Assembly: GCF_011682145.1 (NCBI RefSeq)
Contig: NZ_WHJH01000023.1
Span: 1 to 64,000 of the forward strand
DNA: 64,000 bases
Direction: 5' to 3'
DNA from: Massilia mucilaginosa
GTDB taxonomy: Bacteria; Pseudomonadota; Gammaproteobacteria; Burkholderiales; Burkholderiaceae_D
Shown: piece after piece, positions 1 through 64,000 of the stretch
How the letters are laid out: each line of letters begins with the position of its first letter
How positions within the stretch are numbered: position 1 is the stretch's first letter
Translations under genes and position numbers: made by a program
Notes under the pieces: model-generated
Database searches by the model: none
What the model saw: only the letters and a program-made list of their open reading frames with translations
What the model was told of the DNA's origin: nothing

Positions 1-54
1 CTTGTCGGACTCGGAAAGCTTGGAAAGGTCGGGACGCGGGAGCTTGTTTGCCAT
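1..54 (-). CDS. N-terminal fragment of a possible IS66-type transposase (runs off window)
   Basis: An ATG on the minus strand at 54 opens a frame that continues to the window edge. The visible 18 residues begin MANKLPRPDLSKLSESDK. N-termini with an LPDLSxLSxxxKDALI pattern are common in IS66-family transposases, which is the basis of this tentative call. Only 18 residues are visible, so neither the family nor intactness can be judged. The start codon lies 6 bp from the divergent gene at 61. It could equally be an unrelated gene. Confidence 0.35.
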   Translation of the reverse strand, partial: MANKLPRPDLSKLSESDK

Positions 55-60
55 GCCGCT

Positions 61-849
61 ATGATGAACGAAGCGTCCGGCGTTTACAACATGTATATTT
101 CATCGTCACTCAGGCTGAACAGTTACCTATTTTTTTGCTATACGTACGCGCAATCGACAATACCGGGGGCGGACGCTAAGCAGAAGCTTTTGGACGGCGT
201 GACGAGCGAAATTCTGGAATTTATATATGATGAGAATTTTTGTACTTATTCGGTCTGTTTTCACCGATGTGCAAACGAAACTAGCCAGGTTGATCTGGTC
301 ATCGCCTCGCGCATAAGTTCATTGATATGCGAGATATGTCTCGACGCCGCACCATGCACACTTGCATCTATCGCTCCCCCTCCGGAAACTCTGGCCACTC
401 TCGACGCAGGCTTGAGGGAGCGCGTAATTGGCCTCATAAAGTCCGGTTCTCGACCCTTGTTGTTCTTTATGCTGACATCGCTTCTTCGCAAGGCAAAGCA
501 TAGAGACGGAAATCTGCTTGCATTAAGAAATGAACTCGAGGAAGGAGCGGGACTGAAAAACTTCGCGGTCGAGGCAAGGGAAGCAAAGCAAGGGTTGCAT
601 AAATTGCTGGGCGGGCGAACAAATTCAAATCCTCAGTATCAGCATCTTATGCGGATTATTTCCGAAAATATTCGGATAGAAAAGAAGACTCTCGTGTACA
701 ATTTTTATGACTACAAGTTGCCCGCAGTGCTACTGAGTGGGGATGTCGTCTTTGATCTTAATCGGCACTTCCATCCTGACCAGCCTGCCGTGCCGTTTAA
801 TCCATTGGAACATGCCAGGTGGATGCAATCATTCCAGAACTGGTTATAG
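61..849 (+). CDS. Hypothetical protein, AT-rich orphan gene
   Basis: A 262-residue frame with no family I recognise. The protein looks genuine: long helical stretches, balanced composition, and a C-terminal part rich in aromatic residues ending in QSFQNWL. There is no signal peptide and no clear membrane segment. The start is uncertain. The ATGs at 61 and 64 leave only 6 bp to the divergent start at 54, and an internal ATG at 91 (MYISSSLRLN) is a plausible alternative; neither has a clear ribosome binding site. Base composition and codon use are visibly more AT-rich than the rest of the window, suggesting horizontal acquisition next to a possible transposase. The gene stands alone, ending about 145 bp before the convergent PEP-CTERM gene. 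Confidence 0.55.
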   Translation: MMNEASGVYNMYISSSLRLNSYLFFCYTYAQSTIPGADAKQKLLDGVTSEILEFIYDENFCTYSVCFHRCANETSQVDLVIASRISSLICEICLDAAPCTLASIAPPPETLATLDAGLRERVIGLIKSGSRPLLFFMLTSLLRKAKHRDGNLLALRNELEEGAGLKNFAVEAREAKQGLHKLLGGRTNSNPQYQHLMRIISENIRIEKKTLVYNFYDYKLPAVLLSGDVVFDLNRHFHPDQPAVPFNPLEHARWMQSFQNWL

Positions 850-940
850 GAAAACAATCGTCTATGAACGCGCAATAGAATGCCCCCCAAACTTGTTTCC
901 GACGGCAAGGGCTTTAACAGCTGAGTTGGTTTGTTCCGAT

Positions 941-976
941 AACAAGGCAGCCCCGGTAATCCGGTGCTGCCTTGTT
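941..976. terminator. Bidirectional hairpin between convergent genes
   Basis: A long inverted repeat pairs AACAAGGCAGC with GCTGCCTTGTT, with an inner CGG/CCG pairing around TAAT. It lies between the plus-strand gene ending at 849 and the minus-strand gene ending at 995. The tract after the hairpin is T-rich on the plus strand (TTGTTTGTT). It probably ends transcription from both sides. Confidence 0.6.
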
Positions 977-994
977 TGTTGGGGGGCCGGCGAA

Positions 995-1534
995 TCAGGC
1001 CGTCTTCAGGGACTTTGCGCGACGGCATGCCAAGCCTACGACGCCCAGGCCAAGCGCCATCAGCGCATAGGTCTCGGGTTCGGGAACGGCGCTGACGGCG
1101 CCGGGCCCGCCAATGGTCGTGCTGTGCTGGCCATACTCGAAGCCTTCATAGCCGGTAATCACCAGCACGTAGGTGGTGTTGGCGTCCAGGTTGGCCACGA
1201 AGCCCGATGTGGTCGTACCAAAAAGATCGTCGTTACCGATCAGGGCGTTCGTCAGCGACGAGCTGGGATCGAAGCTCGGGCTGTAAAGGAACACCAACGA
1301 GTCGAAAGCCGCCGTCGTCAGGAACGAGTACACGCCCGCCGCCGAAACCGTGAATCTGAATTGGTTGTAGCTGACATCCGTGCCCTTTGCCGACAAGCCG
1401 GACAGGTCCTCGACCGGTCGAATAAAAATGGCGGCGCCAGTCGTGTCGCCGGTGATGGTGTGGATGGAATCAGCCTGGGCGGTCGATGCAAAGGCACAAA
1501 AGGCCAGGGCGAGCAGTGTCGATTTCAGAAACAT
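995..1534 (-). CDS. PEP-CTERM sorting domain-containing exported protein
   Basis: This 179-residue secreted protein carries an N-terminal Sec signal peptide (hydrophobic core LLALAFCAF, cleavage near AQA-DS). Its C-terminus is a textbook PEP-CTERM tripartite signal: VPEPETYAL, a short transmembrane stretch (LMALGLGVVGLA) and a basic tail (CRRAKS). Such proteins are processed by an exosortase in exopolysaccharide-producing Gram-negatives; no exosortase is visible here. The middle part is beta-rich, with repeated Thr/Ser/Asp, consistent with an extracellular domain. The ATG at 1534 was chosen over the one at 1540 because AAGGA lies 6 nt before it and directly abuts the upstream ATG. Ligand or function unknown. 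Confidence 0.85.
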   Translation of the reverse strand: MFLKSTLLALAFCAFASTAQADSIHTITGDTTGAAIFIRPVEDLSGLSAKGTDVSYNQFRFTVSAAGVYSFLTTAAFDSLVFLYSPSFDPSSSLTNALIGNDDLFGTTTSGFVANLDANTTYVLVITGYEGFEYGQHSTTIGGPGAVSAVPEPETYALMALGLGVVGLACRRAKSLKTA

Positions 1535-1635
1535 GGTCATTCCTTTTTGATAATTGCTAAGTCATTGGGTGGTAGGGCGAAAGCTCATGCAAGACCGCGG
1601 TGCTCGTAAAGAGCGCGGGCCTTGCCGGCACGTTG

Positions 1636-2100
1636 CTATTTGGTTTGCGCTGGCAGGATGGCAATCCGCCGGCCTCGCCCGTCGACTGAAATGTTCGCCG
1701 CCGTGCCGGATACGGTGGGCCGGCCGTTTTGCACGGTGAACGACGAGATTTTCGAACGTCGTTTGCCATCGAACTCGCCATCGACCTGCACCGCCAGATT
1801 GCTCGTGCCCGATCCTGGCGTGTAGTTGACAATCAGCGTCATCACCTGGCCGGCGGCGAAAGTACCGCCGATGACGGGGGACCTGGTTCCAATTACGGTC
1901 AGGCCATCCACGCCGTGGACCCGGACATTGACCTGCTGCGCAGCCGACTCGAAGGCGATCTTCAGCGTGGCTTGTTGAGTTTGCACCGTTCCGACGATTT
2001 CTACGGGCGCATGTGGCTTGGCCTGGACGGCCGCGGCCGTGAATGAGGTGATCAGTCCGACGGCGAGCGCCGCCGCCAGCGTTGAAATTTTCACTTGCAT
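1636..2100 (-). CDS. Small exported protein of unknown function
   Basis: A 154-residue protein with a clear Sec signal peptide (MQVKISTLAAALAVGLI, cleavage near VQA-KP). The mature part is beta-strand-rich and reads like a single immunoglobulin-like or adhesin-type module, with alternating hydrophobic residues and motifs such as VNVRVHGVDGL and LIVNYTPGSG. No family is recognised. The start has a good Shine-Dalgarno (AAGGA about 8 nt upstream). It lies 29 bp downstream of the metalloprotease gene on the same strand, so the two are probably co-transcribed. It could be a co-secreted partner, inhibitor or substrate of that protease; this is inference from position only. Confidence 0.75.
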   Translation of the reverse strand: MQVKISTLAAALAVGLITSFTAAAVQAKPHAPVEIVGTVQTQQATLKIAFESAAQQVNVRVHGVDGLTVIGTRSPVIGGTFAAGQVMTLIVNYTPGSGTSNLAVQVDGEFDGKRRSKISSFTVQNGRPTVSGTAANISVDGRGRRIAILPAQTK

Positions 2101-2129
2101 GATGGCATCCTTAGGGAGGCGGGAACGCT

Positions 2130-3830
2130 TTAGCGGACCGCTTTGGTTTTTCGATTGACAATCGTGGCCTTGCCCGCGATATCACCGCTTGCGATGCGCA
2201 CCGAGGCGGTGTATTGGCCGCTCGATTTGGTAACGAAGCCTTGGACCGTGAGGACGTACACCTTGTTCGCCTTGGCAACGAACGAGAACTGCTCGGTTCC
2301 GGTGTACTCATTGTCGGCACCGGCGATCTTCTTGCCGTCTTCGAGCAGCGCGAGCCCGATGTCGCTGCTCGAGTTCCCGATGACCTGGATCGGACCTGCG
2401 GCAGGGCTGGTGAACCTGATGTAGCGGTTCGCTCCAAGCCTGTTGACGTTGTCCACATCGGCCAGGAACGTCAGGGTCTGGCTAGCGCCGTCCACCGTCA
2501 TCTGCCGGAAGAGCGGGAGATTCGCCGCATTGCCGCCGTTGTTGGTCTCGCCGGTCCCGAACGCGTCTTGAATGGGGTCGATAAGCGACTCTGAGGTCAG
2601 GCTGTCGATTGCCGCAATCGTGGAGGCCGAGGTGCCGGGGACTGCTTTCAAGGCGTTGGTGAACGAAAAAATGGAAGTCACAGCCGGGGTACTCTTCTGC
2701 CCCCCGGTCATGATGTCGTAGATGGGTCCCAGTCCAAGCGCCACGTTGTCAAACGGCTCATTCGCCGGGTCGAAGAGATCATACAGCACGGATTGCACAG
2801 AAGCTTCGGAGAACCAACCCGGCTTCGGATCGTTGGCGTCGTTGGTTTCCATGTCGATGACGAGCGTCGTCCTGACCTGGCCGACTCCTCCGGTATCCTT
2901 GTACTTCGCGTCCGGAAAAAGGATCATCGCGCTCAGCGCATTTCCCCACCCTTCGCCAAAGGCAAGCCGTGGATCGACGATGTTGCCAGCGCTGTGACTT
3001 CCACCGATGCTGTCCGAGCGAGCCAGCTTGTCTTCAAAGTAATGACCCCATTCATGCACCATCACATGGGCATCGTATTCGTCGGTATCCACATCCGCCT
3101 TGCCGAGGATGAAGATGCCGCCCGAGGCACTGCTGTAGTGCGAAGTGTCGATCTGGCCCAACGTCTTATCGCCAGATTCCGGGCGATTTTTGACGCTCCA
3201 GTTAATTGGCAGCAAAGGAAATTTCACCAGCGGTCGCACCGCCATGAAAGCGCGTGCCGTCGTGTAGAGCGTGTCGAGGCTGGCAAACGGTGCAGCCGCA
3301 CGCGCCCCCGTGTAGGACGACCCTCCCCAGCCGCTGCCTGCGTTCAGGTCCTTGACGGTGACCGCCGCGGTCGTCGTAATTGCCGCGGACTCCAGCGTGT
3401 ACAAGGCGTCGCCGCTGGTGTTGTCCTGAACCCGCAATGGCGGATTGGCCGTCTCGGCGAACGCCCGGACCCTGACCCGCGTTACCAGATCGGGAACCGG
3501 GAAGCTGTAGCTACCGTCTTCCCCTGAGGTGGTGGCCGCGAGTTCCCTGTTCGTGCCGCTCTCTTTGCTGTATTCAACCAGCACCACCCGCACGTTGCGA
3601 ATGGGCTTTTGCACAACCGCGCTGTAGTTAAGCCCGTTCTCCAGCGTCGACGGTACCCGGTCATATGTCAGCTTTCCGTACAACACCTTGCCCTTGGTGT
3701 CGGCTTTGGCTTCGTTCACAGCCAAACCTAAAACGCCGAACAAACAGAGTGCCCCGACGCCAACAAGCCGAGCCAGGCGGCTGGTCTCAAGCTGGCGAAG
3801 GCCATATCCAAATCTGCCCCGAACATGCAT
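2130..3830 (-). CDS. Exported zinc metalloprotease with HEWGH motif
   Basis: A 566-residue protein with an N-terminal signal/anchor segment (about residues 20-43, ending near AKA-DT). A beta-sandwich, CarboxypepD_reg-like region follows (about 45-125, GEDGSYSFPVPD). The gluzincin-type catalytic centre has HEWGH at 259-263, with Glu293 in FGEGWGNAL as the probable third zinc ligand. The last 100 residues resemble a pre-peptidase C-terminal type beta domain (about 455-550). The predicted role is extracellular or periplasmic zinc-dependent proteolysis. The start has a good Shine-Dalgarno (AGGAGA). A small exported protein follows 29 bp downstream. The upstream leader contains stacked stems and an intrinsic terminator, suggesting regulated read-through. 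The exact MEROPS family was not determined. Confidence 0.8.
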   Translation of the reverse strand: MHVRGRFGYGLRQLETSRLARLVGVGALCLFGVLGLAVNEAKADTKGKVLYGKLTYDRVPSTLENGLNYSAVVQKPIRNVRVVLVEYSKESGTNRELAATTSGEDGSYSFPVPDLVTRVRVRAFAETANPPLRVQDNTSGDALYTLESAAITTTAAVTVKDLNAGSGWGGSSYTGARAAAPFASLDTLYTTARAFMAVRPLVKFPLLPINWSVKNRPESGDKTLGQIDTSHYSSASGGIFILGKADVDTDEYDAHVMVHEWGHYFEDKLARSDSIGGSHSAGNIVDPRLAFGEGWGNALSAMILFPDAKYKDTGGVGQVRTTLVIDMETNDANDPKPGWFSEASVQSVLYDLFDPANEPFDNVALGLGPIYDIMTGGQKSTPAVTSIFSFTNALKAVPGTSASTIAAIDSLTSESLIDPIQDAFGTGETNNGGNAANLPLFRQMTVDGASQTLTFLADVDNVNRLGANRYIRFTSPAAGPIQVIGNSSSDIGLALLEDGKKIAGADNEYTGTEQFSFVAKANKVYVLTVQGFVTKSSGQYTASVRIASGDIAGKATIVNRKTKAVR

Positions 3831-3857
3831 GAAGATCTCTCCTATTGGTCAATCGCC

Positions 3858-3887
3858 AAAAAACCTTGGCAACCCCTGTTGCCATGG
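3858..3887 (-). terminator. Intrinsic terminator inside the metalloprotease leader
   Basis: On the minus strand TGGCAAC pairs with GTTGCCA around an AGGG loop, extended by CC/GG across one mismatch and followed by six T residues. It lies upstream of the Shine-Dalgarno and start codon of the metalloprotease, not after a gene. This argues for premature termination control. Confidence 0.65.
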
Positions 3888-3960
3888 TCACGTTTCGTTG
3901 CCGAGGGCGGTACGGGCCTCAGCAAGCTTGGGGCTCATACCGCTGTGCGGCAAATTTGCC
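3858..3960 (-). promoter_or_regulatory. Structured 5' leader of the metalloprotease gene, candidate riboswitch or attenuator
   Basis: Read on the minus strand, nested pairings are visible: TTGCCG (3953-3948) with CGGCAA (3903-3898), enclosing GCGGTA (3943-3938) with TACCGC (3912-3907). Inside these is a short GCC/GGC stem. A terminator hairpin and U-tract follow. The 3' arm of the outer stem (GGCAAC) is also complementary to the 3' arm of the terminator (GTTGCC), so the two structures compete. This is the usual geometry of a transcription-attenuating riboswitch. No known aptamer class was recognised. Confidence 0.5.
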
Positions 3961-4171
3961 TTTACAATATCCCAGTGTTGATAAATGTTTAAATATCTTT
4001 TTGACACTTGTCAGCTGCTGACGCCGCCTCTTGCTATACGTTGGCCAAAAACAACAAGCAGCGAATGATGGCTGTCATCTGCCATACCGATACCGCCCAT
4101 GCGCCTGCTGGACGACATCCACTGGCTGCTTGGCGTCAGCTCCGGCGGCAAGGCCGAATGCCTCAACTTGC

Positions 4172-4206
4172 TTGTGTTTATGCACATCGTCCACTATGAT
4201 GGACAA
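4172..4206 (+). promoter_or_regulatory. Promoter with start point on the ATG of the XRE-cupin gene
   Basis: A -10 hexamer TATGAT (4195-4200) stands 17 bp after TTGTGT (4172-4177). Six bases (GGACAA) separate the -10 from the ATG at 4207, so transcription would begin at or next to the start codon. GTCC (4189-4192) and GGAC (4201-4204) form an inverted repeat across the -10, a possible autoregulatory operator. Confidence 0.5.
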
Positions 4207-4779
4207 ATGGATACATTGGAAGACGATACGAGCACTGCAATTGCCCGCCGGGTCCGCCTTGAGCGCGACGCGCGCGGCTGGTCGCTGGCGGAGCTGGCAA
4301 GCAAGTCCGGCGTGGCCAAGGCCACCATCAGCAAGATCGAGCGCGAGGAAACCAGCCCCACGGCGGTGATCCTGGTGCGGCTGGCCGGCGCCTTCGACCT
4401 GACCCTGGCCGGCCTGCTGCTGCGCGCCGAAGGCCACGACGATGCCAGCCGCGTCATGCGCGCGGCGCAGCAACCCTTGTGGCGCGACCCCGACAGCGGC
4501 TATGTGCGCAGGCAAGTCTACGCGCGTCCCGACCACCCGCTTGAAATCGTGCAGGTCGACATGCCGCCCGGCCAGCGTGTCGTGCTGCCGGCCTCGTCGT
4601 ACGCGCACATCCGCCAGGCGATCTGGGTCCAGGCCGGTCCATTGAGCGTGAACGAGGGCGGCGAGCAGCATCTGCTGGAAGCCGGCGACTGCCTCGGCTT
4701 CGGGCCGCCGTCCGAAGTGACGATTGCCAATGAGGGCACCGACGCTTGCCGCTACCTTGTCGTTCTTTCCCGGAGCTGA
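4207..4779 (+). CDS. XRE-family transcriptional regulator with cupin domain
   Basis: A 190-residue regulator. Residues about 10-65 form a classic XRE helix-turn-helix (ARRVRLERDARGWSLAELA, then SGVAKATISKIEREETSPT). Residues about 100-185 form a cupin beta-barrel expected to bind a small ligand. This architecture is known for repressors of catabolic and export genes. The frame is open further upstream, but the ATG at 4207 matches the usual family N-terminus (MDTLxDD) and sits exactly at the predicted start point of the promoter. There is no Shine-Dalgarno, consistent with a leaderless message. The stop is 4 bp before the GNAT gene, implying an operon; the acetyltransferase is the likely regulated partner. 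The ligand is unknown. Confidence 0.85.
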   Translation: MDTLEDDTSTAIARRVRLERDARGWSLAELASKSGVAKATISKIEREETSPTAVILVRLAGAFDLTLAGLLLRAEGHDDASRVMRAAQQPLWRDPDSGYVRRQVYARPDHPLEIVQVDMPPGQRVVLPASSYAHIRQAIWVQAGPLSVNEGGEQHLLEAGDCLGFGPPSEVTIANEGTDACRYLVVLSRS

Positions 4780-4783
4780 ACCT

Positions 4784-5314
4784 ATGTCCACTATTGAAAT
4801 CCGTCCATTGCTGCCCGCGCCCGCACTGATCGACACACTCGCGGCTCTGCTGGTCGAGGTCGTCGCCGATGGCGGCTCGGTCGGCTTCATGCATCCGCTT
4901 GACAGTACCCAGGCCCGGGCTTTCTGGACCAGCGCGCTGCAAGCCGCAGCCGGCGGCCAGCGCGTCGTGTTGGGCGCTTTCGACGACGATCGCCTGGTGG
5001 CGACGGTCAGCCTGCTGCTCGACTGCCCGCCCAACCAGCCGCACCGCGCGGAGATCGCCAAGATGATGACCTTGACACGCTGCCGTGGACGCGGCATCGC
5101 GGCGGCCCTGCTGCTTGCAGCCGAAGCCGCCGCTGTAGAGCGCGGCAAGACCCTGCTGGTGCTCGACACCGCCAGCGATGGCGGCGCGGCCGGGCTCTAC
5201 GAGAAACACGGCTTCACGCTAAGCGGAGAAATTCCCGACTACGCGCTCAAGCCTCACGGGGGGCTGACGGGAACCTTGTTGTATTGGAAGCGGATCGGCA
5301 TTGCGCGCGTCTGA
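4784..5314 (+). CDS. GNAT-family N-acetyltransferase
   Basis: A 176-residue acetyl-CoA-dependent acyltransferase. The GNAT core is visible: the MMTLTRCRGRGIAAALLLAAE stretch carries the acetyl-CoA-binding R/QxxGxG/A motif at about residues 98-110, followed by LLVLDTASDGGAAGLYEKHGF, the conserved beta5/alpha4 segment. The substrate cannot be read from sequence. It starts 4 bp after the XRE-cupin regulator and is probably co-transcribed with it, as often seen for a regulator and the modifying enzyme it controls. The ATG at 4784 was preferred over upstream in-frame ATGs because those lie inside the regulator gene. Confidence 0.85.
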   Translation: MSTIEIRPLLPAPALIDTLAALLVEVVADGGSVGFMHPLDSTQARAFWTSALQAAAGGQRVVLGAFDDDRLVATVSLLLDCPPNQPHRAEIAKMMTLTRCRGRGIAAALLLAAEAAAVERGKTLLVLDTASDGGAAGLYEKHGFTLSGEIPDYALKPHGGLTGTLLYWKRIGIARV

Positions 5315-5359
5315 CAGCATTGTCAACGCCGGCCCCGCAGCTCGACCAGCTTGCGACTT

Positions 5360-5794
5360 CTACGCCGCGCACGGCGCCCCCACGGCGCTGATGGGAAACA
5401 GGCGGTCGTAGGCGATGTTGAACAGGAATCCGTAGACCAGATAGAAAGTAACGATCGCCAGATCCATCAAGAACGCTGCCCACAGGCCGATTTCCAGGTA
5501 CCAGGCGATCATCGGGATCAGCATGGCGACCAGGCCCGCTTCGAACAGGAAGGTGTGTGCGATCCGGATTGCCATCGTTTTATGCACGCTGCCGCGCAGG
5601 CGCAGCATGGCGCGGTCGAATCCCATGTTGAAGACGAAATTCCAGAGCGTGGCGACGGTCGCCGAGGCAATGCCGATCACGCCCATGTGCTCGATCGGCT
5701 GGTCGAAGATGAGTGCCGATCCAGGAATGAAGATGGCCAGGGCCACGGCTTCGAAAAGAAGCGCGTGTCTGACACGATCGCGGAATGTGCGCAC
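5360..5794 (-). CDS. PACE-family (AceI-like) multidrug efflux transporter
   Basis: A 144-residue inner-membrane protein with four predicted transmembrane helices, made of two tandem bacterial transmembrane pair domains. PACE signature elements are all present: RxRHAxxFE in helix 1 with Glu at position 15, the residue essential in Acinetobacter AceI; WNxxFNxxFD at the end of the first repeat; RxAHTxxFE in the second; and YxxxYDRLFP near the C-terminus. Family members export biocides such as chlorhexidine and some polyamines by proton antiport. The GTG at 5794 gives the family length and has AAGGA 7 nt upstream; the longer frame to 6010 is not supported. It is divergent from a LysR gene, as aceI is from aceR. 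Confidence 0.9.
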   Translation of the reverse strand: MRTFRDRVRHALLFEAVALAIFIPGSALIFDQPIEHMGVIGIASATVATLWNFVFNMGFDRAMLRLRGSVHKTMAIRIAHTFLFEAGLVAMLIPMIAWYLEIGLWAAFLMDLAIVTFYLVYGFLFNIAYDRLFPISAVGAPCAA

Positions 5795-5894
5795 GTAAAT
5801 CCTTTGTTTGTTCGTCGTTGCGGATGCTGCCCAGGCGAACGAACGATGTTGTGCCCATTGCAACGATGCGGCGCGACATCGTCCGGATACCCGG

Positions 5895-5955
5895 TTGACG
5901 TTTCGGAAACATGATCGCATACTCGATAAATGGTCACATAGAGGTAAAATCGAGT
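5895..5955. promoter_or_regulatory. Intergenic promoter and candidate LysR operator between PACE and LysR genes
   Basis: TTGACG (5895-5900) and CATACT (5918-5923), 17 bp apart, form a plausible promoter toward the LysR gene. A perfect inverted repeat, ACTCGAT (5921-5927) and ATCGAGT (5949-5955), overlaps and follows the -10. Such a dyad is a candidate binding site for the LysR protein, though wider than the usual T-N11-A spacing. Confidence 0.4.
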
Positions 5956-5970
5956 CATCATGCTTCAAAT

Positions 5971-6864
5971 ATGAAACACCTGAACTGGGATGACTTGCGT
6001 CTGTTGTCATTGATCGCGCAGGAAGGGACCTTGCGGGGAGCAGCCCGAAAGGCGGGGCTCAGTCCGGCTACGCTGTCGCGCCGGCTTGACGCCCTGGAAG
6101 AAGCGGTGGGGCAAAAGCTCGTCGAGCGTTTTCAGGGCGGTTGCATTCCAACCGCCTTCGGGACCGATGTTTTCGCATTGGCCGACCAAATGGGCGAGAT
6201 CGCACTGGAAGTGGAGCGCACGCGCGATCGCCAGAACGCGCATGCCGCGTCCGGCGTGGTACGGATCAACACCGACGAATGGCTATCGTATTTCTTGACG
6301 ACGCGGTTCGCGCCATTTCATGAGGCTTATCCCAACGTCGAGGTGGAAATCGTCACCTCGCACCGGCCCTACAGCCTGGCCCGGCGCGAAGCTGACCTTG
6401 CGATTCGCCCTTACCGTCCCGAACAGCTCGACCTCGTCACGCGCCATCTGGGCACCTTGTCCTTCGGCCTGTATTGCACCCGGGATGTCGCCACGCGCCA
6501 TGCGGCTGCCTTTGCAAACCAGGAATGGGCGAGCGTGCCGTTCGTGGGGTTCGACGAGCCGCGCTCGGAGTTCCAGTCCGACCGCTGGCTGCGTGCGCTT
6601 CCTGGCGGGCCGGTGCCATGGATGCGATGCAGTTACGGGCTGGGGATTCTCGATGGCGTGGCCCATGGCGCCGGCCTGGGTGTGCTTGCCACCTTTCTCG
6701 CCAGCGACCAGCACGATCTGGTCGCCGCGATTCCGCATATTCCCGAGCTGGATCAGGATATCTGGCTGTCGATGCACAGCGGCCTGCGTACCAGCGCGCG
6801 CGTGAAAGCGGTGGTCGATTTCATGGGGCAGGTATTCAGCCAATACCGGGAGACGGGCCGTTGA
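5971..6864 (+). CDS. LysR-family transcriptional regulator (AceR-like position)
   Basis: A 297-residue LysR-type regulator. The N-terminal winged helix-turn-helix occupies about residues 1-60 (WDDLRLLSLIAQEGTLRGAAR, LSPATLSRRLDALEEAVG). The effector-binding periplasmic-binding-protein-like domain spans about 90-290. The ATG at 5971 gives the family-standard N-terminus; an in-frame ATG at 5911 would add 20 atypical residues. It is transcribed divergently from the PACE efflux gene with 176 bp between them, so that gene is its most likely target. In Acinetobacter the LysR protein AceR activates the PACE gene aceI; the same logic is inferred here. Its end overlaps the convergent GNAT gene by 29 bp. 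Confidence 0.85.
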   Translation: MKHLNWDDLRLLSLIAQEGTLRGAARKAGLSPATLSRRLDALEEAVGQKLVERFQGGCIPTAFGTDVFALADQMGEIALEVERTRDRQNAHAASGVVRINTDEWLSYFLTTRFAPFHEAYPNVEVEIVTSHRPYSLARREADLAIRPYRPEQLDLVTRHLGTLSFGLYCTRDVATRHAAAFANQEWASVPFVGFDEPRSEFQSDRWLRALPGGPVPWMRCSYGLGILDGVAHGAGLGVLATFLASDQHDLVAAIPHIPELDQDIWLSMHSGLRTSARVKAVVDFMGQVFSQYRETGR

Positions 6865-7342
6865 TGCCTGAAAGCCTGCCCTGGTGCTCCTGTTTCGGCA
6901 TGGTGTAAACATAAAAGAAGTCGTCATCGCGCTCCCAGCCTTTCGCCTCGTACAGTGCTTGCGCGTTCGCGTTGGTGCTCGCGGTCGACAGGGCAAGACG
7001 GATGGCGCCGACGGTCTTGGCAAAATCGACCGAAGCGGAAATGAGCCGGGATCCCACGCCCTTGCGACGCCCCCGCTCACTGACAAACAAGTCGTTCAGG
7101 ATGAAAATCCGCCCGAGAGAAACACTCGAAAAACTCGGATACAACTGCGCAAAGCCGACTGGCTCCGATCCCTCATGCGCAATGAACACGACCGATTCGC
7201 CGTGATCGAAACGGTCGGACAGAAATTGCCTGGCGGCCGCCAGATCGCTGTCGCGCTCGTAGAACTGGCGGTAGCCATCGAATAGAACTGTCAATGCGTC
7301 GAGGTCGGCAAGTACGGCCTGGCGAATCTGAATCGTGCTCAT
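6836..7342 (-). CDS. GNAT-family N-acetyltransferase
   Basis: A 168-residue acetyltransferase of the GNAT fold. Motif A is visible as LNDLFVSERGRRKGVGSRLI (R/QxxGxG/A within SERGRRKGVG), followed by LALSTASTNANAQALYEAKGW, the conserved C-terminal half. The N-terminus IQIRQAVLADLDALTVLFDGYRQFY is typical of small-molecule acetyltransferases of this group. The substrate is unknown. The ATG at 7342 was chosen because it begins the conserved fold; in-frame starts at 7357 and 7396 would add non-conserved residues. It is convergent with the LysR gene and overlaps its last 29 bp. Confidence 0.85.
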   Translation of the reverse strand: MSTIQIRQAVLADLDALTVLFDGYRQFYERDSDLAAARQFLSDRFDHGESVVFIAHEGSEPVGFAQLYPSFSSVSLGRIFILNDLFVSERGRRKGVGSRLISASVDFAKTVGAIRLALSTASTNANAQALYEAKGWERDDDFFYVYTMPKQEHQGRLSGINGPSPGIG

Positions 7343-7428
7343 GCGGTTATCATCCATGCAAAGTGTTTGAAGCAGCTTATCCTGCTCAAATTGCAATGTA
7401 TCATCAAAATTTGAAGAGGGTTGAGTGC

Positions 7429-7719
7429 ATGGATGAAGCGGCCAAGAAGGACATTGTCGCGTTAGGGCGCAAGGCGCACGACCTGACCGAGTCGGCCTAC
7501 CGCAGCCACACGGCGACGCGCGGCGATTCCGCGTGGGCGGATAAGCAGAGGATCCTGCTTGCCGACATGGCGCTGCACTTGCTGCAAACCTCGCTCAAAG
7601 ATGGCGACCTGTCGGCCGCTGAACTCAAGCGCAACCTGTATGCCATCCTCACCATTTCCGACCAGTTCATCCCCGATGACGGTCTGAAAGCGATTGCCGA
7701 GCGCTTGTACGCCACCTGA
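7429..7719 (+). CDS. Small hypothetical helical protein
   Basis: A 96-residue soluble, mostly helical protein with no family recognised. It has no signal peptide or membrane segment. The C-terminal half (DGDLSAAELKRNLYAILTIS) looks like a helical bundle. The ATG at 7429 follows a purine-rich Shine-Dalgarno (GAAGAGGG). It is divergent from the GNAT gene at 7342 and 41 bp upstream of a serine hydrolase on the same strand. A TAGAAT element just after its stop suggests that the hydrolase has its own promoter. Confidence 0.65.
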   Translation: MDEAAKKDIVALGRKAHDLTESAYRSHTATRGDSAWADKQRILLADMALHLLQTSLKDGDLSAAELKRNLYAILTISDQFIPDDGLKAIAERLYAT

Positions 7720-7760
7720 CGGTAGAATGTCCTTGAGAAAACAATTCTAAAAGGACATTT

Positions 7761-9128
7761 ATGCGCGTTACGTTTGTGTTTCTGTTCGCTGCCATGGTTG
7801 GCGCCGCTGCCGTGCATGCCGATCCGCTCGACGACGCCATCATCGCCGAGATGAAACGCGGCCATGTGCCCGGCCTCGGCATCGCCGTGGTCAAGAACGG
7901 CAAGATCGTCAAGGAAATGGGATACGGCGAAGCCGATGTCGAAAGCGGCGTGCGGGTGACGCGGCAGACCGTGTTCCAGTCCGGCTCGGTCGGCAAGACC
8001 TTCACCGCCGCACTGGTGATGCTGCTGGCAGAAGACGGCAAACTCTCGCTCGACGACCCGATCGCGCGCCATTTGTCGAATACGCCCAAGACGTGGGAAA
8101 AGATCACCATCCGCCACTTGCTGACGCACACGTCCGGCCTGGGCGACCCGTACGCCAAACTGGACATGCGCAAGGATTACACCGACGAGGAACTGATCGC
8201 CCTCGAAGCGACCATTCCGGTCCTGTCCGAGCCCGGTGAAAAGTGGTCATACAGCAATATGGGCTATCACTTGCTGGGATTCATCTGCAACAAGGCGGGC
8301 GGCAAGTTTTACGGCGACCAGCTGCGCGAGCGGATTTTCGCACCGCTGGGCATGGGCACCCGCATCATCAGCGAAAGCGACATCATCCCGCATCGCGCCC
8401 GGGGCTACGAACGCGTCGATGGCGTCCTGAAGAACCAGGCATGGGTGGCCCCGCGCCTGAACACCACCGCCGACGGCAGCCTGTACCTGACCGCGCGCGA
8501 CCTGGCGCTGTGGGACCTGGCACTGTACGACAACAAAATCCTCAACGCGCGCGTGCGCGAAGCGAGCTGGACCCCTGTGACGCTGAACGATGGCAAGACC
8601 GCGCCATACGGTTATGGCTGGCAAGTCGATTCGCGCAACGGCCACCGCGTGATCCGTCATGGCGGTTCGTGGCAGGGCTTCAAAGCGGATCTCGCGCGTT
8701 TTGTGGACGACAAGCTGACGGTGGTCGTGCTCGCCAATTCGGCAGCCGCGCGGCCGGTCAAGTTTGTCGATATCATCGCCGCGCATTACCAGCCGGCGCT
8801 CAAGCGCAAGGTCGCTGCGGCGATCGTCGACACCGAGCCGGTCATGACCGAACGCGTGCGCGCGGCCATGCGGCTGCTGCACTCCGGCGACATGCCCGCA
8901 GTGACCGTCAAGGCCAGGGCAGGCTTCACCCCGGCGTTCTTGAAGAACATTGCCTCCGAATCGCGCCAATGGGGGCCGGTGCAGTCAGTCGATCTGCTGG
9001 CGCGCGAGATGGACGGCGAGCAGCGGCGTTACCGCTACCGGTTCAATTACGTCGATTACGCCGTGCTGGTCAATGTGGTACTTGACAAGGATGGTGATAT
9101 CGACGCGTTCAATCTGCGCCTCGATTAG
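7761..9128 (+). CDS. Exported serine hydrolase, class C beta-lactamase fold
   Basis: A 455-residue periplasmic or secreted protein with a Sec signal peptide (residues 1-20, cleavage at VHA-DP). All three active-site motifs of the beta-lactamase/penicillin-binding-protein C fold are present: SVGK at 76-79 (nucleophile Ser76, Lys79), YSN at 164-166, and HGG at 300-302. The last about 100 residues are an extra beta domain often found in this family. Members include D-aminopeptidases, esterases and peptidoglycan-active enzymes, so the substrate cannot be assigned. A good Shine-Dalgarno (AAAAGGA) precedes the ATG, and a TAGAAT -10-like box lies about 35 bp upstream. Confidence 0.85.
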   Translation: MRVTFVFLFAAMVGAAAVHADPLDDAIIAEMKRGHVPGLGIAVVKNGKIVKEMGYGEADVESGVRVTRQTVFQSGSVGKTFTAALVMLLAEDGKLSLDDPIARHLSNTPKTWEKITIRHLLTHTSGLGDPYAKLDMRKDYTDEELIALEATIPVLSEPGEKWSYSNMGYHLLGFICNKAGGKFYGDQLRERIFAPLGMGTRIISESDIIPHRARGYERVDGVLKNQAWVAPRLNTTADGSLYLTARDLALWDLALYDNKILNARVREASWTPVTLNDGKTAPYGYGWQVDSRNGHRVIRHGGSWQGFKADLARFVDDKLTVVVLANSAAARPVKFVDIIAAHYQPALKRKVAAAIVDTEPVMTERVRAAMRLLHSGDMPAVTVKARAGFTPAFLKNIASESRQWGPVQSVDLLAREMDGEQRRYRYRFNYVDYAVLVNVVLDKDGDIDAFNLRLD

Positions 9129-9256
9129 ACTGGATTGGCAGGTGAGGACCGCAGCCTTGCATCGGCTACGGTAAACGGTCGTCCAGCCGCCTTGTCCATG
9201 CATCCAATCGCGCCTTTCTCCATGCTGCAAGGTATGAATAGCTTTGCATCAAGCAT

Positions 9257-9290
9257 TGGAGTTGCCCGGACCATTCGGTATGATAACGGC
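9257..9290 (+). promoter_or_regulatory. TetR gene promoter with start point on the ATG and operator half-site
   Basis: TTGGAG (9257-9262) and TATGAT (9279-9284) are separated by 16 bp, and six bases (AACGGC) lie between the -10 and the ATG at 9291. ACCAT (9270-9274) and GGTATGAT (9277-9284) resemble the arms of the 22-bp palindrome at 10287-10308. This suggests that the TetR protein binds its own promoter. Confidence 0.5.
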
Positions 9291-9833
9291 ATGGACGATA
9301 AAAAGAACAGACAGAGCTGGCTCAGCGCCGGCTTGCAGGCACTTGCCGACGATGGCCCGGAAGGCTTGCGCATCATGACGATCGCGCAAAAGATGGGCGT
9401 TACCAAAGGCAGTTTTTACTGGCACTTCAAGAACCTGGAAGACTACCAGTCCGCGCTCATGGACGAGTGGGAGCAGGTGCATACCCAGCAGGTGATGGAT
9501 ATTGTGGACCAGCAGGACGCGGACGTCGGCAGCAAGCTGGCCAAGCTGTTCACCGGCGGGCCGCCCCATCTGTTCACTCTGGGCCGGGCGATCCGCGCCT
9601 GGTCCATGACCAACGAGCAGGTGCGCGAAGTGCAGGAGCGGGTCGACCGCAAGCGGGTGGAGTATGTCGCCACGCTGCTGACCGATATCGGCTGGCCGGC
9701 GGATCAGGCGCCGGTGATTGCACGCTGGAATTACTGCGCCTTCATCGGGCACGCCGCGATTGGCGCGCCGGAAATGAGCGAGGCCGAAATCGGCACCGTG
9801 GTGCAGTTGCTGACGCCGCCTGGCAAACGCTAG
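9291..9833 (+). CDS. TetR-family transcriptional regulator
   Basis: A 180-residue TetR-type repressor. The N-terminal DNA-binding domain covers about residues 5-50: WLSAGLQALADDGPEGLRI, then the recognition helix region MGVTKGSFYWHFKN. The remainder is an all-helical ligand-binding and dimerisation domain. The ATG at 9291 yields the standard family start; upstream in-frame codons to 9135 are not supported and contain the promoter itself. There is no Shine-Dalgarno, and the -10 box is 6 nt from the ATG, so the message may be leaderless. It is convergent with the DUF6463 gene, whose upstream region carries a perfect palindrome sharing half-sites with this promoter. DUF6463 is therefore the likely target. 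Confidence 0.85.
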   Translation: MDDKKNRQSWLSAGLQALADDGPEGLRIMTIAQKMGVTKGSFYWHFKNLEDYQSALMDEWEQVHTQQVMDIVDQQDADVGSKLAKLFTGGPPHLFTLGRAIRAWSMTNEQVREVQERVDRKRVEYVATLLTDIGWPADQAPVIARWNYCAFIGHAAIGAPEMSEAEIGTVVQLLTPPGKR

Positions 9834-9867
9834 TTCAGGCTCGGCAGCCGGCTTTCGGTGGGAAGCA

Positions 9868-10242
9868 CTACGCCAGCCACCCCTGGCCAACGGCAATGAG
9901 CAGAATGGATACCGCCAGCAAGCCCCACAACGGCGAGCGCGGAAAGGCGATCACACCGGCGCTGGCCGTTACGCAGCCATACAGTCCGATCAGTCCGAGG
10001 GTGGCCAGGTCGGCGGCCTCGGAGGCGCGCAGTGCAAGGTGGCCGCACAAGGACAGCGGCGCGCCGAAGGCGATGAACCAGCATGCCAGCCTGCGCTCGT
10101 CGTTGCCCCCGCATCGATCGAACACGCCTTCACGGACGATGGCGGCCAGCTGGTGACGGAAACGTGCCACCCCGAACAAGATGTGCAGTATGCCGAGCGC
10201 AAACAAGCTGACTGCTGCAATATGGCCCCATGCGTCATTCAT
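9868..10242 (-). CDS. DUF6463-like small membrane protein
   Basis: A 124-residue inner-membrane protein with four predicted transmembrane segments (about residues 7-25, 52-68, 78-95 and 103-122). The pattern LGILHILFGVARF near the N-terminus and CWFIAFGAPLSLCGHLAL in the second helix fits DUF6463-type proteins as I recall them. No enzymatic motif is visible. The start has AGGA about 9 nt upstream. A perfect 9-bp inverted repeat lies 45 bp upstream, in the promoter region, consistent with control by a TetR-like protein, most simply the convergent neighbour at 9291-9833. Confidence 0.65.
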   Translation of the reverse strand: MNDAWGHIAAVSLFALGILHILFGVARFRHQLAAIVREGVFDRCGGNDERRLACWFIAFGAPLSLCGHLALRASEAADLATLGLIGLYGCVTASAGVIAFPRSPLWGLLAVSILLIAVGQGWLA

Positions 10243-10286
10243 CGTTCATTCCTGTCAGATCGTGCGCGTGGCGGGATGCCGCACGT

Positions 10287-10308
10287 CACCATACCTTATG
10301 GTATGGTG
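10287..10308. promoter_or_regulatory. Perfect palindromic operator upstream of DUF6463
   Basis: CACCATACC (10287-10295) and GGTATGGTG (10300-10308) are perfect inverted repeats around TTAT, a size and shape typical of TetR-family operators. The site lies 45 bp upstream of the DUF6463 start and shares GGTATG and ACCAT arms with the TetR gene promoter at 9270-9284. Confidence 0.6.
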
Positions 10309-10364
10309 CGAATCATGCCAGTCCAGCCCGGTGCGGTCAATACATGAATGACTGAATGAGGTGA

Positions 10365-10399
10365 TTGACATATTGTCTGATGGTGACATAATGTCAGTC
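10365..10399 (+). promoter_or_regulatory. Strong promoter with tandem palindromic operators, PAS/HTH regulator
   Basis: TTGACA (10365-10370) and CATAAT (10387-10392) are 16 bp apart, 11 of 12 consensus positions. Two related palindromes overlap them: TGACATATTGTCT (10366-10378) on the -35 and TGACATAATGTCA (10384-10396) on the -10, with centres 18 bp apart. Seven bases separate the -10 from the ATG at 10400. This fits an autorepressed, possibly leaderless gene. Confidence 0.6.
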
Positions 10400-11044
10400 A
10401 TGACGCTCACCGAAAACGAACTGCTCCTGCGCGAAGGCAAGAAAATTGTCGAGGCGCTCGGACGCACCCTGGCGCCGATGGTGGAAGTCGTGCTGCACGA
10501 CCTGACCCGTCCGGCCTCGTCCATCGTCGCGATCTCGAACAGCCTGTCCGGGCGCGAAGTGGGCGATCCGACCACCGAAATCGGCATGGCGCGCATCACC
10601 AATCCCGACTTTCCCGACGTCCTGCAGAACTACGCCAACCAGTTCCCGGACGGGCGCCCCGCGAAAAGCACGTCGATCGGTCTGCGCAACAGCGCCGGCG
10701 AGTACGTGGCGGCACTGTGCCTGAACGTGGACGTGTCGATGCTTGCCAGCCTCTCGGCCAGCCTGGCGCAACTGGCCCGGACCGAGTCGGACGCAACCCC
10801 CATCCGCGAGTCGCTGGCCGCACCGCGCCTGGACCAACTGCGCGCCGCGCTCGACGGCTTCGCCGCCCGGCTCAACAAGACCCCGCACACGCTCACGCCT
10901 GCCCAGCGGCGCGACGCCGTGCATCAGCTGGCGAACGCCGGCCTGATGGACCTGAAAAACGCCCAGGCGGTCGTGGCGGCCATGCTCGGCGTTGCCCGGC
11001 CCACCGTGTATTCCTATCTTCGACAGAAAGATCCATCGTCATGA
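10400..11044 (+). CDS. YheO/DauR-type transcriptional regulator (PAS-like plus HTH)
   Basis: A 214-residue regulator. The N-terminal half (about residues 10-115) is a YheO-like PAS domain, with VEVVLHDLTRPASSIVAISN and the later YVAALCLNVDVS stretch. The C-terminal region (about 165-212) is an HTH_22-type helix-turn-helix ending AMLGVARPTVYSYLRQ. Relatives include DauR, a repressor of amino-acid catabolism genes. The ATG at 10400 was chosen because ATG 10391 lies within the -10/operator palindrome. Its stop overlaps the ATG of the threonine-dehydratase-like gene (ATGA at 11041-11044), so the two are translationally coupled. It probably senses an amino acid and controls that enzyme. Confidence 0.8.
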   Translation: MTLTENELLLREGKKIVEALGRTLAPMVEVVLHDLTRPASSIVAISNSLSGREVGDPTTEIGMARITNPDFPDVLQNYANQFPDGRPAKSTSIGLRNSAGEYVAALCLNVDVSMLASLSASLAQLARTESDATPIRESLAAPRLDQLRAALDGFAARLNKTPHTLTPAQRRDAVHQLANAGLMDLKNAQAVVAAMLGVARPTVYSYLRQKDPSS

Positions 11045-12012
11045 TCCAGCTTCCCATTTCCTTCGACGACGTGGCGCGGGCGCACGAGCGCATCGCCGCC
11101 GCGGTCCACCGCACCCCGGTGCTGACCTCGACCACCGCCAACGCCCTGAGCGGCGCGCAGATTTTCTTCAAGTGCGAAAACCTGCAACGCACCGGCGCCT
11201 TCAAGATTCGCGGTGCCTACAACGCGCTGGCCCAATTTTCGCCGGAGCAGCGCGCCCGCGGCGTGGTGACCTATTCGTCCGGCAACCACGCGCAGGGCAT
11301 CGCGCTCGCGGCCAAATTGCTGGGCATCAAGGCGGTGATCGTCATGCCGCTCGACGCGCCCGCCATCAAGGTGGCGGCCACGCGCGCTTACGGCGCCGAG
11401 GTCGTCACCTACGACCGCTACTCCGAAGACCGCGAAGCGATCGGCAACGCGCTGGCGCTGCAGCGCGGCCTGACCCTGATTCCGCCGTACGACCACGTGC
11501 ACGTGATGGCCGGGCAGGGCACCGCCGCCAAGGAACTGATCGAAGACGCCGGCCCGCTCGACGTGCTGCTGGTGCCGCTCGGCGGGGGCGGCCTGCTGTC
11601 CGGCTGCGCCACGGCCGCCAAGGCGATGAACCCGGATTGCCGCGTGTTCGGCGTGGAGCCCGAAGCGGGCAACGACGGCCAGCGCAGTTTCCGCAGCGGC
11701 GAGATCGTCCACATCGCCACGCCCGACACCATCGCCGACGGCGCCCAGACCCAGCACCTGGGCCAGCACACCTTTGCGGTGATCCGCGAGCGGGTCGACG
11801 ATATCCTGACGGTGACGGACGCCGAACTGGTCGAGGCGATGAGGTTTTTCGCCGGCCACATGAAAATCACCGTGGAGCCGTCCGGCTGCCTGGGTGCGGC
11901 CGTGGCGCTCAATCCGCGCATGGATTTCAAGAACAAGCGGGTCGGCGTAATCGTTTCGGGCGGCAATATCGACTTGCAACGCATGGCCATGCTGATCCAG
12001 AAGGGGGCTTGA
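11041..12012 (+). CDS. PLP-dependent threonine/serine dehydratase-like enzyme
   Basis: A 323-residue fold-type II PLP enzyme of the serine/threonine dehydratase and serine racemase group, without the C-terminal ACT-like regulatory domain of biosynthetic IlvA. The PLP lysine is Lys55 in TGAFKIRGAYNA. The substrate loop SSGNHAQG is at 79-86, and the phosphate-binding glycine loop GGGGLLSG at 181-188. Likely activities are deamination of L-threonine/L-serine or of threo-3-hydroxyaspartate, or serine racemisation; sequence alone does not decide. It overlaps the upstream regulator by 4 bp and its stop directly abuts the gamma carbonic anhydrase gene, giving a three-gene operon. Linkage to a DauR-type regulator favours a catabolic role. 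Confidence 0.85.
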   Translation: MIQLPISFDDVARAHERIAAAVHRTPVLTSTTANALSGAQIFFKCENLQRTGAFKIRGAYNALAQFSPEQRARGVVTYSSGNHAQGIALAAKLLGIKAVIVMPLDAPAIKVAATRAYGAEVVTYDRYSEDREAIGNALALQRGLTLIPPYDHVHVMAGQGTAAKELIEDAGPLDVLLVPLGGGGLLSGCATAAKAMNPDCRVFGVEPEAGNDGQRSFRSGEIVHIATPDTIADGAQTQHLGQHTFAVIRERVDDILTVTDAELVEAMRFFAGHMKITVEPSGCLGAAVALNPRMDFKNKRVGVIVSGGNIDLQRMAMLIQKGA

Positions 12013-12546
12013 ATGGCACTGACTTCCTATCTCGGCGCGCACCCGCGCATTGGCGGGCAAACCTATATCCACGCGTCGGCGCAGGTCATCGGCGACGTCA
12101 CCCTGGGCGAGGATTCCTCCATCTGGTGCAATGCGGTGGTGCGCGGCGACGTCAATCACATCGTGGTCGGGCGCTGCTCGAATATCCAGGATTTCGTGAT
12201 GTGCCATGTCTCGCACAAGCATCCCGGCAAGCCGCTCGGTTCGCCGCTGCTGATCGGCGACTACGTCACCATCGGGCATAACGCCATTCTGCACGGCTGC
12301 ACGATTGAAGATGAATGCCTGATCGGCATGGGCGCGATCGTGATGGACGATGCCCTCATTTCGTCGCGCGTGATGGTCGGCGCGGGCAGCCTGGTACCGC
12401 CGGGGAAGGTGCTGGAAAGCGGCTATTTGTATGTCGGCCGCCCGGTGCGCAAGGTGCGCGCCCTGACCGACGCCGAACTGGCCTTCCTCAAATACTCGGC
12501 CGAGCATTATGTCCGCGTGAAGAACAATTATCTGAGCGGCGAGTGA
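12013..12546 (+). CDS. Gamma carbonic anhydrase family protein (YrdA-like)
   Basis: A 177-residue left-handed beta-helix protein built of hexapeptide repeats (for example IGDVTLGEDSSIWCNAVVRG). The metal-ligand histidines of the gamma carbonic anhydrase/YrdA group are visible at about His65, His89 and His94 (CHVSH, IGHNAILHGC). Many YrdA-type proteins bind zinc but show weak or no carbonic anhydrase activity. The ATG follows immediately after the stop of the dehydratase-like gene, so the two are co-transcribed. The C-terminus ends in the usual amphipathic helix (FLKYSAEHYVRVKNNYL). Its functional link to the dehydratase is unknown. Confidence 0.88.
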   Translation: MALTSYLGAHPRIGGQTYIHASAQVIGDVTLGEDSSIWCNAVVRGDVNHIVVGRCSNIQDFVMCHVSHKHPGKPLGSPLLIGDYVTIGHNAILHGCTIEDECLIGMGAIVMDDALISSRVMVGAGSLVPPGKVLESGYLYVGRPVRKVRALTDAELAFLKYSAEHYVRVKNNYLSGE

Positions 12547-12562
12547 ACGCCTGGTCCGCACC

Positions 12563-12973
12563 ATGATGACGCTCGATGCCTTGCTAACGAGCGTCAACAC
12601 GGCATTCGGCTGGCGCTTTTCATCGCTGACGGACTTGATCGAGCATCTTGTGCCGCCGGAACGCTGGCGGCGCCTGGCCGATCCGGAGGGCATGGACGAC
12701 CGGGAGATCGTCGGCCTGGTCGAGAATGCCGCCTTTGTGCCGGAAATACTGTACGTGGTCACCGATGCCTCGTACGCCGGCCAGCGCGGTGCGTTCGAGG
12801 TGCATCGCGACGACTTGCGCGATTTCGCCGCGCGCTATAGGAATCAGAACGCCGCGATGATGTTCGATGGCGACGTGCTTGTCATCGGCATCGCCTCGCA
12901 GCGCATCTGGATGCTGCACCACGAAGGCGTGTGGACCTTGTTCGACGGCCATCCCGGCGCGCCGCCGCCCTGA
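12563..12973 (+). CDS. Hypothetical protein
   Basis: A 136-residue soluble protein of unknown family. It contains a region with EILYVVTDASYAG followed by an alternating beta pattern (MMFDGDVLVIGIASQRIWMLH). The overall look is of a small SMI1/KNR4-like or immunity-type fold, but no diagnostic motif is present. It begins 17 bp after the gamma carbonic anhydrase gene and ends just before a strong terminator, so it is the last gene of this operon. No signal peptide. Confidence 0.65.
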   Translation: MMTLDALLTSVNTAFGWRFSSLTDLIEHLVPPERWRRLADPEGMDDREIVGLVENAAFVPEILYVVTDASYAGQRGAFEVHRDDLRDFAARYRNQNAAMMFDGDVLVIGIASQRIWMLHHEGVWTLFDGHPGAPPP

Positions 12974-12990
12974 TGCGCCAGCCCGGCCCG

Positions 12991-13025
12991 GACGAAAAAA
13001 ATGCCGCTCCGAAGAGCGGCATTTT
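12991..13025. terminator. Bidirectional intrinsic terminator
   Basis: A perfect 9-bp stem, ATGCCGCTC (12998-13006) and GAGCGGCAT (13011-13019), around CGAA. It has an A-tract before and a T-tract after, so it works on both strands. It separates the plus-strand operon ending at 12973 from the minus-strand transporter ending at 13046. Confidence 0.9.
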
Positions 13026-13045
13026 TCAGGAACGATGCAAACCGC

Positions 13046-14749
13046 TTAGTCGGCGGCGTAGATGTCGTTGTCCTTGGTTTCGCGGACGAACAGGCCACCG
13101 ATGACCACCGTGATCAGCGCCACGATAATCGGGTACCACAGGCCGTAGTAAATATCGCCCTTGTACGCAACGAGTGCGAACGCGGTGGTTGGCAGCAAGC
13201 CGCCGAACCAGCCGTTACCGATATGGTAAGGCAGCGACATCGAGGTGTAGCGGATGCGGGTCGGGAACATCTCGACCAGCATGGCTGCGATCGGGCCGTA
13301 CACGGCCGTCACGTACAGCACCAGGATGAACAGCAGCAGCACGACCATCGGCTTGTTGATCTGGTCGGTGTTGGCTTTGTCAGGATAGCCGGCCGCCTTG
13401 ATCGCAGCGCCGATTTCCGCTTTCAGCGCTTTTTCCTTGGCTTTGCTGTCGGCGTCGAAGTTCAGGCCGTCCGGGGTCATGACCGCGTTGAACGACGTGT
13501 ATTCCTTGTCGCCGATGCGCACCTTGGCAATCGCGCCCACTGGCGCGTCTTCCTTGGTATAGCTGACCGACGACTGGGTCAGCATGCCGGAAGCAATGTC
13601 GCACGACGATGGAAACTTCTTGGTGCCGGTCAGGTTGAACTGGAAATGGCACGATTCCGGATCGGCCACGACGACCACTGGCGAACTTTGCAGCGCAGCT
13701 TCCAGCGCCGGGTTGGCGTAGTGGGTGATGCCCTTGAAGATCGGGAAGTAGGTGACGGCGGCAATCGCGCAGCCGCCCAGGATGATCCATTTACGGCCGA
13801 TCTTGTCCGACAGCGTACCGAACACGATAAAGAACGGCGTGGCCAGCAGCAGCGAAATGGCGATCAGGATGTTGGCGACGGCACCGTCGACCTTGAGCGT
13901 CTGGGTCAGGAAGAACAGGGCGTAGAACTGGCCGGTGTACCAGACGACGGCCTGGCCCATGGTCAGGCCGACCAGCGCCAGGAAGACGATCTTGGCGTTC
14001 TTTGGCTGGAGGAAGGCTTCCGACAGCGGTGCCTTGGAGGTCTTGCCTTCGGCTTTCATCTTGGCGAATGCCGGCGATTCGTTCATCGACAGGCGGATCC
14101 AGACCGAGATGCCGAGCAGCAGCACCGAGACCAGGAACGGAATACGCCAGCCCCATGCCGCGAACTCCGGTTCGCCGAGGGCGGTACGGGTGCCCAGGAT
14201 CACCAGCAGCGACAGGAACAGGCCCATCGTGGCGGTGGTTTGAATCCACGAGGTGAAAAAGCCGCGCTTGCCGTGCGGCGCGTGTTCGGCGACATACGTT
14301 GCCGCACCGCCATATTCACCGCCCAGCGCCAGGCCCTGCAGGATGCGCAGCGAGACCAGAATGATTGGCGCGGCAATGCCAATGGTGGCGTAGCTCGGCA
14401 ACAGGCCGACGAAAAAGGTCGACGCGCCCATCAGCAGGATGGTCACCAGGAAGGTGTACTTGCGGCCGATCATGTCGCCGAGGCGGCCGAACACCAGCGC
14501 GCCGAACGGCCGCACGATGAAGCCGGCGGCGAAGGCGAGCAGGGCGAAAATGAAGGTGGTGGTGGGATCGCCGACGAAAAATTGTTTGGCAATGATAGGA
14601 GCGAGTGCGCCGTACAGGTAGAAGTCATACCATTCGAATACCGTGCCCAGGGAGGAAGCAAAGATGACCTTGCGCTCTTCCTTGGTCATCCCCGCGTCGG
14701 CGGGATTCCCCTTGCGCCCGTCGATCGCGTTGCCAGGTGTAATTGCCAT
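13046..14749 (-). CDS. MHS-family (metabolite:H+ symporter) MFS transporter
   Basis: A 567-residue inner-membrane transporter with the 12-helix MFS layout. MHS-type signatures are visible: SSLGTVFEWYDFYLYG at the start of helix 1, and the loop 2-3 motif GRLGDMIGRKYTF. Relatives carry dicarboxylates, shikimate, citrate, proline or betaine with protons. Unusually, about 125 residues (roughly 331-456) sit between helices 9 and 10. They form a soluble, presumably periplasmic insert with two Cys (SCHF, SCDI). The ATG at 14749 follows GGAG by 7 nt; an upstream in-frame start at 14830 is less likely. Four 11-bp direct repeats lie about 80 bp upstream. The substrate is unknown. Confidence 0.88.
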   Translation of the reverse strand: MAITPGNAIDGRKGNPADAGMTKEERKVIFASSLGTVFEWYDFYLYGALAPIIAKQFFVGDPTTTFIFALLAFAAGFIVRPFGALVFGRLGDMIGRKYTFLVTILLMGASTFFVGLLPSYATIGIAAPIILVSLRILQGLALGGEYGGAATYVAEHAPHGKRGFFTSWIQTTATMGLFLSLLVILGTRTALGEPEFAAWGWRIPFLVSVLLLGISVWIRLSMNESPAFAKMKAEGKTSKAPLSEAFLQPKNAKIVFLALVGLTMGQAVVWYTGQFYALFFLTQTLKVDGAVANILIAISLLLATPFFIVFGTLSDKIGRKWIILGGCAIAAVTYFPIFKGITHYANPALEAALQSSPVVVVADPESCHFQFNLTGTKKFPSSCDIASGMLTQSSVSYTKEDAPVGAIAKVRIGDKEYTSFNAVMTPDGLNFDADSKAKEKALKAEIGAAIKAAGYPDKANTDQINKPMVVLLLFILVLYVTAVYGPIAAMLVEMFPTRIRYTSMSLPYHIGNGWFGGLLPTTAFALVAYKGDIYYGLWYPIIVALITVVIGGLFVRETKDNDIYAAD

Positions 14750-14825
14750 ATGTGTCTCCGTGTTTAATATAGTTATTGCTTCATCGGAATAGCCGTATTT
14801 ATCCAGCTGGATCTGAGTGTGGACT

Positions 14826-14872
14826 CCCAAACTTACGCGATGCTTGCTTGAAACTTACATGAAACTTACTTT
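14826..14872 (-). promoter_or_regulatory. Four 11-bp direct repeats, candidate response-regulator site
   Basis: Read on the minus strand, units GTAAGTTTCAT, GTAAGTTTCAA, a degenerate GCAAGCATCGC and GTAAGTTTGGG follow each other every 11 bp. A TAAATA -10-like box follows (14801-14796) but no good -35. One-helical-turn direct repeats just upstream of a -10 are typical of OmpR/CpxR-type activator sites. Confidence 0.5.
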
Positions 14873-15104
14873 TTCGATATCGGAAACGCAGGTGTTTTGT
14901 GTAAATACAATTATGTGTTGGTGGCTATAAATAGAACCGGGAGGCGACGGGAGAACGTGGCGGCATGCAAAATAGCTGATGTTGGGTGGAATTTACGCGT
15001 GCGTTGGCGGTGCAACTGCTTGATGGCGCGGATCAGGACGGAAGAGTCGGATGCGGCGGCGCCTACATGATTCCACCAGCCGCCATATCTAAACACCTAG
15101 ATAT
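14873..15104. other. Intergenic region without a recognisable gene
   Basis: Between the MHS transporter start region and the chitinase terminator I see no convincing open reading frame, RNA gene or repeat. Parts are AT-rich, including a short AAATACAATTATGTG stretch. A 7-bp palindromic pair TATCTA/TAGATA near 15085-15104 may extend the terminator that follows. Confidence 0.5.
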
Positions 15105-15143
15105 GAAAAAGGCGGTACCGGGATATCGATACCGCCCTTTTTG
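15105..15143 (-). terminator. Intrinsic terminator of the chitinase gene
   Basis: On the minus strand GGCGGTA and TACCGCC pair across a 12-nt loop, flanked by an A-run before and TTTTT after. It lies about 30 bp past the chitinase stop codon. The symmetric A and T tracts would allow it to work in both directions. Confidence 0.85.
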
Positions 15144-15172
15144 TTTCAGGCCTGAACTTCAGCCCGTGCCTA

Positions 15173-16429
15173 TCAGCAAGTCAGACTAGGACCGGTGGGT
15201 ACGCCCAAGTTCTGGGTGAAGGTCGTGTAGTAATTCACCCGGGTCTGCATCTGTGCCGGCCCCTGGTACTCGGTGCCGCCCGCGCATTCGCGATTGCCGT
15301 TAATGGCATTGATGGTCTGGCCGAAACCGTATCCGCCCACCATCGAGTCATGGGCCGACCTGCCGGCGCGGCCCGGTTGGGTCATCCAGTACCAGAGCGC
15401 ACTTCTCCAGGCGATGGTGGCATTGGTGGCCAACAGTTCCGGATTGTTCACCAGTTGCTCGCCCAGGCCCATGGCGTTGCCCAGACTGCGGTAGTTCGAG
15501 GTCCAGCTGATCTGGATCGGGCCGCGACCGAAGTACTGGTCGGCCACGTTGGTGCTCTTGCAGGTGACGCGTACCCAGTTCACGTCGCAGTACAAGGGCC
15601 AGTTGGCGGTGTTGTATTCCCTGACTGCCCTCAGGTTGTCCGACTCGTGCTGCAGGTTGGCGAAGAAGGCGGCCACTTCCTGCTTGTTCAGGGTAGCGTT
15701 GCCCGACTTGGCAAAGCTTGGATAGTAAGCTGCTGCAGCGACGAAGTCGGCGTATTGGTAGAACGAACTGCGGCTGGGGAACCATGCTTCGAACTGCGCT
15801 TTCGACAGGCCGGCAAAACTACCTGCCGGGTCGGGAGTCGGCGTCGGAGTTGGCGTCGTGCCACAAGTAGTTTGCTGCCAATACCAGGTACTGATGGTCG
15901 GATCAGTACCGTCGGAGCCGTTGGTGCCGCTATTGACGACCTTGTAGAAATTGCCGTTGGCCGGGTACTGCACCACGGTGCCCAAGCTGTAGTTCACTCC
16001 TGCGCTCCAGTTCTGGGATGAACAGGTCGGTGTCGGGGTGGGTGTCGGCGTCGGGGTAGGTGTCGGGGTAGGTGTCGGCGTCGGCGTCGGTGTCGGTGTC
16101 GGCGTAGGAGTCGGCGTGGTGCCGCACGAGCCACTTACCGTCCATGGCTTGCCACTTCCAGCGGCCCCGCTGCTGGTCGATGGATTGTCGCCCTGCGTCC
16201 AGTAGGCGGCCGTGTAGTTGATCCCCCCGTAGCTGGCCGATTTGCCGCCATCATAGATGGTGGCGCTGTTCCACGCTGCGTAACAGACGCTCGTTGCCGC
16301 CAACATCTTGCTTTGGGATGACTGGGTGCCGGTGGACGTATCGCTGCCGCCGCCGCCGCCGCCGCCGCACGCGGCCAGCGACCCGCCCAGTACGCTGATG
16401 ATCATGCTGTTGATGATTGTTCTGTTCAA
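15173..16429 (-). CDS. GH19 chitinase lipoprotein with two chitin-binding modules
   Basis: A 418-residue secreted lipoprotein that hydrolyses chitin. Order: lipoprotein signal peptide with lipobox SLAAC (Cys21), a Gly-rich spacer, a first CBM5/12 module (about 45-102, VCYAAWNSATIYDGG, YTAAYWTQGDNP), a long Pro-Thr linker, a second CBM5/12 (about 138-190), a short PT linker, and a GH19 catalytic domain (about 205-418). Catalytic glutamates are probably Glu262 (LQHESDNL) and Glu271, nine residues apart as in bacterial ChiC-type enzymes. The signature YFGRGPIQISW is present. The TTG at 16429 was chosen because GGAG lies 6 nt upstream and it gives an ideal lipoprotein signal; ATG 16441 or GTG 16459 remain possible. 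Confidence 0.88.
   Translation of the reverse strand: MNRTIINSMIISVLGGSLAACGGGGGGGSDTSTGTQSSQSKMLAATSVCYAAWNSATIYDGGKSASYGGINYTAAYWTQGDNPSTSSGAAGSGKPWTVSGSCGTTPTPTPTPTPTPTPTPTPTPTPTPTPTPTPTCSSQNWSAGVNYSLGTVVQYPANGNFYKVVNSGTNGSDGTDPTISTWYWQQTTCGTTPTPTPTPDPAGSFAGLSKAQFEAWFPSRSSFYQYADFVAAAAYYPSFAKSGNATLNKQEVAAFFANLQHESDNLRAVREYNTANWPLYCDVNWVRVTCKSTNVADQYFGRGPIQISWTSNYRSLGNAMGLGEQLVNNPELLATNATIAWRSALWYWMTQPGRAGRSAHDSMVGGYGFGQTINAINGNRECAGGTEYQGPAQMQTRVNYYTTFTQNLGVPTGPSLTC
16026..16120 (-). repeat. Pro-Thr linker-coding tandem repeat
   Basis: About 95 bp of a degenerate 6-bp repeat encoding alternating Pro and Thr between the two chitin-binding modules of the chitinase. The repeat preserves frame at any unit number, so its length is likely to vary between strains by slippage. 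Confidence 0.85.
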
Positions 16430-16567
16430 TTGAGGCTCCATATCAAATTGTCGGGGCACTTGCGTGCCGGAGATAAACCTGGTCGATCCGTGTGCCGCGC
16501 GTCACTCCGTGCCCGCGCGGTGATGGCGGAATCGGTTTACCCGGCAATTCCGATGTTTTATGTGCAA

Positions 16568-16600
16568 GATCGGTATACCAATATAACACCAATAACCGGA
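16568..16600. promoter_or_regulatory. Palindrome in the chitinase upstream region
   Basis: GGTATACC (16572-16579) is a perfect palindrome, extended to CGGTATACCA. It is followed by a second partial copy of the CCAATA half (ACCAATATAACACCAATA). It lies about 145 bp upstream of the chitinase start. The shape resembles GntR-type operators such as those of amino-sugar regulators, but no cognate regulator gene is nearby. Confidence 0.3.
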
Positions 16601-16648
16601 TATATGCATGCCAAACTGGAGGAAATTAATACCAAAATGGGCCACTGA

Positions 16649-16834
16649 GGAAATGAGAGAGACCGTCATGCTTAGCACGTCGAAGGGCACGCCGCTCAGG
16701 TCAATGACCGGAACATTGGCGCCCGCTTCGTTATCGCCAAGTAGTCCCTTGAGCGTTCCCTCAAGCGTAGCGGTTTCAGCCGCCGCCCCGAACAGGAAGT
16801 CCAGCCGCTCCTGCGCGAGCTTCGATTCGAACCG
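16649..16834 (-). pseudogene. Remnant of a HerA-like/DUF87-type ATPase gene
   Basis: On the minus strand a stretch of about 60 codons reads ERLDFLFGAAAETATLEG, then ANVPVIDLSGVPFDVL and SMTVSLIS. The VPVIDLSGVPFDVLSxTVSLI segment looks like a conserved part of HerA-like helicase/translocase ATPases. The surrounding frame has no Walker motifs, no proper start, and diverges abruptly on both sides. I read it as a decayed gene fragment. The roughly 550-bp gap between the chitinase and efflux genes otherwise holds only the chitinase upstream region. Confidence 0.4.
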
Positions 16835-16985
16835 GGCGGGCGCTGCCGGCCAAGCGCCGTGTCGACGTGCTTGGCCGCCCGGCTGGGGTAGTACAGGAAG
16901 CAGATCATCCTGTTCGCGCACGACGGGCCGGAAGCACGCCGCCTTCCTCTTGCCCGGTCCGGCTCGCCCTGCCTTGATTGGCGTT

Positions 16986-18152
16986 TCATCCGGTTTGCGG
17001 GCTGCCTGTGCCACCGATCAGCAACAGAATGCTCGACAGAACAAGGATCGTCACGCCGAGCGCCACCGGCAGCAAGCCGCCCGTCAAAAACGGCGCGACC
17101 GCCATCGTGGCCAGCGCGGTCATCCCGAACGCCGCCGTCATGACCACGCCAGCCCCCTTGCCGGGATTGCCCGCGGCCAGCGACAGCGCGCGCGACATCA
17201 GCGACGGCCCGCGCAGGCCCAGCCCGCCGCAAAACACGGCCCACGCGGCGATCAGTGCCGCCAGCGAACGCAGGTCGGCAAACGCCTGCGCCAGCATCAT
17301 GGCCGCCGCCAGCAATTGCAGGCCCGCCCCGATCAGCATGGCGCGCCCGACGCCGTAGCGCCCGACCAGTTTCGCCCCGCCCGTGGCCGCCACCATGAAG
17401 GCGCCAACCCCGCACAGCTGCAGCAGCGCAAATCCGCCCACGCCGGTGCCGATCCAGGCCGTGACCAGATGCGGCGCGCTGGCCACGACCATCAGCAGCG
17501 CCCCGAACATGGCCGCGTAGCTGAGCGCATGCCGCACGAAACCCGAATTGATCCAGGTTCCGGCCGGGCCCGGCGCCATGGCGGCCTGCGCGCCGCAAGC
17601 GCCGGGCCCGACAATGCGCGACACCAGCGGCAGCAAGCCCACGGCAACGGCCGCAATCAGGTAAAACGAGACGCGCCAGTCCAGGTGCAGCACGATGGCC
17701 GCGCCCAGCACCGGCCCGATGGCCGGCACGGTCGACTCGACGGTGGCCACCAGCGCCATCGCCGCCACGCTGTCAGCTTCGGAAAAGCGGCGCCGGATCA
17801 ACGCAGGCACCGCCACGGTCGCCGCGCCGGCGCCCAGGCCCTGGATCAGGCGTCCGATCAGCAAGCCCGGCATATCCGGCGCCAGCCCGCACAGCACGCT
17901 GCCGGCGCCCAGCAGGATGGTGCCGGCCATGATCGCGCGCAAGTCGCCGTAACGGTCGGCCAGAACGCCCCATGCGAACTGCGAGAAGGCCAGCGCCAGC
18001 ATGAAAATCGCCATCGTGCCTTGCCCGGCGCTCATCGTGGCATTGAGCTGCGCCTGCATGCTTGGTAGCGCGGGAAGGTACAGGTCCGATGCCAGCATGC
18101 CGACGGCTGTCAGCGCGGCAAGTGGCATGGCGAGACGGCGTTGTTGGCTCAT
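16986..18152 (-). CDS. Bcr/CflA-type multidrug efflux MFS transporter
   Basis: A 388-residue, 12-helix MFS exporter of the DHA1 Bcr/CflA group. Helix 1 contains the characteristic SDLYLPALPSM, the loop 2-3 motif A appears as GVLADRYGDLRAIMAG, and helix 4/5 has GRLIQGLGAGAATV (motif B with conserved Arg). Family members export bicyclomycin, chloramphenicol and sulfonamides, and some export peptides or Cys, by proton antiport. The start at 18152 gives a short cytoplasmic N-terminus directly before helix 1. It lies 43 bp downstream of the AlkD-like gene on the same strand and may share its transcript. Confidence 0.85.
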   Translation of the reverse strand: MSQQRRLAMPLAALTAVGMLASDLYLPALPSMQAQLNATMSAGQGTMAIFMLALAFSQFAWGVLADRYGDLRAIMAGTILLGAGSVLCGLAPDMPGLLIGRLIQGLGAGAATVAVPALIRRRFSEADSVAAMALVATVESTVPAIGPVLGAAIVLHLDWRVSFYLIAAVAVGLLPLVSRIVGPGACGAQAAMAPGPAGTWINSGFVRHALSYAAMFGALLMVVASAPHLVTAWIGTGVGGFALLQLCGVGAFMVAATGGAKLVGRYGVGRAMLIGAGLQLLAAAMMLAQAFADLRSLAALIAAWAVFCGGLGLRGPSLMSRALSLAAGNPGKGAGVVMTAAFGMTALATMAVAPFLTGGLLPVALGVTILVLSSILLLIGGTGSPQTG

Positions 18153-18195
18153 GGCTTACGGAAAGAATTTTCAGAAAGGCAAGATTATCATCATT

Positions 18196-18873
18196 TCATC
18201 CCGGCATATTCAGATGCTTGCCCGCCTCGCGCCGGGTCAGGGCGGACAAGGTGGCGCCCCGGGCCAGAAGAAAAGCGCGCACCGCCTCGGGATCGTGATG
18301 GGCATAGTCGCGCAAGCCCCAGCCGATGGCCTTGCGGATGAAAAAGTCCTCCTCATGCGCCAGCTGCCCGGCGTAGCCGAACAGGCGCGCCAGGTCGGTA
18401 TCGGCGCGCCAGCCAAGTTGATGCAGCATGGCCACGCGGCGCGTCCACAAGTCCGCGTGGCGTACGGCCTCGTCCATGCGCGGCTGGCGCAGCGGGCGGT
18501 CCGCGCGTACCACCGTGCCGACGACCACCGCCAGCGCATCGACCGTATCCCACCACGCCGCCTGGCGCGCCAGCGCGAGCAGCGCGCCGATGTGCGCGCC
18601 ATCGAGTTGCTTGACGTGCGTGGCGAGCAGGTCGATGGCGGCGTACTGGCACTCGCGCTGCGGCGCCCGCCACAGTTCGGCGGCGGCATCGAGCAGCACC
18701 CCGGCGTCCGCGCCCTTGAGGCTGCGCACGAGCGGCTTGAGCGCCGCGCGCCGGGCCGGCGTGTGAATGCCGTGGAACGCGAACTGCTCGCGCATGTAGG
18801 CGCTCATGCGCGCCGCCCGGGCCGCATCGGCCAACGGGGCGAGGGCCGTTTTCACTTGTTCTGCAATGCTCAT
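18196..18873 (-). CDS. AlkD-like DNA alkylation repair protein
   Basis: A 225-residue HEAT-like repeat protein of the AlkD DNA glycosylase family, which excises positively charged alkylated bases such as 3- and 7-methylpurines. Typical family segments are visible: RMSAYMREQFAFHGIHTPARR at the N-terminus, ECQYAAIDLLATHV, the WWDTVDALA segment containing the conserved Trp-Asp, and FIRKAIGWGLRDYA near the C-terminus. The ATG at 18873 was chosen over the upstream frame to 18906 because it begins the conserved region and has AGGA upstream. The downstream neighbour is a drug efflux gene. Role inferred from family. Confidence 0.85.
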   Translation of the reverse strand: MSIAEQVKTALAPLADAARAARMSAYMREQFAFHGIHTPARRAALKPLVRSLKGADAGVLLDAAAELWRAPQRECQYAAIDLLATHVKQLDGAHIGALLALARQAAWWDTVDALAVVVGTVVRADRPLRQPRMDEAVRHADLWTRRVAMLHQLGWRADTDLARLFGYAGQLAHEEDFFIRKAIGWGLRDYAHHDPEAVRAFLLARGATLSALTRREAGKHLNMPG

Positions 18874-18923
18874 GGTCAGCTTTTTCCTGGTCTCGGCAAG
18901 GGGCACGATTGCAATGAATAATT

Positions 18924-18955
18924 TTGCGAACGACCGTACTAAAATGTGCTATTCT
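18924..18955 (+). promoter_or_regulatory. Candidate promoter and dyad of the thiolase operon
   Basis: An AT-rich segment precedes the operon, with TTGCGA (18924-18929) and -10-like TAAAAT (18940-18945) or TATTCT (18950-18955); spacings are not ideal. An imperfect dyad, GAACG (18928-18932) and CGTAC (18935-18939), overlaps it and could bind a TetR-type fatty-acid regulator. Confidence 0.3.
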
Positions 18956-19008
18956 CGTAGCGATCAACACAGCGCATTGCGCATACTAATCCAACTCAGG
19001 AGACACAA

Positions 19009-20187
19009 ATGATAGATGCCGTCATCGTATCGACCGCCCGCACCGGCCTGGCCAAATCGTGGAAAGGTGCGTTCAACATGACGCACGGCGCCACTCTCGG
19101 CGGCCATGTGCTGCAGGCCGCCATTGCCCGCGCCGGTATCGAGCCGGGCGAGGTCGAAGATGTCATCATCGGCTGTGCCAATCCCGAAGGCGCCACGGGC
19201 GCCAACATCGCGCGCCAGATCGCCTTGCGCGGCGGCTGCCCGGTGTCCACGGCCGGCATGACGGTCAACCGTTTCTGCTCGTCGGGCCTGCAAACCATTG
19301 CGCTCGCGGCGCAGCGCATCATTGCCGGCGAGGGCGATATCTACGCCGCCGGCGGGGTCGAGTCGATTTCTTGCGTGCAGCAGGAAATGAACCAGCACAT
19401 GCTGGCCGATCCATGGCTCAAGGAACACAAGCCGGAGATCTACTGGCCCATGCTGCAAACGGCCGAAACCGTCGCCAAGCGCTACAACATCGGCCGCGAC
19501 CGCCAGGATGAATACGGCGTGCAGAGCCAGCAGCGCGCCGCCAATGCCCAGGCGGCCGGCCTGTTCAACGCCGAAATCGTGCCGATGACCACCACCATGG
19601 GCGTGGCCGACAAAGCCTCGGGCATGCTGGTCACGCGCGAAGTGACCATCAGCGCGGACGAAGGCATCCGTGCCGACACCACGCTCGAAGCCGTCTCCAA
19701 GATCCGCAGCGCGGTACCGGGCGGCGTCATTTCGGCCGGTAACGCCAGCCAGTTTTCGGATGGCGCGTCGGTTGCCATCCTGATGAGCAGCAACGTGGCG
19801 CAATCGCGCGGACTGCAGCCGCTCGGCATCTTCCGCGGCTTCGCCGTGGCCGGTTGCGAGCCGGACGAGATGGGGATCGGCCCGGTGTTTGCGATTCCCA
19901 AGCTGCTGAAAAAGGCCGGCCTCTCGGTTGCCGACATCGGCCTGTGGGAACTGAACGAAGCGTTCGCGGTCCAGGTACTGTATTGCGCCGACCGCCTCGG
20001 CATCCCGATGGACCGCCTGAACGTCAACGGCGGCGCGATTGCCGTCGGCCACCCGTACGGCGTCTCCGGCGCCCGCCTGGTCGGGCACGCCCTCATCGAA
20101 GGCAAACGCCGTGGCGTCAAATACGTCGTCGCCACCATGTGCATCGGTGGCGGCCAGGGCGCTGCCGGCCTGTTCGAAGTCGTCTGA
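19009..20187 (+). CDS. Acetyl-CoA C-acyltransferase (thiolase)
   Basis: A 392-residue thiolase catalysing CoA-dependent cleavage of 3-ketoacyl-CoA, the last step of beta-oxidation. The nucleophile is Cys90 in [12 protein letters not shown]. The second catalytic pair is His348 in [10 protein letters not shown] and Cys378 in MCIGGGQG. The glycine-rich C-terminus is intact, and the length matches the family. It is the first gene of a six-gene same-strand operon running to 25115, followed 53 bp later by an acyl-CoA dehydrogenase, which fits a degradative cycle for fatty acids or another acyl-CoA. There is a good Shine-Dalgarno (AGGAGAC). Confidence 0.92.
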
Positions 20188-20240
20188 TCCACGCCGGGGC
20201 GCGCGCTCCGGCGCAGCCCCGCATCCAACTCGGGACGCTA

Positions 20241-22097
20241 ATGCAATCCAAGATACTGTCGCGCCGCGACCTCGACTTCCTGCTGTATGAATGGCTGGAC
20301 GTGGAGGCGCTCACCGCGCGTCCGCGCTTTGCCGACCACAGCCGCGAAACCTTCAACGCGGCCATCGATACCGCCGAACAGATCGCCACCGACCTGTTCG
20401 CGCCGCATAACAAAAAGAACGATCAGCACGAGCCGCATTTCGACGGCACCAGCGTGACGATCATTCCCGAAGTAAAAACCGCGCTCGACGCCTTTTCCGC
20501 CGCCGGCCTGATGGCAGCGGGGCAAGACTACGAGTTCGACGGCATGCAACTGCCATGCGTGCTCGAAAAATGCGTCAGCGCCTATTTCACGGCGGCCAAT
20601 GTGGCCACCTCGGCCTACATTTTCCTGACCATAGGCAACGCCAACACCTTGCTGAAAACCGCCACGCCGCAGCAGATCGAGCGTTTCGTGCGGCCTTTGT
20701 ACGCCGGCAAATTCTTCGGCACCATGTGCCTGTCGGAGCCGCAAGCCGGCTCCAGCCTGTCCGACATCAGCACCCGCGCCGAGCCGGACCCGGTCGAGGG
20801 CCCCGACGGCGAGCGCCAGTACCGCCTTGCCGGCAACAAGATGTGGATTTCCGCCGGCGAACATGACCTCGCAGGCAATATCGTTCATCTCGTTCTGGCC
20901 AAGATTCCCGGGCCTGACGGCCGCCTGATTCCCGGCGTCAAGGGCATCTCCCTGTTCATCGTGCCCAAGTTCCTGGTGGGCGACGATGGCGAGCCGGGCG
21001 AGCGCAACGACGTCGTACTGGCCGGCCTGAACCACAAGATGGGCAACCGCGGCACCACCAACTGCCTGCTCAACTTCGGCGAAGGCCGCTTCAAGCCGCT
21101 CGGCAAGGCTGGCGCGGTGGGCTACCTGGTCGGCCAGCCGCACCAGGGCCTGGCCAATATGTTCCACATGATGAACGAAGCGCGCATCGGCGTCGGGCTC
21201 GGCGCCGCCGTGCTGGGCGTGACCGGCTACCTGCATGCGCTCGACTACGCGCGCAGCCGGCCGCAAGGGCGCCATCCGGCCGAAAAAGACCCGGTCAAGC
21301 CGCAACTGCCCATCATCGAGCACACCGATGTGCGGCGCATGCTGCTGGCCCAGAAAGCTTACGCCGAAGGCGCCATGGCGCTGGTGCTGTATTCGGCCCG
21401 CCTGGTCGACGAGCAGCGCACCGCGCCCGACCCGGAAGCACGCGCCCACGCCGGGCGCCTGCTCGACTTCCTCACGCCGATCACCAAGTCGTGGCCGTCG
21501 CAATGGTGCGTGGAAGCGAACAGCCTGGCGATCCAGGTGCATGGCGGCTACGGCTACACGCGTGAGTACAACGTCGAACAGTTCTACCGCGACAACCGCC
21601 TCAATGCCATCCACGAGGGCACGCACGGCATCCACGGGCTCGACCTGCTCGGACGCAAGGCCTCGATCCAGGATGGCGCGCTGTTCAAGGCCATCGGCGG
21701 CGAAATTGCCGCGACGATTGCCAAGGTGCGCGCGGCCGACGTGCCGGTCGACCTGCACGCCAACGCTGACTTGCTCGAAGAAGAATGGCAGCGCGTCGCC
21801 AGCGTCACCAAAACGCTGTACGCGGCGGGCGACATGAACAAGACGCTCGCCAACGCCAGCCTGTACCTGGAAGCGGTCGGGCACACCGTGCTCGCCTGGA
21901 TCTGGCTGGAACAGGCGCTGGTGGCCACCCATGCGCTGGCGGCGTCGCCGTCTGTGGATGACAGCAACTTTTACCATGGCAAGCTGCAAGCGAACCGCTA
22001 TTTCTTCAACTGGGAACTGCCCAAGGTCCAGCAGCAGCTGGACCTGCTGGCCAGCATCGACACCACCACGCTCGACATGCAGGATGCGTGGTTCTGA
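20241..22097 (+). CDS. Acyl-CoA dehydrogenase (large form)
   Basis: A 618-residue FAD-dependent acyl-CoA dehydrogenase, introducing the alpha-beta double bond into acyl-CoA. It is longer than the classic 380-residue enzymes, with an N-terminal extension (LSRRDLDFLLYEWLDVEALT) and an extra C-terminal domain (about residues 480-610) typical of the long AcdA/FadE-type group. Family segments include MCLSEPQAGSSLSD (FAD/substrate binding), KMWISAGEHDL and HGGYGYTREYNVEQFYRDNR near the active site. The ATG at 20241 was chosen; the longer frame overlaps the thiolase gene. Co-transcribed with the thiolase and downstream SDR/MDR genes. Confidence 0.9.
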   Translation: MQSKILSRRDLDFLLYEWLDVEALTARPRFADHSRETFNAAIDTAEQIATDLFAPHNKKNDQHEPHFDGTSVTIIPEVKTALDAFSAAGLMAAGQDYEFDGMQLPCVLEKCVSAYFTAANVATSAYIFLTIGNANTLLKTATPQQIERFVRPLYAGKFFGTMCLSEPQAGSSLSDISTRAEPDPVEGPDGERQYRLAGNKMWISAGEHDLAGNIVHLVLAKIPGPDGRLIPGVKGISLFIVPKFLVGDDGEPGERNDVVLAGLNHKMGNRGTTNCLLNFGEGRFKPLGKAGAVGYLVGQPHQGLANMFHMMNEARIGVGLGAAVLGVTGYLHALDYARSRPQGRHPAEKDPVKPQLPIIEHTDVRRMLLAQKAYAEGAMALVLYSARLVDEQRTAPDPEARAHAGRLLDFLTPITKSWPSQWCVEANSLAIQVHGGYGYTREYNVEQFYRDNRLNAIHEGTHGIHGLDLLGRKASIQDGALFKAIGGEIAATIAKVRAADVPVDLHANADLLEEEWQRVASVTKTLYAAGDMNKTLANASLYLEAVGHTVLAWIWLEQALVATHALAASPSVDDSNFYHGKLQANRYFFNWELPKVQQQLDLLASIDTTTLDMQDAWF

Positions 22098-22111
22098 GGA
22101 CCGATTCAACA

Positions 22112-22414
22112 ATGATCAAACACATCGTCATGTGGAAGCTGAAAGCATTTGCCGAAGGCGCCGACCGCGCCACCAACGCGCGCAAGATGAAAGAGCAGCT
22201 CGACGCCTGCAAGAATATCGTGCCGGGCATGTTCGCCTTCGACGTCGCGCTGGCCCAGCCGGGCCTGGAAGCAAGCTACGACGTGGTGCTGTACTCGGAG
22301 TTCGCCGACAAGGAAGCGTTGAAGGCTTACGGCGAGCATCCGACCCACCACGCACTCAAACCATTCTTTGGCGCCATTCGCGACGAACGCCAATGCATGG
22401 ACTACAACATCTGA
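22112..22414 (+). CDS. Dabb (stress-responsive alpha/beta barrel) domain protein
   Basis: A 100-residue protein of the Dabb family, a dimeric alpha+beta barrel. Signature features are the N-terminal IKHIVMWKLK, the central DVVLYSEFADKEALKAYGEHPTH and the HP motif before the last helix. Members range from stress proteins to small cyclases and decarboxylases acting on polyketide-like or aromatic substrates. The ATG at 22112 lies 14 bp after the acyl-CoA dehydrogenase stop. Its position inside a beta-oxidation-type operon suggests it acts on, or shields, an intermediate of that pathway; this is inference. Confidence 0.85.
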   Translation: MIKHIVMWKLKAFAEGADRATNARKMKEQLDACKNIVPGMFAFDVALAQPGLEASYDVVLYSEFADKEALKAYGEHPTHHALKPFFGAIRDERQCMDYNI

Positions 22415-22430
22415 AGAACAAGGATTCCCG

Positions 22431-23213
22431 ATGCGCACTACGCAAGAACTATTCTCTCTCGCCGGCAAGACGGCACTGATTACCGGCGGCTCGCGCGGGC
22501 TGGGCCTGCAAATGGCCGAAGCGCTGGGCGAGCAGGGCGCCAAAATCGTCATTTCCTCGCGCAAGCAGGCTGACCTGGACGAAGCTGTCGCCCACCTGAA
22601 AGAGCGCGGCATCGACGCCAGCGCGATCGCCGCCGACCTGGCGCAGGAAGCGCATATCCAGCCGCTGGTCGACGAAGCGATGAAGCGCCTCGGCCACATC
22701 GACATCTTGATCAACAACGCCGGCGCCAGCTGGGGCGCGGCGGCCGAGGACTATCCGGTCGAGGCCTGGGACAAGGTCATGAACCTGAACATCCGCAGCA
22801 TCTTCCTGGTGAGCCAGGCGGTCGGCAAGGCATCGATGATTCCGCGCAAGTACGGCCGCATCGTCAATATCGCGTCCATCGCCGGCCTGGCGGGCAACGC
22901 GCCGGGGACCATGAAAACCATCGCCTACAACACCTCCAAGGGCGCGGTGATCAACTTTACCCGCACCCTGGCGGGCGAGTGGGGCGCGTACGGCATCACC
23001 GTCAACGCCATCGCCCCGGGATTTTTTCCGTCCAAGATGACCAAGGGCGTGCTGGAAAGCTTCGGTGCCGAAGCGCTGGCCAAGGATGCGCCGCTCGGCC
23101 GCATCGGCGACGATGAAGATCTGAAAGGGGCAACCTTGCTGTTCGCGTCCGATGCGGGCAAGCACATCACCGGCCAGACCCTGGCGGTGGACGGCGGAGT
23201 ATCCGCGGTATGA
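22431..23213 (+). CDS. SDR-family oxidoreductase
   Basis: A 260-residue classical short-chain dehydrogenase/reductase. The dinucleotide-binding motif TGGSRGLG is at 18-25, NNAG at 95-98, and the catalytic triad Ser149, Tyr166 and Lys170 (YNTSK) is complete. The C-terminal GQTLAVDGGVSAV is typical. It would oxidise or reduce a hydroxyacyl or keto substrate with NAD(P)H, for example as a 3-hydroxyacyl-CoA dehydrogenase substitute in this operon. It begins 16 bp after the Dabb gene and ends with an ATGA overlap with the next gene. Confidence 0.9.
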   Translation: MRTTQELFSLAGKTALITGGSRGLGLQMAEALGEQGAKIVISSRKQADLDEAVAHLKERGIDASAIAADLAQEAHIQPLVDEAMKRLGHIDILINNAGASWGAAAEDYPVEAWDKVMNLNIRSIFLVSQAVGKASMIPRKYGRIVNIASIAGLAGNAPGTMKTIAYNTSKGAVINFTRTLAGEWGAYGITVNAIAPGFFPSKMTKGVLESFGAEALAKDAPLGRIGDDEDLKGATLLFASDAGKHITGQTLAVDGGVSAV

Positions 23214-24211
23214 CGGCCGCCACCTACCAGCGCGTGGTCCTGGCGTCGCGTCCGCGCGGTGAAGTCCAGCCAGAAAACTTCCGCGTCGACAGCGCGCAAG
23301 TGCCGGACCTGGCCGATGGCCAGGTTCTGGTGCGCAACCATTATCTCTCGCTCGACCCGTACATGCGCGGGCGCATGAGTGAAGCGAAGAGCTACGCGGC
23401 CTCGCAAGCGATCGACGACACCATGATCGGCGGCACCGCCGGCGAAGTGGTGGCCTCGAAGCACCCCAAATTTGCCGCCGGCGACATGGTGGTCGGCATG
23501 CTCGGCTGGGCCGAAATGGGCGTGTCCGACGGTGCGCTGTTGCGCAAGGTCGACACCACGCATATCCCGCTGTCCGCCTACCTCGGTGTGGCCGGCATGC
23601 CGGGCATGACCGCCTGGTACGGCCTGAACCAGATCATGATGCCGAAGGAAGGCGAGACCATCCTGGTATCGGCCGCCAGCGGCGCGGTCGGCAGCGCGGT
23701 GGGCCAGCTGGCCAAGTTGAAAGGCTGCCGCGCGGTCGGGATCGCCGGCGGGCCGGAAAAATGCGCTTACGTTGTCGACGAACTGGGCTTCGACGCCTGC
23801 ATCGACTACAAGGCTGGCAATCTGGTCGACGACCTGGCGGCCGCCACGCCGGACGGCATCGACGCCATATTCGAGAACGTGGGCGGGGCCGGCTTCGACG
23901 CTGCATTGCCGCGCATGAATGCGTTCGGCCGGGTGGCACTGTGCGGCATGATCGCCGGCTACAACGGCGAGGATGTGTCGATCCGCAACATGCGCTTCAT
24001 GCTGACCAGCCGCCTGACGATTCGCGGCTTCATCGTCAGCGAGCACATGGAGCTGTGGCCGCAGGGCCTGGGCGAACTCGGCGCACTGGTGGCAAGCGGC
24101 AAGCTCAAATACCGCGAAACGGTGGCGCCCGACCTCGCATCGGCTCCTGAAGCCTTCATCGGCCTGCTCAAGGGCCGCAACTTCGGCAAACAACTGGTAA
24201 AGCTCATCTGA
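23210..24211 (+). CDS. NADP-dependent MDR oxidoreductase (CurA/prostaglandin-reductase type)
   Basis: A 333-residue zinc-independent medium-chain reductase of the leukotriene B4 dehydrogenase/CurA group, which reduces alpha,beta-unsaturated carbonyls with NADPH. The N-terminus has SRPRGEVQPENFRV and the conserved LSLDPYMRGRM. The Rossmann motif is VSAASGAVGSAVGQLAK, and FENVGGAGFD and LTIRGFIV follow as in the family. The start codon overlaps the previous stop (ATGA at 23210-23213), so translation is coupled. It ends 1 bp before the next SDR gene. Likely to act on an enoyl or enone intermediate of the operon's pathway. Confidence 0.9.
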   Translation: MTAATYQRVVLASRPRGEVQPENFRVDSAQVPDLADGQVLVRNHYLSLDPYMRGRMSEAKSYAASQAIDDTMIGGTAGEVVASKHPKFAAGDMVVGMLGWAEMGVSDGALLRKVDTTHIPLSAYLGVAGMPGMTAWYGLNQIMMPKEGETILVSAASGAVGSAVGQLAKLKGCRAVGIAGGPEKCAYVVDELGFDACIDYKAGNLVDDLAAATPDGIDAIFENVGGAGFDAALPRMNAFGRVALCGMIAGYNGEDVSIRNMRFMLTSRLTIRGFIVSEHMELWPQGLGELGALVASGKLKYRETVAPDLASAPEAFIGLLKGRNFGKQLVKLI

Positions 24212-24212
24212 C

Positions 24213-25115
24213 ATGAAAAACTTCCAAGACAAAGTCGCCGTGATCACCGGCGGCGCTAGCGGTCTCGGCCGCGAATTCGCGAAACGTGCCGCCGGCCTGG
24301 GCATGAAGCTGGTGTTGGCCGACGTGCAGCAGGATGCGCTCGACGCCACCAAAGCCGAGCTCGAAGGCGAGGGCGCCCAGGTGCTGGCCATGATCTGCGA
24401 CGTGCGCAAGGGCGAGCAAGTCCAGGCGCTGGCGGACGCCGCCATGGCGCGCTACGGCGCGGTGCATTTGGTGTTCAACAACGCGGGCGTGGGTTCCGGT
24501 GGCTTGATCTGGGAGAATTCGGAAGCCGACTGGGAGTGGGTGCTGGGTGTGAACCTGTGGGGCGTGATTCACGGCGTGCGCATCTTCACCAAATTGATGC
24601 TCGAATGCGCGAAGGACGATCCGCAGTACGAGGGACATATCGTCAACACGGCCTCGATGGCGGGCTTGCTGAATGCGCCGACGATGGGCGTGTACAACGT
24701 TTCCAAGCATGCGGTGGTGTCCTTGTCGGAAACCTTGTACCAGGACTTGCAGCTGGTGGAAGCGCCGATCGGCGCGTCCGTGCTGTGCCCGTACTTTGTA
24801 CCGACCGGCATCAGCCAGTCGCACCGCAACCGGCCCGAGGACGTGAAAATGACCGGCGGGCCGACCGCCAGCCAGAAGGCGGCGCAGGCCATGACCGTCA
24901 AGGCCGTTGAGTCGGGCAAGGTGTCGGCCGGCGACGTGGCGCAGATTACCTTCGACGCCATCCGCGACGGGCAGTTTTACATCTACTCGCATCCGGGTGC
25001 GCTCGGCAATGTCGGCGAGCGAATGGACGAGATCGTCAAGGGCGTCAATCCGGGCAACCCGTACAAGGCGGCGCCGCATATCCGCGATATGTTGCGGGCG
25101 AAGATGAAGGGGTAA
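24213..25115 (+). CDS. SDR-family NAD(P)-dependent oxidoreductase
   Basis: A 300-residue short-chain dehydrogenase, longer at the C-terminus than the classical form. The cofactor motif TGGASGLG is at 12-19, NNAG at 89-92, and Ser148, Tyr161 and Lys165 (YNVSK) form the catalytic set. It ends in a C-terminal extension, PGNPYKAAPHIRDMLRAKMKG, as in a group of SDRs found beside acyl-CoA metabolism genes. It is the last gene of the thiolase operon, starting 1 bp after the MDR gene, and is followed by an inverted repeat. Two different SDRs in one operon suggest two separate alcohol/ketone steps. Confidence 0.9.
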   Translation: MKNFQDKVAVITGGASGLGREFAKRAAGLGMKLVLADVQQDALDATKAELEGEGAQVLAMICDVRKGEQVQALADAAMARYGAVHLVFNNAGVGSGGLIWENSEADWEWVLGVNLWGVIHGVRIFTKLMLECAKDDPQYEGHIVNTASMAGLLNAPTMGVYNVSKHAVVSLSETLYQDLQLVEAPIGASVLCPYFVPTGISQSHRNRPEDVKMTGGPTASQKAAQAMTVKAVESGKVSAGDVAQITFDAIRDGQFYIYSHPGALGNVGERMDEIVKGVNPGNPYKAAPHIRDMLRAKMKG

Positions 25116-25136
25116 AAGCCAACGGCTTGGTATGGA

Positions 25137-25170
25137 ACAGGGCCTGTGAGATACACTGGCTGGCCCTGTT
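25137..25170 (+). terminator. Inverted repeat after the thiolase operon
   Basis: AACAGGGCC (25137-25145) and GGCCCTGTT (25162-25170) form a perfect 9-bp stem with a 16-nt loop, 20 bp past the last stop codon. No T-tract follows, so it may be a weak or Rho-assisted terminator. Confidence 0.45.
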
Positions 25171-25241
25171 GCAAGCTGGAGAAATGTGTGGACGCACGCG
25201 GCACCAAGACCATCGATGAGTGCCGCTGCTGATGGTTGCCG

Positions 25242-25440
25242 CTAAGGAGAAAATGTCTCTGCTGGCAAACCAGCGACGGCGCCACAGTGTTTGACGTTGG
25301 CGGTAAGAACCGTCAAGCCGTGCTTTGACGCCGTCGCGGCGATGAGCGCATCGCCCATCTGCATGGCATGCGAAAGGGTATCTATGCCGATCAGCCGCAT
25401 CGCAGTGACAGCGCGCTGCCGAACGGGTTCAATCCCAACT
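25242..25440 (-). pseudogene. C-terminal remnant of a VapC-type PIN-domain toxin
   Basis: The minus-strand frame ends with a recognisable PIN-domain C-terminus: SHAMQMGDALIAATASKHG followed by LTVLTANVKHCGAV and ending ETFSP. MxDALIAATA carries the conserved acidic residue, and LTxNVKHF is the usual last motif, here with Cys in place of Phe. The N-terminal half with the first catalytic Asp is missing: upstream the frame runs antisense-like into the neighbouring membrane-protein gene. No VapB antitoxin is visible. It is therefore a decayed toxin gene, although the window alone cannot show when it was lost. Confidence 0.6.
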
Positions 25441-25456
25441 CTTGTTCGACGTGACC

Positions 25457-25807
25457 TTAATGAGTTGTGGCAAGCATTGCTCCACCAGTCTTGATAATGC
25501 CCATGAAAACTATAACGCAAGCGAGAAAAGCCCAAAATTTTGGGCCCTGGTATTTCTTCCCTGCGTGCCACAGGGCGACCAGCAGCGCACAAAGATAGGC
25601 GACGAAGAGCGACCCCACAGCGTAGGCAACTATGTCAGATTCAATCTGTCGCAGCATGATGTTGACGCATATATTGACCAATACGCCAAACATCCAATAG
25701 GTTTTTGCGAGGCCGAATTCGCCTTCGATAAACCTTTGATAGAAGGATATGGGCGACAAAGGCAAAATCATGTGCGGCGACATGGCGTTGCTGCGACTTG
25801 AAGACAT
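25457..25807 (-). CDS. Small integral membrane protein of unknown function
   Basis: A 116-residue protein with three hydrophobic segments: YWMFGVLVNICVNIML, IVAYAVGSLFVAYLCALLVALW and FWAFLACVIVFMGIIKTGG. The Lys/Gly-rich GKKYQGPKFWAFLA between helices 2 and 3 suggests a conserved loop. No family was recognised. The ATG at 25807 (MSSSRSN) or a downstream ATG (MSPHM) is more likely than the frame start at 25999, which lies within the toxin gene. It sits between a VapC remnant and a RES-Xre toxin-antitoxin pair and has a more AT-rich composition than neighbouring operons. Confidence 0.6.
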   Translation of the reverse strand: MSSSRSNAMSPHMILPLSPISFYQRFIEGEFGLAKTYWMFGVLVNICVNIMLRQIESDIVAYAVGSLFVAYLCALLVALWHAGKKYQGPKFWAFLACVIVFMGIIKTGGAMLATTH

Positions 25808-25842
25808 CAGCTGTGCCGGGGAGGCTTGATAGTGTACGGCGT

Positions 25843-26298
25843 CTATTTGAACATCCGGCTGTCGAACGTGAATGGACGGATGATCGATAGCTGAACATCG
25901 CGGTAATCCGGGTGGAGTGGATTGATGATGACGTTGAATTCTTCTTTGACGATGGCCGACGGCACTTTCATTGCCAAGTTGGTGCGTGACGCCAGCCACG
26001 TTCCGCCAAATAGCTGTGCTGTGGCAGAGGTCAGCAAATCATCCCAGCGCGCTGGCAGGGCTGCGATGCCAGGTTCGTATAGAGTATGATGGTCTGGAAC
26101 GTCCACCGCTACCAGCGCCAATGGCGGAAGCGGCGTGCGCTCAACGTGAACGAATTTCTCAATGACGCAGAGAGCAACCGCGGTGGCGCAATATAGCGCT
26201 GGCATGCCGATCACATTCCACCGGCCTCCAAACAGAGCCGCTCCGGCACGAAGTCTGTCGAGGGCGTATTTTCGATGGCTAATTCGCCAGAATCTCAC
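25843..26298 (-). CDS. RES-domain toxin of a RES-Xre toxin-antitoxin system
   Basis: A 151-residue RES-domain protein. Characterised family toxins degrade NAD+ or ADP-ribosylate targets. The fold markers are visible from the start: RFWRIS with Arg5, GAALFGGRWNVIG with Arg26, ALYCATAVAL with Tyr36, and Glu47. The rest matches a full-length domain ending IIRPFTFDSRMF. The GTG at 26298 was chosen because it forms a GTGA overlap with the antitoxin stop and begins exactly at the RES domain; the longer frame is unsupported. Antitoxin-first order and 4-bp overlap are standard for this family. It appears intact and therefore possibly active. Confidence 0.85.
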   Translation of the reverse strand: MRFWRISHRKYALDRLRAGAALFGGRWNVIGMPALYCATAVALCVIEKFVHVERTPLPPLALVAVDVPDHHTLYEPGIAALPARWDDLLTSATAQLFGGTWLASRTNLAMKVPSAIVKEEFNVIINPLHPDYRDVQLSIIRPFTFDSRMFK

Positions 26299-26822
26299 GC
26301 GGCCCTGCCAGTGGCGATGGCGTTGAGCACCTGACGTACCGCCATCGCACCTGGCTCGGTATCGAGATAATCCATCGGCGCCACATCTCCAAAAGCGCGG
26401 TTGATGCTTCGCAACCATGTTTTGGCCGCCTCATCGTCTTCAAACACATCCTGTGCCATTGCTACCACGTGCGCCAAACGCCAGATCCGTTCCGAGGATG
26501 CGGGATCCATATTCGCGCCGCGCCTTGTTAGCGCATGTGCGGTTGATTCATTCAGACCGGCCAGCGAACGAATGTGTCCAATTGGGACTTCAAAATACAA
26601 TGCAGTGTCTTTTAGGAGCGTCGATGGAAAACCACGTCGGATCGCGTCGACGCCCCGGCATTGCCCCTGCACCAGGTCGGAAACCAGCTTGGCGAATCCG
26701 TTTTGCTGCAATCGGCCCATCTTGCCGCCAGCGGCGCCGCTATCGATTTCCAAATCCAGCGCGACCGGCGGGTTAGCAACTTTCTCGCCGCTTGGGCGCT
26801 TGCCTGATCCTCTGATGCTCAT
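26295..26822 (-). CDS. Xre/MbcA/ParS-type antitoxin
   Basis: A 175-residue antitoxin partner of the RES toxin. The N-terminal about 40 residues are a flexible basic leader. A degenerate helix-turn-helix follows (FPSTLLKDTALYFEVPIGHI, about 65-85). The C-terminal DUF2384 toxin-binding domain (about 105-172) shows the typical pattern IWRLAHVVAMAQDVFED, WLRSINRAFG and PMDYLDTEPGAMAVRQVL. It binds and neutralises the toxin and represses the operon in known members. There is a good Shine-Dalgarno (GGAGAG). It overlaps the toxin gene by 4 bp, ensuring coupled translation. Confidence 0.85.
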   Translation of the reverse strand: MSIRGSGKRPSGEKVANPPVALDLEIDSGAAGGKMGRLQQNGFAKLVSDLVQGQCRGVDAIRRGFPSTLLKDTALYFEVPIGHIRSLAGLNESTAHALTRRGANMDPASSERIWRLAHVVAMAQDVFEDDEAAKTWLRSINRAFGDVAPMDYLDTEPGAMAVRQVLNAIATGRAA

Positions 26823-26911
26823 CGGGCTCTCTCCATTCAGGAGTCCAGCTTAGACCGATCAACGCCGACTCGCAAGGTGGCTGGGCGGCTGATTGCGTGC
26901 CGGCAGGGATC

Positions 26912-27649
26912 TCACGCCAGCATCCGCTCGTGCAGTTCCGCCGGCGCATCGTCATACAGCTTGACCACGGTAGACGTGCGTGTGCCGTACCCCGGAATCT
27001 CGATGCACACCGCCGACAGCCCGCGTTCCAGGTCGAGCGCGATGCCCGTATCCGGCAAGCGCATGTCGGCCGCGCGCGTGGTGTCGGCCAGCATTTCAAA
27101 GTACGCATCTTCCGGTGCGCCCTGGCACAGCAAACTGGCGAACTGCGCCTTGGTGCGCACCACCTTCGGCCACGGCGCATCGAGCAAGCTGTTGGAAATG
27201 CCATAAATGCCCGGCTCGAGCGCCTGCCCATTGCGCGCATCGCCGCCGCCGCGGTTCGAGAACCAGTACATGCCGTTCCGGTCGCCCAGCACCAGGTTGA
27301 AGCCGTTGTACGCCTCGCTGCCGTCGGCAATCTGCGCGATGTATTGCGCCGCCGTCATCGTGCCGGCCAGAAAATCGACAACCAGCGCCCCGCGTGACGG
27401 TGCGTCGGTACGCCGCTCTTGCGGCGCGCGGATATTGGTCAGCGCCGCAAAGCGCGGCCCGTTGGCGCCGTCTTGCGTGATGCCCATCCAGCTGCCGCCG
27501 AACTTGAGGTCGCGCCCGGCGTAGATGTTCGGATGCTCGGGCCACACGCCCGCCGGGGCGGTCGGGAGGTCGTAGAATTCGTCGCGGTTGGCGGCGGCGA
27601 TCAGGGGCACGCCGGGAACGACCTGCCATGCAAAAACAATCAGGCACAT
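26912..27649 (-). CDS. NRDE family (TANGO2-like) protein
   Basis: A 245-residue protein of the NRDE/TANGO2 family. It starts MCLIVFAW, with the Cys2 expected of an N-terminal nucleophile-type fold, and carries the defining AANRDEFYDLPT at about 19-30. GGSWMGI and later GRDLKFGG and YGISNSLLDAPWPKV are also characteristic. Eukaryotic TANGO2 proteins have been linked to haem and lipid homeostasis; the bacterial role is unknown. Its ATG lies inside the end of the DUF4936 gene (10-bp overlap), so it is translated from the same transcript as DUF4936 and ygfZ. Confidence 0.88.
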   Translation of the reverse strand: MCLIVFAWQVVPGVPLIAAANRDEFYDLPTAPAGVWPEHPNIYAGRDLKFGGSWMGITQDGANGPRFAALTNIRAPQERRTDAPSRGALVVDFLAGTMTAAQYIAQIADGSEAYNGFNLVLGDRNGMYWFSNRGGGDARNGQALEPGIYGISNSLLDAPWPKVVRTKAQFASLLCQGAPEDAYFEMLADTTRAADMRLPDTGIALDLERGLSAVCIEIPGYGTRTSTVVKLYDDAPAELHERMLA

Positions 27650-27930
27650 GTGCTTATATCCATGAAAACTTCGGTATGGCGCGGGCCATCGGTGAACTGA
27701 TCCAGTCCGGCTTGCCGAACCGCCGCTGCCAGCGCGGCGTCGAACCCGTCGGGGATAGCGAGATAGATTTCCATCCAGGTCTGGCGTCCGTCGGCGGAGC
27801 CGGGCCGGCGCTTGACCGTGCCCGCCACGCCCGCTTGCACGGCCAGCCCGGCTTGCATCGCCCGCACGCGCGGAGCAAGCTGCCCCGCGTGCTCGTCGCG
27901 CACCTTGTAGTAAATATACAGATCGACCAT
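27640..27930 (-). CDS. DUF4936 family protein
   Basis: A 96-residue protein with a ferredoxin-like/antibody-monooxygenase type alternation: VDLYIYYKVRDEHA at the N-terminus, VRAMQAGLAVQAG, and TWMEIYLAIPDGFDAAL. This matches DUF4936 proteins that in Burkholderiales usually sit beside ygfZ. It is sandwiched between ygfZ (6 bp upstream) and the NRDE gene (overlapping), implying co-expression. Function unknown; no catalytic motif visible. Confidence 0.8.
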   Translation of the reverse strand: MVDLYIYYKVRDEHAGQLAPRVRAMQAGLAVQAGVAGTVKRRPGSADGRQTWMEIYLAIPDGFDAALAAAVRQAGLDQFTDGPRHTEVFMDISTCA

Positions 27931-27936
27931 GGCCGT

Positions 27937-28986
27937 CTAGAGGTCGAGGGCGTCGAGCGCGTAGGGCATCGGCAAGATGCGCAGGGGCATGCCGCTGGCC
28001 GAACCAAGGTGGACGTTCCCTTGCTCGATGGCCGCCAGTTTCATTTCCACCAGCGCATCGACGCCACCGGCGCCGTTCGGTGCGCTGTTGACGATCATGC
28101 CGCAAGGCTGGTCGGGATCGTCCGCGGCGAACACTTCGTTACCGGCCTGGGCCGGGGCGTTGATCGTCGCCAGCGCGGTACGGCGCTTGAGCTTGCCAAG
28201 ATACTGGCTACGGGCAACGATTTCCTGGCCCGGATAGCAGCCTTTCTTGAAATTGACGCCGCCGAGCAACTCGAAATTGACCATCTGCGGCACGAATTGC
28301 TCCTGCGTACGCAAGCTCACCTGCGGCACGCCGGCATGAATCTCGGAAAGGCGCCATGCATCGCTGCCGGCCGGGCGCAAGGTGCGCGACAAGGCCGGCC
28401 AGGCCGCCTGGGCGGCTTCGGGCGTGGCCAGCCACTGGTAGCGCGCCGCGCCGAACACGTCGGCCACCCGGATCAGGGTGCCGAGCGCATGATCGATGCG
28501 CGACCAGGGCTTGGCCGGCAGCGCACCGAACAAGGGCAGCAGGGCGGCCTCGGCAGCGGCGCCGCCAATGCCCAGCAGCACCAGTCCGCCCCCAGCATCG
28601 CTGAGCTTGGCTTTGGCGCGCAGCACGAACATGGACAGGCGCTTTTGCAGGGCTGGCTGGATGTCGCGCGCCAGCTGGAGGAACACCGAGTCGCTGGTGC
28701 GCCACATCAGGAACGTTGCCTGCAAGCGCCCCTTGGGCGTACAGTAGCCGGCCAGGCGCACGTCCGCCAGGCCGAGATGTTCAACGTCGTTGGTCAGCTG
28801 ATTGTGCAGGAAAGTGGCTGCCTCGTCGCCGCTCACCGCGATCAGGCCCTGGTCGGTAATGGCCGCGACAAAGCCCGCCGCCAGCTCGGCGGTGGTCAGC
28901 GCGTGGCCCAAATCCGGCACGTGGCCGGAGCCGTCGGCGGCAAGTTGCGCGCCCTGCGACGAGAGATATTCATTCCAGTTGTTCAT
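27937..28986 (-). CDS. ygfZ: Folate-binding protein YgfZ
   Basis: A 349-residue tetrahydrofolate-binding protein of the GcvT-like fold, needed for maintenance of some iron-sulfur cluster enzymes and for tRNA modification by MiaB. The diagnostic KGCYPGQEIVARSQYLGKLKR stretch is present, with the essential Cys in K-G-C-Y-x-G-Q-E at about 245-252. N-terminal FLHNQLTNDV and GYCTPKGRLQATF are also typical. The ATG at 28986 is used; the frame extends to a TTG at 28995, which is less likely. It is the first gene of a three-gene minus-strand unit, divergent from mltG as in many betaproteobacteria. Confidence 0.92.
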   Translation of the reverse strand: MNNWNEYLSSQGAQLAADGSGHVPDLGHALTTAELAAGFVAAITDQGLIAVSGDEAATFLHNQLTNDVEHLGLADVRLAGYCTPKGRLQATFLMWRTSDSVFLQLARDIQPALQKRLSMFVLRAKAKLSDAGGGLVLLGIGGAAAEAALLPLFGALPAKPWSRIDHALGTLIRVADVFGAARYQWLATPEAAQAAWPALSRTLRPAGSDAWRLSEIHAGVPQVSLRTQEQFVPQMVNFELLGGVNFKKGCYPGQEIVARSQYLGKLKRRTALATINAPAQAGNEVFAADDPDQPCGMIVNSAPNGAGGVDALVEMKLAAIEQGNVHLGSASGMPLRILPMPYALDALDL

Positions 28987-29039
28987 AAATTCCAAATATT
29001 TCCCGATTTAAGCTTTATCATTACGGGCTCATTATAGAG

Positions 29040-30074
29040 ATGTCGCGAAAATCGCGCCGGACACGGCGTAAAACTACAGAATCGAGTTCGGCCTTGTTCA
29101 AAAAATTACTCATATTGATCCTCCTGCTGTGCACCGCAGCGGCGATGTACTTCTTCACCTGGGCCAAGGAGCCGATCACCACGTCCGGCGAGCCGATCGC
29201 GTTTACGATCCATCCCGGCAGCAGTGTGGTCACAGCCGCCCAGGAAATCGCCGACGCCGGCGTGCCGGTCAATCCGTACATGCTCTCGCTGCTGGCGCGC
29301 GCCACCCAGACGGCATCGAAGATCAAGGCCGGCAGCTACGAGCTCAAGCCGAACACCTCGCCGCGCCGCCTGCTCGACCAATTGGTGCGCGGCGAGTTCG
29401 CCCAGGAATCGCTGACCATCATCGAAGGCTGGACCTTCAAGCAGATGCGCCAGGCGGTCGCCGCCAACAAGGGCCTCAAGCACGATACCGTCGACCTGTC
29501 CGATACCGAGCTGCTGGCCAGAATCACGACCGACTACAAGGCGGCCGAAGGCTTGTTCTTCCCGGACACCTATCTGTTCGCCAAGGGGTCGAGCGACATG
29601 CACATCTACAAGCAGGCGCATGCGCTGATGATGAGCCGCCTCGGCGCCGCCTGGGAAAAGCGCGACCCCAGCCTGCCGTACGAAAACCCCTACCAGGCGC
29701 TGGTCATGGCCTCGATTGTCGAAAAGGAAACCGGCCAGAAGTCCGAGCGCGCCATGATCGCCGGCGTGTTCGTGAACCGCCTGCGCCTGGGCATGATGCT
29801 GCAGACCGACCCGACCGTGATCTACGGCATGGGCGACAAATACGCCGGCAACATCCGCAAACGCGACCTCGAAACCGACACGCCGTACAATACCTACACG
29901 CGCACCGGCCTGCCGCCGACCCCGATTGCCTTGCCTGGCGTGCAATCGCTGGCGGCCGCCATGGGGCCGGCCAAGACCGACGCCCTGTATTTTGTGGCGC
30001 GCAAGGATGGCACCAGCCAGTTTTCCAGCAATTTGTCCGACCACAACCGGGCAGTGAATCAATATCAACGATAG
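29040..30074 (+). CDS. mltG: Endolytic transglycosylase MltG
   Basis: A 344-residue inner-membrane peptidoglycan glycosidase that cleaves nascent glycan strands and so sets their length. A basic cytoplasmic N-terminus is followed by one transmembrane helix (about 22-40). A LysM-like segment (about 50-110) follows, then the YceG catalytic domain with the glutamate of ASIVEKETG (about 228) and the conserved [17 protein letters not shown]. The ATG at 29040 has only a weak GAG upstream. It is the first gene of a seven-gene housekeeping run, with tmk 14 bp downstream. Confidence 0.92.
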
Positions 30075-30088
30075 GCGTTTTGCGTTCC

Positions 30089-30739
30089 ATGACCGACAGT
30101 ACCGCCTCAAGAGGCAAGTTCATCAGCTTTGAAGGCATCGACGGCGCCGGCAAGTCCACCCACATCGCGTTTGTCGCCGCAAGGGTGGCCGCGGCCCTGG
30201 AAGCGCAGGGCAAGCGCGTTGTGTCCTCGCGCGAACCGGGCGGCACAGCACTCGGCGAAAAATTGCGCGAATTGCTCCTGCACGAGAAAATGCACCTCGA
30301 AACCGAGGCGCTGCTGATGTTCGCCAGCCGCCGCGAGCACATCGCCCAGGTCATCGAACCGGGCCTGCAACGGGGCGACTGGGTCATTTCCGACCGCTTT
30401 ACCGACGCCAGCTTTGCCTATCAGGGCGGCGGACGCGGCCTGGACCGGGCCAAGATGGAGGCGCTGGAGCAATGGGTGCACCCGCATCTGCAACCGGACC
30501 TGACCTTGCTGTTCGACGTGCCGCTCGACGTGGCCCGCGCGCGCCTCGACGCCAGCCGTACCCTCGACAAGTTCGAGCAGGAAAAGACCGATTTCTTCGC
30601 CGCCTGCCGCAACGAATACCTGCGCCGCGCCGCGCAGTTTCCGGAACGGATCGTTGTCATCGATTCCAGCAAATCGATTGCCGAGATCCAGGCCACGCTC
30701 GGCGGCATTCTCGACCAGCTGCTGCAAGTGATTGATTAA
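30089..30739 (+). CDS. tmk: Thymidylate kinase
   Basis: A 216-residue dTMP kinase producing dTDP for DNA synthesis. The P-loop EGIDGAGKS is at 15-23, the DRF motif appears in [18 protein letters not shown], and the lid carries [13 protein letters not shown]. The Arg/Glu-rich region [17 protein letters not shown] is the substrate-binding segment. Length and motifs are full. The ATG at 30089 was chosen; the longer frame is the shadow of mltG. It lies between mltG and holB, the conserved order in proteobacteria. Confidence 0.95.
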
Positions 30740-30754
30740 ACCAAGAATGTCGCA

Positions 30755-31789
30755 ATGAGCAATTCAATTTATCCCTGGCAGGCGAGCGCATGGCAGCAGT
30801 TGCAGCTGATGCGCGAGCGCCTGCCGCACGCGATCCTGTTCCACGGCGCCGCCGGCACCGGCAAAGCCGACTTCATCGAAGCCTTTGCCCAGTCCTTGCT
30901 GTGCGAGAACGTGCGTCCCGACGGCCACGCCTGCGGCACCTGCGGCTCCTGCGGCTGGTTTTCGCAGCAAAACCATCCCGACTACCGCCGCGTGCGGCCC
31001 GAAGCGCTGGAAGACGAGCCGCCCGAGGGCGAGGAGGGCGCCGAGCTTGACGGCGGCAAGAAATCGAAATCGACCAAGGCGCCGTCGAAAGAGATCAAGA
31101 TCGAGCAGATCCGCGCACTGGCCGACTTCATGAATATTTCCACCCACCGCCAGGGGCTGCGGGTGGTGGTCGTGTATCCGGCCGAGGCGCTCAACATGCC
31201 GGCCTCGAACGCCCTGCTCAAGACCCTGGAAGAGCCGCCGCCGGGCACGGTGTTCCTGCTGTCGTCGAACAGCCTGGACCGGCTGCTGCCGACCATCCTG
31301 TCGCGCTGCCGCAAGTTTGCCCTCCCGATGCCCGACCAGGGCGCCGCGCTGGCCTGGCTGAAAGAACAGGGCCTGCTTGATGCCGACAGCTGGCTGCGCG
31401 AGCAGGGCGGCGCGCCGCTGGCCGCGCTGGCGCAATCCGAAACGGGTAACCGCGAAGATTTGGAAGCATTATTGCAATGCCTGGCGCATCCCAGCGTCGA
31501 CGGCGCACTGCGGACTGCCGAAAAATTGAGCAAAGCACCCCTGGCGACGTTGGTTTCTTGGATGCAGCGCTGGCTTTACGATCTGTTTTCCTACAAACTA
31601 GCGGGTAGTATCCGGTATTATCCACGTTACCAGAAGGAACTCGCCGTGCTTGCTGGCAAAGTGCACACGGCCAACCTGCTGCGCGCGATGAAAAACGCAA
31701 ACGACCGGCGCGCGATCGCGGACCATCCGCTGTCGCCGAAATTGTTTGTCGAAGACCTGTTGCTTGATTACACTACATGCTGTACCTGA
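30755..31789 (+). CDS. holB: DNA polymerase III subunit delta'
   Basis: A 344-residue clamp-loader subunit. The AAA+ fold has a degenerate P-loop (HGAAGTGKADF, about 30-40), as expected for a non-hydrolysing delta' subunit. A four-cysteine zinc module follows (Cys50, Cys60, Cys63, Cys66; CGTCGSC). The SRC motif is visible in LLPTILSRCRKFALP. An acidic/lysine-rich insert (about 87-110) lies between the zinc module and the core, as in other betaproteobacteria. It begins 15 bp after tmk and is followed 10 bp later by the PilZ gene. Confidence 0.93.
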   Translation: MSNSIYPWQASAWQQLQLMRERLPHAILFHGAAGTGKADFIEAFAQSLLCENVRPDGHACGTCGSCGWFSQQNHPDYRRVRPEALEDEPPEGEEGAELDGGKKSKSTKAPSKEIKIEQIRALADFMNISTHRQGLRVVVVYPAEALNMPASNALLKTLEEPPPGTVFLLSSNSLDRLLPTILSRCRKFALPMPDQGAALAWLKEQGLLDADSWLREQGGAPLAALAQSETGNREDLEALLQCLAHPSVDGALRTAEKLSKAPLATLVSWMQRWLYDLFSYKLAGSIRYYPRYQKELAVLAGKVHTANLLRAMKNANDRRAIADHPLSPKLFVEDLLLDYTTCCT

Positions 31790-31799
31790 AAGGATTTTA

Positions 31800-32177
31800 A
31801 TGTCTGGCAACCCAACTGACCCAAGCGCTCCGCAAATCACGCGTCCTTCGGTCCTGTCGCTTGCCATCAAGGAAAAGGCGGCGCTGTATGCCGCGTATAT
31901 GCCTTTCCTGCGCAACGGCGGCATGTTCGTGCCCACCGTGAAGCCGTACAAGATCGGCGATGAGATTTACCTGATTCTGGCGTTGATGGACGATACCAAT
32001 AAATACCCGATCGCAGGCAAGGTCGCCTGGATCACGCCGGCTGGCGCCAACAATAACAAGGCGCAAGGCATCGGCGTGCATTTCCCCGACGACGAAACCG
32101 GCCAGCGCGCCAAGTTGCGCATCGAAGAGATCCTGGGCGCGGCCCTGCGCTCCTCGCGGGCCACGCACACGCTGTAG
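31800..32177 (+). CDS. pilZ: PilZ domain protein (type IV pilus PilZ-like)
   Basis: A 125-residue single PilZ domain. It resembles the founding PilZ of type IV pilus assembly (LSLAIKEKAALYAAYMPFLRNGGMFVPT), which lacks the canonical c-di-GMP-binding RxxxR and D/NxSxxG motifs; neither is visible here. IAGKVAWITPAG and GIGVHFPDDETGQ are typical of the family. The holB-pilZ-tatD arrangement is conserved in type IV pilus-bearing proteobacteria. AAGGA precedes the ATG by 7 nt. Confidence 0.88.
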   Translation: MSGNPTDPSAPQITRPSVLSLAIKEKAALYAAYMPFLRNGGMFVPTVKPYKIGDEIYLILALMDDTNKYPIAGKVAWITPAGANNNKAQGIGVHFPDDETGQRAKLRIEEILGAALRSSRATHTL

Positions 32178-32226
32178 TACGCTGTTAGCCTTACCGCCCT
32201 TTAACCTGACTGTCACCGCTCGCTGT

Positions 32227-32745
32227 ATGCCGTCTTTCGTTCACCGTGTTGCCCGTCCCGACGACCTGCCTGTCATCGTCGACATTTACAATTCGACCAT
32301 CGCCTCGCGCGAAGTGACGGCCGATACCGAGCCGGTGTCGGTGGCGTCGCGCCAGCAGTGGTTCGACGACCATGACCCCGAGCGGCGCCCGCTGTGGGTG
32401 CTGCATGCGGCCGACGACGCCAGCGCCAGCCCGGCCGTGATCGGCTGGATGTCGTATTCCAATTTCTACGGCCGTCCGGCTTACTCGGGCACCGCCGAGC
32501 TGTCGATCTATATCGCCGAAGACTGGCGCGGCAAGGGCATCGGGCGCTATTGCCTGGAGCAGGCCATCGCCTACGCGCCGCACATCGCCGTGCACACCTT
32601 GCTGGGTTTCATTTTTGGCCATAACCAGCCGAGCCTGGCCTTGTTCAAGAAGTTCGGCTTCGATACCTGGGCCAATCTGCCGAGGGTGGCCAACCTGGAC
32701 GGCATCGAGCGCGACCTGATCATTCTGGGCAAGCGTATCGCCTAA
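32227..32745 (+). CDS. GNAT acetyltransferase, phosphinothricin/methionine-sulfoximine type
   Basis: A 172-residue GNAT enzyme resembling the Pat/MddA group: it has the N-terminal DLPVIVDIYNSTIASREVTAD typical of that group, the long GWMSYSNFYGRPAYSGTAELSIYI and the acetyl-CoA site WRGKGIGRYCLEQAI. Group members acetylate phosphinothricin, methionine sulfone or related amino acids. The C-terminal HNQPSLALFKKFGF is also conserved. It sits inside the holB-tatD run, 49 bp after pilZ, with an ATG but no strong Shine-Dalgarno. Confidence 0.87.
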   Translation: MPSFVHRVARPDDLPVIVDIYNSTIASREVTADTEPVSVASRQQWFDDHDPERRPLWVLHAADDASASPAVIGWMSYSNFYGRPAYSGTAELSIYIAEDWRGKGIGRYCLEQAIAYAPHIAVHTLLGFIFGHNQPSLALFKKFGFDTWANLPRVANLDGIERDLIILGKRIA

Positions 32746-32761
32746 GCTTTACAATGGCGGG

Positions 32762-33562
32762 ATGTATATCGACTCCCACTGCCATATCAATTTCCCCGAG
32801 CTTGCCGCGCGCATGCCCGAGATCCTCGCCACCATGGCCGACAACAAGGTCACCCACGCCCTGTGCGTGTCGGTCGACCTGCCGGACTTTCCGCAGGTGC
32901 TGGCCCTGGCCAAGGAATATCCGCACATCTACGCCTCGGTCGGCGTGCATCCCGATTACGAGGACACGCCGGAACCTTCCGTCGACCAGCTGGTCGAACT
33001 GTCGAAGCATCCGAAAATCGTCGCCATCGGCGAAACCGGTCTCGACTATTTCCGCTTGCAGGGCGACCTGGAGTGGCAGCGCGAGCGCTTCCGGGTGCAC
33101 ATCCGTGCTTCCAGAATCACGCGCAAGCCATTGATTATCCACACCCGCGCCGCCAGCGTGGACACCATCCGCATCATGCGGGAAGAGGGCGCGGGGACCG
33201 ACAAGGGGGGCGTGGCCGGGGTGATGCATTGCTTTACTGAATCGCTGGAAGTGGCCGAGGCCGCGATCGCGATGGGTTTCTACATCTCGTTCTCGGGCAT
33301 CGTCACCTTCAAAAGCGCGAAGGAATTGCAGGCCGTTGCCAAAGCCGTGCCGCTCGACCGGATCTTGATCGAGACCGACTCGCCCTACCTGGCGCCGGTG
33401 CCGCACCGGGGCAAGATGAACGAACCGGGTTTTGTGTGCCATGTGGCCGAATACCTGGCCGCGCTCAAGGACGTGCCGCTGGCCACGGTGGCGCAGCGGA
33501 CGACCGACAATTTCTTCAATCTTTTCAACGTGGTACGCGACAAAGTTGAAGTGGAATCTTGA
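32762..33562 (+). CDS. tatD: TatD family metal-dependent hydrolase
   Basis: A 266-residue TIM-barrel metal-dependent DNase of the TatD/YcfH family. Metal ligands are visible: HCH with His6 and His8 at the N-terminus, Glu in AIGETGLDYF (about 93), His residues in LIIHTRAA and GVMHCFTES, and Asp in ILIETDSPYLAPVPHRG (about 205). The protein is full-length. TACAAT lies 6 nt before the ATG, so an internal, possibly leaderless promoter is conceivable in addition to operon transcription. Confidence 0.92.
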   Translation: MYIDSHCHINFPELAARMPEILATMADNKVTHALCVSVDLPDFPQVLALAKEYPHIYASVGVHPDYEDTPEPSVDQLVELSKHPKIVAIGETGLDYFRLQGDLEWQRERFRVHIRASRITRKPLIIHTRAASVDTIRIMREEGAGTDKGGVAGVMHCFTESLEVAEAAIAMGFYISFSGIVTFKSAKELQAVAKAVPLDRILIETDSPYLAPVPHRGKMNEPGFVCHVAEYLAALKDVPLATVAQRTTDNFFNLFNVVRDKVEVES

Positions 33563-33638
33563 ATGCGGGCGCAGTTAATCCGGTTTCTCTGAAGCCGGCT
33601 ATTTCTCAATAATTTCAACAGCTTACGGAGCTGACTTC

Positions 33639-34298
33639 ATGTTCGAACTGATCAGTCGTTTGCTTCTGGCCGCCGCGCTTGCAGGCGCCGGTGCGAGTGC
33701 GGCAGCCGAGCCGGTGCGCGATTTCGTGGTCGCCGCCCAGATGGACAACGCGTCCATGGTCCGCAAACTGCTCAAGAACGGCGGCAGCCCCGACACGGTC
33801 GACCCGGTCACCGGCCAGAGCGTGCTGATCCTGGCCCTGCGCGAGGGCGCCAATGACGTCGTCAATGTGTTGCTCAGCCAGCCCGGCATCGACTTGGAGC
33901 TGGCCGCGCCGAACGGCAACCGCGCCCTGATGATGGCCGCCTTCAGGCGCAACAAGCCCGCCGTGCTGGCTCTGCTGGCCAAGGGCGCCATCGTCACCTA
34001 TCCCGGCTGGACTCCACTGCACTACGCGGCCGCCAGCGGCGACGACGAGATCGTCCGCATCCTGCTCGAACACCACGCCTATATCGATGCCGAAACACCC
34101 AGCAAGCTCACCCCGCTGATGATCGCCGCGCGCGAAGGCCACGAGGCGGCCGCCAGAGTGCTGATGCGGGAGGGCGCCGACGCCACCCTCAAGAACAACG
34201 AAAGCCTCACCGCCGCCCAGATCGCCGAGCGCGCCGACAAGCCGCGCATCGCCGACGCCATCGTCGCCCATCTTTCCGGGCACCGGGGCGGCCTCTGA
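33639..34298 (+). CDS. Exported ankyrin-repeat protein
   Basis: A 219-residue protein with a signal peptide (LISRLLLAAALAGAGASAAA, cleavage near AAA-EP) and four to five ankyrin repeats, for example GGSPDTVDPVTGQSVLILALR and GWTPLHYAAASGDDEIVRILLE. Ankyrin repeats mediate protein contacts, here probably in the periplasm. It is the last gene of the mltG operon. A possible weak terminator (33580-33598) between tatD and this gene suggests partly separate expression. A Shine-Dalgarno (CGGAG) is present. Partner unknown. Confidence 0.85.
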   Translation: MFELISRLLLAAALAGAGASAAAEPVRDFVVAAQMDNASMVRKLLKNGGSPDTVDPVTGQSVLILALREGANDVVNVLLSQPGIDLELAAPNGNRALMMAAFRRNKPAVLALLAKGAIVTYPGWTPLHYAAASGDDEIVRILLEHHAYIDAETPSKLTPLMIAAREGHEAAARVLMREGADATLKNNESLTAAQIAERADKPRIADAIVAHLSGHRGGL

Positions 34299-34299
34299 T

Positions 34300-34333
34300 T
34301 GCCAGGTCGGCGCGCGCAAGCGCCGAACTGGCA
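34300..34333 (+). terminator. Strong hairpin after the ankyrin gene
   Basis: TGCCAG and TCGGCG on the left pair with CGCCGA and CTGGCA on the right, interrupted by one mismatch, around a short loop. It begins 2 bp after the stop codon. No T-tract follows, so it may be an mRNA 3'-end stabiliser or a Rho-dependent stop. Confidence 0.5.
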
Positions 34334-34467
34334 CGGAAAAGCGAGTTATCTCGCGGCATCGAATTGCGTCCATGTTGTTGATAATGATTACGTCGTACTA
34401 ATCAAAGCCAAGCAACGGCGGGGCATCCGGGCCGTGACGGCCTGGCCGCCAATCCAAAGGGAAAACT

Positions 34468-35391
34468 ATGCTGAACGAACGCGAAATCGAAAGCTGCTAT
34501 CTGGGGCAGTTCATTCCTGTCCACTATCACCACAATATGTTGATGGACCAAAACCGGATGCACGGTTTCAAGTCGGCGATCCATTACGCCGTTTTCCCTG
34601 GCGCCAAGGTGCTTGAGCTCGGTGGCGGTACCGGCGTGCTGTCCTGGTTCGCCGCCGCCAAGGCCGAAAAAGTCTACTGCGTCGAATTCAATCCCGACAT
34701 GGTCAAGGAAGCGCGCAAGATGATGTCGATGAACCCGAACGGTCACAAGGTCGAGGTGGTGCATGCCGACGCCTTCGAATACCTGCCGCCGGAACCGGTC
34801 GACATCGTCATCTGCGAAATGATTCACGTCGGCATGCTGCGCGAAAAACAGGTGGAAGTGATCGAATCGTTCAAGCGGCGCTACCTGGCGCGCTTCGGCG
34901 GCCCGCTGCCGCGCTTCTTGCCGGAAGCGGTGATCATGGCGGTCCAGCCCTTGCAGCAGGAATACGATTTCGAGGGGTTTTACGCGCCCATCGTGCAGTT
35001 CCAGGAAACCACGGTGATTCATCCCGGCACGGTCGAGCTGGCGCCGCCATCGGTGTACGGCATTCTCGACTTCAGCCAGCCGCTGGACACCCGCATCGCG
35101 TGGGAAGGCAAGTTTTTGGTCGAAAAGAATGGTGTCGTTAACGCGATGCGCTTCATCACCAAGAACGTGCTGGCGGTCGTGAGCGAAGAGAACGCCACCA
35201 TCGACTGGCTCAACCATTACATGACCTTGCCGCTGCAACAAGGTGTCCAGTGCAAGGCCGGCGACGTGCTGCAGGTGAGTTTTCATTACCGCGCCGGTGG
35301 CTCGATTCCGTCGCTGGAGGCGGCGATCCGGGTCGATGTGCTGCACGCCGTGGCGCCGGAAGCCGTCGAACGGGTGCGCGTCTACGCTTGA
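34468..35391 (+). CDS. PRMT-like SAM-dependent methyltransferase
   Basis: A 307-residue class I methyltransferase. The SAM motif I is ELGGGTGVLSWFAA (50-63), with acidic Glu73 (CVEFNP) ending strand 2. The segment CEMIHVGMLRE holds Glu117 and Glu126 exactly nine residues apart. This is the double-E loop spacing of protein arginine methyltransferases (SEWMGxxLLxE). The C-terminal about 150 residues (from FLPEAVIMAVQPL) are beta-rich, as the PRMT barrel would be. Canonical bacterial N-, C- or rRNA methylases do not show this loop. AAGGGA precedes the ATG. Standing alone between the ankyrin gene and small proteins, it has no obvious partner. Substrate unproven. Confidence 0.7.
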   Translation: MLNEREIESCYLGQFIPVHYHHNMLMDQNRMHGFKSAIHYAVFPGAKVLELGGGTGVLSWFAAAKAEKVYCVEFNPDMVKEARKMMSMNPNGHKVEVVHADAFEYLPPEPVDIVICEMIHVGMLREKQVEVIESFKRRYLARFGGPLPRFLPEAVIMAVQPLQQEYDFEGFYAPIVQFQETTVIHPGTVELAPPSVYGILDFSQPLDTRIAWEGKFLVEKNGVVNAMRFITKNVLAVVSEENATIDWLNHYMTLPLQQGVQCKAGDVLQVSFHYRAGGSIPSLEAAIRVDVLHAVAPEAVERVRVYA

Positions 35392-35467
35392 TGAACGCTG
35401 GCGCGTGGACGGGGGCGGCCTGCGCCGGCCCGCCATCGCCGCCGATGGATTTGCCGCGCGGCGGACG

Positions 35468-35499
35468 AGCCCGTAAAATGCGGGCTTGACCGTTTTTTT
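35468..35499 (+). terminator. Intrinsic terminator after the methyltransferase gene
   Basis: AGCCCG (35468-35473) and CGGGCT (35481-35486) form a stem around TAAAATG, followed after six bases by seven T residues. It lies about 75 bp past the methyltransferase stop codon. Confidence 0.6.
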
Positions 35500-35507
35500 G
35501 AGTGCAT

Positions 35508-35756
35508 ATGGAAAATATCGACCAGCGTTACCTCGTCCAGCAAAACAAACTCAGCGACGACGCGCTGAAACCGCCCGTGTTCGCCAAAGTCATGCGCAGC
35601 AAGGAAGGCAAGTTCGAAGGCGTGTCCTTCATCAAGAACAAGGACAAAGCCACCATCATGACCGTCGGGCAAGCCCAGGAAGTGATCGACTGGGCCACGA
35701 ACAAGAAGTCCAACGCCCACGAATACGCCACCAAGATCATCTGCGTCGGCCAGTAA
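35508..35756 (+). CDS. Small conserved-looking hypothetical protein
   Basis: An 82-residue soluble protein rich in Lys. It has a helix-forming N-terminus (ENIDQRYLVQQNKLSDDALK) and a core KVMRSKEGKFEGVSFIKNKDKATIMTVGQAQEVIDWA. No domain recognised; no signal or membrane segment. The ATG at 35508 was preferred over an ATG six bases upstream because GAG precedes it at usable distance. It lies just after the methyltransferase terminator and is probably monocistronic. Confidence 0.65.
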   Translation: MENIDQRYLVQQNKLSDDALKPPVFAKVMRSKEGKFEGVSFIKNKDKATIMTVGQAQEVIDWATNKKSNAHEYATKIICVGQ

Positions 35757-35881
35757 TTCCGCTAATCCGCCCTGGATGCGCTTCACCCGCGCCATGGTGC
35801 GTTCGGTCGCACGCGCATTGCCGCGCATTCGCCATGGCCTTACAGTGAACCCACCTGAACTTTTTCCGTGAGGAGAAAACG

Positions 35882-36082
35882 ATGTTGAGTTTCCTGTTGT
35901 GGCTGGTGGTGCTGGTCCTTTGCTGGCCGCTGGCCTTGCTTGCACTCGTGCTGTATCCGCTGGTGTGGCTCGTGCTGCTGCCGTTCCGCCTGCTGGGCAT
36001 CGGCGTGGAAGCGGTGTTCGAACTGCTGCGTTCGATCGTCATGCTGCCAGCCCGCGTGCTGCGCGGCGGCCCCGGGCGCTAA
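35882..36082 (+). CDS. Small hydrophobic membrane protein
   Basis: A 66-residue protein, almost entirely hydrophobic. One long or two short transmembrane helices cover residues 3-50 (LLWLVVLVLCWPLALLALVL, then PLVWLVLLPFRLLGIGVEAV), with a short basic tail RVLRGGPGR. A good Shine-Dalgarno (GAGGAG) supports translation. No family recognised. It is convergent with the chemoreceptor gene, 30 bp away. Confidence 0.65.
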   Translation: MLSFLLWLVVLVLCWPLALLALVLYPLVWLVLLPFRLLGIGVEAVFELLRSIVMLPARVLRGGPGR

Positions 36083-36112
36083 GACCCTGCGCCGCGCCCG
36101 TCCCGCGCCAAG

Positions 36113-38146
36113 TTATGCGTGTTTCAAGTGCTGATGCCGGGCGCCGGCGAGACGGCGCGGCGCCGCCGCAACCCGCGCCTGCGCACCCGTCCGCTGTGCG
36201 GCCTTGGCCGCTTCATTTCCAAGCGTAAAAATACTCATCGCCTGCACCAGGGTGGCCGCCTGCTCCTGCAAACTGCTCGACGCGGCGGCGGTTTGCTCGA
36301 CCAGGGCGGCGTTTTGTTGTGTCATGTCATCCATCTGGGTGACCGCATGGTTGATCTGCTCGATCCCGGCCCCTTGCTCGGCCGAGGCGACGGCGATCTC
36401 CGCCATGATGCTGGTGATCCGCGTCACGCTGCTAAGGATCTCGCTCATGGCACTGCCGGCGTCGCTGGCGAGCTGGTTGCCCGCTTCCACCCGGTCCACG
36501 CTGTGGTTGATCAGCACCTTGATTTCCTTGGCGGCCGAGGCGGAGCGCTGCGCCAGGTTGCGTACTTCGCTGGCGACGACGGCGAATCCACGGCCCTGCT
36601 CGCCGGCGCGCGCCGCTTCCACGGCGGCATTGAGCGCCAGGATATTCGTCTGGAACGCGATGCCGTCGATCACGGAGATGATGTCGACAATCTTGCGCGA
36701 GCCCTCGTTGATGTCGCCCATCGTGCGCACCACTTGCGATACCACCGCCGCGCCCTTGGTCGCGGCCTGCGAGGCGCCCAGCACCAGCTCGTTGGCCTGA
36801 TGGGCATTGTCGGCGTTCTGCCGGACCGTGGAGGTGAGTTCTTCCATGGACGAGGCGGTCTCTTCCAGGTTCGAGGCCTGCGATTCGAGCCGCGACGACA
36901 CGTCATTGTTGCCCGACGCAATATCGCGGGTCGCCGCGCTGATGTTCTCGATGCTGACCCGCACATCGCCGACGATGCCGCGCAGGCTGTCGTTCATGTC
37001 CTTGAGGGCGCGCAGCATTTGTCCGACTTCATTGTCGGCGCCGACATCGAACTCGTTGACCAGATTGCCGCTGGCGACGCTTTGCGCCACCGCGACGGCG
37101 TTATTCAGCGGCCCCGTGACGGCGCGCGTGACGAGCACGGTGAACCAGCCGGCGCCGCCCAGCAACACCAGCATGACGCCGAGCATGGTCCAGCGTTCGG
37201 TATGGAAGTTGCCGATCTTGGCGACGAACATGGCGTCGAGATCGGCCTTGGCCGCGTTGTTGAGGGCGAACTGGGCATCGATCGCGCGCGTCGCGGCGGC
37301 CACGTACTCGCTGGGGCTGTAGGCGAGCGTCTCGGGCTTGAGAATCTGCTCGGTGGCCAGCCCGGTGACCGTGGACGACATGGCGACCGCGTCGTTCATC
37401 AGCGGCGCCAGGCTGGTGCCGATCGACGGGTTATAGGCGGCGGCCTTGCCGAAGGCATTCGTGGTTTGCAGCACGCGGTCATTGATCTTGCCGATCATCG
37501 ATGAAATGATCTGCCGTTCTTCCTGGCTGGCTTCTTTCTTTCCGAGCAGGCCGGCGCCCTTGGCGCGCAACTGGCCCAGTTCTTCCGTCAGGTAGGGCAA
37601 CTGATAATACATGGCCTGGATCAACTGATACGAATCCTTGTCCGGATCGAGGCTCAGGCCGTAGTAGTCGCCGATCAATTCGTTCACTTTCAGCGCCTTG
37701 GCCAGCAGGGCGGTGTGGGCGGCATAGCTTTGCGCCACCGTCATGGTCTTGCCGGCGACGCCCGCGCGCACGGCGTCCCATTCGCGCCGCGGCTCCGACC
37801 AGCGCATGCCGATGGCGGGGTCGCTGATGCGCGCGATCAGGCTGTCGACCACAGCAAAGGCGGCCTCGGCCTCGTGCTGCTTGGCCGCGCGCTTGTCTTC
37901 GGCCTCCTTGGTGCCGCCCAGTACCAGCGCCGACAGCCCGCGATGCTGCTGCGTCAGCTGGATCACGCGCAGCATGCTGGCCACGCCGGGCATGCCTGCC
38001 TGCTCGGACGAATAGGCCGTCAAGCCCTTGGCCGCTTCCTTGAAATATAAATAGGTCGGGATGCCGGCCACCATGATCCCGATGACGCTCAGGATCAGAT
38101 AGGTGTGCCACACCTTGAGTTTTCCGAGGAACGATTGCGCAGCCAT
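36113..38146 (-). CDS. Methyl-accepting chemotaxis protein with NIT-like sensor
   Basis: A 677-residue chemoreceptor. Transmembrane helix 1 (about 12-35) is followed by a large periplasmic all-helical sensor with [12 protein letters not shown] near its start, resembling NIT (nitrate/nitrite-sensing) domains. Transmembrane helix 2 lies at about 318-340, HAMP at about 340-392, and the cytoplasmic signalling hairpin carries the invariant tip [21 protein letters not shown] (about 512-532). It relays ligand occupancy to CheA/CheW and flagellar or pilus motors. The ATG at 38146 has AAGGAG upstream. It is monocistronic; no che genes are nearby. Confidence 0.9.
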
Positions 38147-38402
38147 GACAACTCCTTCATAAGGGCGGATCAAGACTGTGTCAAGCAATGTTGCTCTACG
38201 CAATCAATGAATTCATCATAGCTTGATCAATCTCAATATGCACTCAATGTAACTACCGGAACGATAAATACATTGGCACAAAAAAGACACCCGATGTTGA
38301 ATACTTAACAGACGGGGAGGGGACGCGCGGTTACAGTCAGGCACGCACACCGGCTTCCACGGGGAGCGGGGGTGCGTCTTTTCATCTTTATAGGAAACCA
38401 TC

Positions 38403-38630
38403 ATGCGCTTGGATATCTACCGCAGGGCCGAACACGACGGCAAGTACTCGTACCTGGCAGTTCCACAGGATCGCAATATTCCCAATGAAGCGACGAATAC
38501 CGACTGGGAAGTGGAGGCAAGGGCGTTCGAAATCGCCGACGAGGACGACCGCCTGCCCGACTACGCCATTGAACATCTCAACGAGCAGATCGCCGAAAAA
38601 GGCTATGCAGTGACTGCGCTGATGAACTAA
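38403..38630 (+). CDS. DUF6139 family small protein
   Basis: A 75-residue protein. Its N-terminus MRLDIYRRAEHDGKYSYLAVP followed by IPNEATNTDWEVEA matches DUF6139 proteins of Burkholderiales as I recall them. It is soluble, acidic in the middle, with no catalytic motif. TAGGAAA precedes the ATG. The 255 bp separating it from the divergent chemoreceptor gene contain a GC-rich partial hairpin near 38340-38380 but no further gene. The stop lies 65 bp before a palindromic mobile repeat. Confidence 0.75.
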   Translation: MRLDIYRRAEHDGKYSYLAVPQDRNIPNEATNTDWEVEARAFEIADEDDRLPDYAIEHLNEQIAEKGYAVTALMN

Positions 38631-38694
38631 GCAGGTCTGATATTTCCCCGCTGGCAAGCGCTGTCAAGGACGCCGCCTGCCAGCTTCGGCACGT

Positions 38695-38862
38695 CTAGCA
38701 GCCTGTCGGACTTGGGGAGTCGAAGCGAGAAAATAGCTGGGCGAGGCCAGATTTTGACGATTTCGCAGTGCCAATAGCGAGCTATTGGCCGAGAAAGCGG
38801 CGAAATATGGACCGTCCCAGGTATTTTTGCAGCCGACGATCTCAAGTCCGACAGACTGCTAG
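38695..38862. repeat. 168-bp palindromic mobile repeat (MITE-like)
   Basis: Terminal inverted repeats CTAGCAGCCTGTCGGACTT (38695-38713) and its complement with one mismatch at 38844-38862 bound the element. Further inside, AAAATAGCTGGG pairs with CCCAGGTATTTT. The centre is a perfect hairpin, CCAATAGC and GCTATTGG around GA. Almost the whole element can fold as one long imperfect hairpin. It has no coding capacity. CTAG at both ends may be target duplication or part of the repeat. Its right end supplies the TAG stop codon of the next gene. Confidence 0.7.
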
Positions 38863-41642
38863 CTCATTCCCGGCACGTCGGCATCCGGTGCGACGCCCAC
38901 CAGCGTTGCCGCCACCGCGCTCGACGCCCCCTCGGCCTGGTTGTAACCGGCGCTCGCGGCGTTGACGAAGTTGGCGGCGGTCAGTTGGTACATCAGGTTG
39001 CTCGACAGGTCGATTGTCCCTTCCAGGGTCGCCACGGCATTGCCAGCCCCGGCCGCGTCGACAATGGCATAGATGGCCGCCGCATTGCCGGTCGCGTTGA
39101 CCACGCCATACACATGGGTCTGCGCGGTGGCATTATCGGCATTGAACAGTGCGCCGATCGCGGCAGCGCTGTTGTTTGCATTGCTGGCCGCGGCCAGGGT
39201 AATCGACTTGTCCAGGATCAGCGAATTACTCAGGAAAAGCCCACCCAGGGCGCTGACATCGACGTGATCGATGCCCGCACCGCTTGCCTCGAAGTTGAAA
39301 ATCTTGTCGGTGCCGAATTGCCGCCCGAAGATCATCGTATCGTTGCTGGTCAGCGCCGCCGTCGCATTCACCGCGAAGCTGAGCATGATCGTGTCGTTGC
39401 CCGCGCCCCCTGTGATCAGGTTGTCGCTGGCCTGCTGCAAGCCGCCCCCGGCGACTGCGGCGTCGATCAGGTACAGCTTGTCGTCGCCTGCGCCGCCGTC
39501 GATGACGGCATCGCCCGCGCCGGGCTTGATGATCGTATCGTTGCCATCGCCGCCACTGAGCTTGATGTTGTGATTGCGGTCCTGGTCGATCAGCCAGGCC
39601 GTGTCGGCCGAGGCCGCAGGCAGCACGCGCACCTGCAGGAGGTCGTCGCCAGCCCCGCCGCTGATATCGAAGCGGAAATCTTCCTGCCCGGCCAGGCGAA
39701 TGCCGCGGCTGCTGGTTGCGCCATGCCAGATATCGAGGGTCACGCTGTCATTGTTGCTGCCGCCGGCATACTGAAAGTCGATGGGCTGGTCGACCGAGCC
39801 AGTTTGGGTGCCCGGCTTTGCAAGATATTTCGTCGCGGAGTAGGGGGTGATCACGGCCGTCAGGTCGACCTTGCCGCTCATTGCGCTGGCGTCGACCTGG
39901 CGCACATCATGCAAGCCGTAGGCGTCGCTCAATGGCGAGCCGCCCGGGGCGCCGCGCACGGCCAGGTCGCCCTTGATCGCGCCGTTGGCGAAGGTCACCG
40001 ATTGCAGCAGGCTGTCGGTCGAATCGATGGTCTGGAGCAAACTGGTGCGTTCGACATTGATATTGAAGGCTTCGAAGCCCGAGCGTATGCGCAAGGACAA
40101 GTTGGGCGTGCCCCCCACGATCAGGTCGCCGCCAGTGCCGCCGCGGCCGGCGTTATCGAGCTCGATCGTGGCGCTGATGAGCGGCATGGCGCCCGATGAC
40201 GGCCCCGGCACGCGCGTACCTTCCAGGCCCGCGCCCGGCTGCAGCCAGCCGGCGCCGGGGGCGACGCCAATGCTGCCCGGACCGGTATTGGCGATCACAA
40301 TCTCGCGTCCGTTCACCGACTGCCCGGTGGCGGTGTCGTACACCTTGAAAGGATCGCCCAGGCTGACCACCAGTTTTTCCAGCGCCGGCGTGGCGGCCAT
40401 CTCGGCGCGGATGGCGCTCAACAAAGCCTCATAGGTCTGGGCCTGGTCGATGGCGGCCGAACGGATTTGCACCGGCACCTTGTTCAAGAGGAAGCGAAAG
40501 CCATCGTACGGGTTGTCCTTGAGTGGCGCGGCGCCGGCCACGCTGGCGCTCGTGTCCATCAGTTGCAGGCGCACGGTCGCCGACCCGGTCGTGGGAATGC
40601 TCGCGCGCATGGCGTCAGCGTGGAAATACACGGAAAAGTCGGCATCTCCGGAGGCGCTGCCGACCATGGCGACGGTCACTTCTTCCGGCAGTTGGTCGTT
40701 GCGGATATTGACATTGCGGATAGTCAGGTCGCCACGGCTGTAATCGTTTTCCCAGCGCGTCACCCCGCTCATGCGAACGCCGTCGAGTACGACCAGAGCG
40801 GATCCGTCGGTGGGGCCGGCGGCATGCACGCGGATATGCTCGACGCTGCTGGTGGTGGGCGCAGGGGCCTGGCCGAGCGCTGTCGGGAGCAGCACCGTGC
40901 GCAAGGCGTCGACGCCATCGCCCCCGGCCAGGGTGTCGCCTGTCTGAAATGTGTTGCTGTTGCCATCGATGTCGGCCAGGAACAGATTCGCCGCGGCGGT
41001 GCCGTCCAGCTTATCGCTCCCCACGCTCAGCTTGAACGCCGAACCAAGCTGCGCCAGGGTGGCGTCGATGGTCGTCTGATAGCTCAAGGGATCGCTGGTC
41101 GCGGTCACGCGCGCGAGCAGATCGCGCCCGAATTGGGCCGCCATGTCGCCCTGATAGAGGGCGATTTCGGTGGGTGTATCCATCGCGGCGGTGAACATGT
41201 TGGCGAACGCGGTCTTTTTGGTGATCAGCGTGGCATCGGCGTTGTTGGCGGTCAGGGCGCCGGTCAGGATCGAGTGCGCGGCAGCGGCCTGGGTCAGCGA
41301 ACCGGAATCGATCGCCTTGGACCAGAACGCAAGGCCACCCGCGTCCGGGGTGCGGCCGAACAGATTGTTGTAGATCTGGCTGACGAAGCGGACCGTGTCG
41401 AAGCCCGGTGCGGCGGTGCCGTACAGCTCGCGCGATTCCGCGCTGCTGCTGAAACTGTCGATCAGCGAGCGCACCACGGCGTTCGACGCGTACGCGGCGT
41501 CGAGCCCGGCGGTGTCGGTCGGCGCGGCGGCGGCGGCCAGCGCGGCCGTCATCGACATGAACCCGTTGGTATCGGCCGGACGGCCGAAATAGGAAACGTA
41601 CAGTTCTTGCGCTACTTTGGTATATGCACTTGCCGCAGCCAT
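38859..41642 (-). CDS. Large DUF4214/RTX-like secreted surface protein
   Basis: A 927-residue protein without a Sec signal. The N-terminal about 200 residues are DUF4214-type repeats (VAQELYVSYFGRPADTNGF, and VSQIYNNLFGRTPDAGGLAFW). A long beta-rich region follows (about 210-690), then glycine-aspartate nonapeptide-type calcium-binding repeats (about 690-750; GGDGNDTI, GGAGDDKLYL, GGAGNDTIML), and a C-terminal beta domain that would carry a type I secretion signal. Proteins of this architecture are abundant in Massilia-like bacteria and are thought to be exported S-layer or adhesin-like proteins. A good Shine-Dalgarno (AAGGA) is present. Its stop codon lies in the right end of the palindromic repeat, so the original C-terminus may have been altered. 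Confidence 0.82.
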   Translation of the reverse strand: MAAASAYTKVAQELYVSYFGRPADTNGFMSMTAALAAAAAPTDTAGLDAAYASNAVVRSLIDSFSSSAESRELYGTAAPGFDTVRFVSQIYNNLFGRTPDAGGLAFWSKAIDSGSLTQAAAAHSILTGALTANNADATLITKKTAFANMFTAAMDTPTEIALYQGDMAAQFGRDLLARVTATSDPLSYQTTIDATLAQLGSAFKLSVGSDKLDGTAAANLFLADIDGNSNTFQTGDTLAGGDGVDALRTVLLPTALGQAPAPTTSSVEHIRVHAAGPTDGSALVVLDGVRMSGVTRWENDYSRGDLTIRNVNIRNDQLPEEVTVAMVGSASGDADFSVYFHADAMRASIPTTGSATVRLQLMDTSASVAGAAPLKDNPYDGFRFLLNKVPVQIRSAAIDQAQTYEALLSAIRAEMAATPALEKLVVSLGDPFKVYDTATGQSVNGREIVIANTGPGSIGVAPGAGWLQPGAGLEGTRVPGPSSGAMPLISATIELDNAGRGGTGGDLIVGGTPNLSLRIRSGFEAFNINVERTSLLQTIDSTDSLLQSVTFANGAIKGDLAVRGAPGGSPLSDAYGLHDVRQVDASAMSGKVDLTAVITPYSATKYLAKPGTQTGSVDQPIDFQYAGGSNNDSVTLDIWHGATSSRGIRLAGQEDFRFDISGGAGDDLLQVRVLPAASADTAWLIDQDRNHNIKLSGGDGNDTIIKPGAGDAVIDGGAGDDKLYLIDAAVAGGGLQQASDNLITGGAGNDTIMLSFAVNATAALTSNDTMIFGRQFGTDKIFNFEASGAGIDHVDVSALGGLFLSNSLILDKSITLAAASNANNSAAAIGALFNADNATAQTHVYGVVNATGNAAAIYAIVDAAGAGNAVATLEGTIDLSSNLMYQLTAANFVNAASAGYNQAEGASSAVAATLVGVAPDADVPGMS

Positions 41643-41708
41643 GGTTATTCCTTGTAGAATTCATCGGAAGCAGGAGCAGCGTCGAGACAACTGTTCTTGC
41701 AAATATCT

Positions 41709-42035
41709 CTATATTGCCACAATACTACCATCAGGGTCGCCATTTTTGGTGTGAGCATGCATTGCCTCGGCCAGGGCCTGCGCCTGCAGGACGCGGCGTG
41801 CGGTCGTCAGCCAGACGGCCAGGTCCAGCAGGGCGCTGGCGCGCTCGCTCATCGGCGCGGCTTCCCGCGCCACGGTCTGGAACAGGCGGCCGGTCTGTTG
41901 CCAGCCGAGCAGCTCGCCCTGTTGCTGCCAGGCGCGTCCGCGGTCGAGCAGCTCGCGCCCGCTCATGCTCAAGCCGATTTTCTGCACTTGCGCCAGCCAG
42001 GCGCAGCCTTCGTCGAGCCAGTCCGGCAATGTCAT
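41709..42035 (-). CDS. Small helical protein at the end of the yeh-like operon
   Basis: A 108-residue, predominantly helical protein rich in Leu, Ala and Trp (PDWLDEGCAWLAQVQKIGLSM, REAAPMSERASALLDLAVWLT). No family recognised and no membrane segment. Its ATG overlaps the stop of the SWIM gene (ATGA, 42032-42035), so translation is coupled and it belongs to the same complex or pathway. It is the last gene of the eight-gene operon. The composition resembles the helical repeats of the DUF4132 partners, suggesting an adaptor role; this is inference. Confidence 0.7.
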   Translation of the reverse strand: MTLPDWLDEGCAWLAQVQKIGLSMSGRELLDRGRAWQQQGELLGWQQTGRLFQTVAREAAPMSERASALLDLAVWLTTARRVLQAQALAEAMHAHTKNGDPDGSIVAI

Positions 42036-43651
42036 CGCGGTTTCTCCTTGTCGGCGCGCAGCCATGGCACGCTCAGGTCGCGCCATTGCGCATCGTCGTT
42101 CCAGCGGACGCTGATTGGACGCATCAACAGCTCGCCGCCTTCGATCCACAGATAGCCGAACAGCGCGGCCATCCGCCATCCGGCGCGCCGCGCCTTGTTC
42201 AGTTCCTGGTAGACCGTGCCGCCGAAGCTGCCCTGCAAGCGCAGACGGTTGCCGGCCGCGTCGCCCACCTGCATCGACCAGGCGCCGCTGTTGCGATCGC
42301 CGTGCAGCGGCGCCTGCTCCGCAATGGCGATGCAGCAGGCGGCCGGTGCGGCAATGCGCCACGGATCGTCGTGCAGGTCGGCCGCCATGCGCGCGATCAT
42401 GGGCGTCAGGTCGTCGAGAATGGGCAGGCGCAATGCGCCGGCCAGCGCGTGCATGCGCGTGCCATCCCGGCCCGACAACCTGCCATTGCCGCTGACCCAG
42501 CCCGACGCCAGCATGCAGGGCGAGCCGAGCATGGATTTGACTGCCAGGCCGCCCAGGTCCGCCTGCGCCAGCGCCTGGTCCGGGTCCCATTCGGGCGCGA
42601 GCGCCTGCTGGCGCACTTCCGACCAGACCAGATAGCCCTGGCGCGCCGGTGCCCAGAAGTGCAGCGAAAAACCGTGATGGCCGCCCGCCGTATCCCAGCG
42701 TTCGACGCCGGCGCAATGCAGTTCGAGTTCGCCCACCGCGCCATAGCCGCGCCGGTGCACGCCGGTCAGCTCGCGCAACGGGCGCGGCGGCGGCGACGCC
42801 TGCAAACCGCGCAGCAGCATCCACAGGGCGGCCAGCGCATCCTGCGCGCCGCCGCTGTCTGCCCGCAGCAAGGCCACCAGCTGCTGCAGGGCGGTGCACA
42901 CGCGCGGCATCTGCGCCTGTTTCAGCTCCACCGCCAGCGCCTCGCCCTGGTCGAGGAAGGCCTGGCCGCTGCCCGACCATCCCTGCACCACCAGCGATTC
43001 CATCCAGCCGCGCAAATGCGCCAGCTTGTCGGCGGCATCAAGGTCGAGCGCCACCGGCGGCAGCGGCGGAATCGGCTGGCCGGCCGCGCGCCTGGCTTGC
43101 AGCACCACCAGCGCGCGGTGCACGCAAGCCGGCTTGCGGCAGCTGCACAGGGCGGCCGCCAGTCCGCCCACCGCCGGCAGGCGCACCACGACGGCCTCGG
43201 CCAGCTCCAGCGTGCCGCTGATCGACCCGGCCTCGTTTTGCAGGTCGGCTTCGATGTCGTTGGCCAGCCACTGCAAGGCCTTGCGCAGCGCCGCCACACC
43301 GAGCAGCGAGGCCAGTTTGCCGCTCCCGGCCAGCAGCCAGTCGGCCTGCGCGGGCGTGGGCTGCGCCGCGCCATCGGGCAGGTGCCGGCCCAGGCCGAGC
43401 AAAAACGCGCACAGATGGTGGCAGGTCACCTGCGCCGGGCAGTCGCAGCGCGCATGCTCGAATCCCACCCGGCCGATATGCTGGGTAAAGCCTTCGATGC
43501 GCGCCGTGGCCTCGCCCGCGCCGGTGCGCCACTGCGCGTCGGCGCCGTCGGCCAGCACTTTCAGGCCGCGCCGCACCAGGCCCTTGTTGGCCCAGGCGGC
43601 CACGCTGTCTTCGTCGAGACTGCGGATCCAGTCGAACAAGGCGGTCGTCAA
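42032..43651 (-). CDS. SWIM zinc-finger protein (YehQ-like)
   Basis: A 539-residue protein with two SWIM-type zinc motifs: Cys69, Cys71, Cys77, His79 (CDCPAQVTCHH) and Cys169, Cys171, Cys176, His178 (CSCRKPACVH). SWIM fingers bind DNA or proteins. The remainder is helical and then beta-rich, without enzyme motifs. The start is a TTG whose next base completes a TTGA overlap with the VWA stop; GAGGAT lies 7 nt upstream, which supports it. The position directly after a VWA gene matches E. coli yehP-yehQ. It overlaps the downstream small gene by 4 bp. Confidence 0.85.
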   Translation of the reverse strand: MTTALFDWIRSLDEDSVAAWANKGLVRRGLKVLADGADAQWRTGAGEATARIEGFTQHIGRVGFEHARCDCPAQVTCHHLCAFLLGLGRHLPDGAAQPTPAQADWLLAGSGKLASLLGVAALRKALQWLANDIEADLQNEAGSISGTLELAEAVVVRLPAVGGLAAALCSCRKPACVHRALVVLQARRAAGQPIPPLPPVALDLDAADKLAHLRGWMESLVVQGWSGSGQAFLDQGEALAVELKQAQMPRVCTALQQLVALLRADSGGAQDALAALWMLLRGLQASPPPRPLRELTGVHRRGYGAVGELELHCAGVERWDTAGGHHGFSLHFWAPARQGYLVWSEVRQQALAPEWDPDQALAQADLGGLAVKSMLGSPCMLASGWVSGNGRLSGRDGTRMHALAGALRLPILDDLTPMIARMAADLHDDPWRIAAPAACCIAIAEQAPLHGDRNSGAWSMQVGDAAGNRLRLQGSFGGTVYQELNKARRAGWRMAALFGYLWIEGGELLMRPISVRWNDDAQWRDLSVPWLRADKEKPR

Positions 43652-44778
43652 GATTGCATCCTCGTGGCCAGCCAGTCGATCAGCGCGTCCGGCGTCATGG
43701 CCGCCGCCTCGGCGCCGCAGGCAACCATCTGGCGCGCCGTTTCGCGGTCGTAGTCGGGTTCCGCCTGGCGGTCGAGCGCCGCCAGCACCAGCACGGTCAC
43801 GCCGCTGCGGGTGAGCGCCGCCGTTTCGCGCAGCAGGGGCGCGCGCGTGCCGCCTTCATACAGGTCGCTGATCAGCACCACCACGCTGCGCCGGGGCGTG
43901 TCGATCTGCCCGCGCGCGCACGCCAGGGCAGCGCCGATGTTGGTGCCGCCGCCGATCTGCACCGACATCAGCAGTTTTTCGGGCGCGTGCAACTGGCTGC
44001 TGGCATCGGTGACATCGTCGGCGAACAGCAGCATGCGCGTGCGCACCGCCCGCAACCGCGCGAAAATGCTGGCCATGACGGCGCTATGGATCACCGATTC
44101 CGACATTGATCCGCTCTGGTCGACCACGACCCACAAATGCCACGGCAGGCGCTGTTCGTGGCGGCGCTTGAAAAACAGGCGTTCCAGGATCAGCTCACCG
44201 GTGTCGCTCTGGTAGTGGCGCAGGTTGTGGCGCATGGTGTGCGGCCAGTCGAGGTCCGACAGGCGCGCTCTTCCTCCACGCGCATGGCGCTGGCGGCGCG
44301 GCGCAAAGGCGCTCAGCGCGCGCGGCGCCAGCCGCGCTTCCAGTTCGGCCACCACTTTGGCGACAATCTCCTGCGCCTTGGCCAGCACCGGCGGCGGCAG
44401 CATGTGGCGCAGGCCGAGCAGGATGCGCACCAGGTCCATGCTGGGCGCCACCGTGTCGAGCACGGCGGGGTCGGTCAACAGGCCGTGCAGCTGGTAGCGT
44501 TCGAGCGCGTCGCGTTGCAGCACCTCGGCCGCCGTTTGCGGGAACAGCGTGCGCACCTTGCCCAGCCAGCGCACCGCCGCCGGATCGGCGCGGCCGCTGC
44601 CGCCGCTGCGCTCGCGTGGATGCCCGTCCTGTTCGCGGTCGTACAGGAAGCCGAGCGCCTGGTCGCGCTGGTCGTCGGTGGCGCCCAGCGCCTGGCCGCG
44701 CAGGCCGTCTTCGGCCGCCGCGCCCAGCACCAGGCGCCAGCGGCGCAAGGTGTCCGCATCGAGTGCGCGTTCGCTCAT
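43648..44778 (-). CDS. VWA domain protein (YehP-like)
   Basis: A 376-residue protein with a C-terminal von Willebrand factor A domain (about 210-376). The MIDAS metal site is intact: DQSGS at 220-224, a Thr in IGGGTNIGAAL, and Asp in VVVLISDLYEGG. The N-terminal 200 residues are helical with a basic RRQRHARGGR patch. VWA proteins paired with MoxR ATPases act as metal-dependent adaptors or chaperone-like remodelling partners. The length is close to that of E. coli YehP. It overlaps the DUF5682 gene upstream (ATGA) and the SWIM gene downstream (TTGA), so expression is tightly coupled. Confidence 0.9.
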   Translation of the reverse strand: MSERALDADTLRRWRLVLGAAAEDGLRGQALGATDDQRDQALGFLYDREQDGHPRERSGGSGRADPAAVRWLGKVRTLFPQTAAEVLQRDALERYQLHGLLTDPAVLDTVAPSMDLVRILLGLRHMLPPPVLAKAQEIVAKVVAELEARLAPRALSAFAPRRQRHARGGRARLSDLDWPHTMRHNLRHYQSDTGELILERLFFKRRHEQRLPWHLWVVVDQSGSMSESVIHSAVMASIFARLRAVRTRMLLFADDVTDASSQLHAPEKLLMSVQIGGGTNIGAALACARGQIDTPRRSVVVLISDLYEGGTRAPLLRETAALTRSGVTVLVLAALDRQAEPDYDRETARQMVACGAEAAAMTPDALIDWLATRMQS

Positions 44779-47078
44779 GGTCCGACTCCCCAGCGTTGCA
44801 TGATGCCGGCCACCTGTTCCAGGCACAGGCGGCTGTGGTGCAGCGTGTCCATGTCGGGCACGCGCCGGCCGCCCAGGTCCAATGCCTGCGACGGGCCGGC
44901 CAGCACGCGCGCCAGTTCGTCGGTCTCGCGCCGCGACAGCTGCGAAAACGCCAGCCGCATCGACGGCAGCGCACTCAAAAAATCGTCTTCGCTCCAGGCC
45001 GCGAGCACGGCGCTCAACTGGTCCAGGTGCTGCGGGCTGGCCAGCATCCAGCTGCGCGCGATGCGCAGGAAACCCTGCATGTAGTCGGAAATCGCTTGCG
45101 GCGCCAGGTGCGCCAGTGCGAAGGTGGCGGCCAGCGCCGCGCTGGTCCGGCCCGGCGTCCAGCTGCCCGACACGGTCAGGATGGCGGCCGCGCCGCCGCG
45201 CACCTGGGGCGCCACGTCGCCGTCGTGCAGGCTGGCGCAGGCGTCGTAGAACAGGGCCGGATCGGCCCATTGCGCCTGGCGCCGGATCATGCCGTGCAGA
45301 TCGTCGAGCGCGGCCAGCATGGCTTGGGAGCGCGCCGCATCAGTCATGCCCAGCCACGGCAGGCGGATGCAGGTCTGGCTGAAGCCGCGTTCGAGCAGCG
45401 GCAGCAGGCGCGCCATGCCGACCCCGCCGAGCGCCAGGCGCGCCTCGAAGGCCAGCGCCAGTTTGGCCGTGCCCTGGGCCAGTGCCAGCGGGTCGTAACT
45501 GTCGCCCAGCCAGCGTTCGACCCCGTCGAGGACCTTGTCGGCCACTTTGTCGAGCCCCATCGCCAGCACTTGCAGCACCAGGTCGGCCGGCGAGCCGGCA
45601 GGCTGCGCCAGTTGTTCGAGCAGCTTGTTGACGGCGGCGTCGGCCAGGCTGGCGCCATAGCGGCTGTTTTCGGTCAGGCTGGTGGCCGTTTCGGTGATCC
45701 AGCGCAGGGACCAGATTTCTCGCACCCGCCCAAGATCGGTGGCGTTCACAAAATCGGGGCCGGCCACGCGTTCGCCGTACGGCACGCCCAGAAAGCGCAG
45801 CTGGTGCAGCACTTGCGATGCCGCCCGGTGCCTTTCGTTGCGGTAGATGTCCAGGTCCTTCTTCTTGCTCTCGCCGAAGCGGCTGGGCATGCGGTGGCGC
45901 AGGCAGGCGGCGATGGCGTCGGCCAGCAGCGGCGCGAGCGGCATGTCCGGCGGCAGCGCCCCGTCCGGGCCGCGCGCCAGCAGGCTGGCCAGGGTGGCGG
46001 CGAAGCCGGCCTCGTCGCTGTCATCCTTGAGCATGGTGCTGCGCAGCGATTCGCGCAGTTCGGCCAGGCCGGCATGGCAGCCGCGCAGCGCCGCCAGCCG
46101 GTGCGCCATGGCGACGGTTTCGATCGCGTCCGGCAGGGTGACCGGGATGCCGCTCTCGCGCAGATTCGCGGCCAGTTCGAGCGCCAGCGCCGCGAACGGC
46201 TGCCGGTACGGCGCCAGGTCGCCCGCTTGCCAGGCTTGCCACACGCGCTGGTAGTAACCCGGCGCGGGCATGCCGGCGCTGTAGCGCTGCGAGCGTTCGA
46301 AGCGCTCCAGCGGATACGCGATCAGATGGACGCCGACTTCCTGCGCCGCCGGGACGACGCCTTGCGCCGGGGCGTCGAGCATGGCGCTGATGCCGGCCAC
46401 GTGGTAGGCACCGCAGACGACCAGGCAGCGCTCGCCGAGCGCCAGCGCTTCACTGATCCTGGCGGCCATGTGGGCCTCGCGCGCTGCGTTGTCCGGGTCC
46501 ATGCCGCTGCCGGCGCGCAGCAACTCGCCGAAAACCAGCAGCGACGCAAAGTAGGCGTGCGCACTTGGTGCGTCCAGGCCCGACTCGAAATGGCGCTCCC
46601 ACCAGGCGTCGAAATCCTGGCAGCCGCTCGGCGCGACCAGGGCCGCGATCAGGTCGGGGCGCGGCTCGTCGGCCAGGGTCGGCTCGGGTGCGCGCGCAAA
46701 ATAGGCGCTGTTGCCGGTGTCAGTTACGCGGGTGGCGAATGGCAGGTCGATGAAGCTGGCGGCAATGTGCAGGCGGGCCGCTTCGCGCAGGGCCACCCAT
46801 TCGGGCGAAAATGCCGTCAGCGGCACGTAGGCGCGGCAGCGCAGCGCCTCCTCGCCGGCCACCGCGTGCAGATACGCCGCCACCGGTGCGCGGGTTTGCT
46901 TGTGCTGCAGCAGCGGCATGAGGGCGTTCAGTTCGTCCGGCCCTTCGATCAGGATGCGCTGCGGCGCAAAGCCGGCCACCAGCTCGCGCAGGTGATGGGC
47001 GCAGCGCGGGCTGTGATGGCGCACCGGGGCGAACATCAGCCCGGCTCGTGGCGACAGGCGCTGCGCATCACTGTTCAC
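44775..47078 (-). CDS. DUF5682 family protein (YehM-like)
   Basis: A 767-residue protein of the DUF5682/YehM group. The N-terminus has FAPVRHHSPRCAHHLRELV and RILIEGPDELNALMPLL, the family signature with a His-rich segment, and further on AYFASLLVFGELLRAG and CLVVCGAYHVAGI. The rest is a long helical-repeat-like region. No known catalytic role; it occurs with MoxR and VWA genes. The start is GTG at 47078, overlapping the end of the AAA gene by 11 bp. The length is close to that of E. coli YehM. Confidence 0.85.
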   Translation of the reverse strand: MNSDAQRLSPRAGLMFAPVRHHSPRCAHHLRELVAGFAPQRILIEGPDELNALMPLLQHKQTRAPVAAYLHAVAGEEALRCRAYVPLTAFSPEWVALREAARLHIAASFIDLPFATRVTDTGNSAYFARAPEPTLADEPRPDLIAALVAPSGCQDFDAWWERHFESGLDAPSAHAYFASLLVFGELLRAGSGMDPDNAAREAHMAARISEALALGERCLVVCGAYHVAGISAMLDAPAQGVVPAAQEVGVHLIAYPLERFERSQRYSAGMPAPGYYQRVWQAWQAGDLAPYRQPFAALALELAANLRESGIPVTLPDAIETVAMAHRLAALRGCHAGLAELRESLRSTMLKDDSDEAGFAATLASLLARGPDGALPPDMPLAPLLADAIAACLRHRMPSRFGESKKKDLDIYRNERHRAASQVLHQLRFLGVPYGERVAGPDFVNATDLGRVREIWSLRWITETATSLTENSRYGASLADAAVNKLLEQLAQPAGSPADLVLQVLAMGLDKVADKVLDGVERWLGDSYDPLALAQGTAKLALAFEARLALGGVGMARLLPLLERGFSQTCIRLPWLGMTDAARSQAMLAALDDLHGMIRRQAQWADPALFYDACASLHDGDVAPQVRGGAAAILTVSGSWTPGRTSAALAATFALAHLAPQAISDYMQGFLRIARSWMLASPQHLDQLSAVLAAWSEDDFLSALPSMRLAFSQLSRRETDELARVLAGPSQALDLGGRRVPDMDTLHHSRLCLEQVAGIMQRWGVGP

Positions 47079-48168
47079 GCGCGCCCGCCACGAAGTCCAT
47101 CCAGTCGGCCCGCAGGCTGCGTTTTTTGGCGACGATGCGCAGGTATTCGCTGAAACGGCGCCGGTCTTCCTGGTCGTCCTGGATCACGGTGCCGAGCAGG
47201 TAGCGCGCCACATGCGCCGGGCGCAGGGTGGTTTCGCCAAAATACCAGCACTGCGAGGCGGCGTCGCACACCACGCTGATCGCCTGCGCGGTCGAGAGCA
47301 CCGTGCCCGGGCGTTCGATGGCGATGCCGTCGACCGCCCCGGCGCGCAGTTCGTGGAAGGCGGTCGCCAGCAGCGTCAATACGTCGGGCGGCACCGCCAC
47401 GCCGATGTTCGCCGCCAGCAGTTCGCGCCGCACTTCGTCGCCGATCAGCGTCACCTGGGTGGCGATGCTGTCGAGCGGCTGCATGGTCTCGAAGTTGAAG
47501 CGGCGCTTGAGCGCGGCCGACATCTCGTTCACGCCACGGTCGCGCAGGTTGGCCGTGGCGATCACATTGAAACCCGGCTGCGCCAGCAGGTAGGGCTGTT
47601 GTTCTTTCAGTTCCGGGATGTGCAGCAGCCGTTCGGACAGCACCGGCACCAGGCAATCCTGCACTTCGGTGGCGCAGCGGGTGATTTCTTCGAAACGCAG
47701 CAGTTGGCCGAGCGCCATCGCACGGTGCAGCGGCCCGGGCACCAGCGAGGCCTTGCCGGGGCCGTCGCGCAGCAGCAGCGCGTAGTTCCAGCCGTAGCGG
47801 ATCTGTTCTTCGACCACGCCCGCGCCGCCCTGCACCGAGATGGTGGTGTCGCCCGAAATGGCGGCGGCCAGCAGTTCCGACAGCAGCGACTTGGCGGTGC
47901 CGGGTTCGCCGGCCAGCATCAGCCCGCGCTGGCCGGCCAGGGTGACGATGGCGCGTTCGACCAGCGCATCGTTGCCGTGAATTTTGCGGGCGATGCTCAC
48001 GCCGCCGGCTTGCGCCGTAGCGCTGCCGAGGATGAAGGTGCGCGCCGCGCGCGGCGACAGGCGCCAGCCGGCCGGACGCGGACCGCTGTCGGCCTGCGCC
48101 AGCGCGTCCAGTTCGGCGGCAAAGCGCATTTCGGCCGGCAGGCGCTGGGCGGCGGTGGTGTTGTTCAT
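47068..48168 (-). CDS. MoxR-like AAA ATPase (YehL-like)
   Basis: A 366-residue AAA+ ATPase of the MoxR/YehL type. Walker A GEPGTAKS is at 87-94 and Walker B LLRFEE at 156-161. Sensor 1 Asn207 lies in NVIATANLRD, and candidate arginine finger residues 222-223 in ALKRRF. MoxR ATPases assemble as hexamers and, with VWA partners, remodel or activate client proteins. This is the only clear energy-consuming motor in the operon. It has a Shine-Dalgarno (GGAAG) and is separated by 42 bp from the upstream DUF4132 gene, the largest gap inside the operon. Confidence 0.9.
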   Translation of the reverse strand: MNNTTAAQRLPAEMRFAAELDALAQADSGPRPAGWRLSPRAARTFILGSATAQAGGVSIARKIHGNDALVERAIVTLAGQRGLMLAGEPGTAKSLLSELLAAAISGDTTISVQGGAGVVEEQIRYGWNYALLLRDGPGKASLVPGPLHRAMALGQLLRFEEITRCATEVQDCLVPVLSERLLHIPELKEQQPYLLAQPGFNVIATANLRDRGVNEMSAALKRRFNFETMQPLDSIATQVTLIGDEVRRELLAANIGVAVPPDVLTLLATAFHELRAGAVDGIAIERPGTVLSTAQAISVVCDAASQCWYFGETTLRPAHVARYLLGTVIQDDQEDRRRFSEYLRIVAKKRSLRADWMDFVAGAREQ

Positions 48169-48210
48169 GCGTGCGCTTCCTGGTTGGGTTCTGAAAAAGG
48201 TAACAGCGTA

Positions 48211-50118
48211 TCAGGCCGGACGCTTTGCATCCAGCAACAAAAGATGCGACCAGACCGTGGCCAGCAGCGACTTGGGCCAATGCGCGCTCGGCACCAGGGC
48301 GTAGCCGTCGGCGGCGTCGCGCAGCTCGGCCGCCGCGATTCCGACCGGCATGCCGAAGTGAGGGGACGCCGGACCTGCACTATGTAGTATGCGCACTTCC
48401 AAGCGGGCGGTCGGCAGGGGCCATGCGTGCCAGTCGATCCATGCGGCGTGCGTCCCGGAACGTTGTCCCTCGCTGTAGCCGGCCTTGCCCAGGATCGCGG
48501 CCAGATCGGGTTGCGTCATGCTCAGGCCCGGGGGCGCCAGCAGGCAGTCGCCAGTCAGCTGCGCCGCCGGGGGCAGGGCGGCCGGGGCGCCGGTCTGGTC
48601 GATCAGGGGCGTGAGCAGGTAGTCGGCCAGATGGGAGCGCCATGCTTCGGCCTCGCCAGCCGCTGCGCCCGCCGGATGCCAGAGGGCGATCCGGGCCTCC
48701 GGCGCCAGGGGGAACGGCTTGTCATCGGCATCGATCAGTGAAAAATCCTCGGCGAGGCCGAAATCCGGCGTCAGGTCGTCGATCAGCTCGCCCATGGCGC
48801 AGTTGCGCCGCTGCGCCGCCGCATCCAGCGCCTTGACGGCCGCGTGGATCACCGGGCCTTTGAGCTTGATCGATTCGGCCGCTTCCATCACGCGCAACAG
48901 GGCGTACGGCGTATCGAGCGCGCTCAGCTGCGCGAGGGCGACCACCGCGCGCGGATATTTGCTCTTTTTGCCCCAGGCAAACACGGCCGCACCAAGCGGC
49001 TCGGCAATCCGCTCGTCGGCGCCATTCGCCAGCAGCCGCAGCATCGAGCGCAGTTTGGGTTCGCCCTCGCCGGCGATCCAGGTCTGCACCGCGTGCAGGG
49101 CCAGGCGAGCGCGCCGGTCGGCCGAAAGCTGGGCCAGCAGGGCCGCGGCGAGCGGCGGCAGCGCTTCGTCGCCGGTGGCCGCCAAGTGCAGCGCGGCGCG
49201 CGCCGCGTGCCCGGACAAAGGCTGGAACAGCGCCAGTACCTCCGCATGGTCGAGCGGCTTGATGGCGGCCGACCAGCGTGTGATGCCGGCCGCCTGCGCT
49301 TCCAGCTGCGCCAGCGACGGCGCGGCGCCAGCGTCAATCGGAGCCAGTACGGCTGCCAGCGCACTGGCGGAGGCCGGATCGAGCTCGCCCGCAGCCAGCA
49401 TGCCGGCCAGCAGCGGCGCGGCGGCCGCCTGGTTCGGGTGGGCCAGCAACAGGTCGCGGCACGCCAGGCGCAGGTTCTTGTTGCGCACCGTGAACCAGCC
49501 CGCCGCGCACATCTCGTCAAGGTCGAGGTGGGCGGACGCGGCGACCACTGCGTCACGCACCGCTTTCGAGCTGGTTTTGGCGATCATGGCTCCCAGTTCC
49601 GGCAAGATCGCACGCAGCAGGTCCGTTGGCAACAGCGGAATCAGCAGGTCCAGCTTGCCTGGCTCGGCTGTGAGCAGGAGCGTCGGCTGGCGCGACAGGA
49701 TCGCGTGCAAGATGCCTTCATAGGCACTGATCGCGCGGCGGCTCTGCGTCATCAAGGGAAACAACAGGGGGAGCAAGGCTGGGTATTGCTTTTCCCATAT
49801 CAGGCTGGCAAGGGACGGGCCGAACAGCGCGCCTTGTTCGCGCAGCAGCGTGGCGAACAGGGCTGGGTCGGACGTGATCAGCTGGTCCGCAGCCATAAGG
49901 AAATCGTCGCACGCTGCCGCGTCGATCGCGTCCAGCACGGTAGCGCCCAGGGCCTTGCGCAACGCGATATCGCAGTGGGCCATGTAATCCATGACCTCGT
50001 GCCCGCGCCCCGCGCGCAGGCGGGCGGCAATCTCGCGCTCGATCACCCAGACGCCGTCCAGCGTCAGGTCGACATCCATCTCCGCCAGCGGAACGAGGAA
50101 GCGATGAGTGTCTTCCAT
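48211..50118 (-). CDS. DUF4132-like protein, shortest paralogue with internal deletions (YehI-like)
   Basis: A 635-residue paralogue of the two genes upstream. It keeps most of the helical-repeat middle (AGWFTVRNKNLRLACRDLLLAHPNQA, ALFQPLSGHAARAALHLAATGDEALPPLA) and the C-terminal segment ending SLLATVWSHLLLLDAKR. Relative to its paralogues it lacks about 120 residues containing the LQGDLxLRLVDAKGK and KIMGRSLIW core: LTPDFGL is joined directly to AEDFSL. About 190 residues near the N-terminus are also missing. The frame is open, so the changes are in-frame and the gene may be functional in a reduced role. It starts 3 bp after the previous gene. Confidence 0.8.
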   Translation of the reverse strand: MEDTHRFLVPLAEMDVDLTLDGVWVIEREIAARLRAGRGHEVMDYMAHCDIALRKALGATVLDAIDAAACDDFLMAADQLITSDPALFATLLREQGALFGPSLASLIWEKQYPALLPLLFPLMTQSRRAISAYEGILHAILSRQPTLLLTAEPGKLDLLIPLLPTDLLRAILPELGAMIAKTSSKAVRDAVVAASAHLDLDEMCAAGWFTVRNKNLRLACRDLLLAHPNQAAAAPLLAGMLAAGELDPASASALAAVLAPIDAGAAPSLAQLEAQAAGITRWSAAIKPLDHAEVLALFQPLSGHAARAALHLAATGDEALPPLAAALLAQLSADRRARLALHAVQTWIAGEGEPKLRSMLRLLANGADERIAEPLGAAVFAWGKKSKYPRAVVALAQLSALDTPYALLRVMEAAESIKLKGPVIHAAVKALDAAAQRRNCAMGELIDDLTPDFGLAEDFSLIDADDKPFPLAPEARIALWHPAGAAAGEAEAWRSHLADYLLTPLIDQTGAPAALPPAAQLTGDCLLAPPGLSMTQPDLAAILGKAGYSEGQRSGTHAAWIDWHAWPLPTARLEVRILHSAGPASPHFGMPVGIAAAELRDAADGYALVPSAHWPKSLLATVWSHLLLLDAKRPA

Positions 50119-50121
50119 CGG

Positions 50122-53007
50122 TCAGGCGACCCGTTTCGCCTCAAGCAGTTGCAGGTGCGACCACAAGGTGGCCAGCAGCGCCTTCGGCAGGCTGGCGGGT
50201 GCGACCAGCTTGTAGCCGCCGCCGAGGGCGCGCACCGCGATGCCATGCACCTCGATCGGGGTGCCGAGATCCATGAACGGCGAACAGAAACCGTTTTCGA
50301 GCCGCACTTCCAGCTGGGCCGCAGGCAGCGGCCATTCATGCCAGTCGATGGACGGCCCATCGCCCACCGGCCCCTGGCGGTAGCCGCACTTGCTGGCAAT
50401 CGCAGCGTAATGTTCCTGGAACACCTTCAGGGCGGCGGGCGCCAGCAGGCGTTCGGCCGTCATCGACGCGGCGGGAGGCAGTTCGGCCGGCGCGCCGGTC
50501 TGGTCGATCAGGGGCGTGAGTTCGTAATCGGCAAAGTTGCTGCGCCATGCCGCGATTTCTCCCGCGCGCGCGGTGGCGGGATGCCACAGGGTGACGTGCG
50601 CATCGGGCGGCAAGGTGACTACCTCGTCGTTCGCTTGCAGCAAGGAAAAGTCTTCGGCGATACGGAAACTGACGCCGGAAGCCCCGTCGGTTTGCCAGAT
50701 CAGGCTGCGGCCCATGATTTTGAGCAACGGATGATCGAGAAACAGCTGGGTCCAGCGCGACGCAGTCCAACTCCTGGCGGTCACGAACGCGGCCAGCATG
50801 CGCGGCGCCTGGAGCTTGGCGACCGCTTTCAGGCTGGCGGACAGGATCTTGAACTGGCTGGCCGCCGCTTCCCATGCCTCTTTCAGGCTGTCTTCCTTGT
50901 TCGCAGGCAGCGATTTCGAGGCCTTGCCTTTGGCGTCGACCAGGCGCAGGCTCAGGTCGCCCTGCAACACCACCTGGTAGCTTTGCGCACCGACCGTCAA
51001 GGTGATGCCCTGGCCGAGCCCGAAATCCGGGGTCAGCTCGTCGAGCAGGTCGCCCAGGCTCAGCTTGCGCCGCGCGGCGGCCGCGCGCAAGGCATAGGCG
51101 GCGGCGTCGACCACCATGCCCTTCACTTTGCGCGATTCGGAAATCTCCAGCACGCGGGCCAGCGCGTAGGGTGAATCGATCAGCTCAAGTTGCTCCACTG
51201 CCACCACCGCGCGCTGTTTCCTGGTTTTGCCCCAGGCGAATACCGTCGCGCTGAGCAGGTCGACGATGCGGTCGTCCGCGCCGCTTGCCGCCAGGCGCAG
51301 CATCCAGCGCATTTTCGGCTCGCCATCGTTGCCGATCCAGGTTTCGGCCAGGCGCTGGGACAGGCGCGCCCGGTTCTCGGGCGACAGTTGCGCCAGCAAG
51401 TCCGTGGCCAGCGGCGGCAGGGCGTCGCTACTGGTCGCGGCCAGGTGCAGGGCGGTGCGTGCCGCGTGGTTGGACAGCGGCTGGAACAGGGCCAGGGTCT
51501 CGGGATTGTCGACCTGGGCGATGGCGACCGACAGGCGCTTGATGACGGACGCCTCGAATTCGATCCGCTCCAGTTCGCTCGTAAACGGGCCGGCTGGCGC
51601 TGGCGCCCGCGCGGCAACGACCGCCGCCGCGCCGGCCTCGGCCGCCTCCAGGCTGGCCAGCAGCGGTGCGGCGCCGGCCTTGTCGGGGTGCGCTTGCAGG
51701 ATGTCCTTGCACACTTTGCGCAGGTTCTTGTTGCGGACCGCCAGCCAGCCGGACCCGGCAATATCATCGATGGCGAGCTTTTTCGCTGCCTTGACCATGG
51801 CCGCGCCGAGCGCTTTCGAGGTGCTCTTGGCGATGACCGTGCCCAGCACCGGCAGCAGGGTGCGCACGATGTCCGTGGTCAGCAGCGGGATGATTTTTTC
51901 CATGCTGGCGCCCGGGATGGTCAGCGCCAGCTCCGGCTGGCCTGACAGCATCGGACGCAGGGTGTCGCGATAGCCGTCCAGCGAGTGGTAACTTTCCAAT
52001 ATCGTCGGCAGCAGCGCCGGCAGCAAGCCCGGATGTTGTTTTTGCCAGATCAGGGTGGCGATCTTGCCCGAAAACAGATAGCTTCTCTCGACCATCAAGG
52101 TGGCAAACAGCGCTTGGTTGTCAGCCATGAGCTGATCGATCGCCTTGAGGAAAACCGCCTGATCGCCTTTGTCGCTGCGGTACAACGTACCCAGTAGTGT
52201 TTCCGCCATCGCCCGCCGGAGTTCCGGCGTGGCCTGCGGCCAGCGCCACACGATCAGCGCGGGATCGCCGATGTCTTGCTGGTGCTTGTCGAAACGCTCC
52301 GGGTGTAGATGAAAGAAATCGTGCCAGGCGAGCCAGCGTTCGCGTCGTGGCAGGGCGTCGCTGCGATGCCTGTGCAGCACGATCGCGTCATCGAAGTAGC
52401 GCTCGTGCTGGGATGCGTAGGCGAGCAGGTCCGCAGGATCGCTCAGGCATCGCATCAGGCGGGTCCGATTGCGGTCGAAGTCCTCCTGCGCTGTGCCGTT
52501 CAGCGCGCGCAGTTCCTGGTTCCATGCGAGCAGGCTGAGCGCTTCATCGCGCGGCATGCCGTCGTACGGCAGCAGTTCGATGATGTTATCGAGCACGAAT
52601 GTTGCGGCTTCTTCGAGGCTGCCGGCCCCGCTACCTGCCGCGGCGGCGGCGATCAGCGTGGTGCAAATCGCGCGCAATTCATGCGAGAACGCGGCGTCGC
52701 GCTGCCGCGCATCCGGGTACGGTTCGGGAAACTGGATATGGCGCGGCGCGGTCAGGCGGAAAAACCGCAGCCACAACTGGCTGCTACGGCGCCAGACGGC
52801 GTGTTCCCGCTCGACGTGTACCAGCTGTTTCAGGACGTAGCGGTCGCATTGCTGGATGAAGGCGATCACTTCCTGCTCGCGGCCGTTCTCGAAGCGCTCG
52901 CCGAGCTCCCTGGCCAGCGCATCTTCGCCGTGGGCTTTGATGCCAATCTCGTTCAATGGTTTTGTGGAAAGGAGGGTATCGTTCACGGTCTGTTCTTGTT
53001 CGTTCAT
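50122..53007 (-). CDS. DUF4132 domain protein, second paralogue (YehI-like)
   Basis: A 961-residue protein. Most of its length is helical HEAT/ARM-like repeat (for example PETLALFQPLSNHAARTALHLA, then SPENRARLSQRLAETWIG). Toward the C-terminus comes the DUF4132 core with LLDELTPDFGLGQGITL, LQGDLSLRLVDAKGKASKSLP, RMLAAFVTARSWTASRWTQLF and LLKIMGRSLIW, then IAEDFSLLQANDEVVTLP. No enzymatic motif is known. It is strongly similar to the gene on either side, evidence of tandem duplication. Shine-Dalgarno AGGA present. In E. coli the homologue YehI lies beside yehL-yehM-yehP-yehQ. Confidence 0.85.
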   Translation of the reverse strand: MNEQEQTVNDTLLSTKPLNEIGIKAHGEDALARELGERFENGREQEVIAFIQQCDRYVLKQLVHVEREHAVWRRSSQLWLRFFRLTAPRHIQFPEPYPDARQRDAAFSHELRAICTTLIAAAAAGSGAGSLEEAATFVLDNIIELLPYDGMPRDEALSLLAWNQELRALNGTAQEDFDRNRTRLMRCLSDPADLLAYASQHERYFDDAIVLHRHRSDALPRRERWLAWHDFFHLHPERFDKHQQDIGDPALIVWRWPQATPELRRAMAETLLGTLYRSDKGDQAVFLKAIDQLMADNQALFATLMVERSYLFSGKIATLIWQKQHPGLLPALLPTILESYHSLDGYRDTLRPMLSGQPELALTIPGASMEKIIPLLTTDIVRTLLPVLGTVIAKSTSKALGAAMVKAAKKLAIDDIAGSGWLAVRNKNLRKVCKDILQAHPDKAGAAPLLASLEAAEAGAAAVVAARAPAPAGPFTSELERIEFEASVIKRLSVAIAQVDNPETLALFQPLSNHAARTALHLAATSSDALPPLATDLLAQLSPENRARLSQRLAETWIGNDGEPKMRWMLRLAASGADDRIVDLLSATVFAWGKTRKQRAVVAVEQLELIDSPYALARVLEISESRKVKGMVVDAAAYALRAAAARRKLSLGDLLDELTPDFGLGQGITLTVGAQSYQVVLQGDLSLRLVDAKGKASKSLPANKEDSLKEAWEAAASQFKILSASLKAVAKLQAPRMLAAFVTARSWTASRWTQLFLDHPLLKIMGRSLIWQTDGASGVSFRIAEDFSLLQANDEVVTLPPDAHVTLWHPATARAGEIAAWRSNFADYELTPLIDQTGAPAELPPAASMTAERLLAPAALKVFQEHYAAIASKCGYRQGPVGDGPSIDWHEWPLPAAQLEVRLENGFCSPFMDLGTPIEVHGIAVRALGGGYKLVAPASLPKALLATLWSHLQLLEAKRVA

Positions 53008-53016
53008 GATCCTGGT

Positions 53017-55881
53017 CTATTGGTTGCGCTTGGCGTCAAGTAATTGTAAATGCGACCACAAGGTGGCCAGCAGGGGCGCGGGCAGGCTGGCCGGCGGCAC
53101 GGCCGCGCCGGTGCCGGTGTTCCATATCCGGATCCCGCGGACCTCGATCGGCTTGCCGAGTTCCATCATCGGCGAGCAGTAACCGTTTTCCAGATGCACC
53201 GCCAGCTGCGCCGCCGGCAGATGCCATTCGTGCCAGTCGATCGACGGCCCGTCGTTCACCGGCCCCTTGCGGTAGCCGCAGCGGGTCAGGGTCGCCGCCA
53301 GCTGTTCCTGCACCACGCTCAGGCCGGCCGGCGCCAGCACGTGCTCGGCGCTCATCGATGCCTCGGGCGGCAGGGCAGCCGGCGCGCCGATCTGGTCGAT
53401 CAGGGCCACGATCTCGTAGTCGGCAAAATTGCTGCGCCAGGCCTCCGCTTCACCAGCGCGCGCGCTGGCCGGATGCCACAGGCTGAGCTGTGCATCGGGC
53501 GGCAAGGCGAGCACCTCGTCGTTGGCTTGCAGCAGCGAAAAGTCCTCGGCGATGCGAAAACTGCGCGCATGCTCGCCCTGGATTTGCCAGATCAGGCTGC
53601 GGCCCATGATCTTGAGCACCGCGTGATCGAGAAACAGCTGGGTCCAACGCGCCGCGCTCCAGGTCTTGGCGGTGACCAGGGCGGCCAGCATGCGCGGCGC
53701 TTGCAGTTTAGCCACCGCTTTCAGGCTGGCGCTGATCGTCTTGAACTGGCTGCTCGCCATGTCCCAGGCCTCGCGCGTGGCGTCATCCTTGTTCGCTGGC
53801 AGGGTTTTCGACACCTTGCCCTTGGCGTCGACCAGGCGCAGGCACAGGTCGCCCTGGAGGACGATGCGGTAACTGGCGTCGCCGACCGTGAGCGAGATGC
53901 CCTGGCCGAGGCCGAAGTCCGGGGTCAGCTCGTCGAGCAGTTCGGCCAGGGCCAGCTTGCGCCGCGCGGCTGCCGCTTTGAGCGCATCGAGCGCCGCCTC
54001 GGGGATCATGCCCCTGACCTTTTTCGACTCCGAAATTTCCAGCACCCGCGCCAGCGCATACAGCGAATCGATGCCCGCCAGTTGCTCCACGGCGATCACG
54101 GCGCGCTGCTTGCGCGTCTTGGCCCAGCTGAACACCGTCTCGCTGAGCAGGTCGACGATGCGGTCGTCCGCGCCTTCGACGGCCAGTTGCAGTACAAAGC
54201 GCAGCTTGGGATTGCCCTCGCTGCCAATCCACACTTGCACCAGATGCAGCGCCAGGCGCGCGCGCGCTTCGGCCGGCAGTTGCGCCAGCAGGGCCCCGGC
54301 CAGCGGCGGCAAGCCGTCGTCGCCGGTCGCGGCCAGGTGCAGCGCGGCGCGCGCCGCGTGTTCGGACAGCGGCTGGAACATCGCCAGCAGTTCCGGATTG
54401 TCGAGCGGCTTGATGGCGGCCGACCAGCGCTTGATGCCGGTCGCCTGCGTTTCCAGGCGCGCCAGTGCGGCCTCGCCCGTCTGGGGCTCGGCGGACGGCG
54501 TGCCCCGGGCCAGGTGCGCCTCCACCGAACTTGCCGTTGCCGCGTCGAGCTGGCCGGCGGCGAGCATGGCCGCCAGCAGGGGGCTGGCGCTGGCCTGGTC
54601 CGGATGGGCAATGAGCAGGTCCTTGCAGGCCAGGCGCAGGTTTTTGTTGCGTACGTTCAGCCAGCCGGCTTGGACGATATCGGCGATGGCCAGCGTTTTG
54701 GCCGCCTCGGCGATGGCTTCGCGCAGCGATTTCGAGGTACTTTTGCCGATCAGGGTGCCCACGTCCGGCAGCACAGTGCGCAGCAGCTCCGCGCCCAGCA
54801 GCGGGATCAGCTGGTCCAGGTTGGCCGCTACCGCGCTTTGCATCAGATCGGGCCTGCTGGAGAGCATCTCCAGCACCAGCTCGCGGTATTGCCCCACCGA
54901 ATCGCGGGACCCCGTCATCAATGGCATGAGAATAGCCACCAGGCCGGGGTATTGGCGTTGCCAGATCAGGGTGGCGGTGGCCAGGTTGAAGTTGTAGGGC
55001 CGCTCGCGCAGCGCGATGCCGATGAAGGCTTCATCGGTGCGCACCAGTTGATCGATGGTCTCGGCGACACACGCCTGGTCGGCGCCGTCATACCAGCGCA
55101 TCATCTGCAGCAGGCTGGCGAGCATGTCTTCGCGCAGTGTGGGCGGGGCGGCGTCCCAGCGCCGCAGGATCAGCGCCGGATCGCCGAGTGCGCTGTGATG
55201 GCGGTCGATGTACTCCGGGTATTGCTGGAAGAAATCGTGCCACGGCAACCAGCGCGTGCGCAGGTCGCCCGCTGGCGCGCGGTCCTTGAAGACCTGCAGC
55301 GCCGTCTCGAAGTAGCGCTCAGCCGTGGCGGACAGGGCGATCAGGTCCGCCGTGTCGTCCAGGGTCCGGACCAGGTGGTGGACGCTGTTGTAGCCCTGGC
55401 CATCGGTCCAGCCCGCGGCACGGCTCAGGGCCAGGTTCCATTCCAGCAGATTGAACACGCGCTTGCGCGGGATGCCGGGATACGCCAGGCGGTCGATAAT
55501 ATTGCGCATGACGAAAATGAGGGCATCCTTGCGGGCGCCGGTGCCGGCCAGGTACTGCTCGGCCAGCTCGCACAATTCGCGCGAAAAGGCTTCGTTGCGC
55601 TGCCTGCCAGCCTCCCATGCTTCGCGCAGCAGAACGCCGCGCGGCACGGTCACCCGCGCCAGCGCCAGCCAAATCGCCGCATCGGTTTCCCACGCAAGAT
55701 CGCCGCTTGCATACCCCAGCTGATTCAAGACCGATTCGTCGCATTCCCTCAAGAAATCGACGACTTCCTGTTCGCGCCCATTCTTCAGGCGCAGGCTGAT
55801 TTCGCCGGCCAGGACGTCGCGGTTGGCATAGCTGCCGTCGATCTCGGCGAGCGGGGTTGCGGAGAGTGGCGTATCGGTCAT
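53017..55881 (-). CDS. DUF4132 domain protein, first paralogue (YehI-like)
   Basis: A 954-residue protein with the same architecture as its downstream neighbour: a long helical-repeat body, then the DUF4132 core (LTPDFGLGQGISL at about 655, IMGRSLIW at about 762, IAEDFSLLQAND at about 778) and a C-terminal domain ending LLATLWSHLQLLDAKRN. It is the first gene of the eight-gene operon. The ATG at 55881 (MTDTPLSATPLAEI) was chosen because it aligns with the second paralogue's N-terminus; a longer frame to 55968 adds an unrelated Cys-containing leader. The roughly 150 bp upstream should contain the operon promoter, though no strong consensus was seen. Confidence 0.85.
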   Translation of the reverse strand: MTDTPLSATPLAEIDGSYANRDVLAGEISLRLKNGREQEVVDFLRECDESVLNQLGYASGDLAWETDAAIWLALARVTVPRGVLLREAWEAGRQRNEAFSRELCELAEQYLAGTGARKDALIFVMRNIIDRLAYPGIPRKRVFNLLEWNLALSRAAGWTDGQGYNSVHHLVRTLDDTADLIALSATAERYFETALQVFKDRAPAGDLRTRWLPWHDFFQQYPEYIDRHHSALGDPALILRRWDAAPPTLREDMLASLLQMMRWYDGADQACVAETIDQLVRTDEAFIGIALRERPYNFNLATATLIWQRQYPGLVAILMPLMTGSRDSVGQYRELVLEMLSSRPDLMQSAVAANLDQLIPLLGAELLRTVLPDVGTLIGKSTSKSLREAIAEAAKTLAIADIVQAGWLNVRNKNLRLACKDLLIAHPDQASASPLLAAMLAAGQLDAATASSVEAHLARGTPSAEPQTGEAALARLETQATGIKRWSAAIKPLDNPELLAMFQPLSEHAARAALHLAATGDDGLPPLAGALLAQLPAEARARLALHLVQVWIGSEGNPKLRFVLQLAVEGADDRIVDLLSETVFSWAKTRKQRAVIAVEQLAGIDSLYALARVLEISESKKVRGMIPEAALDALKAAAARRKLALAELLDELTPDFGLGQGISLTVGDASYRIVLQGDLCLRLVDAKGKVSKTLPANKDDATREAWDMASSQFKTISASLKAVAKLQAPRMLAALVTAKTWSAARWTQLFLDHAVLKIMGRSLIWQIQGEHARSFRIAEDFSLLQANDEVLALPPDAQLSLWHPASARAGEAEAWRSNFADYEIVALIDQIGAPAALPPEASMSAEHVLAPAGLSVVQEQLAATLTRCGYRKGPVNDGPSIDWHEWHLPAAQLAVHLENGYCSPMMELGKPIEVRGIRIWNTGTGAAVPPASLPAPLLATLWSHLQLLDAKRNQ

Positions 55882-56030
55882 GGAAGCTTTCGGTTCAGTG
55901 GGCGGGGCGCCGCCCAGGACATGAAAAATGGAATTGTAGCAGTTGAGAAACTTGCTGTGATTACACATTTGAAGTTCTGCCAGGCGCGTACCCGAGCGGG
56001 CGTCGGGCTGCGCCTGGACTGGCTGGCGGC

Positions 56031-57215
56031 CTATTTGACCGCGGCCAGGATGGTGCGGTCGAGCACGTCGAAGGGAAATGCGGCCTTGCTCAGGTTGTAA
56101 TTCTCGCCGGTGAACACGGCGACGATCTCGAGTGCCGGGACGATCATGATGAACTGGCCGCCGTTGCCGTCGGCGTAGATGACGTCATAGGATGTACCTT
56201 TGACTGTCTCTACACTGCGCCACCACAAGTAGCCGTAACCATTGCGTTGCGGCAGGCTGGCAAACTGCGTGTGCTGGCGCGTCGATTCGGCGATCCACGC
56301 CGCCGATACCAGCTGCTTGCCATTCCACTGTCCCTTTTGCAAGACCAGTTGGCCGAGCCTGGCCATGTCGCGCGGGCGCAGCTGGATATGGCCGCCGGTG
56401 TCGGTCTGGGCGCCGTTGTCGAACGAGGCCCACCTGGCGCTCTTGATGTTCAGCGGGCCGAACAGGAATTCGTCGGCGAACGCCGGAATCGGCTTCTTGC
56501 TGGCCACGGCGATCACGCGGCCCAGCGCGACCGGATTGCCGGTGCAGTAGCGCGTCACGCTGCCGGGCGCGGCGTTCGCCTGGATGCCGGTGTAGAAACG
56601 CAGCCAGTCGGTCTGCTGGTACATCTTGTCTTCGTGGCCGGGCGAACTGGCGCTCCAGTCATTGCAGTCGAGCCCGCTGCGCATGGTGAGCAGGTCGTCG
56701 AGCTTGGGGCCGAGCCGGAACGCCGGCGCGTTAGGATACAGGGGGGCAAGGTAGCTGCCCAGCGTATCGCTCACGGCGCCGACCACGCGCTGGTCAATCG
56801 CCACCCCCATCATCAGCGAGGTGATACTTTTGGTCGCCGAACGGAGGTCGTGCAGGGTGTCCTTGTCGTAGCCGTTCCAGTAATGTTCCAGCACCGGCTT
56901 GCCGTAGCGCGTGACCAGCATGCTCGACATGCCATGGCTGGCGGCGTCGGGCAGCTTGGCGACGCCATCGGCCAGCACGGCCCCGTCCATGCCGACCTCG
57001 GCGGCGGGGACCAGGGTCCAGTTGTCGCCCGGGTTGGGCGCGACCCGGACCCTGGTATCGGCATTGTTGCCGTTCGTGCCGCCGGGATTGCTTTTGCCGC
57101 CATCGCCGCCGCCGCAGCCGCTCATGGCGGCGACCATGGCCAGCAGGCAGGCGAGGGCGCCGGTGGAGCACGCAGGCGGGCGCGGGGACAAGCGTTTGGA
57201 CTGGGTATTGTTCAA
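56031..57215 (-). CDS. Beta-lactamase-fold serine hydrolase, lipoprotein
   Basis: A 394-residue protein with a lipoprotein signal (MVAAMSGC, Cys34) and a Gly/Asn-rich spacer. The serine-hydrolase nucleophile motif SATK is at 126-129 (LRSATKSITSLMMG). A degenerate second motif appears as RYCTGNP (about 231) in place of YxN, and GNGGQF replaces the HxG/KTG motif. It is therefore a family S12/beta-lactamase-fold enzyme, probably an esterase or amidase at the outer membrane. It is unrelated in sequence to the hydrolase at 7761 beyond the fold. It follows the DUF4132 operon on the same strand but is separated by the operon's promoter region. Confidence 0.82.
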   Translation of the reverse strand: MNNTQSKRLSPRPPACSTGALACLLAMVAAMSGCGGGDGGKSNPGGTNGNNADTRVRVAPNPGDNWTLVPAAEVGMDGAVLADGVAKLPDAASHGMSSMLVTRYGKPVLEHYWNGYDKDTLHDLRSATKSITSLMMGVAIDQRVVGAVSDTLGSYLAPLYPNAPAFRLGPKLDDLLTMRSGLDCNDWSASSPGHEDKMYQQTDWLRFYTGIQANAAPGSVTRYCTGNPVALGRVIAVASKKPIPAFADEFLFGPLNIKSARWASFDNGAQTDTGGHIQLRPRDMARLGQLVLQKGQWNGKQLVSAAWIAESTRQHTQFASLPQRNGYGYLWWRSVETVKGTSYDVIYADGNGGQFIMIVPALEIVAVFTGENYNLSKAAFPFDVLDRTILAAVK

Positions 57216-57432
57216 AGTATCTCCATGTAATTATCGGCTTGTCTTTACAGCGACAAGGGCCCCAATTACATCACACGTACGATACTTCCGGTAATCAATA
57301 TTTCTTTCGATAACATTGCGTTGCGGTCAAGGCGCGCCGCAGCGGACGCCGCACGCCGGGCTGGCGGCTTCGAGCGAGGGATCGGCCGGGCGCAGGTCGC
57401 AGCCATGCGGCCCGGTGGCGGGCCAGAGAGCG

Positions 57433-58236
57433 TCAATCCCACTGAGGTGCCAGCCCGGCAGGACTGACTTCGCGCCCGTTGCGCTCCAGCGAGGCAATCC
57501 GGGCCATGTCGTCCGCGCTCAAACGCATTGCCTGTGCCTTCAGGTTGCTGGCCAGATTCTCACGCCGGGTTGACGACGGGATCACGGCATAGCCAAGTTG
57601 CAGTGCCCACGCCAGCGCTACCTGGGCCGGCGTGGCCTGGTGGCCGCTGGCGATTTCCATGATCACCGGGTCGCTCAGCACCTTGCCGTAGGCGAGCGTC
57701 ATGTAGGACGTGACGGGAATGCGCTGTTCCCGCAGCCAGGCGACGAGTGTGCGGTTTTGCAGGTAGGGACTCAGTTCGATCTGGTTGGTGGCGATGGCGT
57801 CCTTGCCGACGGCGCCGATGGCCAGCCCGGTATCGGCGATATTGAAGTTGGAAACGCCGATCAGGTGCGTCAGCCCTTGCTGGCGGGCGCGCGCCAGGGT
57901 CGTTACGGCCGCCTCGACCGATACGCCTTTGCCTAGCGCCGGCCAGTGGATCAGGGTCAGGTCGACCGCGTCCAGACGTAGTTTGTCCAGGCTTTCTTGC
58001 AGGCTGGGGACTAGTTTGTCGTCGGCGTAGTTGTCGACCCAGATCTTGGTGGTGATGAACAGCTCGCTGCGCGGCACACCGGATTCGGCGATCGCCTGGC
58101 CGACCTCGGCTTCATTGCCGTAGATTTGCGCGGTATCGATGGCGCGGTAGCCCAGTTCGAGCGCGTTGCGCACCGAATCGATGACAACTTGCCCTTGCAG
58201 GCGAAAGGTGCCGGCGCCAAAAGTCGGAATGCTCAT
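57433..58236 (-). CDS. dkgB: 2,5-diketo-D-gluconate reductase B (aldo/keto reductase)
   Basis: A 267-residue NADPH-dependent aldo/keto reductase, the same length as E. coli DkgB and similar throughout as I recall it ([33 protein letters not shown] at the start, LAPQWD at the end). The catalytic tetrad residues appear in [13 protein letters not shown] (Asp, Tyr), ITTKIW (Lys) and LTLIHWPA (His). It reduces 2,5-diketogluconate and methylglyoxal-type carbonyls. The ATG at 58236 gives the family N-terminus MSIPTFG; the longer frame upstream is not supported. Monocistronic. Confidence 0.92.
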
Positions 58237-58369
58237 GTGAATGTCCTGGTTCGTGTTGAAAGTCGATCCAGTATGGGCCGAAGCGGGTTGCTGAAACAGT
58301 GGCGGGTGGACACAAGATCTGTGCTTCCAGGTCAAATGTGGGTGCTCCAAAGGTCCTTTCCACGCTTGA

Positions 58370-59056
58370 TTACGTGGACAGACGCGAGAATCGGAAATCG
58401 CAGTGGGTCGCGCCGCCAGCCAAGGTTTGCGTCCTTTCCAGGCGGATGCCACGGGTAGCATAGGCGTCGACATCGAGCCCGCAAATGTTCGGCAAAATCT
58501 CCTCGTCTCCATGGCGGGCTGCGAATTTGCAAAAGCCGCAAGCGGTGTAGTTGATGCCGAATTCAAAGTTATCACCCGGTCCAGGTTCGACAAAATCGCA
58601 GACGAAATCTTGCGGAAACTCGGACTGATGGCTGGCTGTAACACTTTTCGCAGCGTGCTCGCGCAGCAGGGACTGATTTTCCGGCGACATGAATTGACGG
58701 CCCGAGGCGAGACGTTCCGCTTCGGGCACGGTGAGCAACTGCGTTTTGTAGGTCTTGCGTTCGATGTCGCCGATCACCGGCAGCGGCAGGCCGCGTCGTC
58801 GAAGTACGCGGCTGATGGCCATAAAGCCGATGAGACGCATGAAAAAGTCGCTCATACGGCTTGCCGTGCCGCCGACATAGGGCATACGGGTCAGCACGAC
58901 GGCAAATTCGCCCATCACCTCAAGCCTGATCTCATCGATATCGGATAGCTGCATGCACTCGCACAAGAGCGGTTCGGCAAGGTCGAGGCGATGGCGCATG
59001 GCGGCCTCCATTGCAGCGCGATGCGACTCGTAAAAGGGATGGATGATCTCAGTCAC
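58370..59056 (-). CDS. L-2-amino-thiazoline-4-carboxylate hydrolase family protein
   Basis: A 228-residue protein resembling the ATC hydrolase family, whose named member opens the thiazoline ring of L-2-amino-delta2-thiazoline-4-carboxylate on the way to L-cysteine. Matching elements are the C-terminal [35 protein letters not shown], and the closing [18 protein letters not shown]. Three Cys (CGFC, NIC) and CDF are probable functional residues. The GTG at 59056 is preferred, with GAGAGG about 8 nt upstream; the long frame to 59290 is unsupported. It is divergent from the OsmC-YcaO gene, another protein linked to azoline chemistry. Confidence 0.8.
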
Positions 59057-59315
59057 GGGACACCTCTCTGATATACACATCAATATCGCCCATCGGCTTC
59101 TGCGCCGGGGGGCGTCCGCGCGGCCGCTGGCAGCGCGGCGGAATTGGGGGGCACCGATCGGATTGTACCGGCTCTCGCTGACGCTTTCCATCCAGTTCAC
59201 AGGCTTTCCCGACTGGAGGTGATCGCCTCGACAAGGTCGACGGCAGCTATGCTGTGAGGGCAAAAGCGACGATAATGCTGGCTCACCCATTTGAACACTC
59301 TTTTAGAATTCCCCC

Positions 59316-61535
59316 ATGGAAATTAAGGTCAACTTTCTCGATAAGCTTCGTCTTGAAGCCAAGTTCGATGATTTCACAGTGGTCGCCGACCAGCCCATCC
59401 GCTACAAGGGCGATGGCTCCGCGCCTGGTCCGTTCGATTACTTCCTTGCCTCATCGGCCTTGTGCGCGGCTTACTTTGTGAAGTTGTATTGCGTAACTCG
59501 CAATATTCCTACCGAAAATATCCGTCTGTCGCAGAACAATATCGTTGATCCGGAAAACCGTTATCAGCAGATTTTCAAGATCGATGTCGAGCTGCCGGCG
59601 GATATCTCCGATAAGGACCGCCAGGGCATTCTTCGCTCCATCGAGCGTTGCACGGTAAAGAAAGTGGTGCAGGCCGGCCCCGAGTTCGTGATTAACGAGG
59701 TCGATAACCTGGATGCCGATGCGCAGGCCTTGCTGACCTTGACGCCGGCGTCCGACGCGAGCACCTATATTCCGGGCAAGGATCTGCCCCTGGAGCAAAC
59801 CATCGCCAATATGTCCGGCGTGCTGGCCGGCCTGGGCATGAAGATTGAAATCGCTTCATGGCGCAATATCGTTCCCAATGTGTGGTCGCTGCATATCCGC
59901 GATGCGCACTCGCCGATGTGTTTTACCAACGGCAAGGGATCGACCAAGGAAAGCGCGCTGGCGTCGGCCTTGGGCGAATTTATCGAACGCCTCAATTTCA
60001 ATCACTTTTACGGCGGTACGTTCTGGGGCGACGACATCGCCAACGCGCCGTTTGTCCATTACCCCGACGAGCGCTGGTTCAAGCCCGGCCGCAAAGATGC
60101 GCTGCCGGCCGAGATTCTCGACGAATACTGCCTGGAAATCTACAATCCCGATGGCGAGTTGCGTGGGTCCCATCTGTACGACACCAACTCCGGCAATGTG
60201 GAGCGCGGCATCTGTTCGCTGCCGTACGTGCGCAAATCGGACGGCGCGGTGGTCTATTTCCCGTCCAACCTGATCGAAAACCTCTACGTCAGCAATGGCA
60301 TGAGTGCCGGGAATACGCTGGCCGAAGCGCAGGTGCAATGCTTGTCGGAGATTTTCGAAAGGGCGGTCAAACGCGACATCCTGGAAGGTGAAATCGCCTT
60401 GCCCGATGTGCCGCAGGAGGTGCTGGCGAAATACCCTGGCATTCTGGCCGGCATAGCCGGATTGGAAGAGCAGGGCTTTCCGGTGCTGGTCAAGGATGCG
60501 TCGCTCGGTGGGGCTTACCCGGTCATGTGCGTGACCCTGATGAATCCGCGCACGGGCGGCGTGTTTGCCTCGTTCGGCGCGCATCCAAGTTTCGAAGTGG
60601 CGCTGGAACGGAGCCTGACCGAACTGCTGCAGGGGCGCAGTTTTGAAGGCTTGAACGACTTGCCGCGACCGACCTTTGTCAGTAACGCCGTCACCGAGCC
60701 GAATAACTTTGTCGAACACTTCATCGATTCCAGCGGCATCGTGTCGTGGCGCTTTTTCAGTGCCAAGGCCGATCATCCGTTTGTCGAATGGGATTTCTGC
60801 AGCCCGGGCGACAACGCCAATGCCGAGGAAGCCGCGACCTTGTTCGGCATTCTGGAAGACATGGGCAAAGAGGTATACATGGCGACGTACGAGAATCTGG
60901 GCGCCGCCGCCTGCCGCATTCTGGTGCCGGGTTACTCGGAAGTCTATCCGGTCGACGATTTGATCTGGGATAACACCAACAAGGCACTGTTGTTCCGCGC
61001 CGATATCCTGAACTTGCATCGTCTGGACGAAGCCAGCCTCGAAGCACTGCTTGAGCGGATGGAAAACAGCGAGCTGGACGAGTACGCCGACATCGCCACC
61101 TTGATCGGGATCGAGTTCGACGAGAACACGGTTTGGGGGCAGCTGACCACGCTGGAATTGAAGCTGCTGATTCATCTCGCATTACAGCAATTCGAGGAGA
61201 CCCAGGAGCTGGTGGAAGCCTTCCTGCAGTACAACGACAACACGGTCGAGCGGCGACTGTTTTACCAGGCCTTGAACGTCGTGCTCGAGGTGCTGCTCGA
61301 TGACGAATTGGAGATGGACGATTATGCGGTCAATTTCCGCCGCATGTTTGGCGACGCTCGCATGGATGCGGTCATGGGGTCGGTGGACGGCAGCGTGCGC
61401 TTCTTCGGATTGACGCCGACCAGTATGAAACTGGAAGGGCTCGACAAGCACGAACGCCTGATTGACAGCTACAGGAAAGTGCACAGCGCACGCGCCAGGG
61501 TTGCGGCTGCATCCAGCAAGGGCGGCGCAGTCTAG
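59316..61535 (+). CDS. OsmC-YcaO fusion protein
   Basis: A 739-residue protein. Residues about 1-140 are an OsmC-like domain (GPFDYFLASSALCAAYFVKLYC, with Cys residues in the expected region). Residues about 200-560 are a YcaO domain with the ATP-binding signatures TKESALASALGEFIERL and CLSEIFERAVKRDI. The remainder is an acidic helical tail. YcaO enzymes use ATP to activate amides, forming azolines, thioamides or related groups; E. coli YcaO affects RimO-dependent methylthiolation of ribosomal protein S12. This domain fusion is known in proteobacteria but its substrate is not. TAGAAT lies 6 nt before the ATG with no Shine-Dalgarno, so the message may be leaderless. Confidence 0.88.
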   Translation: MEIKVNFLDKLRLEAKFDDFTVVADQPIRYKGDGSAPGPFDYFLASSALCAAYFVKLYCVTRNIPTENIRLSQNNIVDPENRYQQIFKIDVELPADISDKDRQGILRSIERCTVKKVVQAGPEFVINEVDNLDADAQALLTLTPASDASTYIPGKDLPLEQTIANMSGVLAGLGMKIEIASWRNIVPNVWSLHIRDAHSPMCFTNGKGSTKESALASALGEFIERLNFNHFYGGTFWGDDIANAPFVHYPDERWFKPGRKDALPAEILDEYCLEIYNPDGELRGSHLYDTNSGNVERGICSLPYVRKSDGAVVYFPSNLIENLYVSNGMSAGNTLAEAQVQCLSEIFERAVKRDILEGEIALPDVPQEVLAKYPGILAGIAGLEEQGFPVLVKDASLGGAYPVMCVTLMNPRTGGVFASFGAHPSFEVALERSLTELLQGRSFEGLNDLPRPTFVSNAVTEPNNFVEHFIDSSGIVSWRFFSAKADHPFVEWDFCSPGDNANAEEAATLFGILEDMGKEVYMATYENLGAAACRILVPGYSEVYPVDDLIWDNTNKALLFRADILNLHRLDEASLEALLERMENSELDEYADIATLIGIEFDENTVWGQLTTLELKLLIHLALQQFEETQELVEAFLQYNDNTVERRLFYQALNVVLEVLLDDELEMDDYAVNFRRMFGDARMDAVMGSVDGSVRFFGLTPTSMKLEGLDKHERLIDSYRKVHSARARVAAASSKGGAV

Positions 61536-61783
61536 CCAATCCCGGGCGGCGACGTCGCACAGGGCCGCACCGGCTCGCGGAGCAGCCAGTGCTTAGCGGG
61601 TCATGCCGGCTTCGCATCACTGCGCCGCAAGACTGAGCAGATCGGCGCCGCCAAGTATGAGCGGCCGCCGGTGCGCACGCCGACCAGACGGTAATTCGAG
61701 GTGCCCCAAAGTTCGGTGGATTGGACAGAGGTGGCATGCTCGCTCGTCGCGTACTGCTTACTTCTCGTCGCAATGACGTTGAA

Positions 61784-61975
61784 TCAGTCGTCTCTTTTGT
61801 CCGCCTCTGATTTATCAACGAACCAGGCTAATATTGCCGTCATTCCTACCGAAGCGGCGAGCAAGACAAATCCCCACAGAGTATGCGTCTTCCACAGCCC
61901 GATCAGTGCCAAAAGGAAAAAGACAAAATGGAATAGAAAATGCGCCTTCCAAATGCTCTTCGGTTTCAAACTCAT
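61784..61975 (-). CDS. Small two-helix membrane protein
   Basis: A 63-residue protein with two transmembrane segments (AHFLFHFVFFLLALIGLW and LWGFVLLAASVGMTAILAWF) and a charged C-terminus (VDKSEADKRDD). The ATG at 61975 has GGAGG six to seven nt upstream; a TTG at 61987 would open the same frame. No family recognised. The roughly 250 bp between this gene and the convergent OsmC-YcaO gene contain no convincing gene; a short stretch near 61701 (CCCCAAAGTTCGGTGG) resembles an insertion-sequence end but is too short to classify. Confidence 0.6.
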   Translation of the reverse strand: MSLKPKSIWKAHFLFHFVFFLLALIGLWKTHTLWGFVLLAASVGMTAILAWFVDKSEADKRDD

Positions 61976-62166
61976 GCATTCCTCCAATCCTGCCTATTTT
62001 TCTCAGGATTGAGTCCCAGTTCCGACATGGAAATCGAAGCGATAAATAGAAGCAAATTGATACTTTTCCCTCGCTTCTGCTGCGAATTTTCTCGTCGGAA
62101 TAGATCGAGTTGCCAATGCGATTGATGGCCGACAAGGGCGACCGGCGTGTGACAAGGGGCGCGTCC

Positions 62167-62667
62167 CTATGGTGAGGGCGTGGCGCGCTGGACCAGCAAG
62201 CGGGACAGTGCACCCTCGCTGTTGATGTCCAATGTAATCGTGTCCCCGTGCACTTCGCCCGAAAAGCGGGTGAGTACGACCTGGCCCGTTGACGGCAGCC
62301 GGTACTGGGTATCGAATGACAGGTGCTGGTCCCGGATGCGGCCGTTCACGATGCTGGCCTCGCCGATCGGTACGCTGGCCGTGCCGGTGAGCAGCCCGTT
62401 GGCGCTGTTCAGGTCGAAACGAAACTGCGCCTGTCTTCCGCCGCCGAGATCCATCGCACCTACCCAGCGGCCGCTCGGGTCGCCGGGTTCGGCCGCCGCG
62501 CTGCCGACGTCAAAGGACGGCGTCGGCGCGGCTCCCTGGCTGGCATGAGACGCGGGCAATGGCGCATCGGGCTGGTCGCTCGGTGCGGCAAGCCACGCCG
62601 TCACCGCCATCGTTGCACCAGCCAGCGCGGCGATGGCGGCGCCGCTGCGCCAGGATGCCCAGTCCAT
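62167..62667 (-). CDS. Membrane-anchored hypothetical protein
   Basis: A 166-residue protein with an N-terminal membrane anchor or uncleaved signal (SGAAIAALAGATMAVTAWLA, about 7-26). A Pro/Ala-rich linker follows, then a beta-rich domain (about 60-160) with GRWVGAMDLGGGRQAQFRFDL and ITLDINSEGALSRLLVQR, probably periplasmic. No family recognised. The ATG at 62667 follows GGGAG. It begins 19 bp after the stop of the large upstream gene on the same strand, suggesting co-transcription. It may be an accessory to that exported protein. Confidence 0.65.
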   Translation of the reverse strand: MDWASWRSGAAIAALAGATMAVTAWLAAPSDQPDAPLPASHASQGAAPTPSFDVGSAAAEPGDPSGRWVGAMDLGGGRQAQFRFDLNSANGLLTGTASVPIGEASIVNGRIRDQHLSFDTQYRLPSTGQVVLTRFSGEVHGDTITLDINSEGALSRLLVQRATPSP

Positions 62668-62686
62668 GTCTGCTCCCTGCGTCAGC

Positions 62687-64000
62687 TTACTTGCACAGCG
62701 GACAAGCGGCCTCGGTCGCCGGCGACTGCAACACGCCACCGCCCACAATCACAGGGCGGGTGCCCTTGGCGCTCACCTTGTCCTTGAAGATTGCCGCTTC
62801 CGGATTTCCCAGCGTCGACAATCCCTGGCCATTTAATGCCTGGTTCGGGAAGTAGCTGCTGCTGTAGGCCTTGACAGCGCCGGCATCGAGATTTCCGATG
62901 GCAATTTCGGTGTGCCCAGCCACGCTGCATGGATCCACACCGGGAGCAACCTCGGCCGATTCGCAGACCTTGACGTCGGTCAGTCCGTAAGCCCCCGTGT
63001 TCGTCACCGAACCGCTGTAGTTGATCTTTACCACCAGCTGGTTGTTCTGTGCCACCAGGTCGACGTCGCATACCTTCGTTACCGCCAGCCCGCCGGGCGG
63101 AGTGGTCGTGCAGGTCGCACTATCGGTATCGGTGATGCTACCGGAGCCGGTTGATGCGGCAGCCGTGACGGTGCCAAGTGTCGTCAGCGTGTTCGACGAA
63201 TACTGGCCCCGGAAGCAGATGGCGCCGCCGGCGGCGAGCGACGCAGGCGATTGCGGCGTCGTGGTGGGCGAGCCGCCCGCGTCGCAAGTGAAGAAGCCAA
63301 CCGTGCCAGCAATAAATGCCGGTTTGCTGGAAACCGAAACGCTGGTGACCGTGCCGCCGCCTTCGTTGGTGATGCGGCCCTTCAGCGTATTGAGGACGGT
63401 ATTGGTCGCCGCCTGGAAGACCGAGCCTTCGCACACAGTCGTCACTTCGAGACGGCATACCGGGAAGCTGGCAATGATGAAGTTCTTGATGGACGCGTTG
63501 GGTTCGGCCGACGAACGGCTGGTTGCCATGAAGGTTGAAAAGCAGGAATCGGAGCCGGGCAGCAATTTGGTGATGTTGATCCCGCCTTCGAAGAATTGAC
63601 CCGGCTGCACGGTGCCCGCCCATGGAATGTTCAGGGTGGTATTGTTGGTGGCGCCGCAGACGCGATCGGCGGGGTCGCAATAGACCCCGGCTACACTGGT
63701 CGGCCCGACGCCGATCGACCCCTGGTCTGCCAGCGCGCCCGCCTGCCACTTGAAGATGCGCACAGTGGTGACAGCGCCGCCGTTGCTGTACTCGAAGGCG
63801 ACCAGTACATCGCCGTCCGCGTGGGTGGCAGGCTGCCCGGTCACCGGGTTGATGAAGGTGCCTGTGGCGTCATTGCGCACCACGGGATTTTTGAAAAACC
63901 AGAATCCCAGGCTGGCCGTGCCGGAAAACGAATCGCGGTCGGCGCCAAAGTTAATGATCAGGTCACCGGCGTTGGAATAGGCTGCCGCGTAGCCGTTTTT
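62687..64000 (-). CDS. Large extracellular Cys-containing protein, 5' end outside window
   Basis: The frame is open from the stop at 62687 to the window edge, so at least 437 C-terminal residues are visible and the start is missing. The protein is beta-rich, with repeated Thr/Ser/Gly and many evenly spread Cys residues (CDPADRVCGATN, CRLEVTTVCEGS, CDAGG, TKVCDVDL). The second half contains DUF11-like, immunoglobulin-type modules (LAVTKVCDVDLVAQNNQLVVKINY, SGSVTNTGAYGLTDVKVCE). It ends PATEAACPLCK. This suggests a surface or secreted protein with disulfide-linked beta domains. No enzyme motif is visible. Confidence 0.65.
   Translation of the reverse strand, partial: KNGYAAAYSNAGDLIINFGADRDSFSGTASLGFWFFKNPVVRNDATGTFINPVTGQPATHADGDVLVAFEYSNGGAVTTVRIFKWQAGALADQGSIGVGPTSVAGVYCDPADRVCGATNNTTLNIPWAGTVQPGQFFEGGINITKLLPGSDSCFSTFMATSRSSAEPNASIKNFIIASFPVCRLEVTTVCEGSVFQAATNTVLNTLKGRITNEGGGTVTSVSVSSKPAFIAGTVGFFTCDAGGSPTTTPQSPASLAAGGAICFRGQYSSNTLTTLGTVTAAASTGSGSITDTDSATCTTTPPGGLAVTKVCDVDLVAQNNQLVVKINYSGSVTNTGAYGLTDVKVCESAEVAPGVDPCSVAGHTEIAIGNLDAGAVKAYSSSYFPNQALNGQGLSTLGNPEAAIFKDKVSAKGTRPVIVGGGVLQSPATEAACPLCK

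Follow-up and report, generated by a model that had tools for sequence, protein, structure and literature searches.

A YehILMPQ-type locus of Massilia mucilaginosa with multiple DUF4132 genes and a DUF5682 protein that looks like a TIKI/TraB/ChaN-superfamily enzyme

The locus described here is a true eight-gene member of a widespread, uncharacterized type of bacterial protein machine, represented in Escherichia coli by the yeh genes. The N-terminal domain of its DUF5682 protein looks, by profile and motif comparison, like an enzyme of the TIKI/TraB/ChaN hydrolase superfamily, an assignment that is new here. The window, the whole 64,000-nucleotide stretch of Massilia mucilaginosa DNA that was analyzed, carries the eight genes on the minus strand between positions 41709 and 55881. 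They are listed below in gene order along that strand, with Pfam assignments made at a threshold of E≤0.01.

53017..55881, minus strand: D1, DUF4132 protein, 954 aa (Pfam PF13569, 5.3e-30; orthologues in genomes G138, G553, and G111)
50122..53007, minus strand: D2, DUF4132 protein, 961 aa (Pfam 5.7e-30; AlphaFold2 model; Foldseek matches to HEAT scaffolds)
48211..50118, minus strand: D3, DUF4132 paralogue, 635 aa (partial Pfam match; alignment; DNA junction)
47068..48168, minus strand: MoxR-type AAA+ ATPase (YehL type), 366 aa (AAA_5, 4.8e-32)
44775..47078, minus strand: DUF5682 protein (YehM type), 767 aa (PF18934, 1.9e-102)
43648..44778, minus strand: VWA_CoxE protein (YehP type), 376 aa (PF05762, 4.9e-47)
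42032..43651, minus strand: SWIM-type protein (YehQ type), 539 aa, TTG start (two CxC...CxH motifs; YehQ profile match)
41709..42035, minus strand: small conserved protein, 108 aa (same-position homologue in genome G339; dN/dS; alignment)

The original prediction placed all eight genes on one strand, with gaps of 9, 3, and 42 bp followed by overlaps of 11, 4, 4, and 4 bp, and the coordinates agree exactly. D1 starts at the ATG at 55881, with a further in-frame ATG at 55968. The MoxR, DUF5682, and VWA genes lie adjacent on one strand, as is characteristic of YehILMPQ-type loci. The SWIM-type and small proteins had no Pfam match at E≤0.01. Across all eight genes, dN/dS was 0.13 to 0.47, indicating purifying selection. 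The small gene had been taken for a new addition; instead, it belongs to the conserved content of this subtype, being kept in three related genomes from the same genus and in one from another family. Chance occurrence of this open reading frame (ORF) was rejected on the basis of its alignment, its dN/dS of 0.29 to 0.45, and the same-position gene in G339, whose product is 46.8% identical over 77 aa. Two further candidates were not counted as homologues, a match in G564 that contains a stop (E 0.0055, 38% identity) and a positional 108-aa ORF at locus L049 (E 0.48).

Profiles built in this analysis match all five E. coli K-12 proteins (DUF4132, 2.8e-149; MoxR, 1.7e-148; DUF5682, 1.5e-165; VWA, 2.1e-147; SWIM, 4.6e-76), bearing out the proposal that yehI, yehL, yehM, yehP, and yehQ carry the same families, and their order, DUF4132, MoxR, DUF5682, VWA, SWIM, is identical. 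The E. coli locus, which also contains yehK, already encodes two DUF4132 proteins, YehI and the product of a WGR-DUF4132 gene that we take to be molR, a name absent from the record. The window differs in having no WGR domain matched in its proteins and an extra third DUF4132 gene with deletions; its DUF4132 proteins are also shorter (about 955 aa versus 1210 and 1262), and the small-gene profile has no match at the E. coli yeh locus. A yehM match was present in 5284 of the 5426 E. coli genomes searched, covering 80% or more of its length in 5166, and relatives are present in many phyla.

Gene neighborhoods were compared in 80 loci, the top-ranking of at least 587 related ones by similarity to the window DUF5682 and biased toward its relatives. 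MoxR and VWA genes were each found in 76 of the 80, a conserved neighborhood that speaks against independent occurrence of the core families. SWIM genes were found in 64, an undercount that missed diverged SWIM proteins; another six loci have an ORF cluster in common, and its example carries a SWIM-like CxC. In these best 80, the third slot holds DUF4132 (50 loci on the same strand, 52 on any strand) or DUF5691 (13 loci) and never both, with neither in 15. Loci of the order SWIM-DUF5691-MoxR-DUF5682-VWA, exemplified by a Deinococcus taeanensis plasmid and by C383 of the window's own genome, share the core and the SWIM-type protein with the window. They differ in that DUF5691 replaces DUF4132 and SWIM comes first, whereas SWIM is last among the core families in the window. 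The DUF5691 and DUF4132 profiles scored 22.7 over 93 columns of the helical part, which is suggestive only.

The DUF5682 protein comprises a putative TIKI/TraB-type N-terminal domain (residues ~8 to 262) and a long helical C-terminal part, in a predicted structure with a pLDDT of 90.3. With hhalign, the N-terminal domain matched TraB (51 sequences) at a probability of 93.5 and ChaN (27 sequences) at 73.9; controls with MoxR, VWA, and SWIM gave 0.30, 0.08, and 0.20, and on the same scale the known pairs TraB-ChaN and ChaN-EreA gave 93.2 and 93.3. A frame with a GxxH-type motif was required of each row, which left 51 of 59 loci for TraB and 27 of 30 for ChaN; further alignments of these two kept 33 of 39 and 27 of 30, and for EreA 12 of 17 were kept. 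Full-length profiles gave 74.4 for DUF5682 to TraB and 41.2 to ChaN, with 92.2 for TraB-ChaN and 0.09 for a negative control, and a narrower TraB profile (19 sequences) reached only 18.4. Direct profile comparison of DUF5682 with EreA gave 0.05 and 5.1, and the accepted pair TraB-EreA was likewise missed (0.16 and 1.7). The true match scored 58.3 over 201 columns, against at most 20.6 for 196 of 200 column-shuffled decoys; the other four, at about 132, were artefacts of 4 to 23 columns at the profile end. In a Foldseek search of viral structures, the top match was a TraB protein, with a probability of 1.00 but an E value of 0.029. The PDB gave nothing at E≤0.001, with no TIKI protein among the 50 of 621 matches listed, and a search by sequence for a solved structure gave a best E value of 0.13.

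Residues H21, E45, R200, G223, and H226 are conserved in 75 of 75 DUF5682 rows, and the spacing from the arginine to GxxH is 23 in the reference rows of both DUF5682 and TraB. The TraB rows were selected on their first GxxH motif, a choice that in part imposes its invariance. Of the published 2His/2Glu positions, just three line up (H21, E45, and H226), and the TraB alignment likewise has no invariant Glu at the fourth. The superfamily includes a member without the 2His/2Glu motif (PMC6254334). DUF5682 shares the profile match and the H/E/R/GxxH pattern with the TIKI/TraB/ChaN/EreA superfamily, and is unlike it in its long helical C-terminal part, its first motif (RHHSP, not GxxH), and its setting in an AAA+ locus.

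The MoxR protein shares 46.9% identity with E. coli YehL across 354 columns, and the VWA protein 43.1% with YehP. Motif columns were counted only in plus-strand profile hits of loci L048 to L127 with E<1e-10, together with the window row. Of the predicted complete Walker A/B pair, Walker A is present as GEPGTAKS; Walker B (LLRFEEI) has a family-specific R-x-E-E form in which E-E replaces D-E, and R158, E160, and E161 occur in 77 of 77 rows. The MIDAS is intact, as had been proposed, with D220, S222, S224, T279, and D305 all kept in 77 of 77 rows. Both expected SWIM zinc motifs, CxC...CxH at residues 69 and 169, are present in the window protein; counting the window row, motif 1 occurs in 56 of 60 aligned rows and motif 2 in 29 to 31 of 60. 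Pfam SWIM was not matched by this protein, whereas its paralogue at L028 scored over the cut-off.

The DUF4132 component had been described as triplicated. Three genes are indeed present, but they are two full-length copies and one with deletions, beside the two already known at the E. coli locus. D1 and D2 match the full Pfam DUF4132 model; D3 covers only positions 61 to 159 of 179 (1.6e-9). Alignment with its orthologues shows that D3 is missing approximately 200 and 120 residues, in-frame internal losses that shorten the helical arm and take away the beginning of the DUF4132 domain; the second is a 360-bp loss with CCGA at both ends. D2 is built of HEAT-like helices (~26 to 657) followed by an alpha/beta C-terminal part (~660 to 961), in an AlphaFold2 model with a pLDDT of 87 and a pTM of 0.53. 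Among artificial alpha-repeat proteins, the DUF4132 profile matched a synthetic fusion best (2e-22) and also alphaRep (5e-16); it further matched a HEAT protein of natural origin (1.6e-7), and Foldseek matched D2 to the karyopherin, CAND1, and PP2A-A scaffolds with low TM-scores of 0.1 to 0.2. By sequence or fold similarity, the N-terminal part of DUF4132 resembles a HEAT scaffold.

These bacteria repeatedly duplicate and lose DUF4132 genes, so that copy number turns over. The orthologous locus in four genomes has 2, 3, 3, and 4 copies, the genome with two being G553. D1 and D2 are retained in all four, with dN/dS of 0.20 to 0.47, and D3 of G138 has a C-terminal frameshift. A second system in the window's own genome contains a tandem array of 11 DUF4132 genes, some short or split, 9 of which cluster with another species' copy. 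Nine full-length array paralogues are 34 to 45% identical in columns 201 to 700 and 58 to 73% in columns 701 to 1200; their first 100 columns are 59% identical, contrary to a wholly variable arm. Multiplication of DUF4132 occurred again in G339 and in the second system, and DUF4132 is also found apart from such loci (C33 and C111 of the window's genome). A triplication common to the window and G339 was rejected, as all 12 copies from the genus fall into a single clade (SH-aLRT 100) that excludes the three of G339, in a tree made by a quick method and with long branches in G339.

The predicted role in stress draws its support solely from regulation in other lineages: molR is listed as LexA-regulated, and a five-gene MoxR/VWA operon of D. 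deserti bears a radiation-response motif. Upstream of D1, no LexA-like box is present. Allowing up to one mismatch, the whole window has 13 sites versus 14.2 expected, one of them in the D3-MoxR gap (48191 to 48206) and not kept in G138, G553, or G111; the upstream windows of 54 relatives gave 0 versus 0.3 expected in sum, a comparison with no power. In D. taeanensis, the radiation-response motif gave a weak best match of 12/17 versus 11 elsewhere in the stretch. One promoter-like site was found upstream of D1 (0.3 expected). The region from 41000 to 48500 has no sigma-70-type promoter and four terminator-like sites versus 4.0 expected; one terminator-like site is on the operon strand within the D3 3' end.

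The gene set is that of yehI/L/M/P/Q, and a MoxR-VWA machine of several subunits, as had been suggested, is the best reading. We put at about an even chance that it is a protein-processing machine of the YehILMPQ type, driven by ATP and under MIDAS control, with DUF5682 as hydrolase output and DUF4132 proteins as HEAT adaptors. The MoxR ATPase would form a remodeling engine together with the VWA protein and its MIDAS, as is thought for RavA-ViaA and CoxD-CoxE. The locus shares the engine pair and the CoxE-type VWA domain with those systems; it differs in that no linked substrate enzyme was seen and in its additional hydrolase-like, HEAT, and SWIM components. DUF5682 matches TIKI-superfamily profiles, and therefore the system probably couples this engine to a predicted hydrolase, most likely a peptidase or esterase, that the engine would gate. 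The DUF4132 proteins may act as scaffolds, binding clients with their variable arms and docking to the core through their conserved C-terminal part; multiple copies would serve as alternative adaptors in a slot where the sister subtype uses DUF5691. The SWIM protein would bind nucleic acid or protein via zinc, and the small protein may be an accessory particular to this subtype. Under stress, the machine probably serves to mature or remove particular client proteins; among relatives, the trigger with the best documentation is DNA damage. A literature search found no reported interaction, activity, or substrate for these proteins.

It is rather unlikely, in our estimate, that the MoxR-VWA pair and the HEAT scaffolds act purely as a chaperone that matures one complex or cofactor enzyme, with the TIKI-like domain of DUF5682 binding and not catalyzing. 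A role as maturation chaperones is ascribed to MoxR relatives in PMC3893208, and to the CoxD-CoxE pair in PMC7159879; the VWA_CoxE domain and the superfamily member lacking 2His/2Glu fit such a role. However, binding alone does not predict H21, E45, and H226 in 75 of 75 rows, and no standing client gene was seen, because no non-core cluster within 4 kb exceeds 9 of the 80 loci. That screen covered 954 ORFs in crude clusters from the 80 top-ranked loci of at least 587; the largest clusters included one membrane-protein-like family and shadows of SWIM or DUF5691 genes. We consider it improbable that the extra DUF4132 copies arose neutrally through tandem duplication and that just one copy is functional, as the D3 deletions, the G138 frameshift, the two copies of G553, and the short or split array genes might suggest, since D1 and D2 are kept under constraint in four of four genomes, most array genes cluster across species, and multiplication has recurred.

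The lowest estimate falls to an anti-phage or conflict system, in which DUF4132 proteins would sense invaders, MoxR-VWA would switch, and DUF5682 would be the effector. Designs of MoxR, vWA, sensor, and peptidase have been proposed as ternary conflict systems (PMC7159879 and PMC12839542), and the window resembles them in combining MoxR, VWA, and a further component, with DUF4132 paralogues in tandem and presence/absence at a fixed locus. Against this, PADLOC gave no match at E≤0.01 for any of 10 proteins (the eight of the locus and two neighbors), the MoxR protein scored 19.5 bits against bpMoxR, below the cut-off of 27, and no other such family appears in the Pfam matches. None of 23 pattern matches for DUF5682 in the viral contigs scanned was confirmed, yehM is nearly universal in E. 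coli, and the paralogues are kept between species under the purifying selection given above and are not hypervariable. For the anti-phage defense role originally raised, no support was found.

Our literature search found no established function for the yeh locus, despite its near-universal presence in E. coli. Returning to the protein-processing machine, we offer only tentatively a modular form of it, an AAA+-gated hydrolase with one MoxR-VWA-DUF5682(TIKI)-SWIM core and an expandable set of DUF4132 HEAT adaptors, each for another client, numbering 2 to 4 at this locus and reaching 11 in the sister array that the window's genome carries. If that were true, substrate range would evolve by tandem duplication, divergence of the HEAT arms, and loss. 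The predicted catalytic domain, with its named residues, makes the function accessible to point mutation, and the DUF4132 arrays provide a natural test of the adaptor idea.

The eight genes form a putative operon with the gaps and overlaps of the original prediction. Pfam matched DUF4132 in three of the proteins (D1, D2 and D3), as well as AAA_5, DUF5682 and VWA_CoxE, and this search of the operon proteins gave no match for the SWIM-type and small proteins. Both predicted CxC...CxH motifs were found in the SWIM-type protein, whose family profile matches E. coli YehQ. The Walker B sequence of the MoxR protein, LLRFEEI, is a family trait and no defect, since R158, E160 and E161 are conserved in 77/77 aligned rows. 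The proposed triplication of DUF4132 is overstated, since D3 is no full copy. Aligned with its orthologues, it is missing approximately 200 residues of the arm and a further 120, among them the beginning of the DUF4132 domain; the orthologue in G138, another genome with the locus, instead has a frameshift near the C terminus. The G+C content is 69 to 72% in window positions 42001 to 50000, versus 54 to 67% elsewhere in the window.

An alignment scan with DUF5682 yielded at least 587 relatives, and the best 80 loci were analyzed. Same-strand partners among these 80 were MoxR (76), VWA (76), SWIM (64, an undercount) and DUF4132 (50). Counting either strand, 52 of them carry DUF4132, 13 carry DUF5691, none carries both, and 15 carry neither, several of the latter being on short contigs. 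Common gene orders in this set were MoxR-DUF5682-VWA-SWIM-DUF4132 (14 loci) and DUF4132-MoxR-DUF5682-VWA-SWIM (11 loci). Separately, a 14.2-kb unverified "Bacteriophage sp." record from feces (MT835988.1) has MoxR-DUF5682-VWA and may be mislabeled bacterial DNA. In an E. coli yeh locus, a WGR-DUF4132 gene, which we take to be the molR of the literature, and a DUF4132 gene (yehI) lie upstream of yehL-M-P-Q; in K-12 the former is broken into pieces (yehF and the pseudogene yehH). A yehM match was found in 5284/5426 E. coli genomes. Among sampled genomes of the window's family, DUF5682 occurs in 13/145 and DUF4132 in 49/392, and DUF4132 occurs in 11/398 sampled genomes of the phylum, a count that takes in the window's genome.

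The small gene directly follows the SWIM gene with a 4-bp overlap and had been regarded as newly added here. It is in fact shared with the three other genomes carrying the locus (G138, G553 and G111; 78 to 84% identity) and with G339, from another family of the order, where a 47% identical counterpart occupies the same place (DUF4132 x3-MoxR-DUF5682-VWA-SWIM-small). Its dN/dS is 0.29 to 0.45. Among the best 80 of at least 587 loci it is present only in M. rubra, which is G138 again. Given this conserved position and narrow distribution, the small gene marks a subtype of the system. A 108-amino-acid open reading frame at the same place in a Pseudoalteromonas locus (L049, 15115 to 15441) has an E value of 0.48 to the small protein and is perhaps a distant relative.

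Some DUF5682 match was found in 10 of the 17 genomes of the genus, and this locus in 4, with DUF5682 identities of 84 to 100% and with three DUF4132 genes in the window, three in G138, two in G553 and four in G111. Three further species keep the flanks without the system. Between them, G586 has about 0.2 kb, G575 retains 0.5 kb of the DUF4132 N-terminal half, and G542 has a 1.3-kb piece matching that half (L292, 11061 to 12377), an open frame without a DUF4132 domain that could be a remnant or a solo helical protein. This pattern suggests that the system was lost from a fixed site and not that it moved recently. Downstream, a fast-evolving DUF4214 gene (38859 to 41642; 68 to 76% identity in three related genomes) is retained also where the system is absent, and its product is probably unrelated to the system. 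The large gene at 36113 to 38203, presumably of a chemoreceptor-like family, has many paralogues per genome of the genus, with 37 matches in the window's genome.

That genome (7.70 Mb) has 16 DUF4132 matches and three systems:

C155 (the window), 41709 to 55881, minus strand: the eight-gene operon
C361: 11 tandem same-direction DUF4132 genes (181789 to 219585), two of them short, then MoxR-DUF5682-VWA-SWIM
C383, 84561 to 92063: a third, paralogous system, SWIM-DUF5691-MoxR-DUF5682-VWA

Arrays of the C361 type, with 8 to 11 DUF4132 reading frames, some fragmentary, occur in G138, G553 and G575, and one with two in G111. Nine of the 11 genes of C361 branch in the tree with a copy from another species; most copies are therefore old and maintained separately. 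All 12 window-type copies from the genus fall into one clade that excludes the three of G339, and so the two expansions were apparently separate events. Identity among the nine full-length C361 members is 34 to 45% in alignment columns 201 to 700 and 58 to 73% in columns 701 to 1200, and 59% in the first 100 columns versus 42% in the last 100. Broadly, these proteins join a variable arm to a constant end, a pattern that weaker constraint on the arm would also produce. D2 is modeled (pLDDT 87, pTM 0.53) as an extended helical solenoid followed by an alpha/beta C-terminal region. The top PDB structures for this model are large proteins of the HEAT type, including karyopherins, CAND1 and PP2A-A (E values of 1e-4 to 1e-3, TM-scores of 0.1 to 0.2), and the DUF4132 profile matches engineered alpha-repeat proteins (a synthetic fusion at 2e-22, and 5e-16) and a single natural HEAT protein, at 1.6e-7.

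The name DUF5682 appeared in none of the papers searched. The DUF5682 protein gave a model with a pLDDT of 90.3 and a pTM of 0.87. In its N-terminal domain H21, E45, R200-x-x-x-M204 and G223-x-x-H226 are invariant across 75 rows. TraB rows, chosen by requiring the first G-x-x-H, have that motif, an E and an R invariant and a second G-x-x-H nearly so; the distance from R to G-x-x-H (the second in TraB) is 23 in the reference rows of both families. ChaN shows GExH, E and GxxH. Profile comparison of the domain scored 93.5 against TraB and 73.9 against ChaN, where known members score 93.2 (TraB-ChaN) and 93.3 (ChaN-EreA) and control MoxR, VWA and SWIM profiles only 0.08 to 0.30; full-length profiles gave 74.4 (TraB), 41.2 (ChaN) and, for the negative control, 0.09. 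A TraB protein ranked first in a viral structure library (probability 1.00, but E value 0.029). Against the TIKI/TraB reading, a narrow TraB profile scored 18.4, and the matches listed in a PDB search included no TIKI protein. The EreA profile did not match DUF5682 directly, nor did TraB match EreA, and 4 of 200 shuffled decoys outscored the true match, as end artifacts. Active TIKI enzymes are described as carrying 2His/2Glu (PMC6254334). Three of these residues, two His and one Glu, are in register in DUF5682, where the invariant E165 and E201 are candidates for the fourth.

A role in stress response or defense had been proposed. Defense found no positive evidence in PADLOC on the operon and neighboring proteins, in viral contigs or in yehM prevalence in E. 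coli. A stress role is suggested by how relatives are regulated. The molR gene is listed as LexA regulated (PMC11039860, PMC4576408), in D. deserti the radiation-response motif accompanies an operon of five genes that includes MoxR and VWA (PMC2669436), and D. radiodurans DRA0166 (DUF4132) goes up after mitomycin C (PMC8533742). The D. deserti layout would fit SWIM-DUF5691-MoxR-DUF5682-VWA. At an E. coli yeh locus, CTGGATAAAATTACAG (L136, 2370 to 2385) is a LexA core with one mismatch ending 10 bases upstream of the WGR-DUF4132 gene, in a stretch with 13 such sites versus 7.2 expected; no LexA-like box was found upstream of D1 in the window. MoxR-VWA pairs are described as chaperone-like remodeling systems. 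Given the regulation in relatives and the lack of evidence for defense, we prefer a reading, to which we give about an even chance, in which the system would be an AAA+-driven processing machine with a predicted TIKI-type hydrolase and HEAT adaptors.
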